64,000 nucleotides of DNA from the NCBI RefSeq assembly GCF_022448905.1, contig NZ_JAKVCW010000019.1, positions 1-64,000 of the forward strand, written 5' to 3'. The translations under genes were made by a program, and so were the position numbers. Below the pieces are notes generated by a model. The model saw only the letters and a list, made by a program, of their open reading frames with translations, was not told the origin of the DNA and did no database searches. This document shows positions 1 to 64,000 of the stretch, in pieces; the stretch's first letter is position 1; every line of letters starts with the position of its first letter. Source of the DNA: Shimia sp. GTDB lineage: Bacteria > Pseudomonadota > Alphaproteobacteria > Rhodobacterales > Rhodobacteraceae.

Positions 1-42
1 TCTCCCTTATCAAATCACCCTAATTGGACCCATAGGTGCTGA

Positions 43-165
43 CGTCAGACACTGACCGGCACAGGCGCGGCCACCTATGGCCCCACCGCCCGAAGGTTCC
101 TCAAACGCCGCGACCTGTCGCGCGACACCGCCGCGCTGTTTGAGCCCAAACGCGCCTTTGCCTGA
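43..165 (+). other. C-terminal coding tail of an unidentified, broken or out-of-window gene
   Basis: A reading frame on the plus strand ends with TGA at 163-165 and is followed eight bases later by a strong terminator, as expected for the 3' end of a gene. The last residues are basic and read ...FLKRRDLSRDTAALFEPKRAFA-stop in part. The frame is closed by an in-frame TGA at 40-42. A second frame is open from base 2 to about 54, so either a frameshift lies near base 45 or only a remnant is present. I do not recognise the family. The amount of sequence is too small for a functional call. Confidence 0.3.
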
Positions 166-172
166 CACCCAC

Positions 173-203
173 AAGGCCCGCAGCACTCCCTGCTGCGGGC
201 CTT
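173..203 (+). terminator. Rho-independent-like terminator hairpin
   Basis: A 13-bp perfect stem (173-185 with 191-203, left arm AAGGCCCGCAGCA) closes a 5-base loop CTCCC and is followed by GTTAAG, a weak T tract. It sits directly after the coding tail that ends at 165, so it most likely terminates that plus-strand gene. Confidence 0.75.
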
Positions 204-215
204 GTTAAGACATAG

Positions 216-273
216 GTTAACAAAAACACGCACCTCCGCGAAACAGTCGCAATACCGACAGAATACCGACGTG
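216..273 (+). repeat. Left arm of an inverted element pair flanking the sugar operon
   Basis: Bases 229-273 match the reverse complement of about 8012-8056 with only three differences in 45 positions, and similarity continues weakly to a GTTAA at 216-220. Inside the element the 9-mer AATACCGAC occurs twice, at 251-259 and 262-270, one helical turn apart (period 11). That layout suggests binding of a dimeric protein or a short dispersed element. The identity of the element is unknown. Confidence 0.7.
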
Positions 274-295
274 CAAAATTGCCAAAGGTTACCCG

Positions 296-1357
296 TTAAC
301 CTCCAAGCCGCAGCCCGTCTTTGTCAAAGAAATGTGCGCGCTCTTCAGGGAAGGCCAAACCCACGGTCTCACCTTCGGAGAAGGCCTCCTGATCCCCGTC
401 CACACGCACCACAACCTTGTCGTCCTGACCAACATCGACAATCAGGAAGGTATCCGCGCCAAGGTACTCAATAACCTCGATTTTTCCGTCACACTGCCCC
501 GCGCCAACCGCGCACGTCCGGATATGTTCCGGCCGCACCCCAACCTTGCTGGCAACGCCATTGAGCCCAAAGGCCCCATTGCCCCCAACGCTTAATTGAT
601 ACTGCGCATCACCCGCGTTGGCATCACAATCCAAGATGTTCATCTTCGGACTGCCAATGAACTGCGCCACAAATAAATTCGCTGGTTTTTCATAGAGTTG
701 CCGAGGCGTCCCCACCTGCGCAATGGTGCCAAATTCCAGCACCACAATCCGATCCGCCAGCGTCATCGCCTCGACCTGATCATGCGTCACATAGATCATC
801 GTGCGTTTCAGATCCTGATGCAGTTTGGCGATCTCATAGCGGGTTTCTACCCGCAGCGCGGCGTCCAGATTAGACAGCGGTTCATCAAACAAAAACGCCG
901 TCGGATCGCGCACAATCGAGCGTCCAATCGCCACCCGCTGCCGCTGCCCACCCGACAGATCTTTTGGCCGCCGATCCAGATACTCGGTGAGCTTCAAAAC
1001 CTCCGCCGCCTGCGCCACCTGCCGGTCAATCTCGTCTTTCTTAACCCCCGCTACTTTCAGGGAAAAACCCATATTCTCCGCCACTGTCAAATGCGGATAC
1101 AGTGCGTAGGATTGGAACACCATCGTCAACCCACGTTTGCTTGGCGGATGGTCGGTGACGTCGTTGCCATCGATCTCAATCGCACCGCGAGAAATGTCTT
1201 CCAAACCACCAATCATGCGCAGCAAAGTCGACTTGCCACAGCCGGACGGCCCAACAAAGACAACAAACTCGCCGTCCTGTATATCAAGGTCCACACCCTT
1301 GATGACCTGCGCATTGCCAAACCACTTCTCAACCGCCTTGAGTGATATCGCCCCCAT
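296..1357 (-). CDS. Sugar ABC transporter ATP-binding protein (MalK/UgpC type)
   Basis: This is the cytoplasmic ATPase that should energise the two permeases encoded upstream. Visible are the Walker A motif GPSGCGKST near residue 38, the signature [13 protein letters not shown], Walker [12 protein letters not shown] and the switch histidine in TYVTHD-like [12 protein letters not shown]-terminal TOBE/OB regulatory region follows (residues ~235-353), as in MalK and UgpC. I chose the ATG at 1357, which has a good GGGAGGAAA ribosome site, over an upstream TTG. Its ATG overlaps the TGA of the glycosidase gene by one base. It is the last gene of the LacI-headed operon. The substrate is inferred only as a glycoside. 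Confidence 0.93.
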
Positions 1358-2601
1358 CAGTTTCCTCCCGCCCAAGCCAGCCACACAGCTGCGGTCCAAG
1401 TGAAGGTCCCCCCGCCCGCCGCGCTGCCGGTAAATGGATCAAAATATTCAGCAAATCCGTGTTCGGCGATCAAATCGCCGGTCTTCTTTGCCAGTGTATT
1501 GGCCTCATCAACGTGGCCCATATCCGCCAGTCCCATGCCGATCAGCATGTTCACAATTGCCCATGTCGGACCACGCCAATAGCGCCGTGCGTCAAAGGAT
1601 TCAGCCCCAGTATCATTGCTCGGCACAGGGTATGTCACCCGCTCCATCACCGCCCGCAACCGCGCCAACATGTCCTTATTTTCAACGCCCGCAAACCAAC
1701 ACAGGTAGGAGGCATTGGACACACATCCAGCCCATTCCCCACTCAACACATCCCGGCTGTCATAGCTGCCCAGCGCTGGATTCCATAGAGTCGCCGCCCC
1801 TGCTTCCAGCCGCTTGATGTCCGCCTCAAGTATTGCGGTATCCGCACCCAAAGCTTGCCCCACCGTGCGCAGGTCTCGGGCGGCACGCAACGTCGTGAAA
1901 GTCATGGTAGGATCAGCAACACGGAAAGGGCTCTCGGCCAGCATCGCGGCCTGATCCCACTTCAACCGACGGCCAATCTGCACCAATTTGACATAGCGGT
2001 CATAGTCAAACTTGGTCGGACGGTCGGCGCTGTCCACATGTTGTGTGTCACGGCGAGTGTATTCGCCCACATCAGAGGCGTCCATGCGCTGCATGGTGTT
2101 GTCCCAATCGGGCGCATTGTCCCGGCCCGTTTCCCACGGGTGCGTGGTACAGACTGCGCCTCGATGCAAACGCCAGCGCATGATCCAGCTGTGCCATTTC
2201 AGCATTTTGGGATAGAGCGCAGCAATCCGCGCGCGGCCAGCTTCTTCATCCTGCGCCCAAATCAGGCGCGCCATCGTGGCGGCAATTGGCGGCTGAATGA
2301 TCCCGGACGAGGGTATTGGACCCAAACATCCCCAAACGTCTGGTCCAGGGAAATAGCCGGGATCACTTTTGTGGAACAAGATATGCGGCACCATGCCATC
2401 ATCCCATTGACCTTGGAACAAGGTCTCGATCTCAACCCACGCGCGGTCCACATCAAACTGCGCAAACCCAAGTGCTGCCACGGCGCTGTCCCAGTTCCAC
2501 TGGTAAGGGTACAGCCCCTCCGTCGGGACGGTGTAGCCGCCTCGATCATTGGTGATCAGAACCTGTTTGGCCTCTGCGCTAATAACTTGAGAAGATGTCA
2601 T
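1357..2601 (-). CDS. GH63-related (MGH1-like) cytoplasmic glycoside hydrolase
   Basis: A 414-residue protein without a signal peptide. It has (alpha/alpha)6-barrel features of the GH63/MGH1-like group: [12 protein letters not shown] near residue 30, [10 protein letters not shown] in the middle, RYWRGPTW near residue 340 and a C-terminal EYFDPFTGS followed by [11 protein letters not shown]. Members of this group hydrolyse small glycosides such as mannosyl- or glucosylglycerate, or act as alpha-glucosidases. The gene lies five bases after the permease stop and overlaps the ATPase start. This suggests that it cleaves the imported substrate in the cytoplasm. The exact substrate cannot be read from sequence alone. 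Confidence 0.85.
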
Positions 2602-2605
2602 TTTC

Positions 2606-3808
2606 TTATCCTTTGACGGAGCCTGCTGTCAGGCCTTTGGTCATGAAACGTTCAAGTCCAAGGAACAGCACCATGATCGGTACCGTCGCGATCACCGCGC
2701 CTGCCATCAGGTGTTGCCTTGGAATTTCAGAAGAGTTGAGCATCGCCACCCCACGGGTGAGCGTGAATTTTGACGGGTCATCGAGCAGCATGAAAGCGAG
2801 CAAGAATTCGTTCCAGGCGATCATGAAGACGTAGAGCGACACCGAGGCCAATGCCGGGAGGCTGAGCGGCAAGGTGATTTTCCAGATCACCGCCAGCCGC
2901 GACAGCCCATCCATAAGCCCGGCTTCTTCGACTTCAGTCGGAAGCCCACGGAAGTAGCCCTGCAACATGTAAAGCGCCACCGGAATGGTCGTGACCGGAT
3001 AAATCAACACGATGCCAAGGATCGAGTTGCGCAGACCTGTCATCGAAAACGCAATGTAGATCGGTAGCGCCAGAACGATCATTGGCACCATATAAATCAG
3101 CAGGATAGAACGCGAAAACGCCTTCTGTCCTTTGAACCGGAACCGAGCGACGGCATAGGCCCCGGGGACGCTGAATGCCAACGTAATGAAGACCGTCAGC
3201 ACGGATACGAAGAACGACGTCCACATATAGGTGCCAAAATTGAAGTCACGGAACAGTTCCACATAGCTGCGGAACAGTCCAAAGCCCTTGCTGATCTCAA
3301 TCGAAAAATCGAGCGGGTTTTGCAGCAAAGCCTGTTGCGACTTCAGGCTGGTCATCACCATGACATAGAACGGGATCACCACAATCGCAGTGAAGAAGAT
3401 GTAGCCAAATCCCGTCAGGAACCGGATGATGGCCTCTTCATATTCGTGCCGGGTGAGCGCGCCAAAAGGCAGCTCTTTCAGGATCTTGGTCAGACCGAAG
3501 TGCACGCCCGATGCAAGCAATAGCAGAGCCACCGCTTCTGCCGAGCCAGACACGCCTTCGCCAATCCGCATCACACCAACCGGCGAGAGGCAAATCACTG
3601 CGACCAAAGCGGCCACGCCAATTTGCGGGCCAAGCTTTGGCATGCGGACGTAGGCAACACCTGCGGCCGCCCCCCACACCAGACACCAAAGAATTTGTGG
3701 CCTAAAGGCAGAACCAGTCGCAAAGCTCATGGCCACGGCAATCGTCGTTGCCATCACCATCATCCACAGCGCGCCCAGAATTGGACCAATGACAAAACCA
3801 TTGCGCAT
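2606..3808 (-). CDS. Sugar ABC transporter permease (MalG type)
   Basis: Inner-membrane permease with the binding-protein-dependent transport fold in its C-terminal two thirds. The ATPase-docking EAA loop reads EAGLMDGLSRLAVIWKITLP. The N-terminal ~120 residues hold three or four extra hydrophobic segments before the usual MalG core, making it about 400 residues against roughly 280 for a standard MalG. I chose the ATG at 3808 (strong GGAGG site); it overlaps the stop codon of the partner permease by one base. It forms the channel with the next gene upstream. Confidence 0.9.
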   Translation of the reverse strand: MRNGFVIGPILGALWMMVMATTIAVAMSFATGSAFRPQILWCLVWGAAAGVAYVRMPKLGPQIGVAALVAVICLSPVGVMRIGEGVSGSAEAVALLLLASGVHFGLTKILKELPFGALTRHEYEEAIIRFLTGFGYIFFTAIVVIPFYVMVMTSLKSQQALLQNPLDFSIEISKGFGLFRSYVELFRDFNFGTYMWTSFFVSVLTVFITLAFSVPGAYAVARFRFKGQKAFSRSILLIYMVPMIVLALPIYIAFSMTGLRNSILGIVLIYPVTTIPVALYMLQGYFRGLPTEVEEAGLMDGLSRLAVIWKITLPLSLPALASVSLYVFMIAWNEFLLAFMLLDDPSKFTLTRGVAMLNSSEIPRQHLMAGAVIATVPIMVLFLGLERFMTKGLTAGSVKG

Positions 3809-5043
3809 CACAGGCCCTCCTCGCGGCTGATGAATTTGAAGAAGAAGACAGAGAAGCAAAGCAAGCAGACAAGGATGACCACAGCCACCGCCGCACCAGC
3901 ACCGATGTTAGAAATGGCAAAGGCCTGTTCGTAGACGTTGACAGTCAGGGTCCGCGTACCTGCATTGCCGCCTGTCAGAAGGAAGATGTCGTCAAACTTG
4001 TTAAACGTCCAAATGAAGCGGAGCAGGAAGAGCACGGACAGGATGCCTAGGAGCTGCGGCAGGCTCAGCAGCCAGAACTTCTGAAACGGCGAGGCCCCGT
4101 CCATGTCAGCAGCTTCGTACATCGAACTGTCAATCGACTGCATGCGCGCCAGAATGAATAGGAACGAGAGCGGGAAGTAGCGCCAGATTTCAAAGACCGT
4201 GACCATGATTAGGGCGAGTGGTCTTTCGCCAAAGAAATTGATGGCCTCGTTGGTCACGCCCATTTGCAAAAGCAATGCGTTGGCAGAGCCGGAAAACGGA
4301 TCGAAAAGCGTGACCCATGTGAAGGCAACGGCAATGACCGGAGCCACATAGGGAAAGAGGTACAACCCGCGTATGAAGCCTTGGCCGAGAAAGGATTTGT
4401 TGAGCAACAGCGCCGCAAACAGCCCCATCAGCAGCGCACCAATTGTGCCGAATACTGTGTAGAACAGCGTCACCCAAAGGACGGTCCAGAACTCCCCGCC
4501 GTCAAACAGCTGCGCGTAGTTCTTCAGGCTCAAGCCACCGCTGGTGAGGACAGACTTGCCGCCGCCGGTGACGTCTGGCTCGCTGTCTTCCACTGCGGCC
4601 TCCACAGCGTCAGGATCATCCGAAATATCCACAGGCAAACGCAAACGCTCTCGTGCGCCGCCTTCCATGTCGCCAAAATCGCAAAATAACTCGCGGCCCG
4701 TCAAAGTACACGGCGCCGGAACAGCCTCGCGCAAGGTGACCGTGTCGGGAATGCGATCTGCGAGGGTGACCCCACTAATGGCCTCTTCCTGAGACGAGTT
4801 GCGAATGCGGTATTCGATGCGCAGGTCATCCCCGGATCCACGCAAGCTTTCGCGCACAATTGGGGCTGGCGGGCGCATGTCCGACAGGGTGAACGGTTTG
4901 AAACTGATCCAGATGACCGCAAGCAAAGGCAGAACCACGACCAGCGCGACACTGATCACGGTCGGCGCAAGGAGCCCCCAAGCCAAACGCGCTTCGCGTT
5001 TGGCCAGAGCCCCCGTGCCGGTCGGCGGGTGAGCCGTAGACAT
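3808..5043 (-). CDS. Sugar ABC transporter permease (MalF type) with an inserted periplasmic domain
   Basis: Inner-membrane partner of the MalG-type permease. A first membrane segment (residues ~22-48) is followed by a soluble stretch at ~56-165 before the transport core begins around residue 185. The EAA loop reads YEAADMDGASPFQKFWLLSL. The inserted stretch looks like a DUF11/Ig-type beta domain (for example LRIEYRIRNSS and VTLADRIPDTVTL) and has two cysteines, at about 112 and 121, that could form a disulfide. It sits where E. coli MalF carries its P2 loop, which contacts the binding protein. The insert call is my reading of the pattern. Confidence 0.9.
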   Translation of the reverse strand: MSTAHPPTGTGALAKREARLAWGLLAPTVISVALVVVLPLLAVIWISFKPFTLSDMRPPAPIVRESLRGSGDDLRIEYRIRNSSQEEAISGVTLADRIPDTVTLREAVPAPCTLTGRELFCDFGDMEGGARERLRLPVDISDDPDAVEAAVEDSEPDVTGGGKSVLTSGGLSLKNYAQLFDGGEFWTVLWVTLFYTVFGTIGALLMGLFAALLLNKSFLGQGFIRGLYLFPYVAPVIAVAFTWVTLFDPFSGSANALLLQMGVTNEAINFFGERPLALIMVTVFEIWRYFPLSFLFILARMQSIDSSMYEAADMDGASPFQKFWLLSLPQLLGILSVLFLLRFIWTFNKFDDIFLLTGGNAGTRTLTVNVYEQAFAISNIGAGAAVAVVILVCLLCFSVFFFKFISREEGL

Positions 5044-5115
5044 GAGAAACCTCTAAGACGTGGAGTGCAGTGCGACCCGCCCGCACGATGAGCAGGTCGC
5101 AACCGTCGAGCCAAG

Positions 5116-6465
5116 TTACTGAATTTTAGACAGTTCGTCGTTCATTGCAGCTACGGCGGCGGCGGCATCGATTTCGTCATCGATGTACTGACGCACGACA
5201 CGGTTAATGGCTTGGCTGTTGATCATCTTGGACGCCAGAGACAGCTGTCCTTCGGTCACACCCCAGCGTTTTGCAACGTCCAGACCACCGACAATTTCAT
5301 CAATCATCGCCTGCTCATAGAGGTCGCCCAGAGGCGCTTTGCGATCCACGCCAACTGGCAGTTTGGACCATGCATCGGAGAAGGCCGAAGCATTTTCCAA
5401 GGTGCCGCGACGGACAGGGAACTTGCCTTCCGGCGCAATGGACAGTGTCTGGGTGTAACCGTCATCCATCGCGAACTTCACGAAGTCCATGGCCGCATCG
5501 GTGTCCGCATCCGAGGTGATGCCGAAGTAGCGAACGTCGCCCCAAGCGGCGCCATCTGGGTTGGATGGGCCGGAGAAGTTGGTCACGATGCCTGTCAAAG
5601 ACGCCAGTTCACCAGAGGTTGGATCATCGTTAATAGTGGGCGGAGCGCTGTCGCGCAGGCCGGCCAGTTCGTCGAGGATGAACGGTGACCAGATGATCAT
5701 GGCCGCCTGGCCTGCAAAGTACAGCTCGCGCGACTGCTTCCAATACAATTCACCAGGAGGTGATGCTTTGGAGATAGCTTTGTAGAAGTTGAGAACTTCG
5801 GTGGTGGCTGCCTCATCCAGCGGCTGGAACCCATCTGGACCAACCGGGCTTACGCCGTTCGCTAGGAAGACGTGCTCCAGCACCTGGCTCATGAAGTTTT
5901 CATCCACCTTGGTGGCGGCAACAAAACCATACATCTCTGGCGGGTTGTGCAGTTTTTCCAATGCTGCCAACACGTTGTCGAAGCTGTTGGGCGCTTCTAA
6001 GCCGTTGGCTTCAAAGAGATCCTTGCGGTAAACCACCATTTGTGTCCAGCCATCGACCGGAACAGATGCGGTTTCGCCGTTGAAATCCGCCATCGCCACG
6101 GCACCTGGCGCAAAGGTCTTTTCACCGAGTTCCTGAACAATCTCGGTCGCGGCTTCCGTGTCCAGAATGCCCGCTTCCGCCCAAGGCAGGGCGTATTGCA
6201 GGGTGTGATAGATCACGTCTGGCAGATCACCGGCCGCAAACGCCGCGGTGGCGCGGGTGCCGAGATCGCTTTCGCTGACCGGAATGACTTCGACAGTGAC
6301 GCCGTTCGACGCTTTGAACTGCTCCGCCATTTCTTGTTGTTTTGCAAGGCGTTCTGGCTGTTCCTCGGTTGTCCAAAAGCGGATGGTGTCCGCTTGGGCT
6401 GCTGCCGCCAGGCAAACAGTGAGCGCGGTGCTCATCAGTAGTTTCGTTGAGATGTGACGTGACAT
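5116..6465 (-). CDS. Sugar ABC transporter periplasmic substrate-binding protein
   Basis: A 449-residue extracellular solute-binding protein of the family-1 (MalE-like) type. The N-terminus MSRHISTKLLMSTALTVCLA is a Sec signal peptide with predicted cleavage after AQA. The mature start DTIRFWTTEEQ and the segment TAAFAAGDLPDVIYH are typical of carbohydrate binders. The start ATG follows an AGGGGAGGA ribosome site and lies only 12 bases after the lacI stop. The binding protein is therefore cotranscribed with its regulator. The 72-base gap to the next permease gene is the largest in the operon. Confidence 0.93.
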   Translation of the reverse strand: MSRHISTKLLMSTALTVCLAAAAQADTIRFWTTEEQPERLAKQQEMAEQFKASNGVTVEVIPVSESDLGTRATAAFAAGDLPDVIYHTLQYALPWAEAGILDTEAATEIVQELGEKTFAPGAVAMADFNGETASVPVDGWTQMVVYRKDLFEANGLEAPNSFDNVLAALEKLHNPPEMYGFVAATKVDENFMSQVLEHVFLANGVSPVGPDGFQPLDEAATTEVLNFYKAISKASPPGELYWKQSRELYFAGQAAMIIWSPFILDELAGLRDSAPPTINDDPTSGELASLTGIVTNFSGPSNPDGAAWGDVRYFGITSDADTDAAMDFVKFAMDDGYTQTLSIAPEGKFPVRRGTLENASAFSDAWSKLPVGVDRKAPLGDLYEQAMIDEIVGGLDVAKRWGVTEGQLSLASKMINSQAINRVVRQYIDDEIDAAAAVAAMNDELSKIQ

Positions 6466-6477
6466 GATAGTCCTCCC

Positions 6478-7617
6478 CTATATCGGATCACGGTTTTTGA
6501 TTTTGAGCGCGAGTTGCGCAGAGGTCTGCGCCGGGGGGCCATCGGACTGGCGTTCGATGAGTTTGGCTTCCGAAACTTCGCGCAAAGTTTCGGCCGCTTC
6601 CCCCCGTATTTGTCGAATGAGTAGCTCGGCGAGTCGGCCACCGGCGCGTTGGGTGTCGACCCAATAGGTGGTTAGACCAGGACGCGCGTATTCGGCCTCT
6701 GGTACGCCGTCATAGCCGATGATGGCGACGTCGCTCCCCACCTCCAGGCCCAGGTCAGCGACCGCGCTGTAAGCGCCCAGAGCAGCCATGTCGGTGGCAA
6801 AGACGATGCCTGTGGGTGGCTCTGGATGCAGCAGGAGTTGCCTGGCTTGGGCGGCGCCCTCTTCGCGGGTGCGGGCGCCGGATTTGATCAGGTCGGGGTC
6901 ATAGTCCAGACCCGCGGCGGCAAGGCCAGCTTTGAAGCCGTCGCGGCGTAAGTGACTGTAATTAAAATTGGATGTGCTGCCGACATAGGCGATGCGTTCG
7001 TGGCCGAGGCCAGCCAATCGGGTGACGGCGCTGCACATGGCGGCCTCGCCCAAGATATCGACCCAGGAGCCTTCCTGTTGTGCCGGTGGGACACCGTGGC
7101 TGGTGCGGCCGTACATGATGTAAGGCACTGATTTAGAACGTAATAGGTCAACCCGCGCGTCCTGGACTTCGGTGCGTGGCAGGATAAATCCATCCGCCTT
7201 ATGCTCGTCGATCAGCCGGTCCAGCACCGTCAGCGTGTCGGCGTCCGAGGTTGCCGTGGCGATGGTGACGGTCCAGCCGTGAGCGCTGGCGGTTTCGCAG
7301 GCGCCCATAAGGAAGTCCTGCAAGAACGGGTTGTGGCGATCCGGCTCATCGGTTTGCAGCACCAAAGCCAAGGCCCGGACCCGTCCAGTACGGATCGCCT
7401 GCGCATGGCTCAGCGGCTGATAGCCAATCTTTTTTGCCATGTTGGACACACGTAGCCGGGTGGCCTCGGAGATGTCTGGATAGCCGTTGAGCGCGCGCGA
7501 AACCGTGCTCTTGGACATGCCAAGCCGCTGTGCCAGGTCATTGATTGTGACCCTGCCCCGACGCGGGGATGACCCGGTGCCGTCGGACTGTTTCGTGAAG
7601 TTTCGAATCGCGTTCAT
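6478..7617 (-). CDS. LacI-family transcriptional regulator heading the sugar operon
   Basis: 379 residues: a helix-turn-helix at ~22-45 (VTINDLAQRLGMSKSTVSRA, then LNGYPDISEATR) followed by a periplasmic-binding-protein-like effector domain that ends near residue 360. It is the first gene of the minus-strand operon, followed after 12 bases by the binding-protein gene. A perfect LacI-type palindrome lies 17 bases upstream of its ATG. These facts suggest it represses itself and the whole transport operon until the imported sugar binds. The ATG has only a weak ribosome site. The effector identity is unknown. Confidence 0.93.
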   Translation of the reverse strand: MNAIRNFTKQSDGTGSSPRRGRVTINDLAQRLGMSKSTVSRALNGYPDISEATRLRVSNMAKKIGYQPLSHAQAIRTGRVRALALVLQTDEPDRHNPFLQDFLMGACETASAHGWTVTIATATSDADTLTVLDRLIDEHKADGFILPRTEVQDARVDLLRSKSVPYIMYGRTSHGVPPAQQEGSWVDILGEAAMCSAVTRLAGLGHERIAYVGSTSNFNYSHLRRDGFKAGLAAAGLDYDPDLIKSGARTREEGAAQARQLLLHPEPPTGIVFATDMAALGAYSAVADLGLEVGSDVAIIGYDGVPEAEYARPGLTTYWVDTQRAGGRLAELLIRQIRGEAAETLREVSEAKLIERQSDGPPAQTSAQLALKIKNRDPI

Positions 7618-7633
7618 ACATTCACGATTTGCT

Positions 7634-7649
7634 CCGAAACCGGTTTCGG
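7634..7649. promoter_or_regulatory. LacI-type operator palindrome
   Basis: CCGAAACCGGTTTCGG is a perfect 16-bp palindrome with the central CG typical of LacI-family operators. It ends 17 bases before the lacI start codon, a position suited to autorepression of the entire operon. Confidence 0.75.
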
Positions 7650-8509
7650 CAAATGTTTTCTATTCCGTGCTGACTTGGACGGCGGTTGTATTTGGTGGTT
7701 GCCTAAAATTCTGGCGCAGTTGGTTTTTGGGGCGTCGGTGGGAAAAGACCGTGTAGGAAAACTGGTATAGTGCCTTGGACTGCATATGGTTCAAACGTAC
7801 CGCGCGGTGGCTGTTGCAAAAGTCGTTTCTTGCAAGGCGCGAGCACCTGACGAAACTAAAATAGGTTTTTAGTTTCAATATTATAAACCAGATCAAACCG
7901 CGCAATTCCGGTCTCTCGTCGCAGGGTTGCGACCCGTTGCATATCAGAGCGAAACATTTGGCAACGGCACCGTTACGATGGGGTAAGGACTGCAATTGGC
8001 GGGGGCGAAATCACGTCGGTATTTTGTCGGTATCGCGACTGTTTTGCGGAGGTGCGCATTTTCTTAACGCACAAAATTTTTGCACGCCGACGGCGCAACA
8101 CCAATCGAGTAGCAGAGGACAAAGGGAAGGGGCCCAAAGACCCCTTCGTTCTTGGTCATTAAAAAGTACCGTCAAAATCCAGACACCAGAGGTGGCAAAA
8201 CACTCGACGGAGAAAGTGCAACAGATCAATTGCTGCGCCTTCGGTGCCGAACCGCTCCTGGTCTCAGTTCACAAAAGCAGAAAATCTCCAGATGCCTTTG
8301 GCCTTGGGGGCCTAAAAGCAGCCTCCTCGAATATCACCACGCCACCACTCACTAGATGTCACCGGAACAGTCGAAGCCAGACGAAAGCGTCACCACCGCA
8401 GCGCTTCCCTCTAAGACGGCCGAAATTTTCTAAACATCTCCTTGCCTTTGTGATGACCCATTTTCGCAAATCTCACGGGTCACAAACAAGTGGCAAACAA
8501 TTGCCAGTT
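7650..8509. other. Non-coding intergenic region between lacI and the luxR remnant
   Basis: About 860 bases with no convincing gene; the open frames here have no codon pattern or family resemblance. It contains an AT-rich hairpin at 7852-7876 (10-bp stem GAAACTAAAA, 5-base loop), the right arm of the flanking element at 8012-8068, and a short hairpin at 8127-8146 (AAGGGG/CCCCTT). The promoter of the sugar operon should lie in the first part, near the LacI operator. Nothing else is recognised. Confidence 0.5.
8012..8068 (-). repeat. Right arm of the inverted element pair flanking the sugar operon
   Basis: Read on the minus strand this repeats the left element at 216-273 (three mismatches over 45 positions), including the two AATACCGAC-like 9-mers spaced 11 bases apart and the GTTAA at the outer end. 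The two arms point towards each other and enclose the complete six-gene sugar operon plus part of its upstream region. Confidence 0.7.
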
Positions 8510-9258
8510 TCAGAGTTCTACAAGCCCTAGCAGGACAGCTTTGGCCACCGCTTGTGAGGTGTTGCGTGCCTTGAGTTTTGCCTTGGCGCTGGCGATGGGT
8601 TTGTTCAAGGTGTTGGCGCTGATACACAGGCGATCCGCAATCTGCACGCGATCAAGTCCAAGGGCGGACCAGTAGATGTAGTCTTTCTCCCGCCCAGAGA
8701 GCCGCACGACGCCGTCTTTATGCTGTTGCAACATGCCGCTGTTGAGCATTTCTGCCACAGCGCGCAACGATGTTTCGTGCTCTTTCCAATAGCGGAAAAA
8801 CTCGGTGTCTGACCTGACATGACCGATGTGCAAACCGATGCCGGACGACACGGGGTTACGAGAGTGGTGGGACAATAGAAGCGTTTGGCCCCAAATCATA
8901 CCCAAGTCGTTTTCCAACTGATGCAAACGGCGGTTGGCAGGCGACGCGTCATAAGAGTCTGGATCGTCATTCCAAAAAATCTCTTCCTGACCGCGCAGCA
9001 ACAATTCGGTACTGATGTCCTCGTCCAGCAGGCGATCTTTGCCCACCGCCTCTTCCCACTCGGCAGAATAGGTATGGCGGAAGAAGGTGGCCTCAGTCAT
9101 TTTACCGGGGGTTGCCAGCCCCACCATGGGATAACCCCATAACCGACACCATCCACCCCTAATTTGTCAAAAGCGGTCAAGCACCTCAGCCAGAGCGTTT
9201 CGCCATTCTTGGTCTGCTTCAAGTCCTCTGCCAATTGTCCAATCAGGTCGAAATTCAT
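8510..9258 (-). pseudogene. LuxR-family regulator split by a frameshift
   Basis: The downstream frame (8510-9127) encodes most of an autoinducer-binding-like domain and a C-terminal LuxR helix-turn-helix (LSGREKDYIYWSALGLDR, then IADRLCISANTLNKPIASAK). The missing N-terminus is in another frame. An ATG at 9256-9258 opens MNFDLIGQLAEDLKQTKNGE and continues through GYGVIP before running out of phase near 9105-9130, a stretch rich in G and C runs. Joined, the two pieces give a normal LuxR length of about 245 residues. This is either a real frameshift mutation or a sequence error. If only the ATG at 9127 is used, the protein lacks its first ~40 residues. Confidence 0.75.
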
Positions 9259-9269
9259 CCGTTTGTCCG

Positions 9270-10418
9270 CTAGTTGACTGTGTTTGGAACGCGACGGTGC
9301 AACGCAAGCATTGAGGTGATCAGCAGGAAGCCGCTAAAGATCAGCGCACAGGACACAAGCAAGCCATGCGGATCCCAAACTTGCATTGCCGAGCCGTTAA
9401 TCAAGGGGCCAAGCAGTGCGGCCGCGGCGTAGATCGTACCAAACAGGGCATTGGCCGAGATCAGCGCAGGGCCGCTAAAATGGTCGCCCAGTGTGGCGAG
9501 TCCAACCACATAGAGCTCGCCGGCGCAAGCTCCCCAAAGCGCAATCGACAGCAGGTACGGTTGTGGCGTGGCTGCGGCCACAGGCAGGGTCACGGCCACG
9601 CCCAACGCCACCGTGGCGCAGCCGATCAGAACCGGTGTGCGGCCCAAGCGATCTGACATCACCCCGAGAGGCACGGCCCCCAGCAAATTGCCAAGCGCAA
9701 AGGCGGTGAGCGTATAAGCGGCGAGGTTTTCGCCAAGCCCTACGCGCAGGGTATAGACCGAGAGCAGATAAGCCGGCACGTCCTCAAAAAGCCCGTAGCA
9801 GATCACCGCCGCCATCGCCAAAGGCGCTGCGGCAAATGTTGTGCGTATCGGGGCCTCGTCTGTTGGCGCGGCGGACGGCGGCCGATTGAGCGGCAAGCGG
9901 ACCAGCAGGGCACCCCCGAGTAAGATCGGTACACCGACAGCGGCAAAGGCCGTAAGACCAGCGGTGCCAAACTGCGGCTGCGACAGGCTGCCTATGGCGA
10001 TGCCAAGCAGGAAGAAAAAGGCATAGAGCCCGATGGTACGACCGCGGGTGGCGGAGCGGCTGGTGGCGTTGAGCCAGTATTCCAGAACGCGGAACAGCAC
10101 GCCCAGGCCGCCACCAAAGGCAAAGCGACCCAACAACCAGAGATCGAAGCGGGTGGTGAGCGCGAGACAGGCCAGGCCCATGAGAGAGAGGACAAGGAAA
10201 GCCAAGAGCAACTGTTGGGTGGTGAAGACCCGGTGCAGCACAGGCAGGAACGGCGTGACCAACAGCCAGCCCAGGGCAGGCATGGCAGCGTTAAGACCTA
10301 TCCGGGCGGCACCCACGCCGCTTTGCTCTAGCAAAATGGACAGAAGCGGGAACGAAACGCCGTACCCGAAAGTCAGAAGCAGTACCGCAAAAAACACCGC
10401 GGAAGTAAGTCGAGTCAC
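9270..10418 (-). CDS. Major facilitator superfamily transporter
   Basis: About 382 residues with roughly twelve hydrophobic segments and an MFS loop after helix 8, LGVMSDRLGRTPVL. The N-terminal half carries RGRTIGLYAFFFLLG. A GTG at 10418 has an AGGTG site six bases upstream and is preferred to the GTG nine bases earlier. It lies just upstream of the luxR remnant on the same strand. The substrate is unknown; efflux of a small molecule would fit the size and fold, but this is a guess. Confidence 0.85.
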   Translation of the reverse strand: MTRLTSAVFFAVLLLTFGYGVSFPLLSILLEQSGVGAARIGLNAAMPALGWLLVTPFLPVLHRVFTTQQLLLAFLVLSLMGLACLALTTRFDLWLLGRFAFGGGLGVLFRVLEYWLNATSRSATRGRTIGLYAFFFLLGIAIGSLSQPQFGTAGLTAFAAVGVPILLGGALLVRLPLNRPPSAAPTDEAPIRTTFAAAPLAMAAVICYGLFEDVPAYLLSVYTLRVGLGENLAAYTLTAFALGNLLGAVPLGVMSDRLGRTPVLIGCATVALGVAVTLPVAAATPQPYLLSIALWGACAGELYVVGLATLGDHFSGPALISANALFGTIYAAAALLGPLINGSAMQVWDPHGLLVSCALIFSGFLLITSMLALHRRVPNTVN

Positions 10419-10527
10419 AAGTAACACCTAAAACGTCAGGGCAATTGGTTACCTACCGGTGGACGCCACGCTATCCTTCAAGCTGTGTTCGGATCAAGAA
10501 GTCAAAGGGTTGTATTTTGCGACTTAA

Positions 10528-11016
10528 TTAATCGCCTTCATACTCATCCCGGCAGGCCTGAACGCTGCGTAGGCCTTTCATACTGCCGGTGAGGTCGATT
10601 TCCTCGGAGTTCCCGGCCCCGCCTTGCACCAGGACCTTGGTACGCTTGCCAAACTCCTTGGCAAACTCCGGGTTGTCAAAAAACGCGTAGCCTCCAGGCA
10701 GGCCGTTGTGGAATGCGCCTTTGGCGGCGCCCTGAAAGCGGCTGTCACCGAAGTCGAACAGAACGCTGCCTTCTGCGCCTTCTTCCACGCCGTCAAAAGC
10801 AGCGTTGTAGGCGGCAAAAAACGCACCCTGCTGATCCGGCACCACGCCAATTTGCACCAGCGTTCCGCTGGCGAAGGTTTTCTCCATGTAGCAGCCGTTG
10901 CCATTGGCGGGATTGGTGCGGACGGTCCAATCGCCCACGGTGGCAAACTCCGGATGGGTTTGCGCGAAAGTTGCCGAGGGCAGCAGGAGGGAGAGGCAAA
11001 GCCAGAGGCGGGTCAT
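10528..11016 (-). CDS. Small exported protein of unknown function
   Basis: 162 residues beginning with a clear signal peptide (MTRLWLCLSLLLPSATFAQ). The mature part reads FATVGDWTVRTNPANGNGCYMEK and ends with a second cysteine (QACRDEYEGD), so a disulfide is possible. Its ATG lies three bases after the stop of the AsmA-like gene with a GGAGTG ribosome site, so the two are probably cotranscribed. Similar short exported proteins occur in related genomes. I cannot assign a function. Confidence 0.75.
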   Translation of the reverse strand: MTRLWLCLSLLLPSATFAQTHPEFATVGDWTVRTNPANGNGCYMEKTFASGTLVQIGVVPDQQGAFFAAYNAAFDGVEEGAEGSVLFDFGDSRFQGAAKGAFHNGLPGGYAFFDNPEFAKEFGKRTKVLVQGGAGNSEEIDLTGSMKGLRSVQACRDEYEGD

Positions 11017-11019
11017 GTG

Positions 11020-13737
11020 TCACTCCGAAGCTTGTTCAAGTTGGAAGATATCGGGGGTGCAGGGTTTGCGGTTGGCAGGCATTTGGTCCGCCCCGTCGGC
11101 GCGACGGCTGCGCGAGCCACCAACTTGCAGTTTGAATTGCGGATCGGACAGTTTGCCATTGACCTCAAACGGCCAGGCGCTGCGCGCCAGAGGTTGGCCG
11201 ACGCGGCGCGGTTCGGCGCGGACGGCGATGGCGTCTTTCACCCAATCCACCATGCCGCGCACCACCATTTGCACGCTGCGGGTTTCGGCCACCACCCGCG
11301 TGAAGGTGACATTGCCCGCGTTGATTTTTACCGGCGCTTTTACGCAGACAATCTCGGTTTGGCCTGCGGCGAACTCCTGCGAAAACAGCCAGGGGAAAAT
11401 CCCGAGGCCTGCAAGTTCCAACAGGCTGGTGGCGATGGCCCCGTCGCGCATGTTGAGCGAGGCACTGCCTGCCATGGAGTTCATGAAGGCCTTGCCGGAA
11501 GTGATGTTGCCGGTCACATCAACATTGGCCGACAGTTTACCTCGCGCAGGGATATTGACCTCAAGGGCCTTGAGAATTTCACCAAAGTCCCAGCCGCTGG
11601 TGCTGCCCTGAATGCGAGCCCGGTCGGGGTTTTCAATGGCGTCCATAGAGGCGGTGACCTTGAAGAAACCGGGACCGTAGTAGAGCTCGATCGGACCCGC
11701 CTGAATCTGGCCCTCCTTGGCGATCAACTCGCTGCTCATCGAGGAGGTGCCGGCGTCGCCGACAAATTCCGCCAGTTCCAAGGTGATCGCCAGGTCCGTT
11801 TCGGTGAGGATGCGTTTGAGGCTAAAGACGTTGCTTTCCTTTTCCAGCACAAGAGGCTGAATCGGCGGGCGGCCATCGTCCGCCTCTTTGGCTTCGGCCT
11901 CCTTGGCCGCTTTGGCGGCCTTGGCGCGTTTGTTGAGTTGCACCAGGATCTTGCCACCTTCGCGCAGGTCCACAAGGCGCATACGATTGCTGAGGATCGC
12001 CCCGCGGATCACGTTGATGTCTTCGCTGAGATCAAAGGTGAGATCGGAGGTCAAGTCGGTGCCGTCGGCCCGAAAATCAAAGCCAAGCTTGGCTTCTTTT
12101 GCTGCAACTTCGAGGGTGAGGCCGGTAGACAGTTTGGAAACGCCTACAGGTTTCAGACCCAGCGCCGTCAGGAAAGGCGCGGTGTCCGCGACGCCAAATT
12201 GCAGGTCCAGCTTCATGCCTGCGAGTTCTTCAATGCTGGCGACCACCACATCTGCGTTTAATGTCCATAGGTCGGTGTCCACGGTTTGGGCCTTGAGTTC
12301 GCGCAAGCTGAGCTCACCGTCGTTGTCATTGATGACAAAATCCGCTTCCACACCGCCAAATTTGACGACCTCCTCGGAGGGCAGGTTCTTCAGCAAAAGG
12401 TCCGCCGTGCCTTGTAAATGGCCGGTTAAATCGACCAGTGCGAGGTTGAACACATCGCCAATGTCGCCTTCGGCGGTCAGGTAAGGCGCGTCTTCTGGGC
12501 CGGCTTGAAGCGTGATGTCGCGCAGGCCGAGGGTTTTCTGCTCTGATCGGTAGACATTGCCGATGGAGATGGGACCTACGCGGTCGAGGCCTTGTTCAAA
12601 GGCATTGGTCTGGATCAGCAGTTCCTCAAAGGTCAGCCGCTCCCCCGTGTTGACCACATGGGCGTGGATTTCAGTGAGTTTGAGGTCTTTCAGGCTGTTA
12701 GCATCGGCGGGCGGTTGGCCTTCGGGATGAAGGCGCGCGTCCATGTGGAAGTCAAAGCCCGCGCGGGTGAAGAGGTTGTCAACATCACCGGTGACCGTCA
12801 CGTTTTGACCTTTGCTCAGGTCCAGCGTGGTTTGCAGGTTTTCCAGGGTCAGCAGTTGCGGCGCGTTGGTGACATCTACCGACAAAGACCCGACGCCTTC
12901 GAGGCTGCGGGCGAGGCCAAGCACCTCGAACACATCGCCAATTTGGCCGGTGGTGAGCTCGAGCCGCGCGGTATAACCATGCGGGCTGTCAGGCAAACGG
13001 GTGCCGTTGTAACTCAATGAAATGTCCCCAAATTCGAGCTGATTGGTGAACGGCGCGCTGTCGGGGAATGTGCCATCCCACGTGAAGGCTTCGCCGTTGA
13101 GCGTGCCTGCGCCAGTGACAGAGGCGAGTTGGCCGTCCTGAAGCTGCTCCAGCAGGATTTTTTCTAACGCGAAGATGAATTCAAAGCCGCTTTCCTCATC
13201 GATCGAGGTCAGGCCGATGTTGGTGAAAGACACGGTACGGTCGCTGAGGAAGGTGATGATGGACGGGTCGGGCAGATCGTCTGTGGTGGCGCTGTTTTCG
13301 GTTGGGGCGGCGTCTGTTGTTTCCACCGTGGCTTCTGGCTCAAATTTGGTCCAGCTGGTGGTGCCGTCAGCCTTGGTGACCAGGTTCACCTGCAGCCCGT
13401 CAATGGTGAGGTTGTCGATGTCGATGCGGCGGTCGAGCAAAGCGGGCAGATCCAGTTCCCACTCCAATAGGTCCAGACGGGCCAAGTTTATGTCGGTGAT
13501 GTTCTCGCTAGGAATGCTGGCACCGGAGACGTGCACTTTGGTGGTGCCCGCAAGGACAACGCGCACGTCGCCGTCAATCAGGAAGGGCTGGCCGATTTGT
13601 TCGGTCAAGAGATCCGCGACAAAGTCTTTGCGAAAGCCGCTGAACAAGGGGGTCGCCAGCGCGGCCCAGATTAGCACGCCCAGCGCCAAACTGAGCACAA
13701 TCAGCCCGGTGAAAAGTCTCAAAATCCAGCGTTTCAA
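11020..13737 (-). CDS. AsmA-family inner-membrane-anchored protein
   Basis: About 905 residues with an N-terminal membrane anchor (KRWILRLFTGLIVLSLALGV) followed by a long periplasmic beta-rich body. The C-terminal AsmA region includes NVDVTGNITSGKAFMNSMAG and LNMRDGAIATSLLELAGLGI. AsmA proteins are bridge-like lipid-transfer proteins between the two membranes. I chose the TTG at 13737, preceded by AAAGGACAGG, because it places the anchor at the start. Other starts in the frame are an ATG at 13824 and a TTG at 13845. A Lys/Ala-rich segment (RAKAAKAAKEAEAKEADD) sits mid-protein. It precedes the small exported gene in the same operon. Confidence 0.9.
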   Translation of the reverse strand: MKRWILRLFTGLIVLSLALGVLIWAALATPLFSGFRKDFVADLLTEQIGQPFLIDGDVRVVLAGTTKVHVSGASIPSENITDINLARLDLLEWELDLPALLDRRIDIDNLTIDGLQVNLVTKADGTTSWTKFEPEATVETTDAAPTENSATTDDLPDPSIITFLSDRTVSFTNIGLTSIDEESGFEFIFALEKILLEQLQDGQLASVTGAGTLNGEAFTWDGTFPDSAPFTNQLEFGDISLSYNGTRLPDSPHGYTARLELTTGQIGDVFEVLGLARSLEGVGSLSVDVTNAPQLLTLENLQTTLDLSKGQNVTVTGDVDNLFTRAGFDFHMDARLHPEGQPPADANSLKDLKLTEIHAHVVNTGERLTFEELLIQTNAFEQGLDRVGPISIGNVYRSEQKTLGLRDITLQAGPEDAPYLTAEGDIGDVFNLALVDLTGHLQGTADLLLKNLPSEEVVKFGGVEADFVINDNDGELSLRELKAQTVDTDLWTLNADVVVASIEELAGMKLDLQFGVADTAPFLTALGLKPVGVSKLSTGLTLEVAAKEAKLGFDFRADGTDLTSDLTFDLSEDINVIRGAILSNRMRLVDLREGGKILVQLNKRAKAAKAAKEAEAKEADDGRPPIQPLVLEKESNVFSLKRILTETDLAITLELAEFVGDAGTSSMSSELIAKEGQIQAGPIELYYGPGFFKVTASMDAIENPDRARIQGSTSGWDFGEILKALEVNIPARGKLSANVDVTGNITSGKAFMNSMAGSASLNMRDGAIATSLLELAGLGIFPWLFSQEFAAGQTEIVCVKAPVKINAGNVTFTRVVAETRSVQMVVRGMVDWVKDAIAVRAEPRRVGQPLARSAWPFEVNGKLSDPQFKLQVGGSRSRRADGADQMPANRKPCTPDIFQLEQASE

Positions 13738-14243
13738 AGCCTGTCCTTTCGCAAGGTGCTTAGGAAGTCCGTCAATAGGTGGCCGCCCCTGCCCTTTTGA
13801 GTGCGCGTTGAAATGGCTGCGCATGCGAAACAGGAGATCCGTCAAAGATGTCTGCCCCTACCTTTGCACAGGTTTGGGTGGATTGAGAACAGCTTAGCGG
13901 GGCAAAGCGAGTTAAACCGGGTTGGGCTGGGTTGTTTACTCTTTGTTAAAGCCTTGCGCGGGCGGCGGCCGAGAACGGCACACGGTCAACACCTCCGTAA
14001 CGCATTGTAAAGAAATCTATTTCGAGAATACGGGAACGCCCGGCGCACCCAAAACACCGCAAAACCCTTCACAGGGTCAGGATTCAGGTTCGCCGCTTAT
14101 TCGCGTCAAACCTGAATGGAGTGCCACACCGCTTGCGCGTTGCTGCCACGATTGGAACACATTTCCTCCACAGCTTAGCCGTGAAGGTGAGAACTTGCTG
14201 CCGCATTTCCTCCTGGTCGCATGATAGAGAGGAAGCTGCGTAG
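13738..14243. other. Divergent intergenic region between the AsmA gene and the kinase cluster
   Basis: About 500 bases that must hold promoters for the minus-strand AsmA operon and the plus-strand kinase operon. A perfect 9-bp inverted repeat with an 18-base spacer, ATTCAGGTT at 14082-14090 and AACCTGAAT at 14109-14117, lies about 130 bases before the kinase ATG and could be an operator or hairpin. No small gene is convincing here. Confidence 0.45.
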
Positions 14244-15557
14244 ATGGATTGCGCTGAGGAAAACGTGACTGTGCTGCCTGCGGGCACCGAGCTTTTGCGC
14301 GGGCAGTACCGGATCACGCGCAGTTTGGGCCAAGGGGGATTTGGCCTGACTTACCTCGCGCGCGACAGCCTGAACCGTGTGGTGGTGATCAAGGAGTGTT
14401 TTCCGGAGCAGATTTGTCACCGTGTGGGCGCAGAAGTGGTGCCGTCCGGACCGGAAAGCGCGCCGTTTTTTGCCTCGGTTTTGGAACAGTTTCAAGCCGA
14501 GGCGCATCAGTTGGCCGGATTGGATCATCCGCGCATCGTGGGCGTGCATCAGACGTTTGCGGAAAACGGCACGGCCTATACGGCGATGGATTTTGTGGAA
14601 GGGGTGGACCTGCATGAGCTGGTGGACCACGCGCCGGGGCGGTTGACGCCGACTTTGGTGGACAAGCTGCTGCGGCAGGTTTTGGACGCACTGAACTATT
14701 TACATGACCGGGGCGTGCTGCACCGGGATGTGGCGCCGGACAACCTGATCCTGAGCGCCAATGGAGATGTGACGCTGATTGATTTTGGCGCGGCCTATTC
14801 TTCGGGAGACGCCGAGGGCGGGCAAAGCCAGCGCATGTTGGCGGTGAAAGACGGATATTCGCCACCAGAGTTCTATTGCGCCGAAGGGGTGCAAGGCGCC
14901 TATAGCGATTTGTATTCGCTGGGAGCGCTCTGTCATTTGGTCTTTACCGGCGAGGCGCCACCGGACGCGCAGACCCGGTTAGAAACTGTCGATGCGGGAA
15001 GGATGGACCCCTATGTGCCGCTGGAGTCGACGGATTTTGAAATTGATTTCCGCCTGAAACTGGCCACGGATCGGGCGCTGGCCCTGGAACCCAAAGACCG
15101 GCTGCGCTGTGCAGATGACTGGCTGGCGGTGATGGACGGGCCCATTCCCAAGCCGCTGGCGGTGTTTGATCCCGCGGTGATTGGTGTGATCGAAGAGCTG
15201 GTGAGCAAGACCAACAAGGTGCTGACACCGGGGTTGCCAAAGGCCTTGCAAAAGCCGCTCAAAGCGCTGGAAGAGGCGCGGCAGGCGCCCCCCCCACCCA
15301 AGCAATACGTCGATATTTTTGGCGATCCGATTGACGACGTTGAGGCCTACCTCAAGGAACAGGATCGGCTGTGCAAGGCCCGTGCCAGAACACCAACGCG
15401 GCTGTTGCAGCAGGGCGATTTCCTGCGCCGGTCCAGCGCGGAGCTGCCGGAAGCGCCTGCGCCCGCCAAGCCGGATGGCGAGAGCCTCCTCCACAAATTC
15501 CGTGACCGGTTGAAGGGTGACCGGTCCAACCCCAACACCCGTCTATTTCTAATCTGA
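14244..15557 (+). CDS. Serine/threonine protein kinase (Hanks type)
   Basis: 437 residues. The kinase domain spans ~14-290: glycine loop GQGGFGLTYLARD, VIKECFP with the ATP-binding lysine near residue 50, catalytic HRDVAPDN near 160, and DFGAA near 180. The usual lysine of HRDxKxxN is alanine, a variant I associate with bacterial VIKE-type kinases and compatible with activity. No membrane segment is visible. The C-terminal ~130 residues are charged and low in complexity. It is the first gene of an eight-gene cluster, 11 bases before an FHA-protein gene and two before a PP2C phosphatase, so it probably phosphorylates cluster members. Confidence 0.92.
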   Translation: MDCAEENVTVLPAGTELLRGQYRITRSLGQGGFGLTYLARDSLNRVVVIKECFPEQICHRVGAEVVPSGPESAPFFASVLEQFQAEAHQLAGLDHPRIVGVHQTFAENGTAYTAMDFVEGVDLHELVDHAPGRLTPTLVDKLLRQVLDALNYLHDRGVLHRDVAPDNLILSANGDVTLIDFGAAYSSGDAEGGQSQRMLAVKDGYSPPEFYCAEGVQGAYSDLYSLGALCHLVFTGEAPPDAQTRLETVDAGRMDPYVPLESTDFEIDFRLKLATDRALALEPKDRLRCADDWLAVMDGPIPKPLAVFDPAVIGVIEELVSKTNKVLTPGLPKALQKPLKALEEARQAPPPPKQYVDIFGDPIDDVEAYLKEQDRLCKARARTPTRLLQQGDFLRRSSAELPEAPAPAKPDGESLLHKFRDRLKGDRSNPNTRLFLI

Positions 15558-15568
15558 AGGGACATACC

Positions 15569-16609
15569 ATGCGGTTCATTCGCGACATTATTGCTGAGAA
15601 ATCCCAAGCGGCTGGTCAGGCTGACGGTGCGGCGTTGCGCTATCCGCTGCGATTGCGAGAGCAGGACCGTGCGGATGTGGCCGAGGAGCCGACACCAACG
15701 GTGCATATCGAGGCGGAACCCGCCCAGCCTGCGTCAGACGCTGCTGCGCTTGTGGCCCCGCAGCCACCCGAACCTGCAGAAGCGCCAGTGGATCTGTCCG
15801 CGATTTCAGCGGCTTTGACCGCCGCGCCGGTGGAGGCCCCTGTCGAGCCCGACATGCCCGAGCCAGAGGCCCCAAGCGATCCCTTTGGCAATCTGTTTGC
15901 AGAGGAAGCGCAAGAAGACACACTGGAAGACCACCCACTTGAAGCGCCGCGGATGCCGGAGCCGGAAATGGCACCTGCCCCACAAGTCGCAGCCCCGCCC
16001 CCTGTGGCAGAACCCGTTGCGCCACCACCACAGCCAGAGCCAGCGCGAGAGGCGCCTGCCCCTGCGGAGCCGGAAGTGGACCTGGCGGCGTTGCAGGCCA
16101 ATATGGCGGCGGCCAAACCAGCGGCGGGGCGTGGTTCCAAAGGGCGCGTAAAAACCCGGTTGCTGGGTTTCAGCGCGCCTGCCAGTCACGCGCATGATCC
16201 TATGGCACAAACGCGAGAGGCGCCGGTGTCGGCGCAGGCACAGTTCCCTGTGGGCTGGCTGGTCGTGGTCGATGGACCGGGCAAAGGCGCGTCGTTTTCG
16301 CTGCACGACGGGTTGACCCAGATTGGCCGCGGCGAAGGCCAGACCGTGCGGCTGGATTTTGGCGACACCACGATTTCGCGTGAAAACCATGCGGCGATTG
16401 CCTTTGACGGCGAGCAGCGGCGGTTTTTCTTTGGACATGGCGGCAAAGCCAATCTGGTGCGGCTGAATGGCCGTCCGGTATTGAGCACAGAGGATTTGGA
16501 CAGCAACAGCCTCATTCGGATTGGGGAAACCACTTTGCGATTTGTGGCCCTGTGCGGCGAAGACTTTGCCTGGGGTGACGCGGACGCGGGGCGCGGCGAC
16601 CTTGGCTGA
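15569..16609 (+). CDS. FHA-domain protein with a Pro/Ala/Glu-rich linker
   Basis: 346 residues. Residues ~1-200 are a low-complexity stretch rich in Pro, Ala and Glu. A forkhead-associated domain follows at ~228-325, with the phosphothreonine-binding features GRGEG, ISRENHAAI and RLNGRPVL. FHA domains bind phosphothreonine peptides, so this is a likely reader or scaffold for the kinase encoded just upstream. The ATG follows GAAGGGAC. The 3' end overlaps the PP2C gene by a few bases. Translational coupling within the cluster is therefore likely. Confidence 0.9.
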   Translation: MRFIRDIIAEKSQAAGQADGAALRYPLRLREQDRADVAEEPTPTVHIEAEPAQPASDAAALVAPQPPEPAEAPVDLSAISAALTAAPVEAPVEPDMPEPEAPSDPFGNLFAEEAQEDTLEDHPLEAPRMPEPEMAPAPQVAAPPPVAEPVAPPPQPEPAREAPAPAEPEVDLAALQANMAAAKPAAGRGSKGRVKTRLLGFSAPASHAHDPMAQTREAPVSAQAQFPVGWLVVVDGPGKGASFSLHDGLTQIGRGEGQTVRLDFGDTTISRENHAAIAFDGEQRRFFFGHGGKANLVRLNGRPVLSTEDLDSNSLIRIGETTLRFVALCGEDFAWGDADAGRGDLG

Positions 16610-17525
16610 ACTGCGCTTTGATGTGGCCACCGCGCTCTCTTTGGGCGCGCGGGAGAGGCAAGAGGACACGGTGGTGGCCGACTTCCCGTTGGGCGCGCCG
16701 ATGGGCTTTGCGGTGCTGTCGGACGGCATGGGCGGGCATTCTTGCGGGGATGTGGCCAGCGGCATCGTGGCGACGGAATTGTTTAGCGAATTGAAGCTGT
16801 TGAGCGGCGCGCCAGAGGAAATGGAGCGCAACATCGGGCCTGTGCTGCAAGAAGCTGTGGAAGCGGCCAATGGCTGCATCCAAATGTACGAGCAGCAAAA
16901 CCCGGATGCGTCGGGCATGGGGGCCACGTTGGTGGCGCCGGTGATTTTTGGGGCGCGGCTCTATTGGGTCTCTGTCGGGGACTCACCGCTCTATCTGTGG
17001 CGCGCGGGGCGGCTGTATCGGTTGAACGAAGACCACTCCTATGCGGCGCAGATCGACTTGATGCAGGCGCGTGGGTTGATGGACGCCGATGAGGCGCGGA
17101 ACCACCCGGATCGCAGTGCGTTGATCTCGGTTTTGGCGGGGGCGGAGATTGCCAAGGTGGATTGCCGGGCGGAGCCGATGACGTTGCAAGCCGGGGATAT
17201 TGTGCTGGCGACCAGTGACGGGCTGCACACCTTGGCTGACGAAAGAGTGGCGGAGGTTTTGCAGGATCATGCGAAGGCTACCGGTCAGGAGATTGGCGCA
17301 GCATTGCTGGCTGCGGTGCACGCGGAGGGCTGTCCGGAGCAGGACAACCTGTCGCTCTGCGTGATCAAAGCCGAGCATCGGGGGGAGACACAAGAGGCCA
17401 GGCCAGTATCCACGCCGCAACCGGCAGCCTCCCCCGCCACCGGCGAGGTGGTGCAAATCGATCGACGGGCGCATCGCGGTACGGTGCGCACCATTGTCAG
17501 CCTAACGCGAAAGGTCGGGAAGTGA
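16602..17525 (+). CDS. PP2C-family serine/threonine phosphatase
   Basis: About 307 residues with all main PP2C metal-site motifs: RERQEDTVV, SDGMGGH, SVGDSPLYLW, ATSDGLHTL and EQDNLSL. It should remove phosphate from targets of the neighbouring kinase. The start is uncertain: the TTG at 16602 overlaps the FHA stop by eight bases, and a GTG at 16575 is an alternative. A C-terminal tail of ~50 residues is proline-rich then basic. The stop TGA overlaps the ATG of the first GTPase gene by one base. Confidence 0.9.
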   Translation: MAELRFDVATALSLGARERQEDTVVADFPLGAPMGFAVLSDGMGGHSCGDVASGIVATELFSELKLLSGAPEEMERNIGPVLQEAVEAANGCIQMYEQQNPDASGMGATLVAPVIFGARLYWVSVGDSPLYLWRAGRLYRLNEDHSYAAQIDLMQARGLMDADEARNHPDRSALISVLAGAEIAKVDCRAEPMTLQAGDIVLATSDGLHTLADERVAEVLQDHAKATGQEIGAALLAAVHAEGCPEQDNLSLCVIKAEHRGETQEARPVSTPQPAASPATGEVVQIDRRAHRGTVRTIVSLTRKVGK

Positions 17526-18727
17526 TGCAGACACAACCAGAGCAGATCGTTGGGCAATTGCACTCCGCATTGGAGAGCGGACATGTGCCACGGCGGCAAA
17601 AAGCCTTTGGCGAAGAGATCCTCACCCACCTGACGGAGGCGGTGCGTGTTGTGGTTTTGGGGCGTCCGGGAAGCGGGAAAACCAGCCTGATAAACATGAT
17701 GCTGGGTGGCGATGTGATCCAACCGCCGCAAGACGTGCCAATTGTTGAGGTGGTCTATGGCGCAAGTGCGCAGGCCACAGTGACCTGGGCGGATGGGGCG
17801 ACGGAAACAGTTGCCGGTCATGCGCTGGAGGGGCTGGCGCAAGGCGCAGCGCGGGTTACCTATGCGGTGCCGCTGGACAGTTTGAAAACACTGGCGTTTG
17901 TGGAAGTGACGCAACCCACTGATCCCGCGGCGCAACAGGCGTTGATGCAAACGGCCTTGCAAGAAGGCCAAGTGTTCGTCTGGTGCAGCGAAGGTTTTGA
18001 CGCCTCGGAACACGCGATTTGGACCGTAGTTCCGGACGCGGTCAAAGATCACAGTTTTCTGGCGCTGACCAAGGCGGACCGGCACATTATGACCGGCGGG
18101 TTGGCAGACCAGCTGGCCGCACTGGAAGAGACCGCAGAGGAGGCGTTTTTGGGCCTGCATCCGGTGGCCACGTTGCACGCGCTCAAAGCGCGGGCGGGCG
18201 GTGAGGCGCAACAGGAGTTGTGGGCCGCGTCCGGTGGGCAGGAGTTGGTTGAGGCGGTTGAGGCGCAAGTGCGCCAGGGGCGTGCGGCGGATTTGGACCA
18301 GGCGCGGTTGCTGTTGGCGCAGTTGGGAGAGGTTGTGGAGGCCGCAAGCGACGGCGTATCCCCTGCCCCGCAGCAAAAACCTGTGTCGAGCGCGCCAGCT
18401 TTAGAGAATGAAACCGCGCTGATGGATCAGTTGCAGACGCTGCTGCAAACAGCAGCGCAGGAAATGCTAGCGGATCTTGATGCGGGCAAAATTCCCAATG
18501 CGGATGGGTTGTTGTCGCGCTGTGCCGACGCTGTGCGGGCCTTGACCTCGGTGCTTGATGCGGAAGCAGGACAAGATCCGGCAGCGGCGGATTTGCTGGA
18601 TGACGCGCGCGACGGGGAAGACACGTTGATGTTGTTGCAGGTCGAGCAGAGCCCAACGGCGGCGGAGGATGGGATCATCCTGTTGTTACAGCTCCGCAAA
18701 GAAATAGGCGCGAGGGCACAGGCATGA
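17525..18727 (+). CDS. P-loop GTPase-like protein with degenerate G3 motif
   Basis: 400 residues. A P-loop GRPGSGKTSL lies near residue 46 and a G4-like TKAD near 181. The place where a DxPG (G3) motif is expected reads VEVTQPTDP, so nucleotide hydrolysis may be impaired. The C-terminal half is helical and acidic, with leucine-rich segments but no membrane helix. A GTG three bases upstream is an alternative start. Its end overlaps the dynamin-like gene as ATGA. It may act as a partner or pseudo-GTPase for the next two proteins; that is inference. Confidence 0.8.
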   Translation: MQTQPEQIVGQLHSALESGHVPRRQKAFGEEILTHLTEAVRVVVLGRPGSGKTSLINMMLGGDVIQPPQDVPIVEVVYGASAQATVTWADGATETVAGHALEGLAQGAARVTYAVPLDSLKTLAFVEVTQPTDPAAQQALMQTALQEGQVFVWCSEGFDASEHAIWTVVPDAVKDHSFLALTKADRHIMTGGLADQLAALEETAEEAFLGLHPVATLHALKARAGGEAQQELWAASGGQELVEAVEAQVRQGRAADLDQARLLLAQLGEVVEAASDGVSPAPQQKPVSSAPALENETALMDQLQTLLQTAAQEMLADLDAGKIPNADGLLSRCADAVRALTSVLDAEAGQDPAAADLLDDARDGEDTLMLLQVEQSPTAAEDGIILLLQLRKEIGARAQA

Positions 18728-20805
18728 ACATGCAAATTCGGCAAGAGAGCAAGCCCGAGGTGCGCACATCGCGGCGGATTTCCAACCTGCGCACGGGATT
18801 GGAGGGGTTGGGCAAGCTGGGCCAAGACCTTGACAAGTTGGATCATCTGTTGGCGCAGCTGTCGCAGGTGGCGGGCAAGAACTCGGCCAAAACCGTGGAG
18901 CGGCTGCGCAAGGATGTGGTGAATTTTGAACCCACCATCACCGTTTTGGGGCAGGTGAAATCCGGCAAGACCACGTTGGTGAATGCCATGGCTGGCTGGG
19001 CGGATTTGCTGCCGTCGGATGTGAACCCCTGGACCTCGGTTGTGACCTCGCTGCACCTGAAACCGGCATCACGTCCGGCGGAAACCGGGGCGAGTTTTCA
19101 GTTTATGACCGAGGACAATTGGGACCGGTTGCTGAACCAAGGCGGGCGGATTGGCGAAATGGCCAGCCGTGCCGGTGCGGAGAGCGAATTGGCCAAGATT
19201 GGCGAGCAGATCGAGAAGGTGCGCGCCAAAGCGCAGAAACGGCTGGGCAAGAAGTTTGACCTGTTGCTGGGGGAGACCCACAACTACGGCTATTTCGACA
19301 AGAACCTGTTGGAGCGTTACATCGTTCTGGGCGATGATTTTGGCGAAGACGACAGCGAGCAGGGTCGGTTTGCCGATATTTTGTCCTCTGCCGATCTGAC
19401 GCTGAACTGTGACACGGTGCCGGTGCCGCTCTGCCTGCGGGACACGCCCGGCGTGAACGACACCTTTATGATGCGCGAGCAGGTAACCATTCAGGCGCTG
19501 CGCAGCAGTAAGATCTGTGTTGTGGTGCTGTCGGCCGGGCAAGCGCTGACCTCTGTGGACATGGGCTTGATCCGGCTGATTTCGAACCTGAAGTCGCGCA
19601 ATGTGTTAATCTTTGTGAACCGGATTGATGAGTTGCCAGACCCGGCCAATCAGGTGCCCGAGATTGAGGCCAGCATCCGTCAGACCTTGCACAACAAACA
19701 AGGGCCGGAAGATGCGGAGATCCTGTTTGGCAGCGCCTATTGGGCCAACAAGGCGCTGAGCGGCAATATTGAAGGCATGCCAGAGGTGGCCAGCAAAGCC
19801 TTGTTTGATTGGGCGGAAATTGCACTGGGTCAGCAGCATGGGCAGATGCAGCCGCATGAAATGGTGTGGGAGTTGTCCGGTATGGGCCATCTTTATCGGG
19901 CACTGTCGGAGCGGGTCATTGAAGAGCAAGGCCAGCAGCTTTTGCAGAAGACAAGCAACGCGGCGCTGACGGTGGCGACCAGCGAGCTGGCGGCAGGCAT
20001 GGTGCAGATCGGCGCCAAACAAGGCGGCAGTACCAATCTCTCGACCTATGACGCGCTCAAGGAATTTCGCAGCATCGCGGCGTTTCATCAGCAGGCCTTT
20101 GCAGAAGAGCTGGAGGCCGCCATTGCCGACTATCATACCCGCGCGGATCGGGCGCACGCCAAGTTCATAGATCGGGCGCTGCGGTCACTGCTGACGCATT
20201 TAGAGAACTACGGCAAAGACATTGTCTGGGACTACGATCCGGTGGGGCTGCGTATGCTGTTGCGCACCGCCTATTCGGCCTTTGGCGCGCGGGTGCGCAA
20301 CTTGGCGCAGGCGCGGTTTGAGGCGGCGATGACGGATGTGGCGATGCTTTATGCCAACACCTACGGTCACGCGGTGGAGGGCATCCAGATGGCGCCCCCT
20401 GCCCTGCCTGACCTGCCCGCCCCGATTGCGCTGGGACAGACCATCGCGCTGGATTTCAACGATGGCTGGTGGATTTCCTGGTGGAACCGCATTCGCGGCT
20501 TCAACGCCTTCTCCAAGCGGTTCCAGAACCTGATTGCGCGGGAAACCGAGGACTTCATGTTGCAATCCAAAGGCATTCAGACCGAGCAGGTTCGGGCGCT
20601 CGCAACCAGCTGTTTGCGCGAGTTCTTTGATCAGCACGACGAGATCATGCAGGACATCAGTGCCACGCCGCAAAGCGCGGATATCGAGAAGCTGTTCCAA
20701 AGTGGCGAGGAAGGCCAGAAGCGCGCGCAACTGGACGCGCTGACCACGCAGTTCGATGCACTATTGCAAAGCACCAAGGTTGAGGCAGGAGGGAGCTCCC
20801 AATGA
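18724..20805 (+). CDS. Dynamin-like large GTPase
   Basis: 693 residues with a complete G domain: P-loop GQVKSGKTTLVNAM near 76, a threonine-containing switch region around PWTSVVTSL near 105, G3 DTPGVND near 240 and G4 NRIDE near 299. A long helical region (~390-690) follows. Within it, DFNDGWWISWWNRIRGFN is tryptophan-rich and amphipathic and could be a membrane paddle, as in bacterial dynamin-like proteins that bind and tubulate membranes. ATGA overlaps link it to both neighbours. The cluster kinase could regulate it. The membrane role is inferred from family behaviour. Confidence 0.88.
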   Translation: MNMQIRQESKPEVRTSRRISNLRTGLEGLGKLGQDLDKLDHLLAQLSQVAGKNSAKTVERLRKDVVNFEPTITVLGQVKSGKTTLVNAMAGWADLLPSDVNPWTSVVTSLHLKPASRPAETGASFQFMTEDNWDRLLNQGGRIGEMASRAGAESELAKIGEQIEKVRAKAQKRLGKKFDLLLGETHNYGYFDKNLLERYIVLGDDFGEDDSEQGRFADILSSADLTLNCDTVPVPLCLRDTPGVNDTFMMREQVTIQALRSSKICVVVLSAGQALTSVDMGLIRLISNLKSRNVLIFVNRIDELPDPANQVPEIEASIRQTLHNKQGPEDAEILFGSAYWANKALSGNIEGMPEVASKALFDWAEIALGQQHGQMQPHEMVWELSGMGHLYRALSERVIEEQGQQLLQKTSNAALTVATSELAAGMVQIGAKQGGSTNLSTYDALKEFRSIAAFHQQAFAEELEAAIADYHTRADRAHAKFIDRALRSLLTHLENYGKDIVWDYDPVGLRMLLRTAYSAFGARVRNLAQARFEAAMTDVAMLYANTYGHAVEGIQMAPPALPDLPAPIALGQTIALDFNDGWWISWWNRIRGFNAFSKRFQNLIARETEDFMLQSKGIQTEQVRALATSCLREFFDQHDEIMQDISATPQSADIEKLFQSGEEGQKRAQLDALTTQFDALLQSTKVEAGGSSQ

Positions 20806-21737
20806 CCGCACAGGATGTAGAAATTGTGGCCCAACAAGCACCGCGCAAACCGCGCATTGCCCTGATGGGGGAGTTCAGCGCCGGAAAAAGCACCTTGATG
20901 AACCTGCTGTTGGGCTGCGACCCAATGCCGGTGCGCATCACGGCCACCCGCGTGCCACCGGTCTGGGTGCGCCATGGGCCGCGCGGGGCAACCTTGGTGC
21001 GCGATGACGGCACCGAGGCGGCGTTTGACGGGGCGGACATCAGTGAAGCGCCGATGGCAGGCTGTGAGTTGATCCGGTTTTCGATGGACTCCGATATTCT
21101 CAACCTGTGCGACCTGATTGATATTCCAGGAATTTCCGACCCCAACCTGAAGCACGAGACCTGGTTGTCGCTAATGGAAGAGGTGGATTGTGTGATCTGG
21201 TGCACCCATGCCACGCAGGCCTGGCGGCAATCCGAAGCTGCGTTGTGGGAGCAGGTGTCCCAACAGATCAAAGGGCCAAACCATCTGGTGGTCACACAGT
21301 TTGACAAACTGCGCTCCGAGCGGGATCGCGCGCGGGTTTTGGCGCGGCTTGAGGCGGAGGCGGGAGACGCCTTTGATGCGATTGTGCCGATTGCCACGTT
21401 GGAGGCGATCAACGCGGGCATGGACGAAACCGCCTGGCGCAACAGCGGCGGGGCGGCGTTGATTGAACGCATGGTGGCGATGTTGGTGGGAGAGGCCGAG
21501 GCTATGGCCACGGCGCAAGGGGATGTTAACGCGCCCGCCGTAGAAGAAACACAAGACCACGCGCCCGAGGCGGAGACGCCTGTGGCAGCTTCATCTGAAG
21601 CGCCATGCGCTAAGGACGATGGGCCGAAGGTAGTGCCGCGACGGGTGCGCCCGAAGTCGCCCAATCCGGTGCGGCCTTCGAGTGAAGAGTTGCAAGACAT
21701 GCCGCTACGCGCCCTGGGCGGTGGGGGCGACATTTGA
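20802..21737 (+). CDS. Dynamin/Era-like small GTPase
   Basis: 311 residues. The G domain occupies ~10-225: P-loop GEFSAGKSTLMNLLLG near 23, a switch threonine in ITATRVPPVW, G3 DIPGISD near 106 and G4 TQFDKL near 167. The GEFSAGKST form is characteristic of dynamin-like GTPases. Residues ~230-311 are acidic then basic low-complexity sequence that could be a regulatory or phosphorylated tail. Translation is coupled to the large dynamin-like gene by an ATGA overlap. Paired dynamin-like proteins often form hetero-oligomers, so these two may act together. Confidence 0.87.
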   Translation: MTAQDVEIVAQQAPRKPRIALMGEFSAGKSTLMNLLLGCDPMPVRITATRVPPVWVRHGPRGATLVRDDGTEAAFDGADISEAPMAGCELIRFSMDSDILNLCDLIDIPGISDPNLKHETWLSLMEEVDCVIWCTHATQAWRQSEAALWEQVSQQIKGPNHLVVTQFDKLRSERDRARVLARLEAEAGDAFDAIVPIATLEAINAGMDETAWRNSGGAALIERMVAMLVGEAEAMATAQGDVNAPAVEETQDHAPEAETPVAASSEAPCAKDDGPKVVPRRVRPKSPNPVRPSSEELQDMPLRALGGGGDI

Positions 21738-21800
21738 GGTGATCTCCCCCTTGCGGCAGAAAGCCAGAGGAGGTCGCGTGACGTTGGAGGACAGCGATCT

Positions 21801-22163
21801 GTGACGGTTGCAGACTGCCTTGAGGCCCTACGATCCGACATTCCTGGCTGCCAGGTGGCAGCTTTCGGGGATGTGGCCGCGCGTCTGATCCTCAAGGCGT
21901 CCCATGATGCAACTGTGCCGCGAGAGAAGCTGGATGGTCTCTGCGCTGAGGCGGCACGCTGTTTTGCAATGACTGAGGGCACTGGCGATCCAAAGGCAGA
22001 CACGCAAAACAGTATTGTGATGACCGCGCAGGACATGCGGGTCTATGTGCGGGCGCAGGGCCGTGCAGATTTCATTTGCCTGCTTTGCGCTTTGGACAGT
22101 GATCCGGAAGAGGTTGTTCCCAAAGGCGTCGCGGCGCTGAGCCAATTGGCGGGGGACGCGTGA
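21801..22163 (+). CDS. Small protein, possibly Roadblock/LC7-like
   Basis: 120 residues from a GTG at 21801, 63 bases after the third GTPase. The pattern CLEALRSDIPGCQVAAFGD, then a helical middle, then SIVMTAQDMRVYVRAQGR and a strand FICLLCALD resembles the alpha/beta order of Roadblock/LC7 proteins, which regulate small GTPases (for example MglB with MglA). This is pattern matching only. Its stop overlaps the next GTG as GTGA. I would otherwise call it a conserved unknown of the cluster. Confidence 0.6.
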   Translation: MTVADCLEALRSDIPGCQVAAFGDVAARLILKASHDATVPREKLDGLCAEAARCFAMTEGTGDPKADTQNSIVMTAQDMRVYVRAQGRADFICLLCALDSDPEEVVPKGVAALSQLAGDA

Positions 22164-22915
22164 TCGCGCCGCGCAAAGATATGCCGACCGCTCCTGACAC
22201 AGAGGTGACGGACGCGCGTGTCGCATTGCAGCGTTTGGCAACGCCAGAGGTGCAGGCCTATGGCGCGTGGCGCAGCTTTGGCTCTGCGGCGGAGGCTGTT
22301 CGGGCGGTTATTGGCGAAATTGGCGAAGTGGTGCTGGCGCGGAGGATTGCTGTGTCGGTGCGGAACAGTGACGCCGCGCTGCTACTGACCATCAGCAACC
22401 GGCATTTGGTGGCGCTGGAGGGGATCTCTCTGAATGCCAGCGATACCGATGCGCACGACGTTGTGGCTGCAATTGGGAGAGCGCTGGATTGCGCCAAAAG
22501 CCTGCGGTTTGACATCGCCACGCGGACGTCTGAGATGCCGAGCACGGCGCGGTCATGGTCTTGGCAGGCTTTGCTGGAGGCGCTGGAAGCGCCGCGCAAA
22601 AACGCGGTTGCGCCTGGCATTTTTGCGGATGTGAAGGCGCTGTCTGTTGCCTGGCTTGAGGTGGAGACCGGCGAAAAAACTGGCCCGGAGGCAGCGCTGC
22701 GGGCGTTGCACCATATGGCCAAAGCCCGCGGGGATTTTGTGGGGCAAGTGGACCAGTTCCGGCAAGATCGGTCCCATTTGGCGTTGTTTTCCATGACCGA
22801 ACAGATGTTTGCCGTCGAAGTCAGCTGGCAAGGGAACTTGCTATTGGCGATATGTGAGGCATCCACGCGGGAAGATCTGCTCGCGATGTGGCGCGGCTTG
22901 GTCGCAGAGACGTAG
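22160..22915 (+). CDS. Cluster protein of unknown function, possible Roadblock-like halves
   Basis: 251 residues beginning at GTG 22160, coupled to the preceding gene by a GTGA overlap. Two halves of similar layout are seen. The first has RRIAVSVRNSDAALLLTISN and LVALEGISL, and the second has ALSVAWLEVETGEKTGPEAA and MFAVEVSWQGNLLLAIC. The second half especially resembles a Roadblock/LC7 fold. No membrane segment, signal or catalytic motif is visible. It is the last gene of the kinase-GTPase cluster before the intergenic GntR operator. Confidence 0.6.
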   Translation: MIAPRKDMPTAPDTEVTDARVALQRLATPEVQAYGAWRSFGSAAEAVRAVIGEIGEVVLARRIAVSVRNSDAALLLTISNRHLVALEGISLNASDTDAHDVVAAIGRALDCAKSLRFDIATRTSEMPSTARSWSWQALLEALEAPRKNAVAPGIFADVKALSVAWLEVETGEKTGPEAALRALHHMAKARGDFVGQVDQFRQDRSHLALFSMTEQMFAVEVSWQGNLLLAICEASTREDLLAMWRGLVAET

Positions 22916-22982
22916 TCCAGACAGTTCACGTGTGACCAAGTGTATGGGCTTAACGGCCTATGTACTTGCAGGAAATTCCAAC

Positions 22983-23001
22983 CTGTATTATAGGTATACA
23001 G
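22983..23001. promoter_or_regulatory. GntR-type operator
   Basis: CTGTAT, a 7-base spacer and ATACAG form a perfect interrupted palindrome ending 39 bases before the GntR start codon. TGTAT...ATACA half-sites are common for FadR-subfamily GntR regulators, so this is a likely autoregulatory site controlling the gntR-kdgK pair. Confidence 0.6.
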
Positions 23002-23040
23002 CCTAGAGATTCCTGTTGCCCGCCGAGACCCGTAATTATC

Positions 23041-23769
23041 ATGCAGAGCCCGCTCGACACATTGGACCGCCGCCCGCTGTACGCGCAGGTGGCCGAGGGC
23101 ATTGCCGCGATGATCAAGGATGCGGGGCTTGTGCCGGGCGATGACTTGCCGTCTGAGGCGGAGCTCTGCGAGCGCGCCGGTGTGAGCCGTGTTGTCGTGC
23201 GCGGAGCTTTGGCACAATTGGCCGGTGCGGGGTTGATCAAGATTTCCAACGGGCGGCGGGCGCAGGTGATGTCGCTGGACGCAAATGTGTTGACCGCTTC
23301 ACTGAGCCAAGGGCTGGCCACGGCACAGTTCAGCGTTTTGCAGGCTTTGGAGGTGCGCAATGGCATTGAGGCCAGCACCGCCGCTTTAGCCGCCCAAAAC
23401 CGGAGTGACGCGGATTGTGCCCGGCTTTCGGCGCTATGTGATCAAATGCAGGGGGCCATGGAAGACGCCGATAGTTTTGCCGAGCTTGACTATCGCTTTC
23501 ACCTTGTGGTGGCTGAGGCCACGGGCAACCCGCTTTATGCCTACATCGTGCAGTCGCTGCGCGAGGTGATCAAATCCTCGGTGAGCGCCGGTCGGCTGGC
23601 GCAGCCTACAGCGCAGGATCAACAGCGCATTCTGGCCGACCACCGCCGCATTCAACACGCCATTGCCAACGGGGATGCGGCTGCCGCAACCGTTGCGATG
23701 CAAAACCACTTTGCCGCCGCCAACACTGCCCTTGTGCAAGACGCGGCACCTAAAGACACTAGATCCTGA
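23041..23769 (+). CDS. GntR-family (FadR/FCD) transcriptional regulator
   Basis: 242 residues. An N-terminal winged helix has LYAQVAEGIAAMIKDAGLVP and LPSEAELCERAGVSRVVVRG. It is followed by an all-helical FCD effector domain (LEVRNGIEASTAALAA, DYRFHLVVAEATGNPLY, and the metal-site histidine in ADHRRIQHAI). I chose the ATG at 23041 over an in-frame start 81 bases upstream because the upstream residues carry no family pattern and overlap the operator. The KDG-type kinase gene starts two bases after its stop, so it likely controls acid-sugar catabolism. Confidence 0.92.
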   Translation: MQSPLDTLDRRPLYAQVAEGIAAMIKDAGLVPGDDLPSEAELCERAGVSRVVVRGALAQLAGAGLIKISNGRRAQVMSLDANVLTASLSQGLATAQFSVLQALEVRNGIEASTAALAAQNRSDADCARLSALCDQMQGAMEDADSFAELDYRFHLVVAEATGNPLYAYIVQSLREVIKSSVSAGRLAQPTAQDQQRILADHRRIQHAIANGDAAAATVAMQNHFAAANTALVQDAAPKDTRS

Positions 23770-23771
23770 CC

Positions 23772-24698
23772 ATGTCCCATCCCGCCCCCAAAACGCTCGA
23801 CATTCTGTGCTTTGGCGAACCTATGTTTGAATTTTCGTTTGTGGACGAGGACACCATTCGTCCCGGCATTGGTGGCGATGTGTCCAACACTGCCGTTGCC
23901 GCCGCGCGGGCCGGAGCGCGGGCTGGCATGTTGACCCATTTGGGATCGGACAATTTTGCGGAGCGCATTTTGCAGCTTTATACGGATGAAGGCATTGATG
24001 CCTCCCGCGTGATGCAATCGGAGACAGCCCCGACTGGTCTGTACTTCATCGACTACGGCCCAGACGGGCATCGGTTTTCTTATCGGCGCGCTGGATCGGC
24101 GGCGAGTTTGGTGGGGCCGGAGGACCTGTCGCCTGAGATGTTTGAGGGCGTGGGTGTGCTGCATATCAGCGGGATCACGCAGGCGATTTCCGCTTCCTCC
24201 TGTGAGGCCACGGTGCGTGCGGCAGAACTCGCCCGCGCGGCGGGGGCGCGGGTGTCGTTTGATACCAACCTGCGATTAAACCTGTGGTCAGCAGAGGACG
24301 CGCGTCAGGCGTTGAAACAGATCCTGCCGCTGGTCGATATCGTGTTCCCAAGCCTTGAGGATGCGGAAGCGCTGTTTGGGACGTCTGGCGTCGATGACAT
24401 TTGCGCTCGCTTCCTTGGGGAAGGCGCGGCGCTGGTGGTGCTGACGCTTGGCGAGGACGGCGCTGTGGTGGCAGATGCTAACGGACAAGTGGCCGTGGCA
24501 CCGTGCAAGACAGCGCTGGTGGATGCGACCGGCGCGGGCGACACCTTTGATGGCAGTTTTCTGGCGGAATATGCGCGCACCTCCGATGCGGTGGAGGCGG
24601 CGCGGTTTGCCTGTGCGGCAGCGTCTCTTTCCGTGGAAAAAGTCGGCGCGGTGAAGTCTATTCCAAAGCTGGACGCCATTCGCGCGCGGCAGGGGTAA
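23772..24698 (+). CDS. kdgK: PfkB-family sugar kinase, probably 2-keto-3-deoxygluconate kinase
   Basis: 308 residues with PfkB signatures: an N-terminal GGDVSNTAVAAARAGAR glycine motif and the C-terminal DATGAGDTFDGSFLAEYA with the catalytic aspartate near residue 257. Substrate-facing residues such as GLYFIDYGPDGHRFSYRR match KDG kinases, which phosphorylate 2-keto-3-deoxygluconate to KDPG in the cytoplasm. It is cotranscribed with a GntR regulator. The KDPG aldolase and upstream dehydratases are not in the window, so the exact substrate is inferred. Confidence 0.82.
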   Translation: MSHPAPKTLDILCFGEPMFEFSFVDEDTIRPGIGGDVSNTAVAAARAGARAGMLTHLGSDNFAERILQLYTDEGIDASRVMQSETAPTGLYFIDYGPDGHRFSYRRAGSAASLVGPEDLSPEMFEGVGVLHISGITQAISASSCEATVRAAELARAAGARVSFDTNLRLNLWSAEDARQALKQILPLVDIVFPSLEDAEALFGTSGVDDICARFLGEGAALVVLTLGEDGAVVADANGQVAVAPCKTALVDATGAGDTFDGSFLAEYARTSDAVEAARFACAAASLSVEKVGAVKSIPKLDAIRARQG

Positions 24699-24720
24699 AC
24701 CGCCGCGCCGAAAACGTGCG

Positions 24721-26013
24721 TCAGCTGGGCGACTTGGGCGCGTAGTCGGCCGGGTCCAAGCTCTTCGGACGCCCCGGAAGCGACAGATTGCTGACCGAAG
24801 GCTGTTTGCGGGCGATCACCTTGCCTTTGCGGATCACGGCGAGGCGGTCCGCGCGCAGGCGGATGGTCTCGATCTTGTCGCGCGCTTGCAGCAGCACAAG
24901 ATTGGCGGCGCAGCCTTTGGCAACGCCATAGCCGCCCAGCCCCATGATGTGTGCCGAGTTTTGCGTGACCGCGTCAAAGCACCAGGCCATGTCCTCGCGA
25001 CTGGACAGCTGCCCGACATGCAGACCCATGAAGGCCACATCCAGCATGTCAGCCGTGCCCATGGAGTACCACGGGTCCATAACGCAATCAGAGCCAAAGC
25101 CCACAGTGATGCCGGCGTCCCGCAGCTCACGCACGCGGGTTTGACCACGCCGTTTGGGATAGGTGTCGTGCCGCCCTTGTAGCATGATGTTGATCAGAGG
25201 GTTGGGAATGGCGTGCACGCCTGCTTCGACCATTAGCGGGATCAGCTTGGAAACATAGTAGTTGTCCATCGAGTGCATGGAGGTCAGGTGTGAGCCAGCG
25301 ACACGTCCTTGCAGACCCAAACGCTGGGTTTCATAGGCGAGCGTTTCGATGTGGCGGCTGTGTGGATCGTCACTTTCATCACAATGCATGTCGACCATCA
25401 GGCCTCTGTCCGCAGCAATTTTGCAAAGCTGACGCACAGACTCTGCGCCATCCGCCATGGTGCGCTCAAAATGCGGGATGCCGCCAACCACATCGACGCC
25501 CATATCCAGCGCGCGCAGGGTGTTGGCCATGGCGGTTGGATCACGCAGAACACCGTCTTGCGGGAAGGCCACCAACTGCAGATCGATGTAGTCTTTGACC
25601 TGGTCCCGCACCTCAAGGAGCGCCTCAACGCCCTTGAGTTCATCATCGCAGGTATCGACATGGCTGCGGATCGCGCCCAGCCCCATGGAAACCGCCAGAT
25701 CGCAATAGCGCAGGGCCCGTTGGATGATGTCATCGACACTTTGCACAGGCTTGAGTTCGCCCCAGAGCGCGATGCCTTCGAGCAACGTGCCGGAGACATT
25801 CATGCGCGGTGTGCCCAGCGACAGCGTGGCGTCCATGTGAAAATGCGGGTCCACAAAGGGGGGCGACACGAGATAGCCTTTGGCGTCGATAACCTCGGTG
25901 GCCTCAGCCGTGATACCAGCTTCAACAGCGGTGATAATGCCGTCTTGGCAGGCAATGTCGACACCGCTGCGCCCGTCAGGAAGGGTCGCGTTTTTGATGA
26001 TCAGATCAAACAT
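24721..26013 (-). CDS. CodA-like amidohydrolase (cytosine deaminase family) with altered active-site residues
   Basis: 430 residues of the metal-dependent cytosine-deaminase type. Seen are the metal site PHFHMDA, GIPHFER, HCDESDD with the catalytic glutamate, SHLTSMHS, and a long match to E. coli CodA around NPLINIMLQGR and DTYPKRRG. Where E. coli has GHDDVFDPWY this protein has GSDCVMDPWY, so the metal aspartate is kept but the substrate-contacting Asp314 is Cys and His312 is Ser. A nucleobase or related ring is still the likely substrate, but perhaps not cytosine. It is the last gene of the BMP-type ABC importer operon, eight bases after a permease. I chose ATG 26013. Confidence 0.85.
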   Translation of the reverse strand: MFDLIIKNATLPDGRSGVDIACQDGIITAVEAGITAEATEVIDAKGYLVSPPFVDPHFHMDATLSLGTPRMNVSGTLLEGIALWGELKPVQSVDDIIQRALRYCDLAVSMGLGAIRSHVDTCDDELKGVEALLEVRDQVKDYIDLQLVAFPQDGVLRDPTAMANTLRALDMGVDVVGGIPHFERTMADGAESVRQLCKIAADRGLMVDMHCDESDDPHSRHIETLAYETQRLGLQGRVAGSHLTSMHSMDNYYVSKLIPLMVEAGVHAIPNPLINIMLQGRHDTYPKRRGQTRVRELRDAGITVGFGSDCVMDPWYSMGTADMLDVAFMGLHVGQLSSREDMAWCFDAVTQNSAHIMGLGGYGVAKGCAANLVLLQARDKIETIRLRADRLAVIRKGKVIARKQPSVSNLSLPGRPKSLDPADYAPKSPS

Positions 26014-26021
26014 GAGAAATC

Positions 26022-26963
26022 CTAGCGTTGGCCTTTGAACCACGGCGTTAGAAGCGCGCGGGGATAGTCGGCTTTTCGGGCGGCCACCACAAGCGCGATG
26101 ATCGACAGGATGTAGGGTGCCATCAGGAAGACCTGCCCCGGCACAAGAGCGCCCACTTCGGTTTGCAGGCGGACTTGCAGCGCGTCAAAGGCACCAAACA
26201 AGAGCGCGCCGAGCAGGGCTTTGCCCGGCTTCCAGCTGGCAAAAATCACCAGTGCGATGCAGACCCAGCCGCGTCCGTTCACCATGCCAAAGAAGAAGGC
26301 GTCAAAGGCCGACATTGTCAGGAAGGCACCACCAAGTGCCATCAGGGCAGAGCCCGCCACCACGGCCCCGATGCGCAGACCGTAGACCGAGAGGCCTTGG
26401 GCATCGACGCTGTCAGGGTTGTCACCCACAGCTTGCAGGGCGACGCCCAGCGGGGTGCGGTTGAGTACATACCAGACCAACCCAACCATCAGGATCGCCA
26501 GCCATGTGAGCGCGGTTTGTTGAAACAGCACCGGCCCCAGAAATGGCAGTTCCGAAAGCAGTGGCACATCCAGCGGCTGAAACGGCTCAATGCGCGGCGG
26601 GGAGGACACGTTGGGCAGCGCGGTGCGATAGGTGAAGTAGCTGACCGAGGTGGCAAACATGGTCACCCCAAGCCCGGACACGTGTTGAGACAGCCCCAAT
26701 GGCACGGTCAGGATAGCATGGATCAGACCGAAGAAAGCCCCCGCGAGCGCGGCCACCAACACGCCGCCCCAGAGGCCCGCGCCAAGCCAAACCGCCATCC
26801 ATCCGGCCATGGCCCCGGCGGCAAAGATGCCTTCGATACCCAGATTGAGCACGCCGGTTTTCTCACAGAGCAACGCGCCGAGCACGCCAAAGATCAGCGG
26901 TGTGGCGATGCGCAGCGAGGCGGCCCAGAAGCTTTCGCTGAGCAGGATTTGCAGAATGTCCAT
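26022..26963 (-). CDS. Nucleoside-type ABC transporter permease (YufQ/NupQ-like)
   Basis: 313 residues with about eight to ten hydrophobic segments and the RbsC-like permease motif VLNLGIEGIFAAGAMAG near residue 35, typical of BMP-family nucleoside importers. Its ATG at 26963 overlaps the TGA of the partner permease by one base; a second ATG sits three bases upstream. The longer upstream open frame has a skewed arginine-rich content and is a shadow. It forms the channel with the next gene upstream and passes substrate to the CodA-like enzyme. Confidence 0.9.
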   Translation of the reverse strand: MDILQILLSESFWAASLRIATPLIFGVLGALLCEKTGVLNLGIEGIFAAGAMAGWMAVWLGAGLWGGVLVAALAGAFFGLIHAILTVPLGLSQHVSGLGVTMFATSVSYFTYRTALPNVSSPPRIEPFQPLDVPLLSELPFLGPVLFQQTALTWLAILMVGLVWYVLNRTPLGVALQAVGDNPDSVDAQGLSVYGLRIGAVVAGSALMALGGAFLTMSAFDAFFFGMVNGRGWVCIALVIFASWKPGKALLGALLFGAFDALQVRLQTEVGALVPGQVFLMAPYILSIIALVVAARKADYPRALLTPWFKGQR

Positions 26964-28039
26964 CATGCCTGCTCTCCTTTGGGCGTTTTTACCAAAGCGA
27001 TGCGGTAGCGGGCAAAGAAGCCGCCAATCAGCACGCAGAGCAGCGACATGGAAACCACGAGATCTGCCAAGTAAGACGACACCCCCATGGCGCGGCTCAT
27101 GCTGTCGGCGCCAACAAACACACTGGCGATGAAGAGCGCGGACATGACCACCCCAACTGGTGAGAGGCCTGCGAGCATGGCGACCACAATGCCGGTGTAG
27201 CCAAAGCCGGGGCTGAGGTCGGCGGTGAGATAACCTTTGAGACCTGCCACTTCGCTCACACCGGCCATACCGGCCAAAGCGCCGGAGACAATGGCGACGC
27301 TCATCAGCGAGCGGTTTACGCGGATGCCGGCGTGTTTGGCGGCGGCGGCGTTTTCTCCCACTGCGCGCAGCTTGAAGCCCCAAACCGACCGCGCCAGCAT
27401 GAACTGTGCCACACCGGCGCAGACCAGCGCGATGATCAGGCCGGAATGTACGCGCATCCGGTCCATCAGAGGGGGCAACATGCCTTGATCCAGAATGGGC
27501 GGGCTTTGCGGCCAGCCAAGGCCCATAGGGTCTTTGAGCGGGCCTTCGAGCATCATTTGCAGGAAGATCAGGATCACGAAGTTCAGCAAGAGCGTGGTCA
27601 CCACCTCATCCGCGCCGAAGCGGGATTTGAGCACGGTGGGCACCGCCATGCCCACGGCACCTGCTGCGCAGCCAAAGAGCACGATCAGCGGGATTAACAC
27701 AAAGGAAGGCGCGTCGATGGCCCCTGCCCCGATGGCCACGGCAGCCATTGCGCCGAGGTAGAGCTGGCCTTCGGCCCCGATGTTCCAGAGCTTGGCCCGA
27801 AAAGCGAGCGCGGCGGCGAGACCGGTGAAGATCAGCGGCGTGGCGCGGGTCAGCATTTCGGTGAAAGCAAAGGTGGAGCCAAACACGCCTTTGAACATTT
27901 CCTTATAGGCTGTGGTGACATCGGCACCGGCAAAGGCCAGCGGCAGAGCCGCCAGCGCCAGCGCCACAAAGGCGGAGAGCACCGGGATGCCCAACGTCAT
28001 GAGGCGCGAGGAAGATTGTCTGGGTTCGATGCGGATCAT
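26963..28039 (-). CDS. Nucleoside-type ABC transporter permease (YufP/NupP-like)
   Basis: 358 residues of the longer permease type in BMP-dependent importers: TRATPLIFTGLAAALAFRAK and LWNIGAEGQLYLGAMAAV are the family signature, with about ten membrane segments. The ATG overlaps the stop of the ATPase gene as ATGA. Together with the ATPase, the second permease and the BMP binding protein this makes a complete importer of the nucleoside class in the inner membrane. Confidence 0.92.
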   Translation of the reverse strand: MIRIEPRQSSSRLMTLGIPVLSAFVALALAALPLAFAGADVTTAYKEMFKGVFGSTFAFTEMLTRATPLIFTGLAAALAFRAKLWNIGAEGQLYLGAMAAVAIGAGAIDAPSFVLIPLIVLFGCAAGAVGMAVPTVLKSRFGADEVVTTLLLNFVILIFLQMMLEGPLKDPMGLGWPQSPPILDQGMLPPLMDRMRVHSGLIIALVCAGVAQFMLARSVWGFKLRAVGENAAAAKHAGIRVNRSLMSVAIVSGALAGMAGVSEVAGLKGYLTADLSPGFGYTGIVVAMLAGLSPVGVVMSALFIASVFVGADSMSRAMGVSSYLADLVVSMSLLCVLIGGFFARYRIALVKTPKGEQA

Positions 28040-29553
28040 GTCAGTTCTCCCGCCATCATTAGGCCAATGTGTTCGCGATCGCGGCTGTTTGCTTCGATTA
28101 GGGCGCCGTCGTGGATCACCATGATGCGGTCCGCGAGGCTCAACACCTCGTCGAGATCTTCGGAAATCAGCACAATGCCTGCGCCACGGGTGCGGGCCTC
28201 CAGCAAGCGGCGCGCCACTTCGGCAGCAGCCCCCATGTCGAGGCCGCGCGTCGGTTGGTTGGCCAGGAGCAGCTTGGGGTTTTGTTCAAACACCCGCGCC
28301 AGGATCAGCTTTTGGATGTTGCCGCCGGACAGAAGCCGCGCTCGGGCGGTCACACCTGGGCCGCGCACGTCATAGTCGGCTGCCAGCCGGTCCGCGTTGG
28401 CGCGAATGGCATCGCGTTTTAACAGGCCCTTGGCCTGCACCTCCGGTTCATCCAACCGCTCGATCACCATGTTCTCAGCGACGCTCATCGCCCCGACGAT
28501 GCCGTCATGGTGGCGGTCCTCGGGAATGCGGCCCACCCCGGCGTGGATCATCTTGCGCGGGGTTGGATGTGCAATGACCGTTTCGTCCACCTTCAACGTT
28601 CCGTTGGTGGGCTGGTTCAGACCGGAGATCACCCCCGCCAGCGCGCTTTGGCCGTTGCCGGACACGCCTGCAATGCCCAAAATTTCATGTTGGTGCACCG
28701 CCAGAGTGACATTCTCAAGCGAGTCCCGCTTGGAGCGGCCTGTCACCGACAGGTTCTTCAATTGCAGCACCGGCGCGCCGGGTGTCAGGTCGCTGCGTGG
28801 GGTTTCGGGTGTGTCCGCCCCGACCATCATCCGCGCAATGTCGCGCTCGTCAGCTTCTTGAGTGGCAATCTCACCTACCTTTTCGCCATGGCGCAACACA
28901 GCGATGCGGTGGGAAAAGGCCAGAACTTCGCGCAGCTTGTGGGAGATGAAAATCACCGACAGCCCTTCGCGGGTCATGGCGCCAATACTGTCAAACAGCG
29001 TGTCAGCCTCTTGCGGCGTCAATACGGCGGTGGGTTCGTCCAGCACCAGAATGCGCACATCGCGGTATAAGGCCTTGAGAATTTCGACCCGCTGCCGTTC
29101 GCCCACGCTCATCTTGCCCACGGGCACGTCGAGCTGTGCCTGAAGCCCGGTGTGCTCCATGATGCGTGCGATCTTTGCGCGGGCACCAGCACGGTCTCGT
29201 TTGAGCATCCGCAAGGGCTCGGAACCCAGCACAATGTTATCCAGCGCATTGAGGTTCTCAGCCAGCGTGAAGTGCTGGTGCACCATGCCGATCCCCGCCG
29301 CCAGCGCCGCTTGCGGATGGCCAAGCATCAACGGGCGCATAGCACCGGACTCGTCAGCCACATCCACCGTGCCGTCATCGGGCATGTAGTGCCCAAAAAG
29401 CATGTTCATCAATGTGGTTTTGCCAGCGCCGTTTTCTCCCAACAGCGCCAGCACCTCGCCGCGGTGCAAGGTCAGATCCACCGCGTTATTCGCCACAACG
29501 GAGCCAAACCGCTTGGTCAGCCCGTTCAAAGATAAGACTTTTTTCTGTGTCAC
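28036..29553 (-). CDS. Double-domain ABC ATPase of the nucleoside importer (YufO/NupO-like)
   Basis: 505 residues with two ABC cassettes. The first has GENGAGKTTLMNMLFG and SVGERQRVEILKALY with LDEPTAVLT. The second is degenerate at its P-loop (GVSGNGQSALAG) but keeps LLSGGNIQKLILAR and NQPTRGLD, as usual for RbsA-type proteins. The likely start is a GTG at 29553, seven bases after the T tract of a terminator-like hairpin and without a visible Shine-Dalgarno. A TTG at 29592 would run through the hairpin. The ATPase is probably made at a lower level than the binding protein. Confidence 0.9.
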   Translation of the reverse strand: MTQKKVLSLNGLTKRFGSVVANNAVDLTLHRGEVLALLGENGAGKTTLMNMLFGHYMPDDGTVDVADESGAMRPLMLGHPQAALAAGIGMVHQHFTLAENLNALDNIVLGSEPLRMLKRDRAGARAKIARIMEHTGLQAQLDVPVGKMSVGERQRVEILKALYRDVRILVLDEPTAVLTPQEADTLFDSIGAMTREGLSVIFISHKLREVLAFSHRIAVLRHGEKVGEIATQEADERDIARMMVGADTPETPRSDLTPGAPVLQLKNLSVTGRSKRDSLENVTLAVHQHEILGIAGVSGNGQSALAGVISGLNQPTNGTLKVDETVIAHPTPRKMIHAGVGRIPEDRHHDGIVGAMSVAENMVIERLDEPEVQAKGLLKRDAIRANADRLAADYDVRGPGVTARARLLSGGNIQKLILARVFEQNPKLLLANQPTRGLDMGAAAEVARRLLEARTRGAGIVLISEDLDEVLSLADRIMVIHDGALIEANSRDREHIGLMMAGELT

Positions 29554-29563
29554 AATGTGAAAA

Positions 29564-29584
29564 GGCCGACCCCGAGGATCGGCC
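29564..29584 (-). terminator. Intrinsic terminator/attenuator between the BMP gene and the ATPase gene
   Basis: On the minus strand a 9-bp stem (29584-29576 with 29572-29564, one G-U pair, 3-base loop) is followed by TTTT at 29563-29560. It begins ten bases after the binding-protein stop. Partial read-through here would give high binding protein and lower transporter levels. Confidence 0.7.
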
Positions 29585-29593
29585 TTCCCCAAA

Positions 29594-30586
29594 TCAGTTG
29601 TCAGAGACAGGACGGTCGTCGTTCACGTTCACACGGAACATGCCACCCATGATGTCAGCCTCTTTGGCCCGCACGGCCTCAACCACATCAGCTGGCACCA
29701 GCTTGTCATCCAGCACGAGAGAGCCGCCGCCATACTGCATGAAGCTGTACTGACCGTAGTCCGCCGCTTCAAAGGTGCCGCTGGCGACGCTTTCGATGGC
29801 TTTGTCGATGGTGGCTTCCATGTGCCACAAAGCCGACGCCAAAATGGTGCCCGGGTAGTCGCCCGAGGTGTCAATCACGTTGCCAATCGCCTTTACACCG
29901 CGTTCGACAGCGGCGTCAGACACGCCAAAGCGCTCCGCGTACATGATGTCCGCACCGGCATCCATCATCGCAAAGGCGCTTTCCTTGGCTTTGGGTGGAT
30001 CGTACCAGCTGTCGATGAAGTTGACGATGAACTTCACATCCGGGTTCACCTCGCGTGCACCGTCCATAAAGGCGTGCATCAGGCGGTTCACCTCTGGAAT
30101 AGCGTAACCGCCCACCATGCCGATCACATTGGACTCGGTTGCCTTACCGGCCACCATGCCCGACAGATAGGATGGCTCGTGAATCCAGTTGTCAAACACC
30201 GAGAAGTTTGGCGCCACCGCCCCAAAGGACGAGCCCATGAGGAAGGCGGTTTCCGGATAATCCCCGGCCACTTTGCGCGCCGCGCGTTCCAGGCCAAAAA
30301 CTTCGCCCACTATCAATTGCATACCCTGTTCGGCATATTCGCGCATCACGCGTTCGTAGTCTGTGTTGGCCACGTTTTCGGAAAACACATACTCAATGTC
30401 GCCGCGCTCAGCCGCTGTGTTCAGCGCCAAATGGATGCGGCTGATCCACTGTTGTTCCACTGGCAGCGTGTAAATGGCAGCAACTTTCACAGCCTCAGCA
30501 GCGGCAATTCCTGCGGACGCAAGAACGCTTGCGCCCAACGCCGATGCGAGCAGCACCCGACGAGACATCTTCCCAACGATCTTCAT
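29594..30586 (-). CDS. BMP-family (PnrA/Med-like) nucleoside-binding lipoprotein-type periplasmic protein
   Basis: 330 residues. The N-terminus has MSRRVLLASALGASVLASAG, an export signal with twin arginines that could be Tat or Sec; there is no lipobox cysteine. The mature part has the BMP pattern: VAAIYTLPVEQQWISRIH, GSSFGAVAPNFSVFDN, YLSGMVAG, GMVGGYAIPEVNRLMHAF and DIMYAERFGVSDAA. BMP proteins capture nucleosides or purine bases in the periplasm. It is the first gene of the importer operon and is followed by a terminator-like hairpin. The ligand is inferred to be a nucleobase or nucleoside that the CodA-like enzyme handles. Confidence 0.9.
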   Translation of the reverse strand: MKIVGKMSRRVLLASALGASVLASAGIAAAEAVKVAAIYTLPVEQQWISRIHLALNTAAERGDIEYVFSENVANTDYERVMREYAEQGMQLIVGEVFGLERAARKVAGDYPETAFLMGSSFGAVAPNFSVFDNWIHEPSYLSGMVAGKATESNVIGMVGGYAIPEVNRLMHAFMDGAREVNPDVKFIVNFIDSWYDPPKAKESAFAMMDAGADIMYAERFGVSDAAVERGVKAIGNVIDTSGDYPGTILASALWHMEATIDKAIESVASGTFEAADYGQYSFMQYGGGSLVLDDKLVPADVVEAVRAKEADIMGGMFRVNVNDDRPVSDN

Positions 30587-30625
30587 AGATAACCCCCTGA
30601 TTGAATGCGGCTAGCTTCGGCAACT

Positions 30626-30641
30626 TTGACCGTTCGATCAA
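30626..30641. promoter_or_regulatory. Imperfect inverted repeat upstream of the BMP importer operon
   Basis: TTGACCGTTCGATCAA has six of eight pairs symmetrical and lies 40 bases upstream of the BMP gene start. It could be an operator for an unlinked regulator. No riboswitch-like structure was recognised in this 240-base gap. Confidence 0.25.
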
Positions 30642-30828
30642 TCTATTTGTTTGCAAATGAGTTTTTTGCTGCAAGACAGGACAGCACTGCTGCCAAATTA
30701 AGCCTGTCGCCCAGCGGACAAGCGCAGTCTGTGAACCGGCTGCGTTCCTTGCCGCGCGGAAAATCCAAACACACAACTTTAGCGGCCACTTTGGTCACAG
30801 AGCCTGCCTGGGCCCCGCCTAATCCCGA

Positions 30829-33800
30829 TCAGAAAATGAAATCTGTCGCGTCGATCACTGCGATATTCACATTTAGCAACCGGATGGTTGTGGTGCCTTC
30901 GACAATCTGCGCATCCAAGCCCACCTGTGTGAGGTTGGCCAGCACATCGCCAATGTTGTTCAGCCCGGCGGCTAGGGACAGGTCGATTTGGTCGCTTCCG
31001 TCCTGATAGTCGGTCACAAAATTGGTGGTGCCGTCGCCGCTGGCAAAGACAAAGACGTCCGCATCCGCGCCCCCGGTGAGGGTATCGCTGCCGCCGGCGC
31101 CGTTGAGCGTGTCATTGCCGTCGCCGCCAAGCACCACATCGAGGGTATTGCCGGTGCCGGTGAAACTGTCGTTGCCCGCGCCGAGGTCGTAATCGATGCG
31201 GTTTTGATTGACGCCGTTGGTCTGCTGGCCCGTCAGGTTGTTGCCAAACACCGTATCATCGCCGCCGCCGGTGGAGACGTCCACGTTGGCGACGACGGTG
31301 TTAAGCCCGTAAAGCTGCAGCCCCTGCAGGTCGTAGGTGTTGGCATTGCCGGTGCCAAACATCGTGCCGCCCACAAGTTGCAGCCGTTCCACGCCTGCGC
31401 CCATGACGTTGCCGATGCCGTCAAAGTCAAAGCTCTCAAACACAAAACTCGCCCCGGCCAGGTTGTGCAGCGTGTCAAAGCCTGCGCCGCCCACAATGGT
31501 GTCGAGCTCGGACTGATCGCCTGCGCGCAGGAAGATCAGATCGCTGCCGTCGCCGCCATCAATCAGGTCGCCGCCGGCGCCGCCTTCGAGCGTGTCATTG
31601 CCATCGCCACCCAAAATCGTATCGCTGCCCAGCCCGCCAAAGACCACATCCGCCGACACGCCCGCGCCGGTGAAGCTGTCGTTGCCCGCGCCGAGGTCAT
31701 AATCGTAGCGGTTTTGGTTGACGCCGTTGGTCTGCTGCCCGGTCTGGTCAGAGCCCACAACCGTGTCATTGCCACCGCCGGTGGCGATCTCCAGGTCGCT
31801 GACCACGGTGTTCATGGTCAAAAACCGCACGCCGGTGAGGTCAAAGATGTCGTTGCTGCCGGCGCCCAGCACCGTATGCGCCGCCAGCGACAGTTCTTCG
31901 ATCTCCAGCACGTTGAAGTTGGGCCCATCAAAGGCGTTGATCTGCTGCAGGGTCACGTCGCCGCCGGTGGCATTCACCAGCCGGTCGATGCCCGCGCCGC
32001 CGAGGTACTCTTCGAGTTCGTGGTTGGAGCCCGCGGTTAGCACCAGATGGTCGTTGCCCAAGCCGCCCTCGAGCCGGTCCAGACCGGCGTCGCCTTGCAG
32101 CGTGTCGTTGCCCTCGCCGCCTTGCAGCAGGTCGTTGTCTGCGCCGCCCAGCAGGGAATCTGCGCCCAGCATCCCGCGCAGGGTGTCATCGCCGCCTTGG
32201 CCAAAGACCACGTCGTTCATCAGCCCTGCGCCGGTGAAGTCATCCTGTCCCGCGCCGAGGTCATAGTCGATCCGGGCCTGGTTGACGCCGTTGGTTTGTT
32301 GCGCGGTGGCCGCGCTGCCGATCACCGTGTCATTGCCCGCGCCGGTGGTGACCTCCAGATTGGTCAGAACGGTGTTCAGGCCAATGAACCGCGTACCGTC
32401 AAAGTCAAACAGCGTGTTGGCGCCGGTGCCATTGATGCGGAAACCGTTGAGCTGCAGGATCTCGACGCCGGAGCCGTTCACCGTCTCGGTGGCGTCGTCA
32501 TAGTCAAACACCGAGAAAGTGAAGTTGGTGGTGACACCGTTGGTGATGATGTCAGCCGTGCCTGCGCCGCCAATAAATGTATCGAGCTCGCTGTCTTCGC
32601 CTGCGAGCACGGTGAAAGTGTCGTTGCCACCCTGCCCGTTGAGGAAATCGCCGCCCGCGTTGCCGCGCAGCATGTCATTGCCATCGCCCGCGAGCACCGT
32701 GTCACTGCCCGTACCGCCAAGCACGACATCGATGTTGACGCCTGTCCCAACAAAGCTGTCGTTGCCTGCGCCGAGGTCATAGTCGATGCGGTTTTGATTG
32801 ACGCCGTTGGTCTGCTGGCCCGTCAGGTTGGTGCCAAACACCGTATCATCGCCGCCGCCGGTGGAGACGTCCACGGTGGCGACGACGGTGTTAAGCCCGT
32901 AAAGCTGCAGCCCCTGCAGGTCGTAGGTGTTGGCATTGCCGGTGCCAAACATCGTGCCGCCCACAAGTTGCAGCCGTTCCACGCCTGCGCCCATGACGTT
33001 GCCGATGCCGTCAAAGTCAAAGCTCTCAAACACAAAACTCGCCCCGGCCAGGTTGTGCAGCGTGTCAAAGCCTGCGCCGCCCACAATGGTGTCGAGCTCG
33101 GACTGATCGCCTGCGCGCAGGAAGATCAGATCGCTGCCGTCGCCGCCATCAATCAGGTCGCCGCCGGCGCCGCCTTCGAGCGTGTCATTGCCATCGCCAC
33201 CCAAAATCGTATCGCTGCCCAGCCCGCCAAAGACCACATCCGCCGACACGCCCGCGCCGGTGAAGCTGTCGTTGCCCGCGCCGAGGTCATAATCGTAGCG
33301 GTTTTGGTTGACGCCGTTGGTCTGCTGCCCGGTCTGGTCAGAGCCCACAACCGTGTCATTGCCACCGCCGGTGGCGATCTCCAGGTCGCTGACCACGGTG
33401 TTCATGGTCAAAAACCGCACGCCGGTGAGGTCAAAGATGTCGTTGCTGCCGGCGCCCAGCACCGTATGCGCCGCCAGCGACAGTTCTTCGATCTCCAGCA
33501 CGTTGAAGTTGGGCCCATCAAAGGCGTTGATCTGCTGCAGGGTCACGTCGCCGCCGGTGGCATTCACCAGCCGGTCGATGCCCGCGCCGCCGAGGTACTC
33601 TTCGAGTTCGTGGTTGGAGCCCGCGGTTAGCACCAGATGGTCGTTGCCCAAGCCGCCCTCGAGCCGGTCCAGACCGGCGTCGCCTTGCAGCGTGTCGTTG
33701 CCCTCGCCGCCTTGCAGCAGGTCGTTGTCTGCGCCGCCCAGCAGGGAATCTGCGCCCAGCATCCCGCGCAGGGTGTCATCGCCGCCTTGGCCAAAGACCA

Positions 33801-36800
33801 CGTCGTTCATCAGCCCTGCGCCGGTGAAGTCATCCTGTCCCGCGCCGAGGTCATAGTCGATCCGGGCCTGGTTGACGCCGTTGGTTTGTTGCGCGGTGGC
33901 CGCGCTGCCGATCACCGTGTCATTGCCCGCGCCGGTGGTGACCTCCAGATTGGTCAGAACGGTGTTCAGGCCAATGAACCGCGTACCGTCAAAGTCAAAC
34001 AGCGTGTTGGCGCCGGTGCCATTGATGCGGAAACCGTTGAGCTGCAGGATCTCGACGCCGGAGCCGTTCACCGTCTCGGTGGCGTCGTCATAGTCAAACA
34101 CCGAGAAAGTGAAGTTGGTGGTGACACCGTTGGTGATGATGTCAGCCGTGCCTGCGCCGCCAATAAATGTATCGAGCTCGCTGTCTTCGCCTGCGAGCAC
34201 GGTGAAAGTGTCGTTGCCACCCTGCCCGTTGAGGAAATCGCCGCCCGCGTTGCCGCGCAGCATGTCATTGCCATCGCCCGCGAGCACCGTGTCACTGCCC
34301 GTACCGCCAAGCACGACATCGATGTTGACGCCTGTCCCAACAAAGCTGTCGTTGCCTGCGCCGAGGTCATAGTCGATGCGGTTTTGATTGACGCCGTTGG
34401 TCTGCTGGCCCGTCAGGTTGGTGCCAAACACCGTATCATCGCCGCCGCCGGTGGAGACGTCCAGCGCCGAGACGGTGGTGGCCAATTGGGTCAGGCGCAG
34501 GCCTTGGAAGTTCATCAGGTCATTGCCCCCCGTGCCAAGCACGGTCAGGCCTGCGATCGCCATATTCTCCAAGCCAGAGCCGCTGACCGTTTCGGTCACA
34601 TCGGTGGCATCAAAGGCGTCAAACACCAGATTGGAGCCGCTGGTGTTGAGCAGCCAATCCGCGGTGCCATCGCCCCCGACATAGATGTCGCCCAACGAGC
34701 TAGTGCCGGATTGGATGGCGATGGTGTCATTTCCGTCGCCCGCCAAGATCCAGTTGTCCGCCGCGCTGCTGGTGATGCTGTCGGCGTTGGCGGTGCCCTG
34801 GATGTTTTCAAAATTCACGGCCGTCAGATCCACGGAGCCATTGCGGGCGATGTCGATGTCCCCCGTGGTGAGGTTCGCCGTCACCGCAGACCCCGCCGCC
34901 AACAGGCCGCTGAGGTCGAGCCAATCGCTGCCGCCGTTGCCGTCCACATTCATGAAATCGGTGAGCACGCCGATGGTGTCATTGCCCAGACCACCCGAGA
35001 ACGTCTCGCCGTCAAATTCGTTGAGATAGCCCGACACTTCCAAACCGGACACCAAGGTGACGGCATCATCTCCGCCGAGGGCATCCAGGAAGTTGTTTTC
35101 AAAGGCCGTATCTGGGAAGGCCGCCACGGCGGCGCTGAGATTGACGGCGTCGTTGAGCTCGGTGAAGAGGCCATCGTTCACGCCGTCGATGGTCACCGTC
35201 AGGGTGGCCGCATTGGTGGCGCCAAAGTCGTCCATCAAGGTGAAAGTGAAGGTTTCCTGCAGGCTGGCCCCGGACAGAAGGCCATGCACCGTTGGGTTGT
35301 CGTCATCCACCGTGTAGCTGTAGGCGCCGGTCAGCGCGTCCCATGTCAGCACGCCATAAAGCCCAACGATACCGGTGGTGCCATTGATCTGGCCATCCAC
35401 ATCGACCACCGAGACCACAGTGCCATCGACATCGGAGGCGTTACTTTTCAGGTTGCCATTGCCCACGGCGCTGATGGTGATGCCGATGCCTTCGAACACA
35501 TTGAGGCTGACGTTGCCCACGGTGGGCGCATCGTTGACGCCGGTCAGGTTGACTGTCACCTGCCCGGTGTCGCTGGCGCCGTTGCCGTCGGTGATCTCAT
35601 AGCTGAAGCTGTCCACGGCCGGGGTGCCGTCGGCCAGCGCGTCAAACACACCCGCGGGATCGTAGCTGAGCGTGCCGTCCAGATTGAGCGTGACCGTGGC
35701 GCCGGAGCCGGTCAGCACCACAGAGCCGCCAAGCGCCACCGCTTGGCCGTCGATCATGGTGACCGCGAAACTGTCGAGATCCGGGTCGCTGTCGTTACTG
35801 GTCACGTCGATGAGCACGGCGGTGTCTTCATCCGTGGCCGCGGTGTCGTCGACCGCAGCGGGCGGGGCGTTGCCGCCTTCTACGGTGATCACCAGCAAGC
35901 TTGGGCTGGTGGTTGTGCCATCGCTGATCGCCATGGCCACCGTGACGGTGTCATTTTCGGACGGATTCAGATCAAGGAAATTGGTTTGGGGATCAAAAGT
36001 GTAACTGCCATCTGCCAGCACGGTCAGCAGGCCTTGGCGCCCGCCTGCAGAGGTCACCACAAGGGCGGTGCCAGGGGCCACGCCGGCCACCAGTCCGACG
36101 CTGAGGCTGTCACCAGTGTCGATGTCACTGTCGTTGATGAGGACATTGCCGCTAACCGTGCTGTTTTTAGCCGCGGTGGCCACATCGTCCGCCGTCACTG
36201 GCGCATCGTTTTCGCCGGTGACGTTGATGGTCAGGGTCGAACTGTCGCTGGCGGTGCCATCTGTAATGTCGACGGCAAAGATGTCGGTATCATTGAAGCC
36301 GTCGTCGATGCTCTCGTCTGTCACGAGGTAGCTGTAGCTGCCGTCTCCGTTGAGCGTCAGCGTGCCGTAGGCGCCGACGAATACGCCTGCGTTGGTGACG
36401 GAAAGCACGTCGCCCGCGTCCACGTCGGTGTCGTTGGTCAGCACGTTGCCGGTGGATGCCACACCGTTGTCGCTGGCGCTTGTGCTGTCGTCATTGGCCA
36501 CTGGCGCATCGTTCTCGCCGGTGACGTTGATGGTGAGGGTGGAACTATCTGCGCTCGTGCCGTCGGTGATGTCGACCGTAAAGCTGTCCGTGTCGCTGAA
36601 GCCGTCGTCGATGCTCTCGTCTGTCACGAGGTAGCTGTAGCTGCCGTCTCCGTTGAGCGTCAGCGTGCCGTAGGCGCCGACGAATACGCCTGCGTTGGTG
36701 ACGGAAAGCACGTCGCCCGCGTCCACGTCGGTGTCGTTGGTCAGCACGTTGCCGGTGGCTGCCACGCCGTTGTCGCTGGCGCTGGTGCTGTCATCGTTGG

Positions 36801-37590
36801 CGACGGGGGGCGTGTTACTCCCACCTGTTCCAGAGCCTGTGACCGTGACCGTCACCGTAGCGGTGTCGTAGCCGCCGTTGCCGTCGGTGATGGTGTAGGT
36901 GAAGGTATCGGTGGCGGTGCTACCTGCGGCGAGATAGTCGAACTGGCCGTTGGCGTCGTAGATCAGATCGCCCCCTGCGGTCAGGGTGATTATGCCGATG
37001 GTGGCCGTGCCATCCACCGACACTACCTCCAGCGTGTCACCTTCCCAATCAAAATCATTGGTCACCAGGCCAGAGGCGCTGACGGTCAGTGCGGCGTCTG
37101 ATTGCGCGGCGAGGGTGTCGTCGACTGCCAAAGGCGCATTGTTGGCGGCACGCAGGTTGATGGTGATGTCGTCAAATTGCAGGAGTTCGATGCTGAACAG
37201 CCAATCGGTGCCGAGGACATCCGTGTGGGTCACCCGCAGGCCGCACCAGCCTTGGTGGAACGTAAAGTTGAGAATGCTGTCCTCAAACACCGCGGTGTCC
37301 CTGCCGCGCCCGCCAAAGAGCACATCGTTGCCTTGCCCGCCTGAGAGCACATCCCGTCCCCGACCACCAAACAGCCAGTCATTGCCGGCGTCGCCAAATA
37401 GTGTGTCTTTACCGTTGCCGCCTTTGAGCAGGTCGTGCCCGTCGCCTCCGGAAATCAGATCGCGCCCATTGCCGCCTAATAGGATGTCATTGCCGCCATT
37501 TCCGTTGATGGTGTCATGGCCATTGCCGCCATAGAGAAAATTGGACAGCCCATTGCCATTGATGAGATTGTTGCCGTTGTTGCCAGGCAT
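30829..37590 (-). CDS. Giant RTX/VCBS calcium-binding secreted protein
   Basis: 2253 residues, highly acidic and almost cysteine-free. Residues ~1-105 are tandem RTX nonapeptides (GGNGHDTINGNGGND type). Residues ~155-840 hold several VCBS/cadherin-like beta domains, two of them nearly identical (ANDDSTSASDNGVA). Residues ~850-2190 consist of ~176-residue units with QQTNGVNQxRxDYDLGAG plus RTX beads. The C-terminus has RTX beads and a final hydrophobic AVIDATDFIF, as in type I secretion substrates. It is probably exported by an unlinked type I system and acts as an adhesin or surface-layer protein. There is no catalytic domain. The promoter should lie in the 440 bases upstream. Confidence 0.9.
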   Translation of the reverse strand: MPGNNGNNLINGNGLSNFLYGGNGHDTINGNGGNDILLGGNGRDLISGGDGHDLLKGGNGKDTLFGDAGNDWLFGGRGRDVLSGGQGNDVLFGGRGRDTAVFEDSILNFTFHQGWCGLRVTHTDVLGTDWLFSIELLQFDDITINLRAANNAPLAVDDTLAAQSDAALTVSASGLVTNDFDWEGDTLEVVSVDGTATIGIITLTAGGDLIYDANGQFDYLAAGSTATDTFTYTITDGNGGYDTATVTVTVTGSGTGGSNTPPVANDDSTSASDNGVAATGNVLTNDTDVDAGDVLSVTNAGVFVGAYGTLTLNGDGSYSYLVTDESIDDGFSDTDSFTVDITDGTSADSSTLTINVTGENDAPVANDDSTSASDNGVASTGNVLTNDTDVDAGDVLSVTNAGVFVGAYGTLTLNGDGSYSYLVTDESIDDGFNDTDIFAVDITDGTASDSSTLTINVTGENDAPVTADDVATAAKNSTVSGNVLINDSDIDTGDSLSVGLVAGVAPGTALVVTSAGGRQGLLTVLADGSYTFDPQTNFLDLNPSENDTVTVAMAISDGTTTSPSLLVITVEGGNAPPAAVDDTAATDEDTAVLIDVTSNDSDPDLDSFAVTMIDGQAVALGGSVVLTGSGATVTLNLDGTLSYDPAGVFDALADGTPAVDSFSYEITDGNGASDTGQVTVNLTGVNDAPTVGNVSLNVFEGIGITISAVGNGNLKSNASDVDGTVVSVVDVDGQINGTTGIVGLYGVLTWDALTGAYSYTVDDDNPTVHGLLSGASLQETFTFTLMDDFGATNAATLTVTIDGVNDGLFTELNDAVNLSAAVAAFPDTAFENNFLDALGGDDAVTLVSGLEVSGYLNEFDGETFSGGLGNDTIGVLTDFMNVDGNGGSDWLDLSGLLAAGSAVTANLTTGDIDIARNGSVDLTAVNFENIQGTANADSITSSAADNWILAGDGNDTIAIQSGTSSLGDIYVGGDGTADWLLNTSGSNLVFDAFDATDVTETVSGSGLENMAIAGLTVLGTGGNDLMNFQGLRLTQLATTVSALDVSTGGGDDTVFGTNLTGQQTNGVNQNRIDYDLGAGNDSFVGTGVNIDVVLGGTGSDTVLAGDGNDMLRGNAGGDFLNGQGGNDTFTVLAGEDSELDTFIGGAGTADIITNGVTTNFTFSVFDYDDATETVNGSGVEILQLNGFRINGTGANTLFDFDGTRFIGLNTVLTNLEVTTGAGNDTVIGSAATAQQTNGVNQARIDYDLGAGQDDFTGAGLMNDVVFGQGGDDTLRGMLGADSLLGGADNDLLQGGEGNDTLQGDAGLDRLEGGLGNDHLVLTAGSNHELEEYLGGAGIDRLVNATGGDVTLQQINAFDGPNFNVLEIEELSLAAHTVLGAGSNDIFDLTGVRFLTMNTVVSDLEIATGGGNDTVVGSDQTGQQTNGVNQNRYDYDLGAGNDSFTGAGVSADVVFGGLGSDTILGGDGNDTLEGGAGGDLIDGGDGSDLIFLRAGDQSELDTIVGGAGFDTLHNLAGASFVFESFDFDGIGNVMGAGVERLQLVGGTMFGTGNANTYDLQGLQLYGLNTVVATVDVSTGGGDDTVFGTNLTGQQTNGVNQNRIDYDLGAGNDSFVGTGVNIDVVLGGTGSDTVLAGDGNDMLRGNAGGDFLNGQGGNDTFTVLAGEDSELDTFIGGAGTADIITNGVTTNFTFSVFDYDDATETVNGSGVEILQLNGFRINGTGANTLFDFDGTRFIGLNTVLTNLEVTTGAGNDTVIGSAATAQQTNGVNQARIDYDLGAGQDDFTGAGLMNDVVFGQGGDDTLRGMLGADSLLGGADNDLLQGGEGNDTLQGDAGLDRLEGGLGNDHLVLTAGSNHELEEYLGGAGIDRLVNATGGDVTLQQINAFDGPNFNVLEIEELSLAAHTVLGAGSNDIFDLTGVRFLTMNTVVSDLEIATGGGNDTVVGSDQTGQQTNGVNQNRYDYDLGAGNDSFTGAGVSADVVFGGLGSDTILGGDGNDTLEGGAGGDLIDGGDGSDLIFLRAGDQSELDTIVGGAGFDTLHNLAGASFVFESFDFDGIGNVMGAGVERLQLVGGTMFGTGNANTYDLQGLQLYGLNTVVANVDVSTGGGDDTVFGNNLTGQQTNGVNQNRIDYDLGAGNDSFTGTGNTLDVVLGGDGNDTLNGAGGSDTLTGGADADVFVFASGDGTTNFVTDYQDGSDQIDLSLAAGLNNIGDVLANLTQVGLDAQIVEGTTTIRLLNVNIAVIDATDFIF
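31198..32787 (-). repeat. Tandem 1590-bp repeat, copy nearer the C-terminus
   Basis: This block repeats at 32788-34377 with a period of exactly 1590 bases (530 codons). By eye the two copies differ at only two positions near their downstream edge (for example 31286 T against 32876 G). It encodes residues ~1602-2131 of the RTX protein and itself contains three diverged ~176-residue units. Confidence 0.85.
32788..34377 (-). repeat. Tandem 1590-bp repeat, copy nearer the N-terminus
   Basis: Second copy of the 1590-bp unit (residues ~1072-1601). A further ~85 bases at 34378-34461 repeat the start of the unit before identity is lost, marking the duplication boundary. Such near-identity points to a recent duplication or ongoing gene conversion. 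Confidence 0.85.
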
Positions 37591-38029
37591 AAGACGTTCC
37601 CCCGAGGATGCTGCATCCGCAGTTGCAGATGATGGACCCGACCGGGAAGACAGGCTTGGACTGGGTATTTGGAGTGTGAAAAAAGTTAATTTTGGCCAGA
37701 AAAGGCGTTAAATCACATACCCTAGAATTGAACGGTTTTAGTGCGGTCCCACCTACGGTCGAGCGACGACTGAAACGGAAAACTGGCAAGCACTTTTAAT
37801 CGCTGAAAAAACCAGAAATCACTTGTTTTTTATAGCAGAAATGGAGCGTTTTGTCAGCCTTCCGGTCTGTGAGATCGGCACAAAGGATTTTTTTAACGCC
37901 TCGATTGGGGCGACAACAGACCTTGCGCAGGCCTGTCTCAATGGGCGGCCCCAAAGGCCACTCTGTCTTGTACCTCCAGCAGTCACATCAGGCAGAACAG
38001 CAGCCTAGCGACGGCAAACCTCGCAGGGG
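37591..38029. other. Intergenic region upstream of the RTX gene
   Basis: About 440 relatively AT-rich bases between the kynU stop and the RTX start, both on the minus strand. It should carry the RTX promoter and any kynU terminator; a small GGCC/GGCC hairpin at about 37947-37960 is the only fold noticed. No gene is supported. Confidence 0.4.
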
Positions 38030-39226
38030 TCAGGTGACTTTGGCACGTACCTGGAACCGCTCTTCGCGCCAGGTTTCATTTTTCAGAATGCTTTCCAATA
38101 TGTCCACGGCCTTCAGGATGTCAGCCTGATCGATGAACAACGGCGTGATCCCAAAGCGCATCACATCCGGCGCGCGGAAATCGCCAATGACCTGATTGGC
38201 AATCAGCGCCTGCATGCAGGCGTAGCCGTGCTCGAACCGGAAGGACACATGGCTGCCCCGGTCCTGCGGATCTCTTGGACCGGCAAACGTCACGCCCGGA
38301 CAACGGGCCTCCACTTCACGGATAAACAGCTCGCTCAGGTCGATGGACTTTTGGTGCAGATCTTCCATGTCCACCGTGTCCCACACGTCCAGCGCGGCGT
38401 CCAAAAGCGCAAAGGATGCGATGGAAGGCGTGCCAATGCGCATGCGTTCAATCGCATCCGGCATCGGGCGGAAGTCGGTGTCAAAGGCAAACGGAGCCTC
38501 ATGGGCATACCACCCCGACAGCGCACTTTCGACCACACTCAACAAGCGTGGTGCCACGTGGATGAAGGCCGGCGCGCCCGGGCCGGCGTTGAGGTATTTG
38601 TAGGTACAGCCCACGGCAAAATCCACATCCAGCACTGCAACATCCACCGGAATGGCACCGGCAGAATGCGCCAGATCCCAAACCACCACGGCACCATGCG
38701 CGTGGGCTTTCTCGATGATAGCGCGCATGTCGTGGCGCCGTCCGGTCCGGTAATCCACCTCCGTGACCATCACCACCGCAACCTCGTCAGTGATGTTATC
38801 CAGTACGTCCTCTGGATTTGGGATGCGCAGCTCATACCCCGCGTCTTTGAGCTTCATCAGCCCTTCAACCATATAGAGGTCGGTGGGGAAATTGCCGTTG
38901 TCTGACAGGATCACCTTGCGCTCTGGCACCAAGGCCAGACCCGCTGCCACCGCCTGAAACACGCGGATCGAGAGCGTGTCGCCCACCACGGTTCTGCCGT
39001 CCGGCGCGCCGATCAGCCGCCCCACCCGATCGCCCAATGTGTTGGTCTGCATGAACCAGTTGCGGGTGTTCCACCCCCGGATCAGCTCCGTGCGCCACTC
39101 ATCCATCAGGAAACGTTGCATGCGGTCAGGGGCCGCCTTCGGCATCGGACCGAGCGAATTGCCGTTGAGGTAGATCATGCCTTCGGGGATGTCGAACATG
39201 GCGCGGGTTTTGGAGAAATCAGTCAT
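38030..39226 (-). CDS. kynU: Kynureninase
   Basis: 398 residues of the PLP-dependent aminotransferase class V fold. It starts with the typical MIYLNGNSLGPMPKAA and has the PLP-contacting DLAHSAGAIPV and the Schiff-base lysine in YKYLNAGPG; GSHVSFRFEHGYACMQAL and FGITPLF close the active site. It cleaves kynurenine or 3-hydroxykynurenine to anthranilate or 3-hydroxyanthranilate and alanine. It is the last gene of the minus-strand arm of a divergent cluster. The product would feed the 3-hydroxyanthranilate dioxygenase on the opposite arm. Confidence 0.95.
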   Translation of the reverse strand: MTDFSKTRAMFDIPEGMIYLNGNSLGPMPKAAPDRMQRFLMDEWRTELIRGWNTRNWFMQTNTLGDRVGRLIGAPDGRTVVGDTLSIRVFQAVAAGLALVPERKVILSDNGNFPTDLYMVEGLMKLKDAGYELRIPNPEDVLDNITDEVAVVMVTEVDYRTGRRHDMRAIIEKAHAHGAVVVWDLAHSAGAIPVDVAVLDVDFAVGCTYKYLNAGPGAPAFIHVAPRLLSVVESALSGWYAHEAPFAFDTDFRPMPDAIERMRIGTPSIASFALLDAALDVWDTVDMEDLHQKSIDLSELFIREVEARCPGVTFAGPRDPQDRGSHVSFRFEHGYACMQALIANQVIGDFRAPDVMRFGITPLFIDQADILKAVDILESILKNETWREERFQVRAKVT

Positions 39227-39275
39227 GGTGTTTTCAGCTCATTTGGGCGCAGCAGTGCGTAGCGAAGATGTAGGT

Positions 39276-40712
39276 TTAGGCGATTTCAGCGGAGTGCCAG
39301 ACGTTTTTCACAGTCAAGTAGCTCTTCAGCCCTTCGGTGCCGCCTTCGCGGCCGTAGCCGCTGGACTTCACGCCACCAAACGGGGTTTCGGGCAGGGACG
39401 CCTCCAGCGTGTTGATTGAGAAGTTGCCCACCTCGATCTCATCAATCAAACGGTCGATGTAGTCGGCACGATTGGTAAAGGCATAGCCCGCAAGTCCGTA
39501 TGGCACCGCGTTGGCCTGTGCAATTGCTTCATCTAGACTGCCGACCGGATTGAGCACCGCAATCGGGCCAAACGGCTCTTCCTGCATGATCCGCGCAGAA
39601 CTTGGAACATTTGTGAGCACCGTGGGCTGGAAGAAATAGCCGGTGTCACCGTGCCGTCCGCCGCCTGTGCTCAATTCTGCGCCCTGAGCCACCGCGTCTT
39701 CTACCAAAGCGCTGAGCACGGGGATGCGCCGTGCGTTGGCGGTTGGCCCCATTTCCACACCGTCAGTGATCCCATTGCCCACCACCGTGGCGGCGGCGCG
39801 GGCCACAAAGGTATCGACAAAGCGATCAAAAATACTTTCGTGGATGAAAAACCGCGTGGGGGAAGTACAGACCTGCCCGGCGTTGCGCATTTTTCGCACC
39901 GCGCCGCTGATTGCAGCCTGTTCCACGTCGGTGTCTTCACAAACGATCACTGGCGCATGGCCGCCCAGCTCCATCAGAACCCGCGTGTCACTCTGCGCAG
40001 CAAGACCTGTCAGATGCCGCCCGACCTGTGTGGAGCCGGTGAGCGCCACGAGGCGCACGGAGGGCTGCGGGATCAGAAATTCAGAAATCTCAGACGGCAC
40101 GCCAAACACCAGATTCAGCACGCCCGGAGGCAGGCCGGCCTCTTCAAACGCCCGCACGATGTGGATCGCCCCGGCAGGCGTTTCTTCGGCGGCCTTGAGA
40201 ATGACGGAGCAGCCAGAGGCCAGCGCCCCGGCAATTTTACGGGCGGGTTGGCTCATTGGGAAGTTCCACGGCGAAAACGCCGCGACCACCCCAATGGGGC
40301 TGTGGTGCACCGAAATTTTGCCCCCCGCGGCGGAGGGGATCACCCGGCCATAGGTGCGCATGGCTTCGCCAGCGTCCCATTCAAAAAACTCGGCTCCACG
40401 GATGACTTCCAGACGGGCCTGCGCCAAAGGCTTGCCGTGCTCCGCTGTGATGCTCTGTGCGATCTCTTCCTGACGGTCCCGCATGATGGCGGCGGCCCGC
40501 ACAATCAGGTCCGCCCGCGCGCGGGGCGATGTCTTGCGCCAGACCTCAAACCCTGCTTCGGCAGCCCGCAAGGCGTCTTCCAAATCGGCACGGCTGGCGC
40601 AGGGCAACTGGCCCAGTACCGCTTCTGTCGCAGGGTTCACAACCGGAAGGGTCTTTGCGCTGTTGCGCCACTGTCCATTGATGAAAAGTTGCAGGTCTGG
40701 ATAGGTGTGCAT
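39276..40712 (-). CDS. NAD(P)-dependent aldehyde dehydrogenase, candidate aminomuconate-semialdehyde dehydrogenase
   Basis: 478 residues with the aldehyde dehydrogenase signature: VVAAFSPWNFP, GSTQVGRHL, catalytic glutamate in MELGGHAP and cysteine in GQVCTSPTRF, and EEPFGPI. By overall similarity it resembles succinate-semialdehyde dehydrogenases. In this cluster, between kynU and the dioxygenase, oxidation of 2-aminomuconate semialdehyde is the natural inference. The ATG at 40712 has a GAGGG site; an upstream in-frame TTG lacks one. The gap to the lysR gene is about 100 bases. Confidence 0.9.
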   Translation of the reverse strand: MHTYPDLQLFINGQWRNSAKTLPVVNPATEAVLGQLPCASRADLEDALRAAEAGFEVWRKTSPRARADLIVRAAAIMRDRQEEIAQSITAEHGKPLAQARLEVIRGAEFFEWDAGEAMRTYGRVIPSAAGGKISVHHSPIGVVAAFSPWNFPMSQPARKIAGALASGCSVILKAAEETPAGAIHIVRAFEEAGLPPGVLNLVFGVPSEISEFLIPQPSVRLVALTGSTQVGRHLTGLAAQSDTRVLMELGGHAPVIVCEDTDVEQAAISGAVRKMRNAGQVCTSPTRFFIHESIFDRFVDTFVARAAATVVGNGITDGVEMGPTANARRIPVLSALVEDAVAQGAELSTGGGRHGDTGYFFQPTVLTNVPSSARIMQEEPFGPIAVLNPVGSLDEAIAQANAVPYGLAGYAFTNRADYIDRLIDEIEVGNFSINTLEASLPETPFGGVKSSGYGREGGTEGLKSYLTVKNVWHSAEIA

Positions 40713-40811
40713 GCCGCCCTCGCTGTCTTCCTTGACTTGCCCCCATAAGTCCTGCGTCCAGCGCCCTGCCGCAACAGAATTGAACAAATCCAGCTATAAC
40801 AATGGCGAATA

Positions 40812-41777
40812 TCAGAGCGTCTCAATGCGCCCCTGTATCTCCTCTGCGGCGGCGCGCAGCGCTTCCAGAAAGGCCGCACTGGCCGGAGACAGGCTTTGGC
40901 TGCCACGATAGGACACGCCAACCGGCCCTGCGCCAAACGGGGCCACCCAATCCAGCGCTGCCAGCAGACCATTTTGTATGTCGAGAGCGGCCACATGGGC
41001 CGGCATCAGGCCGATAAAGTTGTGAGAGCGCAGCAAAGACCGGTTGGCCAGGTAGGACACGGATTCAATGGCCGTCTCCGGCGCATATTGATCCTGACGT
41101 ACAAAGAACTGGTCACATTGCCGACGCAGGGTGGTTTCGATGGGCGGCAGGATCCAGCCATAGGGCTTAAGCTGGTCGAAGGTGACGTTGGGCAGCGCCG
41201 CCAGCGGATGCTGGGTGCCCACCACAGCCACAATCCGTTCGTCAAAGAACTTCTCCTGACTGGTGTGTTGACGGTGTCGATGATCCGGCAATCGCCCCAC
41301 CACCATGTCGATTTCGCCAGACAACAGCGCCGGCATCAGGACTTCATTGGTGCCTTCGACAATCTTGATCGCCACTTTGGGACGGTCTTTTAACAGCTGC
41401 TCCACTGCCATCGGCAGCAAAGACGGTGACGCCGCCAATAAGGTGCCGACGACCACCCGACCGGCGTTGCCCTCGTTCAAATCGTCCAGCTCCTGCGCCG
41501 CATTAGACACCTGCGCAAAGATCAGCTTGCCGTGCCGAATGAGAGAGTCGCCAAACACGGTGGGCACCACGCCCCGATTGGTACGCTCAAACAGCTTCAC
41601 CTCAAAGTCCAACTCCAGATCCTGGATCATCTTGGTGGCAGCCGGTTGGGAGATGCTCAGATCCCGCGCGGCGCTTTGTATGCTGCCATGCTGACCAACG
41701 GCGACCAACAATCGCAATTGCCGCAGCTTCAGGCGGGTCAAAGCACGCTCTACAATTCGGGTGTGACGGGTGGCCAT
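40812..41777 (-). CDS. LysR-family transcriptional regulator of the kynurenine cluster
   Basis: 321 residues. The N-terminal winged helix has LKLRQLRLLVAVGQHGSIQS and ISQPAATKMIQDLE, and the co-inducer domain starts with GRVVVGTLLAASPSLLP. It is encoded within the minus-strand arm, nine bases after nadX. A 21-bp dyad in the divergent promoter region (42617-42637) is a plausible target. It probably activates both arms in response to a kynurenine-pathway intermediate; the inducer is unknown. Confidence 0.92.
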   Translation of the reverse strand: MATRHTRIVERALTRLKLRQLRLLVAVGQHGSIQSAARDLSISQPAATKMIQDLELDFEVKLFERTNRGVVPTVFGDSLIRHGKLIFAQVSNAAQELDDLNEGNAGRVVVGTLLAASPSLLPMAVEQLLKDRPKVAIKIVEGTNEVLMPALLSGEIDMVVGRLPDHRHRQHTSQEKFFDERIVAVVGTQHPLAALPNVTFDQLKPYGWILPPIETTLRRQCDQFFVRQDQYAPETAIESVSYLANRSLLRSHNFIGLMPAHVAALDIQNGLLAALDWVAPFGAGPVGVSYRGSQSLSPASAAFLEALRAAAEEIQGRIETL

Positions 41778-41786
41778 GGCAGGTCC

Positions 41787-42569
41787 TCACATCGACATAG
41801 GGGAAAGAAGCCGTTCGACCGCGGCCACCATGCTCATCGCGGCCAGAGCCGAACTGCGGGGATTGTCGGGCAAGGCGCTGCCTTCGATGCGGAACGAGAA
41901 CTGCCCAAAGGCCCCGGTTGCTTGCACCTCGTGAATGTTGGCCGAGATCATCGGGTCCGCCACCAGTTTGACGCGTGTCTCGTCAAAGCCTGTGCCCGCC
42001 AACGCCACCGCAGCCGCAACATTGGCGTTTTTGGGATACGACAATGCCGCCTGACGTGCGGTGCCCTCAAAGTGCACGGTGGGTGCGGATAGGCTGCCAA
42101 GGTCCAGTTGAGCCTCCGCCTGAGAGCCTTGCCACCCAAGAGGCGGCTTTCGGCCAATGTAGGTGACCTCTTTTACCCCCCCGACCTTGGCGGCCCGCAA
42201 ACTGTCCAAGGCGCCGATGGCGCCACTGGCCAGATGCAGCTGTGCGCCGCCGGACTGCGCGGCCTGCGTAAGTGTTTCCGCCAAAGAGGCATCGGCCAAC
42301 GCCCCCAAAGACAGGGTGATCACATCGGTGCCCCGCGCCAAAAGCGCGGGCCCGTGCTGCGTCAATGCCGCGTGGCCGCCGCAGTCCAACACCAAAGCGA
42401 TCTCGGCAGGCAACTCCGTCACCGATGTGACGCGCACCACATCCGCCAGCGACGTGTCCTTGGGCTGTGCCGACCGCGCCAGAACCGCATGGGGTCCCCA
42501 ACCGCGTTGCTGCAAAGCCTCTGCCACATAGCGCCCGATTGCGCCTTCCCCGATGATGCCGATTTTCAT
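41787..42569 (-). CDS. nadX: Aspartate dehydrogenase-like oxidoreductase
   Basis: 260 residues. A Rossmann nucleotide-binding motif IGIIGEGAIGRYVAEAL is followed by the aspartate dehydrogenase C-terminal domain with ASGAIGALDSLRAA, SYPKNANVAAAVALAG and DPMISANIHEVQA, which contains the catalytic histidine. Known enzymes convert aspartate to iminoaspartate for NAD synthesis, or act in reverse. Its place in a kynurenine cluster, away from nadA and nadC, suggests a role on a related amino acid intermediate, which is inference. I chose ATG 42569 over one 24 bases upstream; it is the first gene of the minus arm. Confidence 0.85.
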   Translation of the reverse strand: MKIGIIGEGAIGRYVAEALQQRGWGPHAVLARSAQPKDTSLADVVRVTSVTELPAEIALVLDCGGHAALTQHGPALLARGTDVITLSLGALADASLAETLTQAAQSGGAQLHLASGAIGALDSLRAAKVGGVKEVTYIGRKPPLGWQGSQAEAQLDLGSLSAPTVHFEGTARQAALSYPKNANVAAAVALAGTGFDETRVKLVADPMISANIHEVQATGAFGQFSFRIEGSALPDNPRSSALAAMSMVAAVERLLSPMSM

Positions 42570-42616
42570 GTGTCTCTCCAAGTACTCCATCAATATAGTG
42601 AAAGAGAGCCCTCTCT

Positions 42617-42637
42617 GTTATCAGAATTTTGGATAAC
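42617..42637. promoter_or_regulatory. Candidate LysR operator in the divergent promoter region
   Basis: GTTATC, nine bases and GATAAC make a perfect dyad that contains a LysR-type T-N11-A arrangement. It lies between the divergent nadX and dihydrodipicolinate-synthase-like genes, 48 bases upstream of nadX. An adjacent AGAGAG-CC-CTCTCT palindrome is at 42603-42616. Confidence 0.5.
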
Positions 42638-42741
42638 CAGTTTCTTGGGATGCGGCTGGTGCGGGGCCGCATCCGTGGCCTATCAGGTCTGCAAAGAGCC
42701 CAAAAACCGGCTCCCTCTCTTTGCCGGATCGGAGTGTCGCC

Positions 42742-43695
42742 TTGAAATACGCCAAACATGAAGCCAAAGCCTATTCCCGTGAAACCATGCGCGGCATTTG
42801 GGCGGCGGCGCTCAATCCGTTTGACGAGACCTTGGCGCTGAACGAAGCCGGTTTGCGCCGCAACATCCGCCATTGGATCGATGACCTTGGCATTCAGGGG
42901 CTGTTCATTGCCGGAAAACAAGGTGAGTTCTGGTCGATGTCGCTGGAAGAGCGCAAGCGCAACATGACGATTGCGGTGGAGGAATGTGGCGACAAGGCTG
43001 GCACCATCATGTCGATCTCCGACCAGAGCGTGCAGACTGTGCTGGAACTTGGCCAACATGCCCAGGACTGCGGCGCGGACTATGTGGTTGTCCATGCCCC
43101 GATGCTGAGTTTCTGCCACGACCGCGACGAGGTTTTGTATAACTATTACAAATACCTCTGTGACCGGCTCGACATTGGCATCGCCATGTGGAGCCATCCG
43201 GACAGCGGTTACCTGATGGCGCCAGAAACCTGCGCCCGGATTGCGGACCTACCCAATATCATGGCGATCAAATATTCGGTGCCGCGCGAGATGTATGCCC
43301 AGTTGACCAAGATGGTGGGCGACAAGATTCTTGTCTCGACCTCGCTGGAAGACGACTGGCTCGATAACATCGAAGAGCTGGGCTGGCAGCTGTATCTGTG
43401 CTCGTCCCCTCCCTACCAGTTGCAAACCAAAAATGACCGCCGGATGCACGAATACACCGAGTTGGCTTTCGCCGGGAAGTTCGATCAGGCCCGCCGGGTG
43501 CGTGACAGCCTGGAGCCGGTGCGGGCTGCGATCCGCAACAGCAAGCCCGCTGGCAAACCCACCGCCCACGGCAAATACTGGCAGGAATTGCTGGGACAGG
43601 TCGGCGGCCGGGTGCGCCATCCGATGTTGGAACTGAGTGAAGCCGAAAAGGCCGCCACCAGCGCCGCGTTTGAAGATTGCGGGCTACAGCTCTGA
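42742..43695 (+). CDS. Dihydrodipicolinate synthase/N-acetylneuraminate lyase family aldolase-like protein
   Basis: 317 residues of the class I aldolase DapA/NanA fold. The Schiff-base lysine is seen in IMAIKYSVPREMY. Other key positions differ: the GTTGE loop is GKQGEFWSMSLEE and the PYY tyrosine motif reads HAPMLSF, so the normal DapA reaction is unlikely. The TTG at 42742 has a GGAG site; an upstream TTG is an alternative. It starts the plus-strand arm of the kynurenine cluster and may act on a ring-fission product or related keto acid. Substrate unknown. Confidence 0.85.
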   Translation: MKYAKHEAKAYSRETMRGIWAAALNPFDETLALNEAGLRRNIRHWIDDLGIQGLFIAGKQGEFWSMSLEERKRNMTIAVEECGDKAGTIMSISDQSVQTVLELGQHAQDCGADYVVVHAPMLSFCHDRDEVLYNYYKYLCDRLDIGIAMWSHPDSGYLMAPETCARIADLPNIMAIKYSVPREMYAQLTKMVGDKILVSTSLEDDWLDNIEELGWQLYLCSSPPYQLQTKNDRRMHEYTELAFAGKFDQARRVRDSLEPVRAAIRNSKPAGKPTAHGKYWQELLGQVGGRVRHPMLELSEAEKAATSAAFEDCGLQL

Positions 43696-43702
43696 ACCGG
43701 CG

Positions 43703-44578
43703 ATGTTAGGCGAAGCGCTGGCCCTGCTTGCAGCCGCCGCCTACGGCGTGGCGGGCGTGTCCATTGTCCATGCAAAACCGCAAGCGCAGGGCGACAACGG
43801 CATCTTTCTGTCCATTATCGTCACAGCTGTCTGTTCTTGGGGGCTTTGGCTGTTCACCGCAGACGCCCCTCGCGCCGTGCTGGTGTCTGGCGCGGGCGGA
43901 ATGGCGCTGCTGATATTTGCCTGCGCCGGGCTCTGCGCCAATGTGTTGGGCCGTCAGACCATGTATCGTGTGACCGAGGTCGCGGGCGCGGTCAACGCAG
44001 GGCTGCTGCGTCGCTTGGTGCCGGTCTTTGCCCTACCCTGCGCCTTTGTTGTACTGGGGCAAACGCCCGGCTCACAGGTTCTGCTCGGCGGTGTATTTGT
44101 CCTTGCGGGGGTACTGTTCTATCTCCGCCCCAGCAAAACGCCGTTGGGTGGCTGGGTGATGCTTGGGACCTTGTCCGCCTTTGCCTATGCAATGGCCTAT
44201 ACCCTGCGCGGCCTTGGATTGTTGCATCTGCCAGACGCAGCATTGGGCACCGCCATTGGCGCGTCGGTGGCCGCTGTCTGGGTCGCCGCTGGAACAGTGT
44301 TGCGGCAAGGCCGTTTGTCTGGCTGGCATCACATCACGGGCGACCGGACATCGGCGCATTGGATCACCGCCTTTGCGCTCAGTGCCGGGCAGATATTGCA
44401 GTTCTTTGCGCTCAAACACACCACGGTGGCCGCCGTAGCCGTGCTGGGCGCCGTGGATGTGCTGTTTGCCGCCGTGCTGATGCGGTGGCGCCCAACTCAA
44501 GAAAACGTGGCGCTTGCACGGTTGCTGCTCGCCATGGTGCTGGCGATGATTGGCACCGCCTTACTGCTCGCGCCCTAA
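43703..44578 (+). CDS. EamA/DMT-family transporter
   Basis: 291 residues with about ten membrane helices in two EamA halves; PVFALPCAFVVLGQTPGSQV and AGQILQFFALKHTTVAAVAV are the ends of the repeats. The ATG at 43703 follows the aldolase-like gene by seven bases. DMT proteins of this type export or import amino acids and aromatic metabolites. Transport of a kynurenine-pathway compound is a reasonable inference from context. Confidence 0.88.
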   Translation: MLGEALALLAAAAYGVAGVSIVHAKPQAQGDNGIFLSIIVTAVCSWGLWLFTADAPRAVLVSGAGGMALLIFACAGLCANVLGRQTMYRVTEVAGAVNAGLLRRLVPVFALPCAFVVLGQTPGSQVLLGGVFVLAGVLFYLRPSKTPLGGWVMLGTLSAFAYAMAYTLRGLGLLHLPDAALGTAIGASVAAVWVAAGTVLRQGRLSGWHHITGDRTSAHWITAFALSAGQILQFFALKHTTVAAVAVLGAVDVLFAAVLMRWRPTQENVALARLLLAMVLAMIGTALLLAP

Positions 44579-44701
44579 GGCATATTCCAAAAGCGGATAG
44601 CCACTTTCCCCAAATTCCATATTTCCTTGCCGCAAAATCCCTTAGCCTGCTGCCAACACGTGCGCGGCGCAGGCATCGCGCGGACATTTAGGGAGGGTCA
44701 C

Positions 44702-45265
44702 ATGGCCACACATCCAACCTTGAAACCGTTCAACTTCAAAAAATGGGTTGCGGAGAATGCGGACAAACTGCGCCCGCCGGTTGGCAATCAGCTATTGCAC
44801 AAGGAAGGCGACATGATTGTGATGGTGGTGGGCGGTCCCAACACCCGCGTCGATTTCCATGACGATCCGGTGGAGGAGTGGTTTTTCCAGCAAAAGGGCG
44901 ACATGATGCTCAAAATCGCGGATGGCGGCAAAATCTATGATGTGCCGGTGCGCGAAGGCGAAGTCTTTATGCTCCCCCCACATGTGCGCCACGCCCCGCA
45001 ACGGCCACAAGAAGGCTCTATTGGCATTGTGGTTGAGGCCCCGCGACAGCCCGGCATGAAAGAAGGGTTTGAGTGGTTCTGCTTCAACTGCGAAGGGCTG
45101 GTGCATCGGGAAGAAGTTGCGCTGGACGGCCCCGAAGGCATCGTGACCGCCCTGCCAAAAATCTACGACCGGTTCCACAACAGCATTGAAAACCGCACCT
45201 GCCCGTCCTGTGGCGAGGTGCATCCGGGCAAAGGCAAGCCGCCGGCGGAGTGGGTGCAGCTGTAG
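44702..45265 (+). CDS. nbaC: 3-hydroxyanthranilate 3,4-dioxygenase
   Basis: 187 residues of the cupin-type HAAO family. The active-site iron ligands are in VDFHDDPVEEWFFQ and HVRHAPQRP. A C-terminal rubredoxin-like iron site uses CFNCEG and CPSCGEVH. It opens 3-hydroxyanthranilate to 2-amino-3-carboxymuconate semialdehyde, which can cyclise to quinolinate (NAD route) or be decarboxylated and oxidised. The ATG follows GGAGGGTCAC. ACMS decarboxylase and aminomuconate deaminase genes are not in this window, so the route after this step is open. Confidence 0.95.
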   Translation: MATHPTLKPFNFKKWVAENADKLRPPVGNQLLHKEGDMIVMVVGGPNTRVDFHDDPVEEWFFQQKGDMMLKIADGGKIYDVPVREGEVFMLPPHVRHAPQRPQEGSIGIVVEAPRQPGMKEGFEWFCFNCEGLVHREEVALDGPEGIVTALPKIYDRFHNSIENRTCPSCGEVHPGKGKPPAEWVQL

Positions 45266-45346
45266 GCGGTTTTGAGCATTCGTTTCCACAACTGAGCCGG
45301 GCCCTGCAGCTTATCCAGCTTAAGTGGAGGCCAAATAGCTGCCGCG

Positions 45347-45660
45347 TTACTTCAGCAGCACGTGATACAGCCAGGGCACCGCAAACAACACCAGCACGAT
45401 GGCAACTCCGAGACCGCCTCGTATCAGACCAGCCGTCGCCCGCCCCCAAAGCGTGCCCCCGAACGCGACCATTGGAAAAAGGCCAGCCGCCAAGGTCAGT
45501 GAGGTCAGAAAGATCGAGCGCAACCGCTTTTACGCACCTGCTCAAGGGCTTCAAGGCGATCCGGAACCCCACGCTCCCGGCCAATTTGGTCCACCAATAA
45601 GATCGCATTCGAAGTCGGTTTGGCCCAGCTCCCGATCGACGCGAGCCCCCTCTCAGGTAA
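45347..45660 (-). pseudogene. Remnant of an RND (AcrB-type) efflux transporter C-terminus
   Basis: Read on the minus strand, SNAILLVDQIGRERGVPDRL followed, after a frameshift near 45510, by FLTSLTLAAGLFPMVAFGG and a final membrane segment IVLVLFAVPWLYHVLLK matches the last part of RND pumps. It ends with TAA at 45347-45349. The rest of a ~1000-residue pump is absent. It lies between the dioxygenase and DUF1289 genes and marks a deletion or insertion boundary. Confidence 0.7.
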
Positions 45661-45800
45661 ACTATGCCGGTCATGATAATGTCGACAGATGCGGCCCCGA
45701 GCGAGGCTTGCGAGAGCCGGCCTATCGACAATTCGTATCAGAGGGTTACATACAGCCTGTCATCCAGCAATCCGCTGCGCTTTTCCTAAGAGGTCCAGTG

Positions 45801-46055
45801 ATGAGCAAGAAAATCCCCTCCCCCTGCATCGACGTATGCAAGTTCCGTCGCGAAGGCCATTGCTTGGGGTGTTCGATGACCAAGAGCCAAAAGAAGCTCT
45901 TCAAGTCGATCAAGAAGCCAGATCAGCGAGAAGGCTTTGTTCAACTTTTGGTGTGTCAGCAGGCACAAATGGGCCGGTACACACATTGGGCACCGGCCTA
46001 TCGGAAGAAGCTCGACAAAAAGAAGGTCAGGGTAAATTTCCCGCTAACCAAATAG
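45801..46055 (+). CDS. DUF1289-domain protein
   Basis: 84 residues with the DUF1289 cysteine pattern at its N-terminus, SPCIDVCKFRREGHCLGC, which may bind metal, followed by a basic region. The ATG at 45801 follows AAGAGGTCC; a long upstream extension of the frame is antisense to the RND remnant and is not supported. It ends one base before the convergent dps stop. The function of the family is not established. Confidence 0.85.
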   Translation: MSKKIPSPCIDVCKFRREGHCLGCSMTKSQKKLFKSIKKPDQREGFVQLLVCQQAQMGRYTHWAPAYRKKLDKKKVRVNFPLTK

Positions 46056-46526
46056 TTAGCGCAGATGGGAACGCAGGAACCAGGCGAACTTTTCATGCAC
46101 TTGACCACGGCTAATGCACAGGTCTTCTGTCAGAGTATCACCGTGCTCAGCTGCCAATTCACCCGCACCGGCCAGCGTGGAGGCTAGCGTTTCTTGCGCC
46201 TCAAGCATGGCTTTGATCATGTCCTTATCGGTCGCGTCACCTTCGTGCTCGCTCACTTTGGAGCGCTTCAACATGCCAGCCAATGTGCCTTCGGCATGCG
46301 CGTCCAGCGCTTTGACACGTTCGGCCAGGTCATCTTGCGCTTCAAAATGGTCTTCGTAAATTTTCTGAAACAGGTCATGCAGCGGGCCGAAGGCCATACC
46401 TGTCACGTTCCAATGGAAGTTTTGCGCCAGCATGGTGGTTACGGCCGTTTCGGCAACAGACTGGTTCAACGCGTCTGCAATTGCCGCACGGGAGTCGGTG
46501 GTCAGATCAATAGCTGTCTGGGTCAT
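46056..46526 (-). CDS. dps: Dps-type ferritin-like DNA/iron-protection protein
   Basis: 156 residues. Ferroxidase-site residues are in NFHWNVTGMAFGPLHDLF and EDHFEAQDDLAERVKALD, the Dps signature. Dps dodecamers oxidise ferrous iron with hydrogen peroxide and store ferric iron, sometimes binding DNA. An ICE/Irr-type palindrome about 100 bases upstream and a TATAAA at 46593-46598 suggest iron-responsive control. It is convergent with the DUF1289 gene with no spacing. Confidence 0.93.
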   Translation of the reverse strand: MTQTAIDLTTDSRAAIADALNQSVAETAVTTMLAQNFHWNVTGMAFGPLHDLFQKIYEDHFEAQDDLAERVKALDAHAEGTLAGMLKRSKVSEHEGDATDKDMIKAMLEAQETLASTLAGAGELAAEHGDTLTEDLCISRGQVHEKFAWFLRSHLR

Positions 46527-46625
46527 TTTGAATACCTCGATACGTCCGTTCTTGGAAACCTTTGGGCGTACAATCGCCGCCCGCTACCCTTATTTATAGC
46601 ATCGGGAGAGAATTCCAACCACTTT

Positions 46626-46640
46626 TTAGAATTATTCTAA
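46626..46640. promoter_or_regulatory. Irr box (iron control element) upstream of dps
   Basis: TTAGAA-TTA-TTCTAA is a perfect palindrome matching the alphaproteobacterial ICE consensus TTAGAAnnnTTCTAA. It lies about 100 bases from the dps ATG and upstream of its TATAAA, and overlaps the stop codon of the neighbouring upstream gene. Confidence 0.7.
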
Positions 46641-47065
46641 GTCTGAGAAAATTGCTCGGATATCGACCGTATCAAAAAGGCGAAATTCCGCTGCGTCCAA
46701 AGCGGAACTCGTGACTTAATCAGGAACACAAAACTATCTTCGTCTCCACGTGCGAGTGTCTCAAACAAACGCCCCAGCCATGCTTCATCAAATGATATGT
46801 CATCGGTGTCTGGCTGAAAGAAGACCGGCCTTTTGCCGACGGCTTGTTTAAAGCCTCGAATCAGGATCTCCGCATGACGCATGTCTGCATTTGCAGGGTC
46901 AGCCAGTAACAAACCACAGGCTTCATTGAGGTCCATTCGCGCCGCAGACCGGCTTCGGCGAGCCACCATTCGTAGGTAGTTCACCAACAGAAGTGATTGC
47001 TCCGGCAGCCGTTTTACGGGCGTCGGTGTCAAACCATCGGGATTTGCTAGCTGAATTGCTTGCAT
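46637..47065 (-). CDS. Conserved protein of unknown function
   Basis: 142 residues, alpha-helical and soluble, with RPVFFQPDTDDISFDEAWLG and a helical C-terminus LWTQRNFAFLIRSISEQF. I do not recognise a family. Its TAG stop lies inside the Irr box of dps, 111 bases before the dps start, so it is tightly packed but probably not cotranscribed as one message. No signal peptide or membrane segment is seen. Confidence 0.65.
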   Translation of the reverse strand: MQAIQLANPDGLTPTPVKRLPEQSLLLVNYLRMVARRSRSAARMDLNEACGLLLADPANADMRHAEILIRGFKQAVGKRPVFFQPDTDDISFDEAWLGRLFETLARGDEDSFVFLIKSRVPLWTQRNFAFLIRSISEQFSQT

Positions 47066-47233
47066 CTTCGGGTCTCGCTACCTGTGAACGGTCTTAATCG
47101 CTCATATGGCACAATTTAAGAATCCTGACAATAATACTTGGTTAAAAGGCCGGAGCAAGCCTCAGCTGCCTAAAGAAGAACACGTCTTCGTTAGCCAGCC
47201 GCAGCACTTGCCTTCCACCGACAGCAGCGCAGA

Positions 47234-48526
47234 TCATTCCCCTTTGACGTCTTCGCGTCGATCCGCTGCCATGCCCTCTTTGCGCAAGAAAACTAGAGCT
47301 GCGCTGGTCACAACCGCAGCGGACAACAGGTACAAAGCCGAGGCCCAAAGGCCAAATTTCCAAGCGGCGAACAGGCCAACCAACGGCGCAAAGGCTGCCC
47401 CCAGTATCCAAGACAGGTTTGTGGCCAGGGCGGAGCCTGAATAGCGGTACTCCGGCGCAAACCTGTTTGGCACGATTGAGCTGGACTGGCCGTAAGACAA
47501 ACCCAGCAAAACAAAGCCAAGAAGAATGTAAATTGCAGGGTGCGTGTTCAGCCAGGTGATACCAACGCAAAGCACCGGCACCATTGCACAGCTGATCCAG
47601 AGGACAACTCGATTGGAAAACCTGTCCGCAAGCACGCCCGACAGAATCACCGCGCCAATAGCCACTGTGCCGCCGATCAACTCCAGCATGAGAATGTGGG
47701 TCACATCACCACTACCAAGCAACAGCGTGTAACTGAGCGGGAACACCGTAACCATGTGAAACAGCGCATAGCTGGCCAATGGCAACAAAGCTGACAGAAC
47801 AATTGTACGGCCTTCATCCTGCAAAAGGCCCTTCAACGGTGCCGATTTCAGTTGCGTGTCATCATCACTGCCAAAATTGGTGGTCATAAGACGTAGGCGT
47901 GCAAAAAGAGCCACAACATTGACCGCAAGCACCGCAAAGAAGGCAAACCGCCAACCGTAGCTCAGGAATTCTTCTTCTGTCAGAAAGCCAGTGAGCACAT
48001 AAAACAATGCCGCAGCCACACAAAACCCAATGGGTCCGCCAAGCTGTGGCACCATGGAATAGATACCCTCTTTACCCTTTGGCGCCGCAGATTTGAGCTG
48101 CAACGTGATTCCATCCCAGGCTCCGCCAAGTCCGAGACCTTGCACGAAACGTAAAATGCCCAGACTGATGGGGGCCAGCAGGCCAATCTCGCCATACCCT
48201 GGCAGCAGTCCAATCGCGACGGTGGACACCCCCAACACCATAAGCGCCAAAGTAATCTTGGCCGGGCGCCCGATTTTTCTCTGAATCCAGCGGCTTGCAA
48301 GACTGGCGATCGGACGTGCCAGGAAGGCCAAAGAGAAAAGCGCAAACGACCAGAGCGTGCCTGTCACCGGATCAAGATGCGGGAAAAACACCGTGGGGAA
48401 CACCAAAGCCGAAGCAATGGCATAAACAAAAAAGCCAAAGAAATCGGTGACCCGCGCCATCACCACAGTGGTGATCACATCATCGATTGTTACGTGTTGT
48501 ACCGTTGGGCTGCTGGAACTCGCCAT
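47234..48526 (-). CDS. MFS transporter of the metabolite:H+ symporter (MHS) type
   Basis: 430 residues with twelve membrane segments. Family motifs are RWIQRKIGRPAKITLALMVL after helix 2-3, LRFVQGLGLGGAWDGITLQL and VLADRFSNRVVLW. These are typical of MHS transporters that import organic acids, betaines or related compounds with protons. The ATG at 48526 has an AGGAGA ribosome site; the longer frame upstream overlaps the divergent cyoA promoter. Substrate unknown. Confidence 0.88.
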   Translation of the reverse strand: MASSSSPTVQHVTIDDVITTVVMARVTDFFGFFVYAIASALVFPTVFFPHLDPVTGTLWSFALFSLAFLARPIASLASRWIQRKIGRPAKITLALMVLGVSTVAIGLLPGYGEIGLLAPISLGILRFVQGLGLGGAWDGITLQLKSAAPKGKEGIYSMVPQLGGPIGFCVAAALFYVLTGFLTEEEFLSYGWRFAFFAVLAVNVVALFARLRLMTTNFGSDDDTQLKSAPLKGLLQDEGRTIVLSALLPLASYALFHMVTVFPLSYTLLLGSGDVTHILMLELIGGTVAIGAVILSGVLADRFSNRVVLWISCAMVPVLCVGITWLNTHPAIYILLGFVLLGLSYGQSSSIVPNRFAPEYRYSGSALATNLSWILGAAFAPLVGLFAAWKFGLWASALYLLSAAVVTSAALVFLRKEGMAADRREDVKGE

Positions 48527-48720
48527 GTCGCATTCTCCTGTCATTTGGGAATACCTGGCTGCGTTTTTTGAGGGGACAAAAAATCGTGGGCGAGGGCAAT
48601 TGTCGCATTGCAGCATCTTGTGTCCAAAGTCCACAGGCTTTATGCCGCAACTGCGAGGTATCGGTTCAGTAGCAACCTGCCCTACCCAGCAAAATCCTGA
48701 ACAATAAAGCACGGTTTGCC

Positions 48721-49806
48721 ATGTGGGTCTTTCGCATTGGGCTATCTCTAGCCCTGTTCTTCAGTCTGTCCGGTTGTAATTTGGTGGTTCTGTCTCCCTC
48801 AGGAGACATCGCTGCGCAGCAAGGCGACTTGATCGTCTATGCCACGGTATTGATGTTGATCGTCATCATTCCCGTAACGGCACTGACGATCTTTTTTGCC
48901 CTGCACTACAAACAGTCCAACGAGGACGCGGCTTATGAGCCGGAGTGGGATCACTCCGTCAGCCTGGAAATCGTGGTCTGGGCTGTGCCGCTGGCAATCA
49001 TCATTTGTCTCGCCGGTCTCACTTGGGTCGCCACCCATCGGCTCGAGCCTTATGATGACCTCAAAAGGATTTCTGAAGACACACAAATCGACCCCAATGT
49101 GACCCCGCTAGAGGTGCAGGTGGTGGCAATGGATTGGAAATGGCTCTTCTTGTATCCAGAATTCGGCATCGCCACCGTGAATGAGGCCGCCGCAATTGTG
49201 GACCGGCCCGTAGAATGGAAAATCACGTCCGCAACCGTGATGAATGCCTTCTACATCCCTGAAATGGCCGGCATGATCTACGCCATGGCTGGCATGCAAA
49301 CCGAGTTGAACGCGGTGATCAATGCCCCGGGGGTCTACGAAGGCTTTTCCGCCAACTATTCCGGCAACGGATTCTCCGACATGCGTTTTGATTTTCACGC
49401 ATTGGATGAAGCTGGATTTGAAGCCTGGGTGAAGGAAGTCAAAGACGCGCCAAATACCCTGGATCAACACAGCTATACCGAACTGCAAGTTCCCACCACG
49501 GCGCATGATGTCACCTATTTCGGCACCACCGAAGACGGCATTTGGGACAAAATTTTGAACATGTGCGCCGGCACTAACGAACTTTGCCTAAACGACATGA
49601 AGATGGTGGACGCTCTGGGCGGCGGCGGTTTGGATGGTCTGTACAACCGCGAATTGTTCCGCGGACTGTGCTCTGCAGATGATCCAGAAAGCCTGTTCCT
49701 GTTGTTGAAACCGGAACATGACCCCCACAAAGGTGAGATCCTCTCCGCAGTGAACCACCTCCCCGCACTTCCTCTTGCACAATCACAGCCCGAGGCGCAA
49801 AACTGA
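48721..49806 (+). CDS. cyoA: Cytochrome bo3 quinol oxidase subunit II
   Basis: 361 residues. An N-terminal lipoprotein signal (FFSLSGC) and two membrane helices precede a periplasmic cupredoxin-like domain ([20 protein letters not shown]). The CuA-binding cysteines of cytochrome c oxidases are absent, so electrons come from quinol. The C-terminal ~90 residues ([16 protein letters not shown]) are an extension found in alphaproteobacterial CyoA. It overlaps cyoB by one base and is transcribed divergently from the MFS gene. Confidence 0.95.
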
Positions 49807-51839
49807 TGGCATCCCCTACCGCATCCACCGCAGCCCATGGCGCAGACGCTGTGAACACAACCCATTGGTTCTGGGGCAAACTGGGATGGGACATCTTCCC
49901 CTTCTATGACCCGATCATCTTGGGCACCTTCATCGGCACCTGCCTGCTCGGCGTCGCCGTTGTTGGGGCAATCACGTACTTCCGCCTTTGGGGCTATTTG
50001 TGGAAAGAGTGGTTCACCTCCATCGACCACAAGAAAATTGGCATCATGTATATGATCCTTGGAGTCATCATGCTGGTGCGCGGCTTTGCCGATGCATTGC
50101 TCATGCGCTTGCATCAGGCGCTGGCCTCTGCCGGATACGTTGGTTTCCTCCCTGCCTATCACTATGATCAGGTCTTCACGGTGCATGGCGTGATCATGAT
50201 TTTCTTCGTGGCCATGCCCTTTGTCACTGGCTTCATGAACTATGTGATGCCACTGCAAATCGGCGCGCGTGACGTGGCATTCCCGTTCCTCAACAATTTC
50301 AGCTTCTGGCTGACCGTTTCTGGCGCCGTGCTGATTATGATCTCCTTGTTTGTCGGCGAATTTGCCGCCACAGGATGGCTGGCCTATCCCCCGCTGTCTG
50401 GGCTCACCTTCAGCCCGGGCGTGGGCATGGACTACTACCTCTGGTCGCTCAACATCGCCGGGATCGGGACAACACTTTCCGGCATCAACCTTGTTGTTAC
50501 CCTCGTTAAAATGCGCGCGCCGGGCATGACCTGGATGAAAATGCCTGTGTTCTGCTGGACCACGCTCTGTACCAACGTGCTGATTGTGGCCACTTTCCCT
50601 GTTCTCAGCGCCACGCTCGCTTTGCTCACCGCAGATCGGTATCTGGGCACCCATTTCTTCACCAATGAAATGGGCGGCAACCCGATGATGTATGTGAACC
50701 TCATCTGGATTTGGGGCCACCCGGAAGTCTACATCCTGACCTTGCCAATTTTTGGCATCTACTCTGAGATTGTGCCCACCTTCTGCAAAAAGCGCCTGTT
50801 TGGTTACACATCCATGGTCTACGCGACCTGCGTGATCATGATCCTGAGCTACATCGTGTGGCTGCACCACTTCTTTACGATGGGCGCCGGTGCTGATGTG
50901 AACTCATTCTTTGGCATCACCACGATGATCATCTCGATCCCGACAGGGGCGAAGCTCTTCAACTGGCTGTTCACCATGTATAAGGGCCGCATTCACTATG
51001 AATTGCCCATGCTGTGGACCGTCGCCTTCATGCTGACTTTTGTGGTTGGCGGAATGACCGGCGTGCTGCTGGCGGTGCCGCCCGCCGACTATGTGCTGCA
51101 CAACTCTCTGTTCCTCGTGGCGCATTTCCACAACGTCATCATCGGCGGTGTTGTCTTTGGCATCTTTGCGGGCATCAACTACTGGTGGCCTAAAGCATTC
51201 GGCTTCAAACTGCACCGCGGCTGGGGTCTTGTCAGCTTCTGGGGCTGGGTGGTTGGCTTCTGGTTTGCCTTTATGCCTCTCTACATCCTCGGTCTGATGG
51301 GCGTCACCCGCCGCCTGAGCCAGTTTGAGGACACCTTCTACGGTATCTACTTCCTGATTGCCCTCGTCGGCGCTTTGATGATCGGTGTGGGCGTGCTCGC
51401 CTTTGTCATGCAAATCGTGGTCAGCATCTGGAAACGCGAAGAGCTCAAAGTGGGCGACGACCCTTGGGGCGGACGCACCTTGGAGTGGTCCACTACCTCT
51501 CCGCCGCCCTACTATAACTTTGCCTTCAGCCCGCGTGTCTATGAACTCGACAGCTGGCATCACATGAAGACAGAAGGCGCAGCGCGCCCAACCAAAGGCT
51601 TCGTCCCGATCCACATGCCGCACTACACCTCAAGTGGCATTGTCATCTCAGGCTTTATGACCGTGATGGGATTTGCTTTGATCTGGCACGTCTGGTGGCT
51701 TGCCGCACTGACCTTCTTTGCTTCGCTGGTCTGGGGCATCGCCCACACCTTCAATTACAACCGCGACTACTATGTGCCCGCTGAAGAAGTGCGCGCAATT
51801 GAGGCCGCGGGCAACACCTCTATCCCAGCAGCGGAGTAA
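49806..51839 (+). CDS. cyoB: Cytochrome bo3 quinol oxidase subunit I
   Basis: 677 residues with about fifteen membrane helices. It contains the haem and copper ligands in [14 protein letters not shown], the cross-linked His-Tyr in [14 protein letters not shown], the adjacent HH pair in [12 protein letters not shown], and the haem ligands in [11 protein letters not shown]. It is the catalytic proton-pumping subunit that reduces oxygen to water. It has the extra N- and C-terminal helices of bo3 enzymes. The start overlaps the cyoA stop (TGATG). Confidence 0.97.
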
Positions 51840-51843
51840 TCCC

Positions 51844-52506
51844 ATGACAGCTTCACTTGCAGGCCCGGCCCCGGAAGGCGGCTACCAGTTTTATGTCACC
51901 GAAGACCCACATCATCATGAGGGTCACGATGATCATGACGAACATCACCATGAAACCGGCACCAGGCTGGGTTTCTGGATCTACCTGATGAGCGATTGCC
52001 TGATCTTTGGTATCTTGTTCGCCGTTCACGCAGTGCTTGGCACCAGCTACGCCGCAGGCCCGTCACCTGCGGATCTGTTTGAAATTGACAAAATCCTATT
52101 GTCGACTTTCTTCCTGCTGTTCTCTTCGATCACCTACGGCTTTGCCGTGATCAACATGCAACAGGACAAACAGCGCGCCATGATGCTCTGGCTGATTGTA
52201 ACGGGCCTGTTTGGTGGCGCCTTCCTGGTGATGGAGGTGTTGGAATTCCAACACCTCTGGCATCTTGGCGCAGGTCCAGGCGCAAGCGCGTTCCTCTCGT
52301 CTTTCTGGATCTTGGTGGGCACACACGGCCTGCACGTCACATGCGGCTCCATCTGGTTGGTGGTGCTTTTGGTGCAGGTGCAAATGCACGGCCTGACCCA
52401 TGAAAACAAACGCCGGATCATGTGCCTGTCACTGTTTTGGCACTTCCTCGACCTGATCTGGATCGGTGTTTTCTCCTTTGTCTATCTCACCGGGGTGTTG
52501 CTATGA
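51844..52506 (+). CDS. cyoC: Cytochrome bo3 quinol oxidase subunit III
   Basis: 220 residues with five membrane helices and the subunit III pattern FWIYLMSDCLIFGILFAVHA and LVGTHGLHVTCGSIW. The N-terminal ~40 residues are unusually rich in His and acidic residues (HHHEGHDDHDEHHHE), which could bind copper or other metal. The ATG at 51844 is four bases after the cyoB stop. The gene overlaps cyoD as ATGA. Confidence 0.95.
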   Translation: MTASLAGPAPEGGYQFYVTEDPHHHEGHDDHDEHHHETGTRLGFWIYLMSDCLIFGILFAVHAVLGTSYAAGPSPADLFEIDKILLSTFFLLFSSITYGFAVINMQQDKQRAMMLWLIVTGLFGGAFLVMEVLEFQHLWHLGAGPGASAFLSSFWILVGTHGLHVTCGSIWLVVLLVQVQMHGLTHENKRRIMCLSLFWHFLDLIWIGVFSFVYLTGVLL

Positions 52507-52865
52507 GCGCGCAAGAGCACGGCCATGACTCGCATGGTTCTTACAAATCCTACATCATTGGTTTCGCCTTATCGGTTCTGCTGACGGTGGTGCCGTTCTG
52601 GATCGTCATGGCAGACGTGAAGGTCAGCTTGAGCATCGCTCTGCTGATCATTTTTGGCCTCGGCGCGATCCAGATCCTTGTGCATGTGCACTACTTCCTA
52701 CACGTCACTGTTGGCGCGGAGGACGGCTGGCAAGCCATGTCGCTGGTGTTCACCGCTATTTTGCTGGTGATCATCCTGGCAGGCTCGATCTGGGTCATGG
52801 TGCATCTGCACGAGAATATGATGCCGGCTCATGAGCAAATCGAGCGGGTTCGCAACCTGCCATGA
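52503..52865 (+). CDS. cyoD: Cytochrome bo3 quinol oxidase subunit IV
   Basis: 120 residues with three membrane helices and the CyoD motif QILVHVHYFLHVT. The N-terminus again carries several histidines (EHGHDSHG). It assists assembly of the copper centre. Translation is coupled by ATGA overlaps to cyoC and to the SURF1 gene. Confidence 0.94.
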   Translation: MSAQEHGHDSHGSYKSYIIGFALSVLLTVVPFWIVMADVKVSLSIALLIIFGLGAIQILVHVHYFLHVTVGAEDGWQAMSLVFTAILLVIILAGSIWVMVHLHENMMPAHEQIERVRNLP

Positions 52866-53584
52866 GTGAGCACAGCGCACAGTCACCGACGTTTTCTGCA
52901 CGTCCAGTTTGGGTCGACTGTGTGCTGTTGGCACTCTCAGCAGTCATCATCGTGACGTTGGTTGCGCTGGGAAATTGGCAAATGCGCCGCTTGACGTGGA
53001 AGCTCGATTTGATCGAGGCGGTAGAGACCCGCGCCTTTGCACCACCTGTAGCGGCGCCAAACACGGGCGCTGTTTTGGAATATCAAAGAGTTTATCTCGA
53101 AGGGACGTATCTGCATGACGACAGCCTGCGGATCAAAGCCGTCACAGACCTGGGGCCGGGGTATTGGCTGCTCACTCCGCTAGATGGAAGCGAACACATC
53201 ACCTGGGTCAACCGGGGGTTTTTGCCTACCGGTTTGGATGGCGGACGGATCACGCAGCCCACTGGACCACAGAGAGTTGAAGGGCTTTTGCGTCTGCCCA
53301 AGTCCAAAGGTACTTGGCTCGAAAAGAATGATCCAGGCGCCGGACGTTGGTTCTCGGCGGATCTACAGGCCATGAACCACACTATAGGTTTACCAGCCCG
53401 TACCAGTTACTTCGTAGACGCAGACCACACGGACGTTTCACCCACATGGCCGCGGGGAGGGCTTACCCAAGTGTCATTTCGTAACAACCATTTAAGCTAT
53501 GCATTGACTTGGTACGCAATGGCGTTGCTGTTGGCGGCAATGATCAGCTTTGTGATTTATCAAAGAGTGAACCCGGATCTGTAA
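52862..53584 (+). CDS. SURF1-family haem-copper oxidase assembly protein
   Basis: 240 residues with a membrane helix at each end (CVLLALSAVIIVTLVALGNW and YAMALLLAAMISFVIYQR). Between them is the periplasmic SURF1 domain with VYLEGTYLHDDSLRI, WLLTPLDG, VNRGFLPTG and the PTWPRGG signature. SURF1 proteins help insert haem into subunit I. Here it closes the cyo operon where cyoE is often found; no cyoE is in the window, so haem O synthase must be elsewhere. Confidence 0.92.
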   Translation: MSEHSAQSPTFSARPVWVDCVLLALSAVIIVTLVALGNWQMRRLTWKLDLIEAVETRAFAPPVAAPNTGAVLEYQRVYLEGTYLHDDSLRIKAVTDLGPGYWLLTPLDGSEHITWVNRGFLPTGLDGGRITQPTGPQRVEGLLRLPKSKGTWLEKNDPGAGRWFSADLQAMNHTIGLPARTSYFVDADHTDVSPTWPRGGLTQVSFRNNHLSYALTWYAMALLLAAMISFVIYQRVNPDL

Positions 53585-53873
53585 CTGCCTTCATTGCCCC
53601 TTTCAGGACGATCAGACTTAGCCCACATGCAAATAGTCCGCGCCTGACAGCTGGAACTCCGGTTGCAAGGCAGGATCAAATAGCCAATAGGTAGCGGTCG
53701 CCTCTACCCCGACCGATCTCCCCGGACACAAACGTACTTCGACTGCGGCTCGAACCCTTATTGTAATGTTGAGCCATCAGCGCTACTCCAAAAGGGCTAG
53801 GTCACACTCCAGCTTTGATGCACCCGGCACTAACCAGGATTGGTGCCTCTCAGTATTATAACCGGAGGCTTTT

Positions 53874-54911
53874 ATGCATTCTGATTTTCGACAAACCGTT
53901 CTTTGGCCAGTCTCTAGGGTTTTGGCGGCTCTAGGCTTTGCTTCAATTTTTGCCGTTCCCTTGGCGCATGCCCATGTGCGTTGGTTTGTTGACGCGAATG
54001 ATCCCGCTCTTGAGACATTTCCAACCTACAGCTGGAACGATCCCGCCGTTTTGTCGTGGATCGCAATTGGATGCTTGCTAATTTGCACTGCGGTTGTTTT
54101 GGATGGACGGTTTCCGCGTGTCCCAATTATCCCAAGCAAGCTAAGGCATGATGCGATTGAGCTCTTGCGGATATTTACGGGAATGTCGTTCCTGCTGACA
54201 GCATACACAGGCGCTTTGATCGCGCCTCACATGGAAGCGTTTAACGGGTTCGGCTATGCATTGGTGTTCTTAGAGGCGGTCATTGGGATCATGTTGATTT
54301 CCAACAACCTGGTTCACCACGCCGCAATCCTGATGGGCCTGTTATACCTCGGCACTATGGTTAACTTCGGCTTTGTGAAGGCGTTGGAGTACGTCAACAT
54401 TATTGGTATCGCCCTCTTTCTCTACTTCAACTATGTCCCGAATGAAGAGTTGAGAGCTAAACTGAAGCCCTACTCGGTTGATATGTTGCGCATCTTCACA
54501 GGTGTCGCGCTTGTTACGTTGGGCATTACGGAGAAGCTCGCTGGCGCTATGTTGGGGCAAGCCTTCATCGCGAATTATCAATGGAACTTCATGCCGGCGC
54601 TCGGCTTTGACTGGTATACAGATCAGCTGTTCGTTCTGTCAGCCGGCGCAATGGAAGTGGTCTTTGGGACCATTCTCATTCTAGGCGTTGTGACCCGTCT
54701 GAACATTCTGGTGGTGGCCGTGTTCATGTTGGCATCCAACATCACTTTCCTTGTGTTCGGACAGAATGATCATGCTCTGATGGAACTGGTTGGGCACATG
54801 CCGATAATTGCGACTGCCGTGATTTTGTTGCTTCTCGGATATGGGCAGAAAATTAAGCTCAAGAACCCGACGTTGCGCAGCCAAAGTGTCAAAACAGCTC
54901 CCGCAGAGTAA
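53874..54911 (+). CDS. DoxX-like multi-pass membrane protein
   Basis: 345 residues with about nine membrane segments. Two DoxX-like segments (ELLRIFTGMSFLLTAYTGAL and DMLRIFTGVALVTLGITEKL) appear as an internal repeat, and the N-terminus has PLAHAHVRWFVDANDP after the first helix. DoxX proteins are small quinone-linked membrane subunits of uncertain role. A CCGGAGGC ribosome site precedes the ATG. It lies 81 bases upstream of a His-rich membrane-anchored protein, with which it probably works. Confidence 0.75.
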   Translation: MHSDFRQTVLWPVSRVLAALGFASIFAVPLAHAHVRWFVDANDPALETFPTYSWNDPAVLSWIAIGCLLICTAVVLDGRFPRVPIIPSKLRHDAIELLRIFTGMSFLLTAYTGALIAPHMEAFNGFGYALVFLEAVIGIMLISNNLVHHAAILMGLLYLGTMVNFGFVKALEYVNIIGIALFLYFNYVPNEELRAKLKPYSVDMLRIFTGVALVTLGITEKLAGAMLGQAFIANYQWNFMPALGFDWYTDQLFVLSAGAMEVVFGTILILGVVTRLNILVVAVFMLASNITFLVFGQNDHALMELVGHMPIIATAVILLLLGYGQKIKLKNPTLRSQSVKTAPAE

Positions 54912-54992
54912 GCTGAGGCCAAGTACGTCATAGTGCCTGCAAACGGCGCTGTGACGTGACACGGATCACCGTAAGCGTTTTGGAGACATACT

Positions 54993-55523
54993 ATGCACAA
55001 ACTGGCGCTGTGGGCACGTTACCCGCTCCCAAGACCCACAGTGATCTATGCGATTTACTGGACCGTTTGCGCCATTTTTGTCGGCATGCTTTTGTCCCCT
55101 GGCGGCGCGCCTCAAACTCCGGCTCAGATAGATCACTCCACGCATTTCACCCATGATCACTCCATGTTTCATGGACTTTTTGAAATTGCAGCCGAAAACG
55201 CCCAATTGGTGACGCTACACGTGCAAAAAGACGCCCTGTCCGGGTGGAATGTCGAAGTGCAGACTGAAGGTTTTGAGTTTCGCCCCAACGGGGTGAACAG
55301 CGAACCGATTTTGGGGGAAGGACATGGGCATATTTATGTGAACGGGGAAAAACTCGCGCGGCTATACAGTCCGCATTTTCACCTTGCAGATCTGCCTCCT
55401 GGAACCAATGAGATACGCGTGACGCTGAATGCGCATGACCACTCTGCTTTTACTGTCAACGGCGAGGAAATCTCTGCAAGCGCGCGAGTTTTTCAACCAA
55501 TGCCGCAAAGTCCAACACGCTAG
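54993..55523 (+). CDS. Membrane-anchored His-rich periplasmic protein
   Basis: 176 residues. One N-terminal membrane helix (TVIYAIYWTVCAIFVGMLL) is followed by a histidine cluster HSTHFTHDHSMFH and a beta-rich domain with GEGHGHIYVNGEK, YSPHFHL and LNAHDHSAF. The histidine pattern suggests copper or another metal; similarity to a known enzyme is not apparent. It follows the DoxX-like gene and a TGGAGAC ribosome site. A role with the DoxX-like protein in metal or redox handling is inference. Confidence 0.7.
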   Translation: MHKLALWARYPLPRPTVIYAIYWTVCAIFVGMLLSPGGAPQTPAQIDHSTHFTHDHSMFHGLFEIAAENAQLVTLHVQKDALSGWNVEVQTEGFEFRPNGVNSEPILGEGHGHIYVNGEKLARLYSPHFHLADLPPGTNEIRVTLNAHDHSAFTVNGEEISASARVFQPMPQSPTR

Positions 55524-55578
55524 AGACTTAGCTCAACCAACACGCCAATGACGCGCGGCATTCTACGTCCGCTGCGCT

Positions 55579-57387
55579 TTAGTAGACATCCCGCTGATAG
55601 CGTTTTTGGTCTTTGAGATTTTCGATGTAGCCCTCGGCAGCGTCTTGATCCATGCCACCATATTCTTTGCAAACATCAATCAACGCAGCGAACACGTCCT
55701 TGGCCATGCGGTTCGCATCCCCGCAGATGTAGAAATGCGCGCCATTCTCAAGCCATTGGAAAAGCTCCGCCCCCTGCTCTCGGATGCGGTCCTGCACATA
55801 AATCTTCTCTTTCTGGTCACGGCTGAAGGCCACATCAAGCTTCGTGAGCAAGCCTGATTTCAAATAGCCCTGCAACTCAACCTGATAGAGGAAATCCTGC
55901 GTGAAATGCGGATTTCCGAAGAACAGCCAGTTCTTGCCTTCGGCCTCCTGCGCTTCCCGTTCCTGAAGGAAGGAACGGAACGGCGCAATGCCGGTGCCTG
56001 GGCCAACCATGATGATCGGCGTATCCGCATTGGCAGGCAAACGGAAATTGTCATTGCTTTCAACAAACACACGCAGACTGTCGCCGTCTTCAGCACGACG
56101 TCCAAGATGGCCTGAGCAGCCGCCTAGATGGCTGCGTTCAAAGCCATCCCACTCCACCACCCCAACTGTCAGATGTACTTCGTCTTCCACCTCTGATTGG
56201 CTTGAAGCAATGGAATAGAGCCGCGGTTGCATTTTGCGTAGACAATCCACCAACTGCTGCGGCTGAATTTTTTGAGGATGTTCGCGCAGGATGTCGTAAA
56301 TCTGGCGTGGCTCAAGAAAGTCACGCAATAGTACTTTGTCTTCCGCTAGTTTGATCAGCGCCTCGTCCCCCGCCAAATTGCCGTATTTCTCAGCAAATGT
56401 CGGATAGGATTGGGTCAGCTCCAGATCCTCAATCAACAGATCGCGGATAGGTTTCGTATCGTCACCCAGCTTGGCTTCCGATGTGCCATCGATGCCCAAA
56501 AGCTCAAGCACTTCCTCTACTTCTGCTGCATCGTTGTGAAAGTATACGCCAAGAGCGTCGCCTGCTTGATAAGTCAGGTCAGATCCCTCAAGCGATATTT
56601 CGATATGACGCACGTCTTTGCTGCTGTCGCGGCCAGTGATTTTCTGCACCACGCTGATCTCGGCAGCGAAGGGATTTTTCTTAGAATATTGCGAGACCGG
56701 TGCGGCCACAGCCACACCTGGCAGCGGCACTACATTGCCACCGGGCGCGGAGGCTGAGGCCTTGAGTTCCGGCTCAAATATGTCGAGCGCCCCGCCAATC
56801 CAGCCTTCGGTGTGATCATCGTAGTCGACATCCAATAGAGCTGCTTCAACAACAACTTTGGCACCCAGTTTGCTCAGCCGGTCCTCAAAGTCGATCGCGG
56901 TCTGGCAAAAATACTCATAACTGGAGTCACCGATACCGAGTACAGCGACCTGAGTGTTTTCCAGGTTTGGCGCTTTCTTGGAAGCCAGGAAGGCGTGCAG
57001 CTTTTCAGCCGGCTCGGGTGGTTCCCCTTCACCATATGTCGAAACCACAATGGTCAGGAATTTTTCGTCTTTGAGTTTGGCCGGTTTGTAATCCGCCATA
57101 TCAATCAGGCACACATCCATGCCACGCCCTTTTGCGGCGGCCTCTAGGTCCGCTGCAACGTGTTTGGCGTTGCCGGTTTGGGATCCGTAAAGAATGGTCA
57201 ATGGCGCCGCTTCGGCGACCGGCGCAGAAAGTGGCGCTGACAATGCGCTGCCTTGAGCGGTCGCCGCCAGAAACCCGCTAATCCAGGCTTGCTGAATAGG
57301 GGACAATGTACCGGCAAGCTGCGCAAATTGTTGCGCCTGCTCAGGGGATAGCGGATTTATGCCTTGTGGCAGTTGCGTGGTGATCAT
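55579..57387 (-). CDS. cysJ: Sulfite reductase [NADPH] flavoprotein alpha component
   Basis: 602 residues in the CysJ order: an N-terminal flavodoxin domain (TILYGSQTGNAKHVA, VSTYGEGEPPEPAE), then an FAD-binding region (RLYSIASSQSEVEDEVHLTV) and a C-terminal NADPH domain (MVGPGTGIAPFRSFLQERE, ending YQRDVY). It passes electrons from NADPH to CysI. The protein closely follows the enterobacterial type. It is the last of three minus-strand genes, four bases after cysH. Confidence 0.95.
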   Translation of the reverse strand: MITTQLPQGINPLSPEQAQQFAQLAGTLSPIQQAWISGFLAATAQGSALSAPLSAPVAEAAPLTILYGSQTGNAKHVAADLEAAAKGRGMDVCLIDMADYKPAKLKDEKFLTIVVSTYGEGEPPEPAEKLHAFLASKKAPNLENTQVAVLGIGDSSYEYFCQTAIDFEDRLSKLGAKVVVEAALLDVDYDDHTEGWIGGALDIFEPELKASASAPGGNVVPLPGVAVAAPVSQYSKKNPFAAEISVVQKITGRDSSKDVRHIEISLEGSDLTYQAGDALGVYFHNDAAEVEEVLELLGIDGTSEAKLGDDTKPIRDLLIEDLELTQSYPTFAEKYGNLAGDEALIKLAEDKVLLRDFLEPRQIYDILREHPQKIQPQQLVDCLRKMQPRLYSIASSQSEVEDEVHLTVGVVEWDGFERSHLGGCSGHLGRRAEDGDSLRVFVESNDNFRLPANADTPIIMVGPGTGIAPFRSFLQEREAQEAEGKNWLFFGNPHFTQDFLYQVELQGYLKSGLLTKLDVAFSRDQKEKIYVQDRIREQGAELFQWLENGAHFYICGDANRMAKDVFAALIDVCKEYGGMDQDAAEGYIENLKDQKRYQRDVY

Positions 57388-57391
57388 CGGT

Positions 57392-58132
57392 TCAATCCTG
57401 ATCTACATGCAGGCCGCACTCGCGCCCCATACCGTTGAAACGGGTGTCTTCTTCACGCATGCCGTCTTCCAGCTTGCGCGTTGTGTGGGTATCGCCAACG
57501 CTGACATATCCCTGTTCCCAAAGCGGGTGATATGGCAGCTCGTGTTCTTTCAGATAGAAATGCACATCACGGTTGCTCCAATCGACAATCGGGTGGAACT
57601 TCACGCGCCCGTGCTGAAATTCCAGAATCTTTCGATCTAAACGGCTCTCTGCCTGGGAGCGGCGCAGACCAGAATACCACGTGCCAGCGCCCACTTGGCT
57701 CATGGCCCGCTGCATAGGCTCCACCTTGTTTAAGTTGTTGTATTTCTTCAAACCCTCTTCGCCCTGATCCCAAAGCTGGCCAAACCGCGCCTCTTGCCAT
57801 GCGGGGCTCATGTCCGCGCGGAACACCTTCAGGTTCAGATCAAGGCGCTCTTTGAGCTCATCCACAAAGCGATAGGTTTCTGGAAAGAGGTAGCCGGTAT
57901 CAAACAGCAGCACCGGAATGACCGGCACGTGCTGCGTCATCATATGCAGCATGACGGCAGACTGGATGCCAAAGCTGGACGATACAACATGATCGCGCGG
58001 CAGATTGTGCAACGCCCAGTCCACACGCGTGTCCGCATCCTGCTCTTGGAGCCATTCGTTGGCCGCCGTAAAGACCTTTGGGCCTTTGACCGCCTTAGAG
58101 GCATCCTCGTCTAATTGTGTCGCAACTGTCAT
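57392..58132 (-). CDS. cysH: Phosphoadenylyl-sulfate (PAPS) reductase
   Basis: 246 residues. It has [16 protein letters not shown], the PP-loop-like substrate site, [19 protein letters not shown] and the catalytic C-terminal ECGLH. The paired cysteines of the iron-sulfur APS reductases are absent, so it should use PAPS and thioredoxin, as in Enterobacteria. I chose the ATG at 58132. It lies 23 bases after cysI and just before cysJ. Confidence 0.93.
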
Positions 58133-58155
58133 GGGAATTTCCCTCAGTCCTAAAT

Positions 58156-59874
58156 TCACGCGTGAAAGTCTGTTTTGGAGACTTTGACCTCGGCAACAAT
58201 GCCTTTACGGATCACGAAATCGCCAAAGCCTTCGTTTGGGGTACGCTCAACCACCCAGCTGGCGATCAACGTATCAAGCTCGGAATAGATCACGTCTGGT
58301 GTGACGTTTTCCTTGTAGAGTTTGGGTACGCGAGTGCCGTTGCGATTACCGCCAAGGTAGAAGTTGTATTTGTTTGGGCCTTTGCCGACGAGACCGGCCT
58401 CTGCCAGCATTGCGCGGCCACAGCCGTTCGGGCAGCCCACAACACGCAGGATCAGGTGATCGTCAGGAACACCGTGCTTGGCCAGAAGGCCCTCGACGTT
58501 AGACACCAGTTCCGGCAGGAAGCGTTCCGCTTCGGCCATCGCCAGCGGACAGGTGGGCAGCGCCACACAAGCCATCGAGTTTTTGAGTTGTGGCGTCATC
58601 AGGTCGTCGATCAGCCCGTGTTCGCGGGCAATGCGCTCAATCTCTTCCTTCTGCTCGGGCGGCACGCCAGCAATCACCAAGTTCTGGTTGGCAGTCATCC
58701 GGAAGTCGCCCTGATGGATTTCCGCTATCTTGCGCAAACCAGTTTTTAACGGGCGACTCGGGTAATCGAGAATGCGTCCCGAAAGGATGTAGAGTGTCAG
58801 GTGCTGTTTGCCATCAATGCCATCAACCCAGCCAAACCGGTCGCCGCGAGACGTAAACTCATAGGGGCGGGATGGTTCAAAACGAACGCCTGCGCGTCGC
58901 TCTACTTCCGCCTTGAATGTCTCGGTACCAACACGGTCCAGCGTGTATTTGGTCTTTGCGTTTTTTCGATTGACGCGGTTGCCCCAGTCGCGCTGCACTG
59001 TCACGACATGCTCCGCGATCTTCAGCGTATGTTCCAAAGAGATAAAGCCAAAATCGTCGGCCTTGCGTGGATAAGTCGACGTATCCCCATGGGTCATGGC
59101 CAAACCGCCGCCCACGAGCACATTGAAGCCAACCAACTTACCCCCCTCCGCGATCGCAACAAAGTTCAAGTCGTTGGCGTGTACGTCCATTTCATTATTG
59201 GGCGGTACAGTCACGGTGGTCTTGAATTTGCGCGGCAGGTAGTTGGACCCGAGGATGGGCTCCTCAGTTGAGTGCACCTTTTCCTCATCCAGCCAGATTT
59301 CATAGTAGGCCCGCGTTTTCGGAAGAAGGTGCTCTGAGATTTTCTTGGCCCACTCATAAGCCTCCGCATGAAGCTCAGATTCAACGGGGTTGGTAGAGGC
59401 CAGCACGTTTCGATTCACATCGCCAGCCGTGGCAATGCCGTCAATGTTGATAGAGCTCAAAACCTGATGCATGTGCTTGATGTTAGGCTTCAGAACACCA
59501 TGAAATTGGAATGTCTGACGTGTGGTGAGGCGGATCGAGCCATAGCTCGTGTGCTCGCGCGCAAAGTCGTCGATCACCAGCCATTGGTCCGGCTGGATCA
59601 CCCCGCCGGGCATACGCGCGCGCAGCATCACATTGTGCAGCGGCTCAAGCTTCTGCTTGGCGCGCTCGGCGCGGATGTCGCGATCGTCCTGCTGATACAT
59701 CCCGTGGAAGCGGATCAGCTGAAAATTATCTTTGGTGAACCCGCCGGTAATGCGGTCCTGAAGGTCTTGCTGAATGGTGCCGCGTAGGAAGTTACTTTCC
59801 CGCTTCAGGCGTTCATTATCCGCAAGTTTTCCTTCGACGATCAGGTCCGAATTGTCTGATTGGCTGTCTAACAT
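58156..59874 (-). CDS. cysI: Sulfite reductase hemoprotein beta component
   Basis: 572 residues with the sirohaem and iron-sulfur ligand motifs [20 protein letters not shown] and [20 protein letters not shown], in close agreement with E. coli CysI. It reduces sulfite to sulfide with electrons from CysJ in assimilatory sulfur metabolism. It is first in the cysI-cysH-cysJ order. A hairpin lies 40 bases upstream. Most alphaproteobacteria I know use other sulfite reductases, so this looks acquired. Confidence 0.96.
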
Positions 59875-59915
59875 GGGCTATCGCTTTCGCATGCCTTTGG
59901 GCAACAGGACACCAC

Positions 59916-59936
59916 CGGGCGGCAGGATGCCGCCCG
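59916..59936. terminator. Hairpin between the peroxiredoxin gene and cysI
   Basis: A 9-bp stem (59916-59924 with 59928-59936, CGGGCGGCA/TGCCGCCCG) with a 3-base loop lies in the 95-base gap. On the plus strand it is followed by GTGTTGTTTTT. On the minus strand it would follow the peroxiredoxin gene without a T tract. It could act as a terminator or as a cysI leader hairpin. Confidence 0.5.
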
Positions 59937-59969
59937 TGTTGTTTTTCAAATGTTCAGGAACCTAAACGC

Positions 59970-60623
59970 TTAGGCAGGTACTTTGGTCTTGCGCAGGTAC
60001 GGCAGGACCGCTTCAAACGCACCAAACTTCTCTTTGGCGTCTTCGTTACTGACGGTTGGCGGAATGATCACGTCCTCGCCCGGCACCCAGTTTGCCGGCG
60101 TCGCAACACCCTTGCTGGCGGAGGTCTGCAAACCGTCCAATACACGCAGGATTTCAGCAAAGTTGCGGCCTACGGTCATCGGGTAGGTCATCGACAATTT
60201 CAGTTGCTTGTCTGGCCCAATGATGAAGACCGAGCGCACGGTTGCGCTGTCTGCCGGGGTGCGACCATCCGGCAGATAGGCTTCTGCTGGCAGCATGTCG
60301 AAAGCTTTGGAGACCTCCAAACCGTCGTCCGCAATGATCGGGAAGCCCGCCGCTGCGCCGCCATAGCTCTCGATGTCGCCTTTCCACTTCTTGTGGTCTT
60401 CCACACCGTCTACAGACACGCCAATCACCTTAGTGCCACGCTTGTCCCATTCTTCCGCAAGCTGTGCCACCGCGGAGAATTCGGTGGTGCATACAGGTGT
60501 GAAGTCTTTGGGGTGGCTGAACAAAATCGCCCAGCTTTCATCGATCCAATCGTGCAGATCAAAGCTGCCTAGATCAGTTGTCACATTCAAGTTTGGAACG
60601 GTATCGTTGATGCGAAGAGCCAT
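59970..60623 (-). CDS. 1-Cys peroxiredoxin (PRDX6 type)
   Basis: 217 residues with the peroxidatic cysteine in SHPKDFTPVCTTEFSAV and the PRDX6-like long C-terminus (PANWVPGEDVIIPPTVSNED). It reduces hydrogen and organic peroxides with a single catalytic cysteine. I chose ATG 60623 because an upstream 21-residue extension has no family pattern. It lies directly upstream of the sulfate-reduction genes on the same strand. Confidence 0.93.
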   Translation of the reverse strand: MALRINDTVPNLNVTTDLGSFDLHDWIDESWAILFSHPKDFTPVCTTEFSAVAQLAEEWDKRGTKVIGVSVDGVEDHKKWKGDIESYGGAAAGFPIIADDGLEVSKAFDMLPAEAYLPDGRTPADSATVRSVFIIGPDKQLKLSMTYPMTVGRNFAEILRVLDGLQTSASKGVATPANWVPGEDVIIPPTVSNEDAKEKFGAFEAVLPYLRKTKVPA

Positions 60624-60972
60624 TGTCTTTCTTTCCATTACGCCGTGCATTCCCACAAATTGGGGGTGAACAGCTTGTAGTGTCATGAATTTGGCTGAGC
60701 TGGAGCTATCCGAAACGCCGGGCGCGTGGAATCTTTTGCTTGCTTTGTAAATTCGCTAACAGCAGGTTTTTAACGGGTCAATTACACCGGGGAGTAGTAA
60801 GGAGGTGATTTGGCATTCCTCCAGGAAACAGAACACGCATTTGCTTTGGAAGACCCAAAATGGAACGAAATTTGAAGAGCTGAAGCGTGCGAAAGCTCTG
60901 TTTACCACTCCCGTATGAGAAAACCGTCCGAATTACCTCTGAGAGATTCATTCGGATGTGAAAGCCCGCTAG
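60624..60972. other. Intergenic region upstream of the peroxiredoxin gene
   Basis: About 350 bases without a supported gene. It should contain the minus-strand peroxiredoxin promoter and it borders the serine-recombinase remnant. Short open frames here show no family pattern. I see no repeat or RNA gene. Confidence 0.35.
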
Positions 60973-61340
60973 GACGTCACACGTGGCGGCGTCAATCAGG
61001 TTGGAAAAGGTTATTTTGCCATCGGGCGCCACAACAAGGGCACTTACACCAACCGCATCACGATCATCAAACGCATCGACCAGGAAGACCGTGACCTAGC
61101 GGGTCTCAAGGACCAACTTCTGGGCCCGGATCTCAGCTCGGATACCGCAAAGCTAATCGGGAAGAGCACAACCGCCTGACTGCTCAAAAATCTGCCGATG
61201 AAGCCAAGCCCAACAGGGAAGTGACTCAAGTCAAATGCGACATCGCCCACATCATCGACGCCATTACTGAGGGCCTCTTCTTGGAGCGCTTGAAGGCGAA
61301 GATGGACTGTCTCGACTCTGCACAATCCACCCTGCCCTCT
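60973..61340 (+). pseudogene. Remnant of a serine (large resolvase) recombinase
   Basis: After an in-frame stop at 60970-60972 the plus strand encodes a zinc-ribbon-like end, GRHNKGTYTNRITIIKRIDQ, and DLAGLKDQLLGPDL. After a frameshift near 61150 it gives EEHNRLTAQKSADEAKPNRE and VKCDIAHIIDAITEGLFLER, the recombinase coiled-coil. The order matches the C-terminal half of large serine recombinases. The catalytic N-terminus is missing. It is a trace of an integrated mobile element. Confidence 0.7.
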
Positions 61341-61494
61341 CAGGACCATTTTTTTGGCAAGCGCCATTCTTGGCAACACAGGTCGGGGCTGGTTCTACAC
61401 GCCGCAAGACTTCGAGCCGGATGCCCCACATATCGACATCTGTCTCCTTACAAACTCAAGCTACGAGAAAACACCCCTTATCGCACTCCCAGAG

Positions 61495-63156
61495 CTACTT
61501 ACCCGTGTCTCCGAACAATGCGATGAGCCCTTCAGTCAGCGCCCCACGCCAAATCGCGTAGTCGTGACCGCCTTCATATGGAAACCAGTGCACTTCTGGG
61601 TATCCTATGTCTCGCAATGCCGCAGCCAACCTCCTAGAAGCCTCGAAAATCCCAACGGAATCTGTGTGGCGACTGGTTTCAAATCGACCCGCGGCAAATA
61701 CGGCCCGAATGTTCTGGCTTCCAATGCTATGAGCCACATGTGTCATGTAGGGTAGATTCACCGCCGGAAAGGTTTTCGGTGACCACCAATAAGATCCCGA
61801 CATCGAAATAAAATTTCCGAACACTTCAGGTTGGCGAATGGCCAAGCAGGACGATGCCAAACCACCAAGGCTCGAGCCAGCCACTACAGTCCGGTCTCGA
61901 TTATGCACCATACCTACATGCGCCAAAGCAAATGGCACGACTTCCGTGGCCACCGCCTCTTGGAATGCTTCATTACATGTAAGTTCATGCATACGCCGTT
62001 TCGGATCCAAGCTGTCGATATAAACCACCACCACTGGGGGCAACAGCCCGTCCTTTTGCAAGGTTGTGAGCATGCCTGCAGTGGGACTCTCCAGACTGTA
62101 TCGCGCACCATCAAAAAGAACGAGCAGAAGATTGTCAGGGTTTTCCGGATCAAAACCTGCCGGCGATTGTATCCATATACGACGCCCGCTTTTTAAAATG
62201 GCGCTGTCAAAAAACAATTCCTCCAGATCGTAATCTGTATTCTGGACCGGATAGCCCGGCTGTTTAGGCGCCATATCAAGTGCAGCATAACTCATTTGAT
62301 CAAATTTGTCCGTGGCACTTGGCAAAAATGGGTATAGATTCAGCGGATCGACTTGAGCCGTCGCAAGCAGTGCCATGCGCTGCTCCCGGGCGTTTCCAGG
62401 AATCAATGGAATATCCGGCGCAAGCTGATAACTCAGCCGCAAATCTCTGCGAACGCGGAAAGAAGCAAACCAGATATCCGTGTCACCTAAAGGCCGCATC
62501 CAAACATGATCGGATGCAGGCGGGCCAACCAAAAGAACATTTTCTAATGCACCTCTCCACAAAAAAGTAACCAAGCGCATCTCTGGGTCGCCCTCTGGGT
62601 CCGCCTCAACCATCGGCGTGCCCTCGACAAGCCGATTTTTCCAGAAGGATGCGACCGCTCCTTCTGAATCTTCCGCAACCAACATCTTTTTTAGAGTTGG
62701 ACTGACAGGTTCCCAATTAGGTGTGGTCTTTTTCCGCTCTAAAAATTCTTCCTGCGGCACATTTCGTCGTAGTTTGATAGAGCCGCTTGCGCCCTTGGTC
62801 GACGATGTCAACCGCAACTGGTAACGATCTCTTGTTGCAACAAAGCGGAAACTTTGAGACGAAACGACATCCGTTAACAGACGGCGCTGCTCTGCCCCTC
62901 CCGGTGCTTCTAGGTACAATTCCAGCGCGGCTCCTGCGCTTTCCAAAACACCTTCAACGTAAGATCCTGGGCGTGTTTCAAAATGTACCACTTGCGCTAG
63001 TTTTTGGCCCTCAGGATCATTTGGCAAAGCAGCATAAACCTCGGAGGCTTGGTTCAATTCCAGCTTGGCTCCCGCCTCTTGCGACAAAAGCATCGGCGCG
63101 CCCTCAAGATACACGGCCATCAGAACGATGAGCGCATGACGTCGTGACATATTCAT
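61495..63156 (-). CDS. Exported Fes-like (enterochelin-type) esterase
   Basis: 553 residues. A short basic start (MNMSRRHALIVLMAVYLEGA) is a signal peptide, which would place the enzyme in the periplasm. An N-terminal beta-rich region (~60-240) resembles the Fes N-domain. The alpha/beta hydrolase domain follows with nucleophile VAGSSLGGLASS, SMSGSYWWSP and the catalytic histidine in YEGGHDYAIWRG. Such esterases hydrolyse ferric siderophore trilactones to release iron. The gene lies 92 bases after a TonB-dependent receptor gene on the same strand. Confidence 0.85.
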   Translation of the reverse strand: MNMSRRHALIVLMAVYLEGAPMLLSQEAGAKLELNQASEVYAALPNDPEGQKLAQVVHFETRPGSYVEGVLESAGAALELYLEAPGGAEQRRLLTDVVSSQSFRFVATRDRYQLRLTSSTKGASGSIKLRRNVPQEEFLERKKTTPNWEPVSPTLKKMLVAEDSEGAVASFWKNRLVEGTPMVEADPEGDPEMRLVTFLWRGALENVLLVGPPASDHVWMRPLGDTDIWFASFRVRRDLRLSYQLAPDIPLIPGNAREQRMALLATAQVDPLNLYPFLPSATDKFDQMSYAALDMAPKQPGYPVQNTDYDLEELFFDSAILKSGRRIWIQSPAGFDPENPDNLLLVLFDGARYSLESPTAGMLTTLQKDGLLPPVVVVYIDSLDPKRRMHELTCNEAFQEAVATEVVPFALAHVGMVHNRDRTVVAGSSLGGLASSCLAIRQPEVFGNFISMSGSYWWSPKTFPAVNLPYMTHVAHSIGSQNIRAVFAAGRFETSRHTDSVGIFEASRRLAAALRDIGYPEVHWFPYEGGHDYAIWRGALTEGLIALFGDTGK

Positions 63157-63203
63157 TTGGCTCTGAGTTGAAGTCAGTTAGGAAAGTCGTCTTCTGAAAC
63201 GTT

Positions 63204-63228
63204 TCCAGAGTGGCCTTGCCACTCTGGA
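63204..63228. terminator. Hairpin between the receptor gene and the esterase gene
   Basis: CCAGAGTGGC at 63205-63214 pairs with GCCACTCTGG at 63218-63227 (10 bp, 3-base loop, one more T-A pair outside). It lies between the receptor stop and the esterase start on the minus strand and may attenuate transcription. No clear T tract follows. Confidence 0.5.
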
Positions 63229-63248
63229 GTTTCTGAATATCGATGAAG

Positions 63249-64000
63249 TCAGAATTCGACGCGCGCGGTCAGCGCAAATGTTCGACCCGGCTCATTCAAA
63301 GCAACTGCGCGGTAGTAACCGTTGCCATCTGCAGATCGCCGCACATAAGTCTCGTCAAACAAGTTGCGTATGTCCAAACGCAAAACCAAATTGTCGAGAT
63401 TGCGAGGACGGTATTCTGAGAAAACATTTACCACAGAGTAACTTGGGAGGTTTTCTTGAACGACTCCCGTATTACCCCCACCTACAGGACCAAGTGTTTG
63501 AGTATCATTGTTCTTCAGAGCAATTTCCGCGACGCCGCCCAAACGGAATTGATCGTCGATATCCCAAGCTGTTTCGATCCCAATCAGGTGCCCTACGGGG
63601 CGACCAATGTAGAAATCAATCCCCCCGGCACTACTGTCATCCACTTTTACATCTGCATAAGTGTAGTTCAGCCGGACATATCCATTTGCGCCGGTATATC
63701 CTGCGGAAAAATCGAGTCCGCTTGTTTCCACCTCATGGATTTCTGCGCGGCTGCTGCCCCCAGGGACTGGCAAAACAGATGCAAGGTCTTTGATATCGGT
63801 ACGGAACAATGCTCCACGAACATCCCAATCCCCTAGCTCGTATCGTAAACCAACCCGACCGCTGTAAGATCGAGATGGCACCATGCCATCATAAGTCCAA
63901 GGGTGCGAGAAGTTGATCAACGCTGCTTCACCTAACTGATACCCGCCCCAGGTTGTGGCAAGTCCAGCGGTAAAGGTCAGCGAGTCCGTCAATAGGTAGT
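63249..64000 (-). CDS. TonB-dependent outer-membrane receptor, C-terminal part
   Basis: About 250 residues running off the window end (the frame is still open at base 64000). Beta-barrel strands alternate in the usual way (YSGRVGLRYELGDWDVRGAL, GLDFSAGYTGANGYVRLNYT). The end has the classic NLFDETYVRR segment and a terminal phenylalanine (ALTARVEF) for outer-membrane insertion. With the Fes-like esterase it suggests uptake of a ferric siderophore. The plug and TonB box are outside the window. Confidence 0.9.
   Translation of the reverse strand, partial: YLLTDSLTFTAGLATTWGGYQLGEAALINFSHPWTYDGMVPSRSYSGRVGLRYELGDWDVRGALFRTDIKDLASVLPVPGGSSRAEIHEVETSGLDFSAGYTGANGYVRLNYTYADVKVDDSSAGGIDFYIGRPVGHLIGIETAWDIDDQFRLGGVAEIALKNNDTQTLGPVGGGNTGVVQENLPSYSVVNVFSEYRPRNLDNLVLRLDIRNLFDETYVRRSADGNGYYRAVALNEPGRTFALTARVEF

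Follow-up and report, generated by a model that had tools for sequence, protein, structure and literature searches.

A conserved eight-gene cluster of marine Rhodobacteraceae joins a kinase–FHA–phosphatase triad to dynamin-like GTPases and a predicted Roadblock-fold protein

Genes of the cluster

In the stretch of Shimia sp. DNA that we analysed (64,000 nucleotides, hereafter the window), eight + strand open reading frames occupy positions 14244-22915 in the order K, FHA, PP, G1, DLP, G3, S7, S8, which confirms the eight-gene cluster reported at this place by a first-pass annotation:

14244..15557, + strand: K, Ser/Thr protein kinase, 437 aa (Pkinase, 8.7e-32)
15569..16609, + strand: FHA, Pro/Ala-rich N-terminus followed by an FHA domain, 346 aa (NCBIfam FhaB and GarA profile matches)
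16151..16171, + strand: codons of KTRLLGF, candidate phosphothreonine switch at Thr196 (motif conservation)
16602..17525, + strand: PP, PP2C phosphatase with a proposed TTG start at 16602 in an ORF that opens at 16521 (Stp1_PP2C_phos)
17522..18727, + strand: G1, P-loop protein, a degenerate G3 paralogue (motif counts, hhalign to G3)
18724..20805, + strand: DLP, dynamin-like protein, 693 aa (Dynamin_N, G motifs)
20802..21737, + strand: G3, short dynamin-like GTPase, 311 aa (Dynamin_N, conserved motifs)
21801..22163, + strand: S7, predicted Roadblock/LC7-fold protein, 120 aa (AlphaFold2, Foldseek)
22160..22915, + strand: S8, 251 aa, with two alpha/beta domains and placed tentatively in the longin/Roadblock superfamily (AlphaFold2, Foldseek)

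Overlaps of 4 or 8 bases are found at five of the seven junctions, overlap having been claimed for most of them: the spacings are +11 (kinase/FHA), −8 (FHA/PP2C, counted from the TTG start at 16602), −4 (PP2C/G1), −4 (G1/DLP), −4 (DLP/G3), +63 (G3/S7) and −4 (S7/S8). The fixed protein ratios that were read from these overlaps can at most be inferred from them, and G3 and S7 are separated by a 63-base gap in the window.

Among solved chains, K is nearest to PpkA (5hnv, 7e-38) and then to PknB (6.7e-27), and its relatives retain the catalytic motifs HRD (75/77) and DFG (77/77). A hydropathy scan found no transmembrane stretch in K of the window. The same scan placed a hydrophobic helix C-terminal to the kinase domain in 12 of 14 mostly long kinases hand-picked from relatives and sister triads, including some from clusters like that of the window (L149, L151, L041, L044 and L062), and none in the kinases of L057 and L080. 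PP matches Stp1_PP2C_phos at 1.4e-39, below the family cut-off, as well as the solved PP2C 5iti (2e-22) and PppA 6jkv (1.5e-14), and DGMGG is kept in 78/78 of its relatives.

The FHA assignment is weaker than those of K, PP, DLP and G3. The Pfam FHA family was not among the matches to the window protein at E≤0.1, and the FHA-like Pfam family Yop-YscD_cpl (9.3e-5) and the NCBIfam families FhaB (1.6e-7) and OdhI (5e-5) all match below their cut-offs; a profile of FHA relatives matches GarA structures (2kkl, the best GarA match, 5.3e-6; 2kfu, 1.3e-5). About 30 residues N-terminal of the domain, TR[LIV][LI]GF is invariant in 78/78 homologues, of which 71 carry the strict motif and the remaining seven all carry TR[LI][LI]GF. 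The distance from motif to core is exactly 30 residues in 46 of the 70 homologues measured, and the TR motif was counted 85 times against 5.4 in shuffled sequences. TR-type motifs also exceed the chance expectation in K, G3 and S7. By its position, Thr196 of KTRLLGF resembles the phosphothreonine of GarA/OdhI and is a candidate switch; the GR and SR..H of the FHA domain, invariant in 34 aligned sequences, would permit binding of the phosphorylated threonine by the protein's own FHA domain. A second protein carrying the KTRLLGF DNA pattern was sought and rejected. The pattern was present in 9 of 31 genomes, and its reversed control gave 6 matches; six of eight loci were the cluster's FHA gene and two were others, with the ninth match lying inside an FHA match.

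Of the three P-loop GTPases claimed earlier, at least two of them dynamin-like, DLP and G3 are borne out, whereas G1 makes the count of three a loose one, because its P-loop is present in 78/79 loci and its switch-II motif D-x-P-G in only 3/79. DLP and G3 match Dynamin_N at 2.8e-13 and 3e-11. GTPase motifs are complete in 81/81 DLPs, and the DLP profile matches the solved structure 5owv (1.4e-10) and the bacterial dynamin-like protein 2j68 (4.1e-9). A WW..WW.R.RG patch, conserved in the DLP alignment, may touch the membrane, and the G3 alignment conserves GEFSAGKSTL and D.PGISDP. Although the P-loop matches of G1 in the window are all weak (Dynamin_N 0.059), G1 of a sister locus matches Dynamin_N at 2.3e-8 and the G1 and G3 profiles are homologous (hhalign E 6e-30), so that we classify G1, from its motifs, as a degenerate G3 paralogue that lacks the switch-II motif.

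The two small proteins have no convincing Pfam, NCBIfam or PADLOC family. The S7 model (AlphaFold2, mean pLDDT 91.6) fits the helix-strand-strand-helix-strand-strand-strand-helix order of Roadblock/LC7; its best Foldseek match is the Roadblock protein 3kye (E 8.6e-7, TM 0.80), followed by MglB and Ragulator. S7 is thus predicted to have the Roadblock/LC7 fold of the GTPase regulators MglB and Ragulator. At the sequence level, Robl_LC7 (PF03259) matched one of 58 S7 family members, at E 0.3, and nothing in the window's genome, and S7 gave no Roadblock match among PDB sequences. For the S8 model (mean pLDDT 88.6), Mon1-Ccz1 is the best match (5.5e-3), followed by Ragulator and MglB, none reaching E≤0.001 and with unrelated matches intermixed; we assign S8 tentatively to the longin/Roadblock superfamily. 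A comparison of the S7 and S8 profiles detected no similarity.

Conservation and distribution

All eight genes stand in order in 69 of 81 loci (the window and its 80 best relatives), a sample biased to close relatives because only the best 80 of 495 stretches were used; in a second set of 40 regions, 26 have the full order. The full set is also found in order on a Leisingera plasmid, and DLP relatives occur on 18 plasmid records. A single draw of 292 genomes from the order had 98 with DLP, 94 with the FHA protein and 90 with both, where 31.5 joint genomes are expected (Fisher 4e-60, a test that ignores phylogeny and does not address adjacency); the exceptions are 8 of the 98 DLP genomes without the FHA protein and 4 of the 94 FHA genomes without DLP. 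The conserved synteny that the first-pass annotation had proposed as a check was found, and so was co-occurrence. In wider draws, matches are few: 2 of 385 genomes in a class-level draw (E≤1e-20), both Rhodobacteraceae, and 10 of 398 in a phylum-level draw (E≤1e-6), eight of them Rhodobacteraceae and the rest comprising a DLP-G3-like pair without a triad in 20 kb (L225) and one partial match (4.4e-7). The cluster is present in many marine Rhodobacteraceae.

The earlier description of the cluster as self-contained agrees with its variable surroundings, since the 638 ORFs that flank the loci form 440 clusters, and even the most frequent one occurs in 19/80 loci, at mixed positions. Within Shimia, three of nine genomes carry the cluster. 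The AsmA neighbour is present in four of the six non-carriers (G198, G269, G381, G406) next to other genes, so that no clean empty-site junction was seen in the genus. Rearranged loci keep the same parts, as in DLP-G3-S7-S8-DLP-G1-K-FHA-PP (L065) and G1-DLP-G3-S7-S8-DLP-G3 (L061); in L144, G1, S7 and S8 are absent within the contig.

A candidate phosphothreonine switch and competing readings

As a description of a genetic unit, the earlier proposal of a phospho-signalling module wired to dynamin-like GTPases has good support; as a whole, its interpretation is supported in part, and the role in membrane remodelling, stress or defence that it suggested is conjectural. We infer the phosphorylation target, the binding partners, the membrane action and the purpose of the cluster as follows. 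K would answer a signal, which in several relatives it probably senses itself across the inner membrane, and would phosphorylate Thr196 in KTRLLGF. The FHA domain would then hold the phosphothreonine, in cis or in trans, as in GarA/OdhI, which would change the partners of the FHA protein until PP2C resets the switch. Acting at the membrane, the dynamins DLP and G3 would form the effector pair, and G1, the degenerate paralogue of G3, would have a regulatory part; S7, together with S8, would serve the GTPases as a platform or as an activating or exchange partner. Using GTP, the pair would tether or remodel the inner membrane, most probably to maintain the envelope. That a phosphothreonine switch controls the DLP-G3 pair through the FHA and Roadblock proteins, likely in envelope maintenance, is the reading we put forward tentatively, at slightly less than even confidence. 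It draws on the conserved gene set and order, the co-occurrence of DLP and FHA, the threonine motif, the predicted fold of S7, the hydrophobic helices of related kinases and the proteins beside sister triads. Against it stand the missing sequence match of S7 to Roadblock, the weak fold match of S8, the genomes that have DLP or the FHA protein but not both, the TR-type motifs of other cluster proteins, and L144.

Some DLP-G3 pairs lie in fetched stretches that contain no triad (L064, L069-L071, L226, L228, L230-L235), so the GTPases can do without one, and triads without a nearby DLP also exist. It is conceivable, though rather unlikely, that one operon holds two modules, a triad directed at something else (a transporter or transcription) and a separate dynamin-Roadblock set. 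The strong co-occurrence of DLP and FHA argues against this, as does the PP/G1 border, which allows a 4-base stop/start overlap in 54/77 loci. Moreover, among 16 regions in which additional FHA genes lie, four (L238, L243, L247, L248) still have G1, and three of these four also keep S8, or S7 and S8.

We consider anti-phage defence, in which K would sense infection and the dynamins would seal or destroy the membrane, to be unlikely. Dynamins have precedents in defence. The patchy presence in genus and order and the plasmid-borne DLP relatives would fit such a role, as would matches of K to the PADLOC kinases PD-T4-6 (1.7e-47) and mad6 (2.1e-42), of LeoA to DLP (6.4e-8) and of LeoBC to G3 (1.1e-7). 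However, such kinase matches are expected from many Ser/Thr kinases, no PADLOC family is matched at E≤0.1 by FHA, PP2C, S7 or S8, and the gene set of a listed PADLOC system is not present, the matches being confined to the kinase and to weak ones of dynamin or P-loop type. DLP was found in no phage record, and some sister triads, part of them with G1, S7 or S8, adjoin PBP-OmpA, DctP or PilJ-domain proteins; the neighbours of some triads are predicted periplasmic binding proteins. The 127 flanking proteins gave PADLOC matches to seven families (mad3 in five, mad8 in four, AriA in two, and TniQ, PycTIR, TIR effector and CSD_V in one each), a rate that stands without a random control; those to mad3, mad8 and AriA come from five ATPases of P-loop or ABC type. 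A defence island is not supported.

A detached regulator of type VI secretion, in which PpkA-Fha-PppA would act on a distant T6SS with the GTPases as passengers, draws on the nearness of K to PpkA and on a triad composition that equals the threonine phosphorylation pathway outlined in PMC5995506, but it is very improbable, and we reject it for the window's genome, in which no TssC/VipB sheath gene (PF05943) was found (with 14 genomes as controls, the gene was detected in Escherichia coli) and the T6SS-like triad has another target. The sheath gene is present in 33 of 98 DLP carriers against 46 of 194 other genomes (odds ratio 1.6, p 0.09), from which, together with its absence here, we take the cluster to be independent of T6SS. 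The order in which the GTPases follow the triad is also conserved.

Comparison with known systems

Little is known, to our knowledge, about what regulates bacterial dynamins. We know of no earlier pairing of a Roadblock protein with a dynamin, and we found neither such a pairing nor a published description of the kinase-FHA-PP2C-dynamin-Roadblock combination in the openly licensed PMC literature. Kinase, phosphatase, a predicted Roadblock protein, two dynamins and the likely kinase substrate, for which there is a candidate site, stand together in one operon-like block. The cluster may reveal how bacteria control dynamins, and its presence in many culturable roseobacters makes dynamin switching in bacteria directly testable. 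It is possible, albeit doubtful, that the cluster represents a new signalling class in which an FHA switch phosphorylated on Ser/Thr toggles dynamins by way of Roadblock and longin-like proteins: a re-used T6SS-type phospho-relay and a design counterpart of Ragulator/Rag or Mon1-Ccz1.

With the PpkA-Fha-PppA pathway the cluster shares the adjacent kinase, FHA protein and PP2C; it differs in its dynamin-like neighbours, in the missing sheath gene and in its PP, to which PppA is less close than other bacterial PP2C are. MADS defence shares a mad6-like kinase and a weak likeness of G1 to mad8 (1.4e-4), a P-loop match that says little because mad8 also matches ABC-type ATPases, and no other mads family is among the matches listed (25 of 37 for K).

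In GarA/OdhI, as in the cluster, a conserved N-terminal threonine motif precedes one FHA domain, and GarA is among the solved structures that the FHA profile matches best. The predicted periplasmic binding proteins beside some sister triads have a precedent in GlnH-GlnX-PknG-OdhI/GarA, where such a protein feeds a kinase and an FHA protein, and the motif there is ETTS rather than KTRLLGF (PMC8546545). In contrast to GarA/OdhI, which control metabolism, the cluster adds an adjacent PP2C and GTPases.

Like MglA-MglB and Ragulator-Rag, the cluster encodes a predicted Roadblock-fold protein beside GTPases. In excerpts of PMC9481161, the GTPase MglA is regulated by the Roadblock protein MglB, and the Roadblock partners named are Ras-like or Rab/Rag GTPases, not dynamins; the GTPases of the cluster are dynamin-like, and S7 lacks detectable Roadblock sequence similarity.

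Two adjacent dynamin-family GTPases are a feature shared with the bacterial dynamin pairs, represented by 5owv (which we take to be Campylobacter DLP1/DLP2), BDLP 2j68 and LeoABC. DLP and G3 belong with these by Dynamin_N and their G motifs, membrane binding and self-assembly being putative, while the cluster differs from them in its short G3 and in having a degenerate third paralogue, a candidate phospho-switch and a predicted Roadblock protein attached.

Layout and conservation of the eight-gene cluster

The cluster encodes a Ser/Thr kinase (K), an FHA protein, a PP2C phosphatase (PP), a P-loop protein (G1), a dynamin-like protein (DLP), a short dynamin-like GTPase (G3) and two small proteins (S7 and S8), and is followed by a GntR/FCD regulator gene. 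The genome is 4.29 Mb in size; its nearest named relatives are Shimia, and DLP is 98% identical in an uncultured Shimia.

11020-13845, opposite direction: AsmA-family gene, about 400 bases 5' of the cluster
14244-22915, + strand: eight-gene cluster, from open reading frames read in the window

The overlapping junctions described in the first-pass annotation were found at five of seven positions (FHA/PP, 8 bases; PP/G1, G1/DLP, DLP/G3 and S7/S8, 4 bases each), but K/FHA and G3/S7 are separated by gaps of 11 and 63 bases. A sequence scan gave no sigma-70-type promoter match (2.3 in shuffles) and terminator-like sites at about chance level (11 vs. 9.9 expected), so that the scan neither favours nor breaks an operon.

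DLP is encoded in 49 of 198 family genomes, the window's own counted. Of the other 48 genomes, 39 supplied 40 regions for analysis, the nine left aside having mostly weak or cut matches; a profile search found all eight genes in order in 26 of the 40 regions. Four more keep the cluster order except for an absent or exchanged gene: L039 and L055 at contig ends, L056, which begins at a contig end and in which S8 precedes S7, and L059, without a detected kinase upstream of FHA. The remaining 10 show other arrangements, extra copies, or DLP-G3 by itself. In a second set, the best 80 of 495 stretches encoding relatives, taken from named organisms, plus the window, the complete order was found at 69 of 81 loci, and nine of the 12 incomplete ones come within 300 bases of a stretch edge. 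S7 was not detected in L128, L144 is without G1, S7 and S8, and in L146 the K-FHA-PP triad is absent from the 1.2 kb upstream of G1. The proposed eight-gene cluster is real and its order conserved in relatives. The flanks have little in common: their 638 ORFs form 440 clusters, of which the most frequent is found at 19 of 80 loci, in varying positions.

A single draw of 292 genomes from the order had DLP (E ≤ 1e-20) in 98, cluster-type FHA (E ≤ 1e-18) in 94 and both in 90, counted as presence per genome regardless of adjacency, vs. 31.5 expected when kinship is ignored; G395 has a partial FHA match that lies on a different contig. Within the window's genus, three of nine genomes carry DLP. The class draw yielded no DLP outside the window's family, and the phylum draw outside the family yielded one DLP-G3-like pair and one partial match. 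DLP was absent from all phage records searched, and its relatives are present on 18 plasmid records, of which a Leisingera and a Ruegeria plasmid were inspected. On the Leisingera plasmid, kinase, FHA, PP2C and two dynamins are annotated as such and G1, S7 and S8 are left hypothetical; the annotation of the Ruegeria plasmid reads dynamin, dynamin, hypothetical, hypothetical, dynamin, dynamin, kinase, FHA, PP2C.

Elsewhere in the window, a LuxR-type regulator lies at 8510-9127; among 127 cluster-flanking proteins of 36 relatives, five match an autoinducer synthase and 10 a response regulator domain. A 2253-aa protein with cadherin-like, Ig-like and RTX calcium-binding repeats is encoded at 30829-37590 (- strand); its gene contains a tandem duplication of 303 bases at 36196-36801, 92% alike, and a 27-base array that recurs at 32087 and 33677. 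From 46000 to 64000, where cytochrome oxidase subunits and a nitrite/sulphite reductase are encoded, G+C drops from about 0.60 to about 0.51-0.56.

Signalling proteins, GTPases and small proteins

K is a complete Ser/Thr kinase, with PpkA nearest among solved kinases, and PP is a PP2C whose DGMGG motif is present in 78 of 78 relatives. In the FHA protein a single FHA domain follows a long Pro/Ala-rich N-terminus; the protein's library matches are weak and a Pfam profile search did not list the FHA family, while its family profile matches GarA structures, including an entry titled Rv1827 pThr 22. Before the domain stands [KR]TR[LIV][LI]GF (KTRLLGF in the window, with Thr196 the candidate phosphothreonine), in strict form in 71 of 78 homologues and legible in the remaining seven, with 30 residues between the Thr and the FHA core in 46 of 70 measured. 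T[RK]-hydrophobic motifs number 85 in FHA vs. 5.4 in shuffled proteins, and FHA is the only cluster protein with one in every non-redundant member (77/77). This motif class is not restricted to FHA, since K (23 vs. 10.3), G3 (24 vs. 9.1) and S7 (20 vs. 2.2) also exceed their shuffles; PP, G1, DLP and S8 are near or under chance. The motif Thr, the GR and SR..H residues invariant in aligned FHA domains and the solved GarA relatives together point to a putative phosphothreonine switch. According to PMC8546545, PknG phosphorylates GarA/OdhI at an N-terminal Thr, and its input is proposed to come from GlnH via GlnX.

Of the three P-loop GTPases initially annotated, DLP and G3 are indeed dynamin-family members by Pfam match and conserved motifs, but G1 retains the P-loop in 78 of 79 loci and D-x-P-G in only three of 79. 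Given also its homology to G3 in profile-profile comparison, G1 is probably a degenerate, regulatory copy of G3.

S7 was not detectable as a Roadblock protein in family-profile and PDB-sequence searches. Its confident predicted model (pLDDT 91.6; element order H-E-E-H-E-E-E-H) had 83 Foldseek matches at E ≤ 0.001, of which the best 50 were all Roadblock/LC7-group (best E 8.6e-7), including Streptomyces Roadblock, MglB, MglC, archaeal Roadblocks, Ragulator subunits and a dynein light chain, which we take to belong to this group. The S8 model (pLDDT 88.6) repeats the S7 element order in its C-terminal half and had no Foldseek match at E ≤ 0.001; Mon1-Ccz1, Ragulator and GATOR1-Rag lead its weak matches, with unrelated proteins mixed in, and a likeness of the modelled S8 to the S7 fold and to the Mon1-Ccz1/Ragulator group is tentatively suggested.

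Sister sets and apparent module mixing

A hydropathy scan revealed no membrane helix in the window's K; one follows the kinase domain in 12 of 14 mostly long kinases hand-picked from relatives and sister triads. Additional FHA matches mark 16 regions, some of which carry K-FHA(-PP) sets and no DLP within the stretch. Such sets adjoin PBP-OmpA or DctP proteins (L244, L247, L248) or a PilJ-domain protein (L239), occur with G1 (L238), G1 and S8 (L243, L247) or G1, S7 and S8 (L248), or stand alone (L242, L249); three other scanned neighbours (L066, L238, L240) had no Pfam match. These varied neighbours suggest that a single core combines with inputs that face the envelope and with GTPase outputs.

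The 20 kb fetched for each of L226, L228 and L230-L235 contain DLP-G3 pairs, often in tandem, and no kinase triad; these pairs are a simpler family of dynamins within the same bacteria. In L229 and L236 the stretch fetched has an S7-S8-DLP-G3 set and no triad, so S7 and S8 accompany the GTPases. More distant FHA-PP2C-kinase triads occur in L251 and L253, the former adjoining a trypsin-FHA fusion, an ABC ATPase and an FGE-sulfatase-domain protein.

Candidate functions

A defence system is not supported: PADLOC returned kinase matches and weak dynamin or P-loop matches for the cluster proteins. Seven families were matched among the 127 flanking proteins, the mad3, mad8 and AriA matches tracing to five P-loop or ABC-type ATPases and the others being TniQ, two TIR-type families and CSD_V. 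A T6SS regulator was rejected for this genome, which has no TssC/VipB; TssC/VipB occurs in 33 of 98 DLP carriers vs. 46 of 194 other genomes of the 292-genome draw.

Searches of openly licensed papers turned up no description of the cluster. Our favoured reading, to which we give slightly less than an even chance, is a dynamin device under phosphothreonine control that serves to maintain the envelope. The parts of the cluster belong to known families, and no known kind of system combines them.
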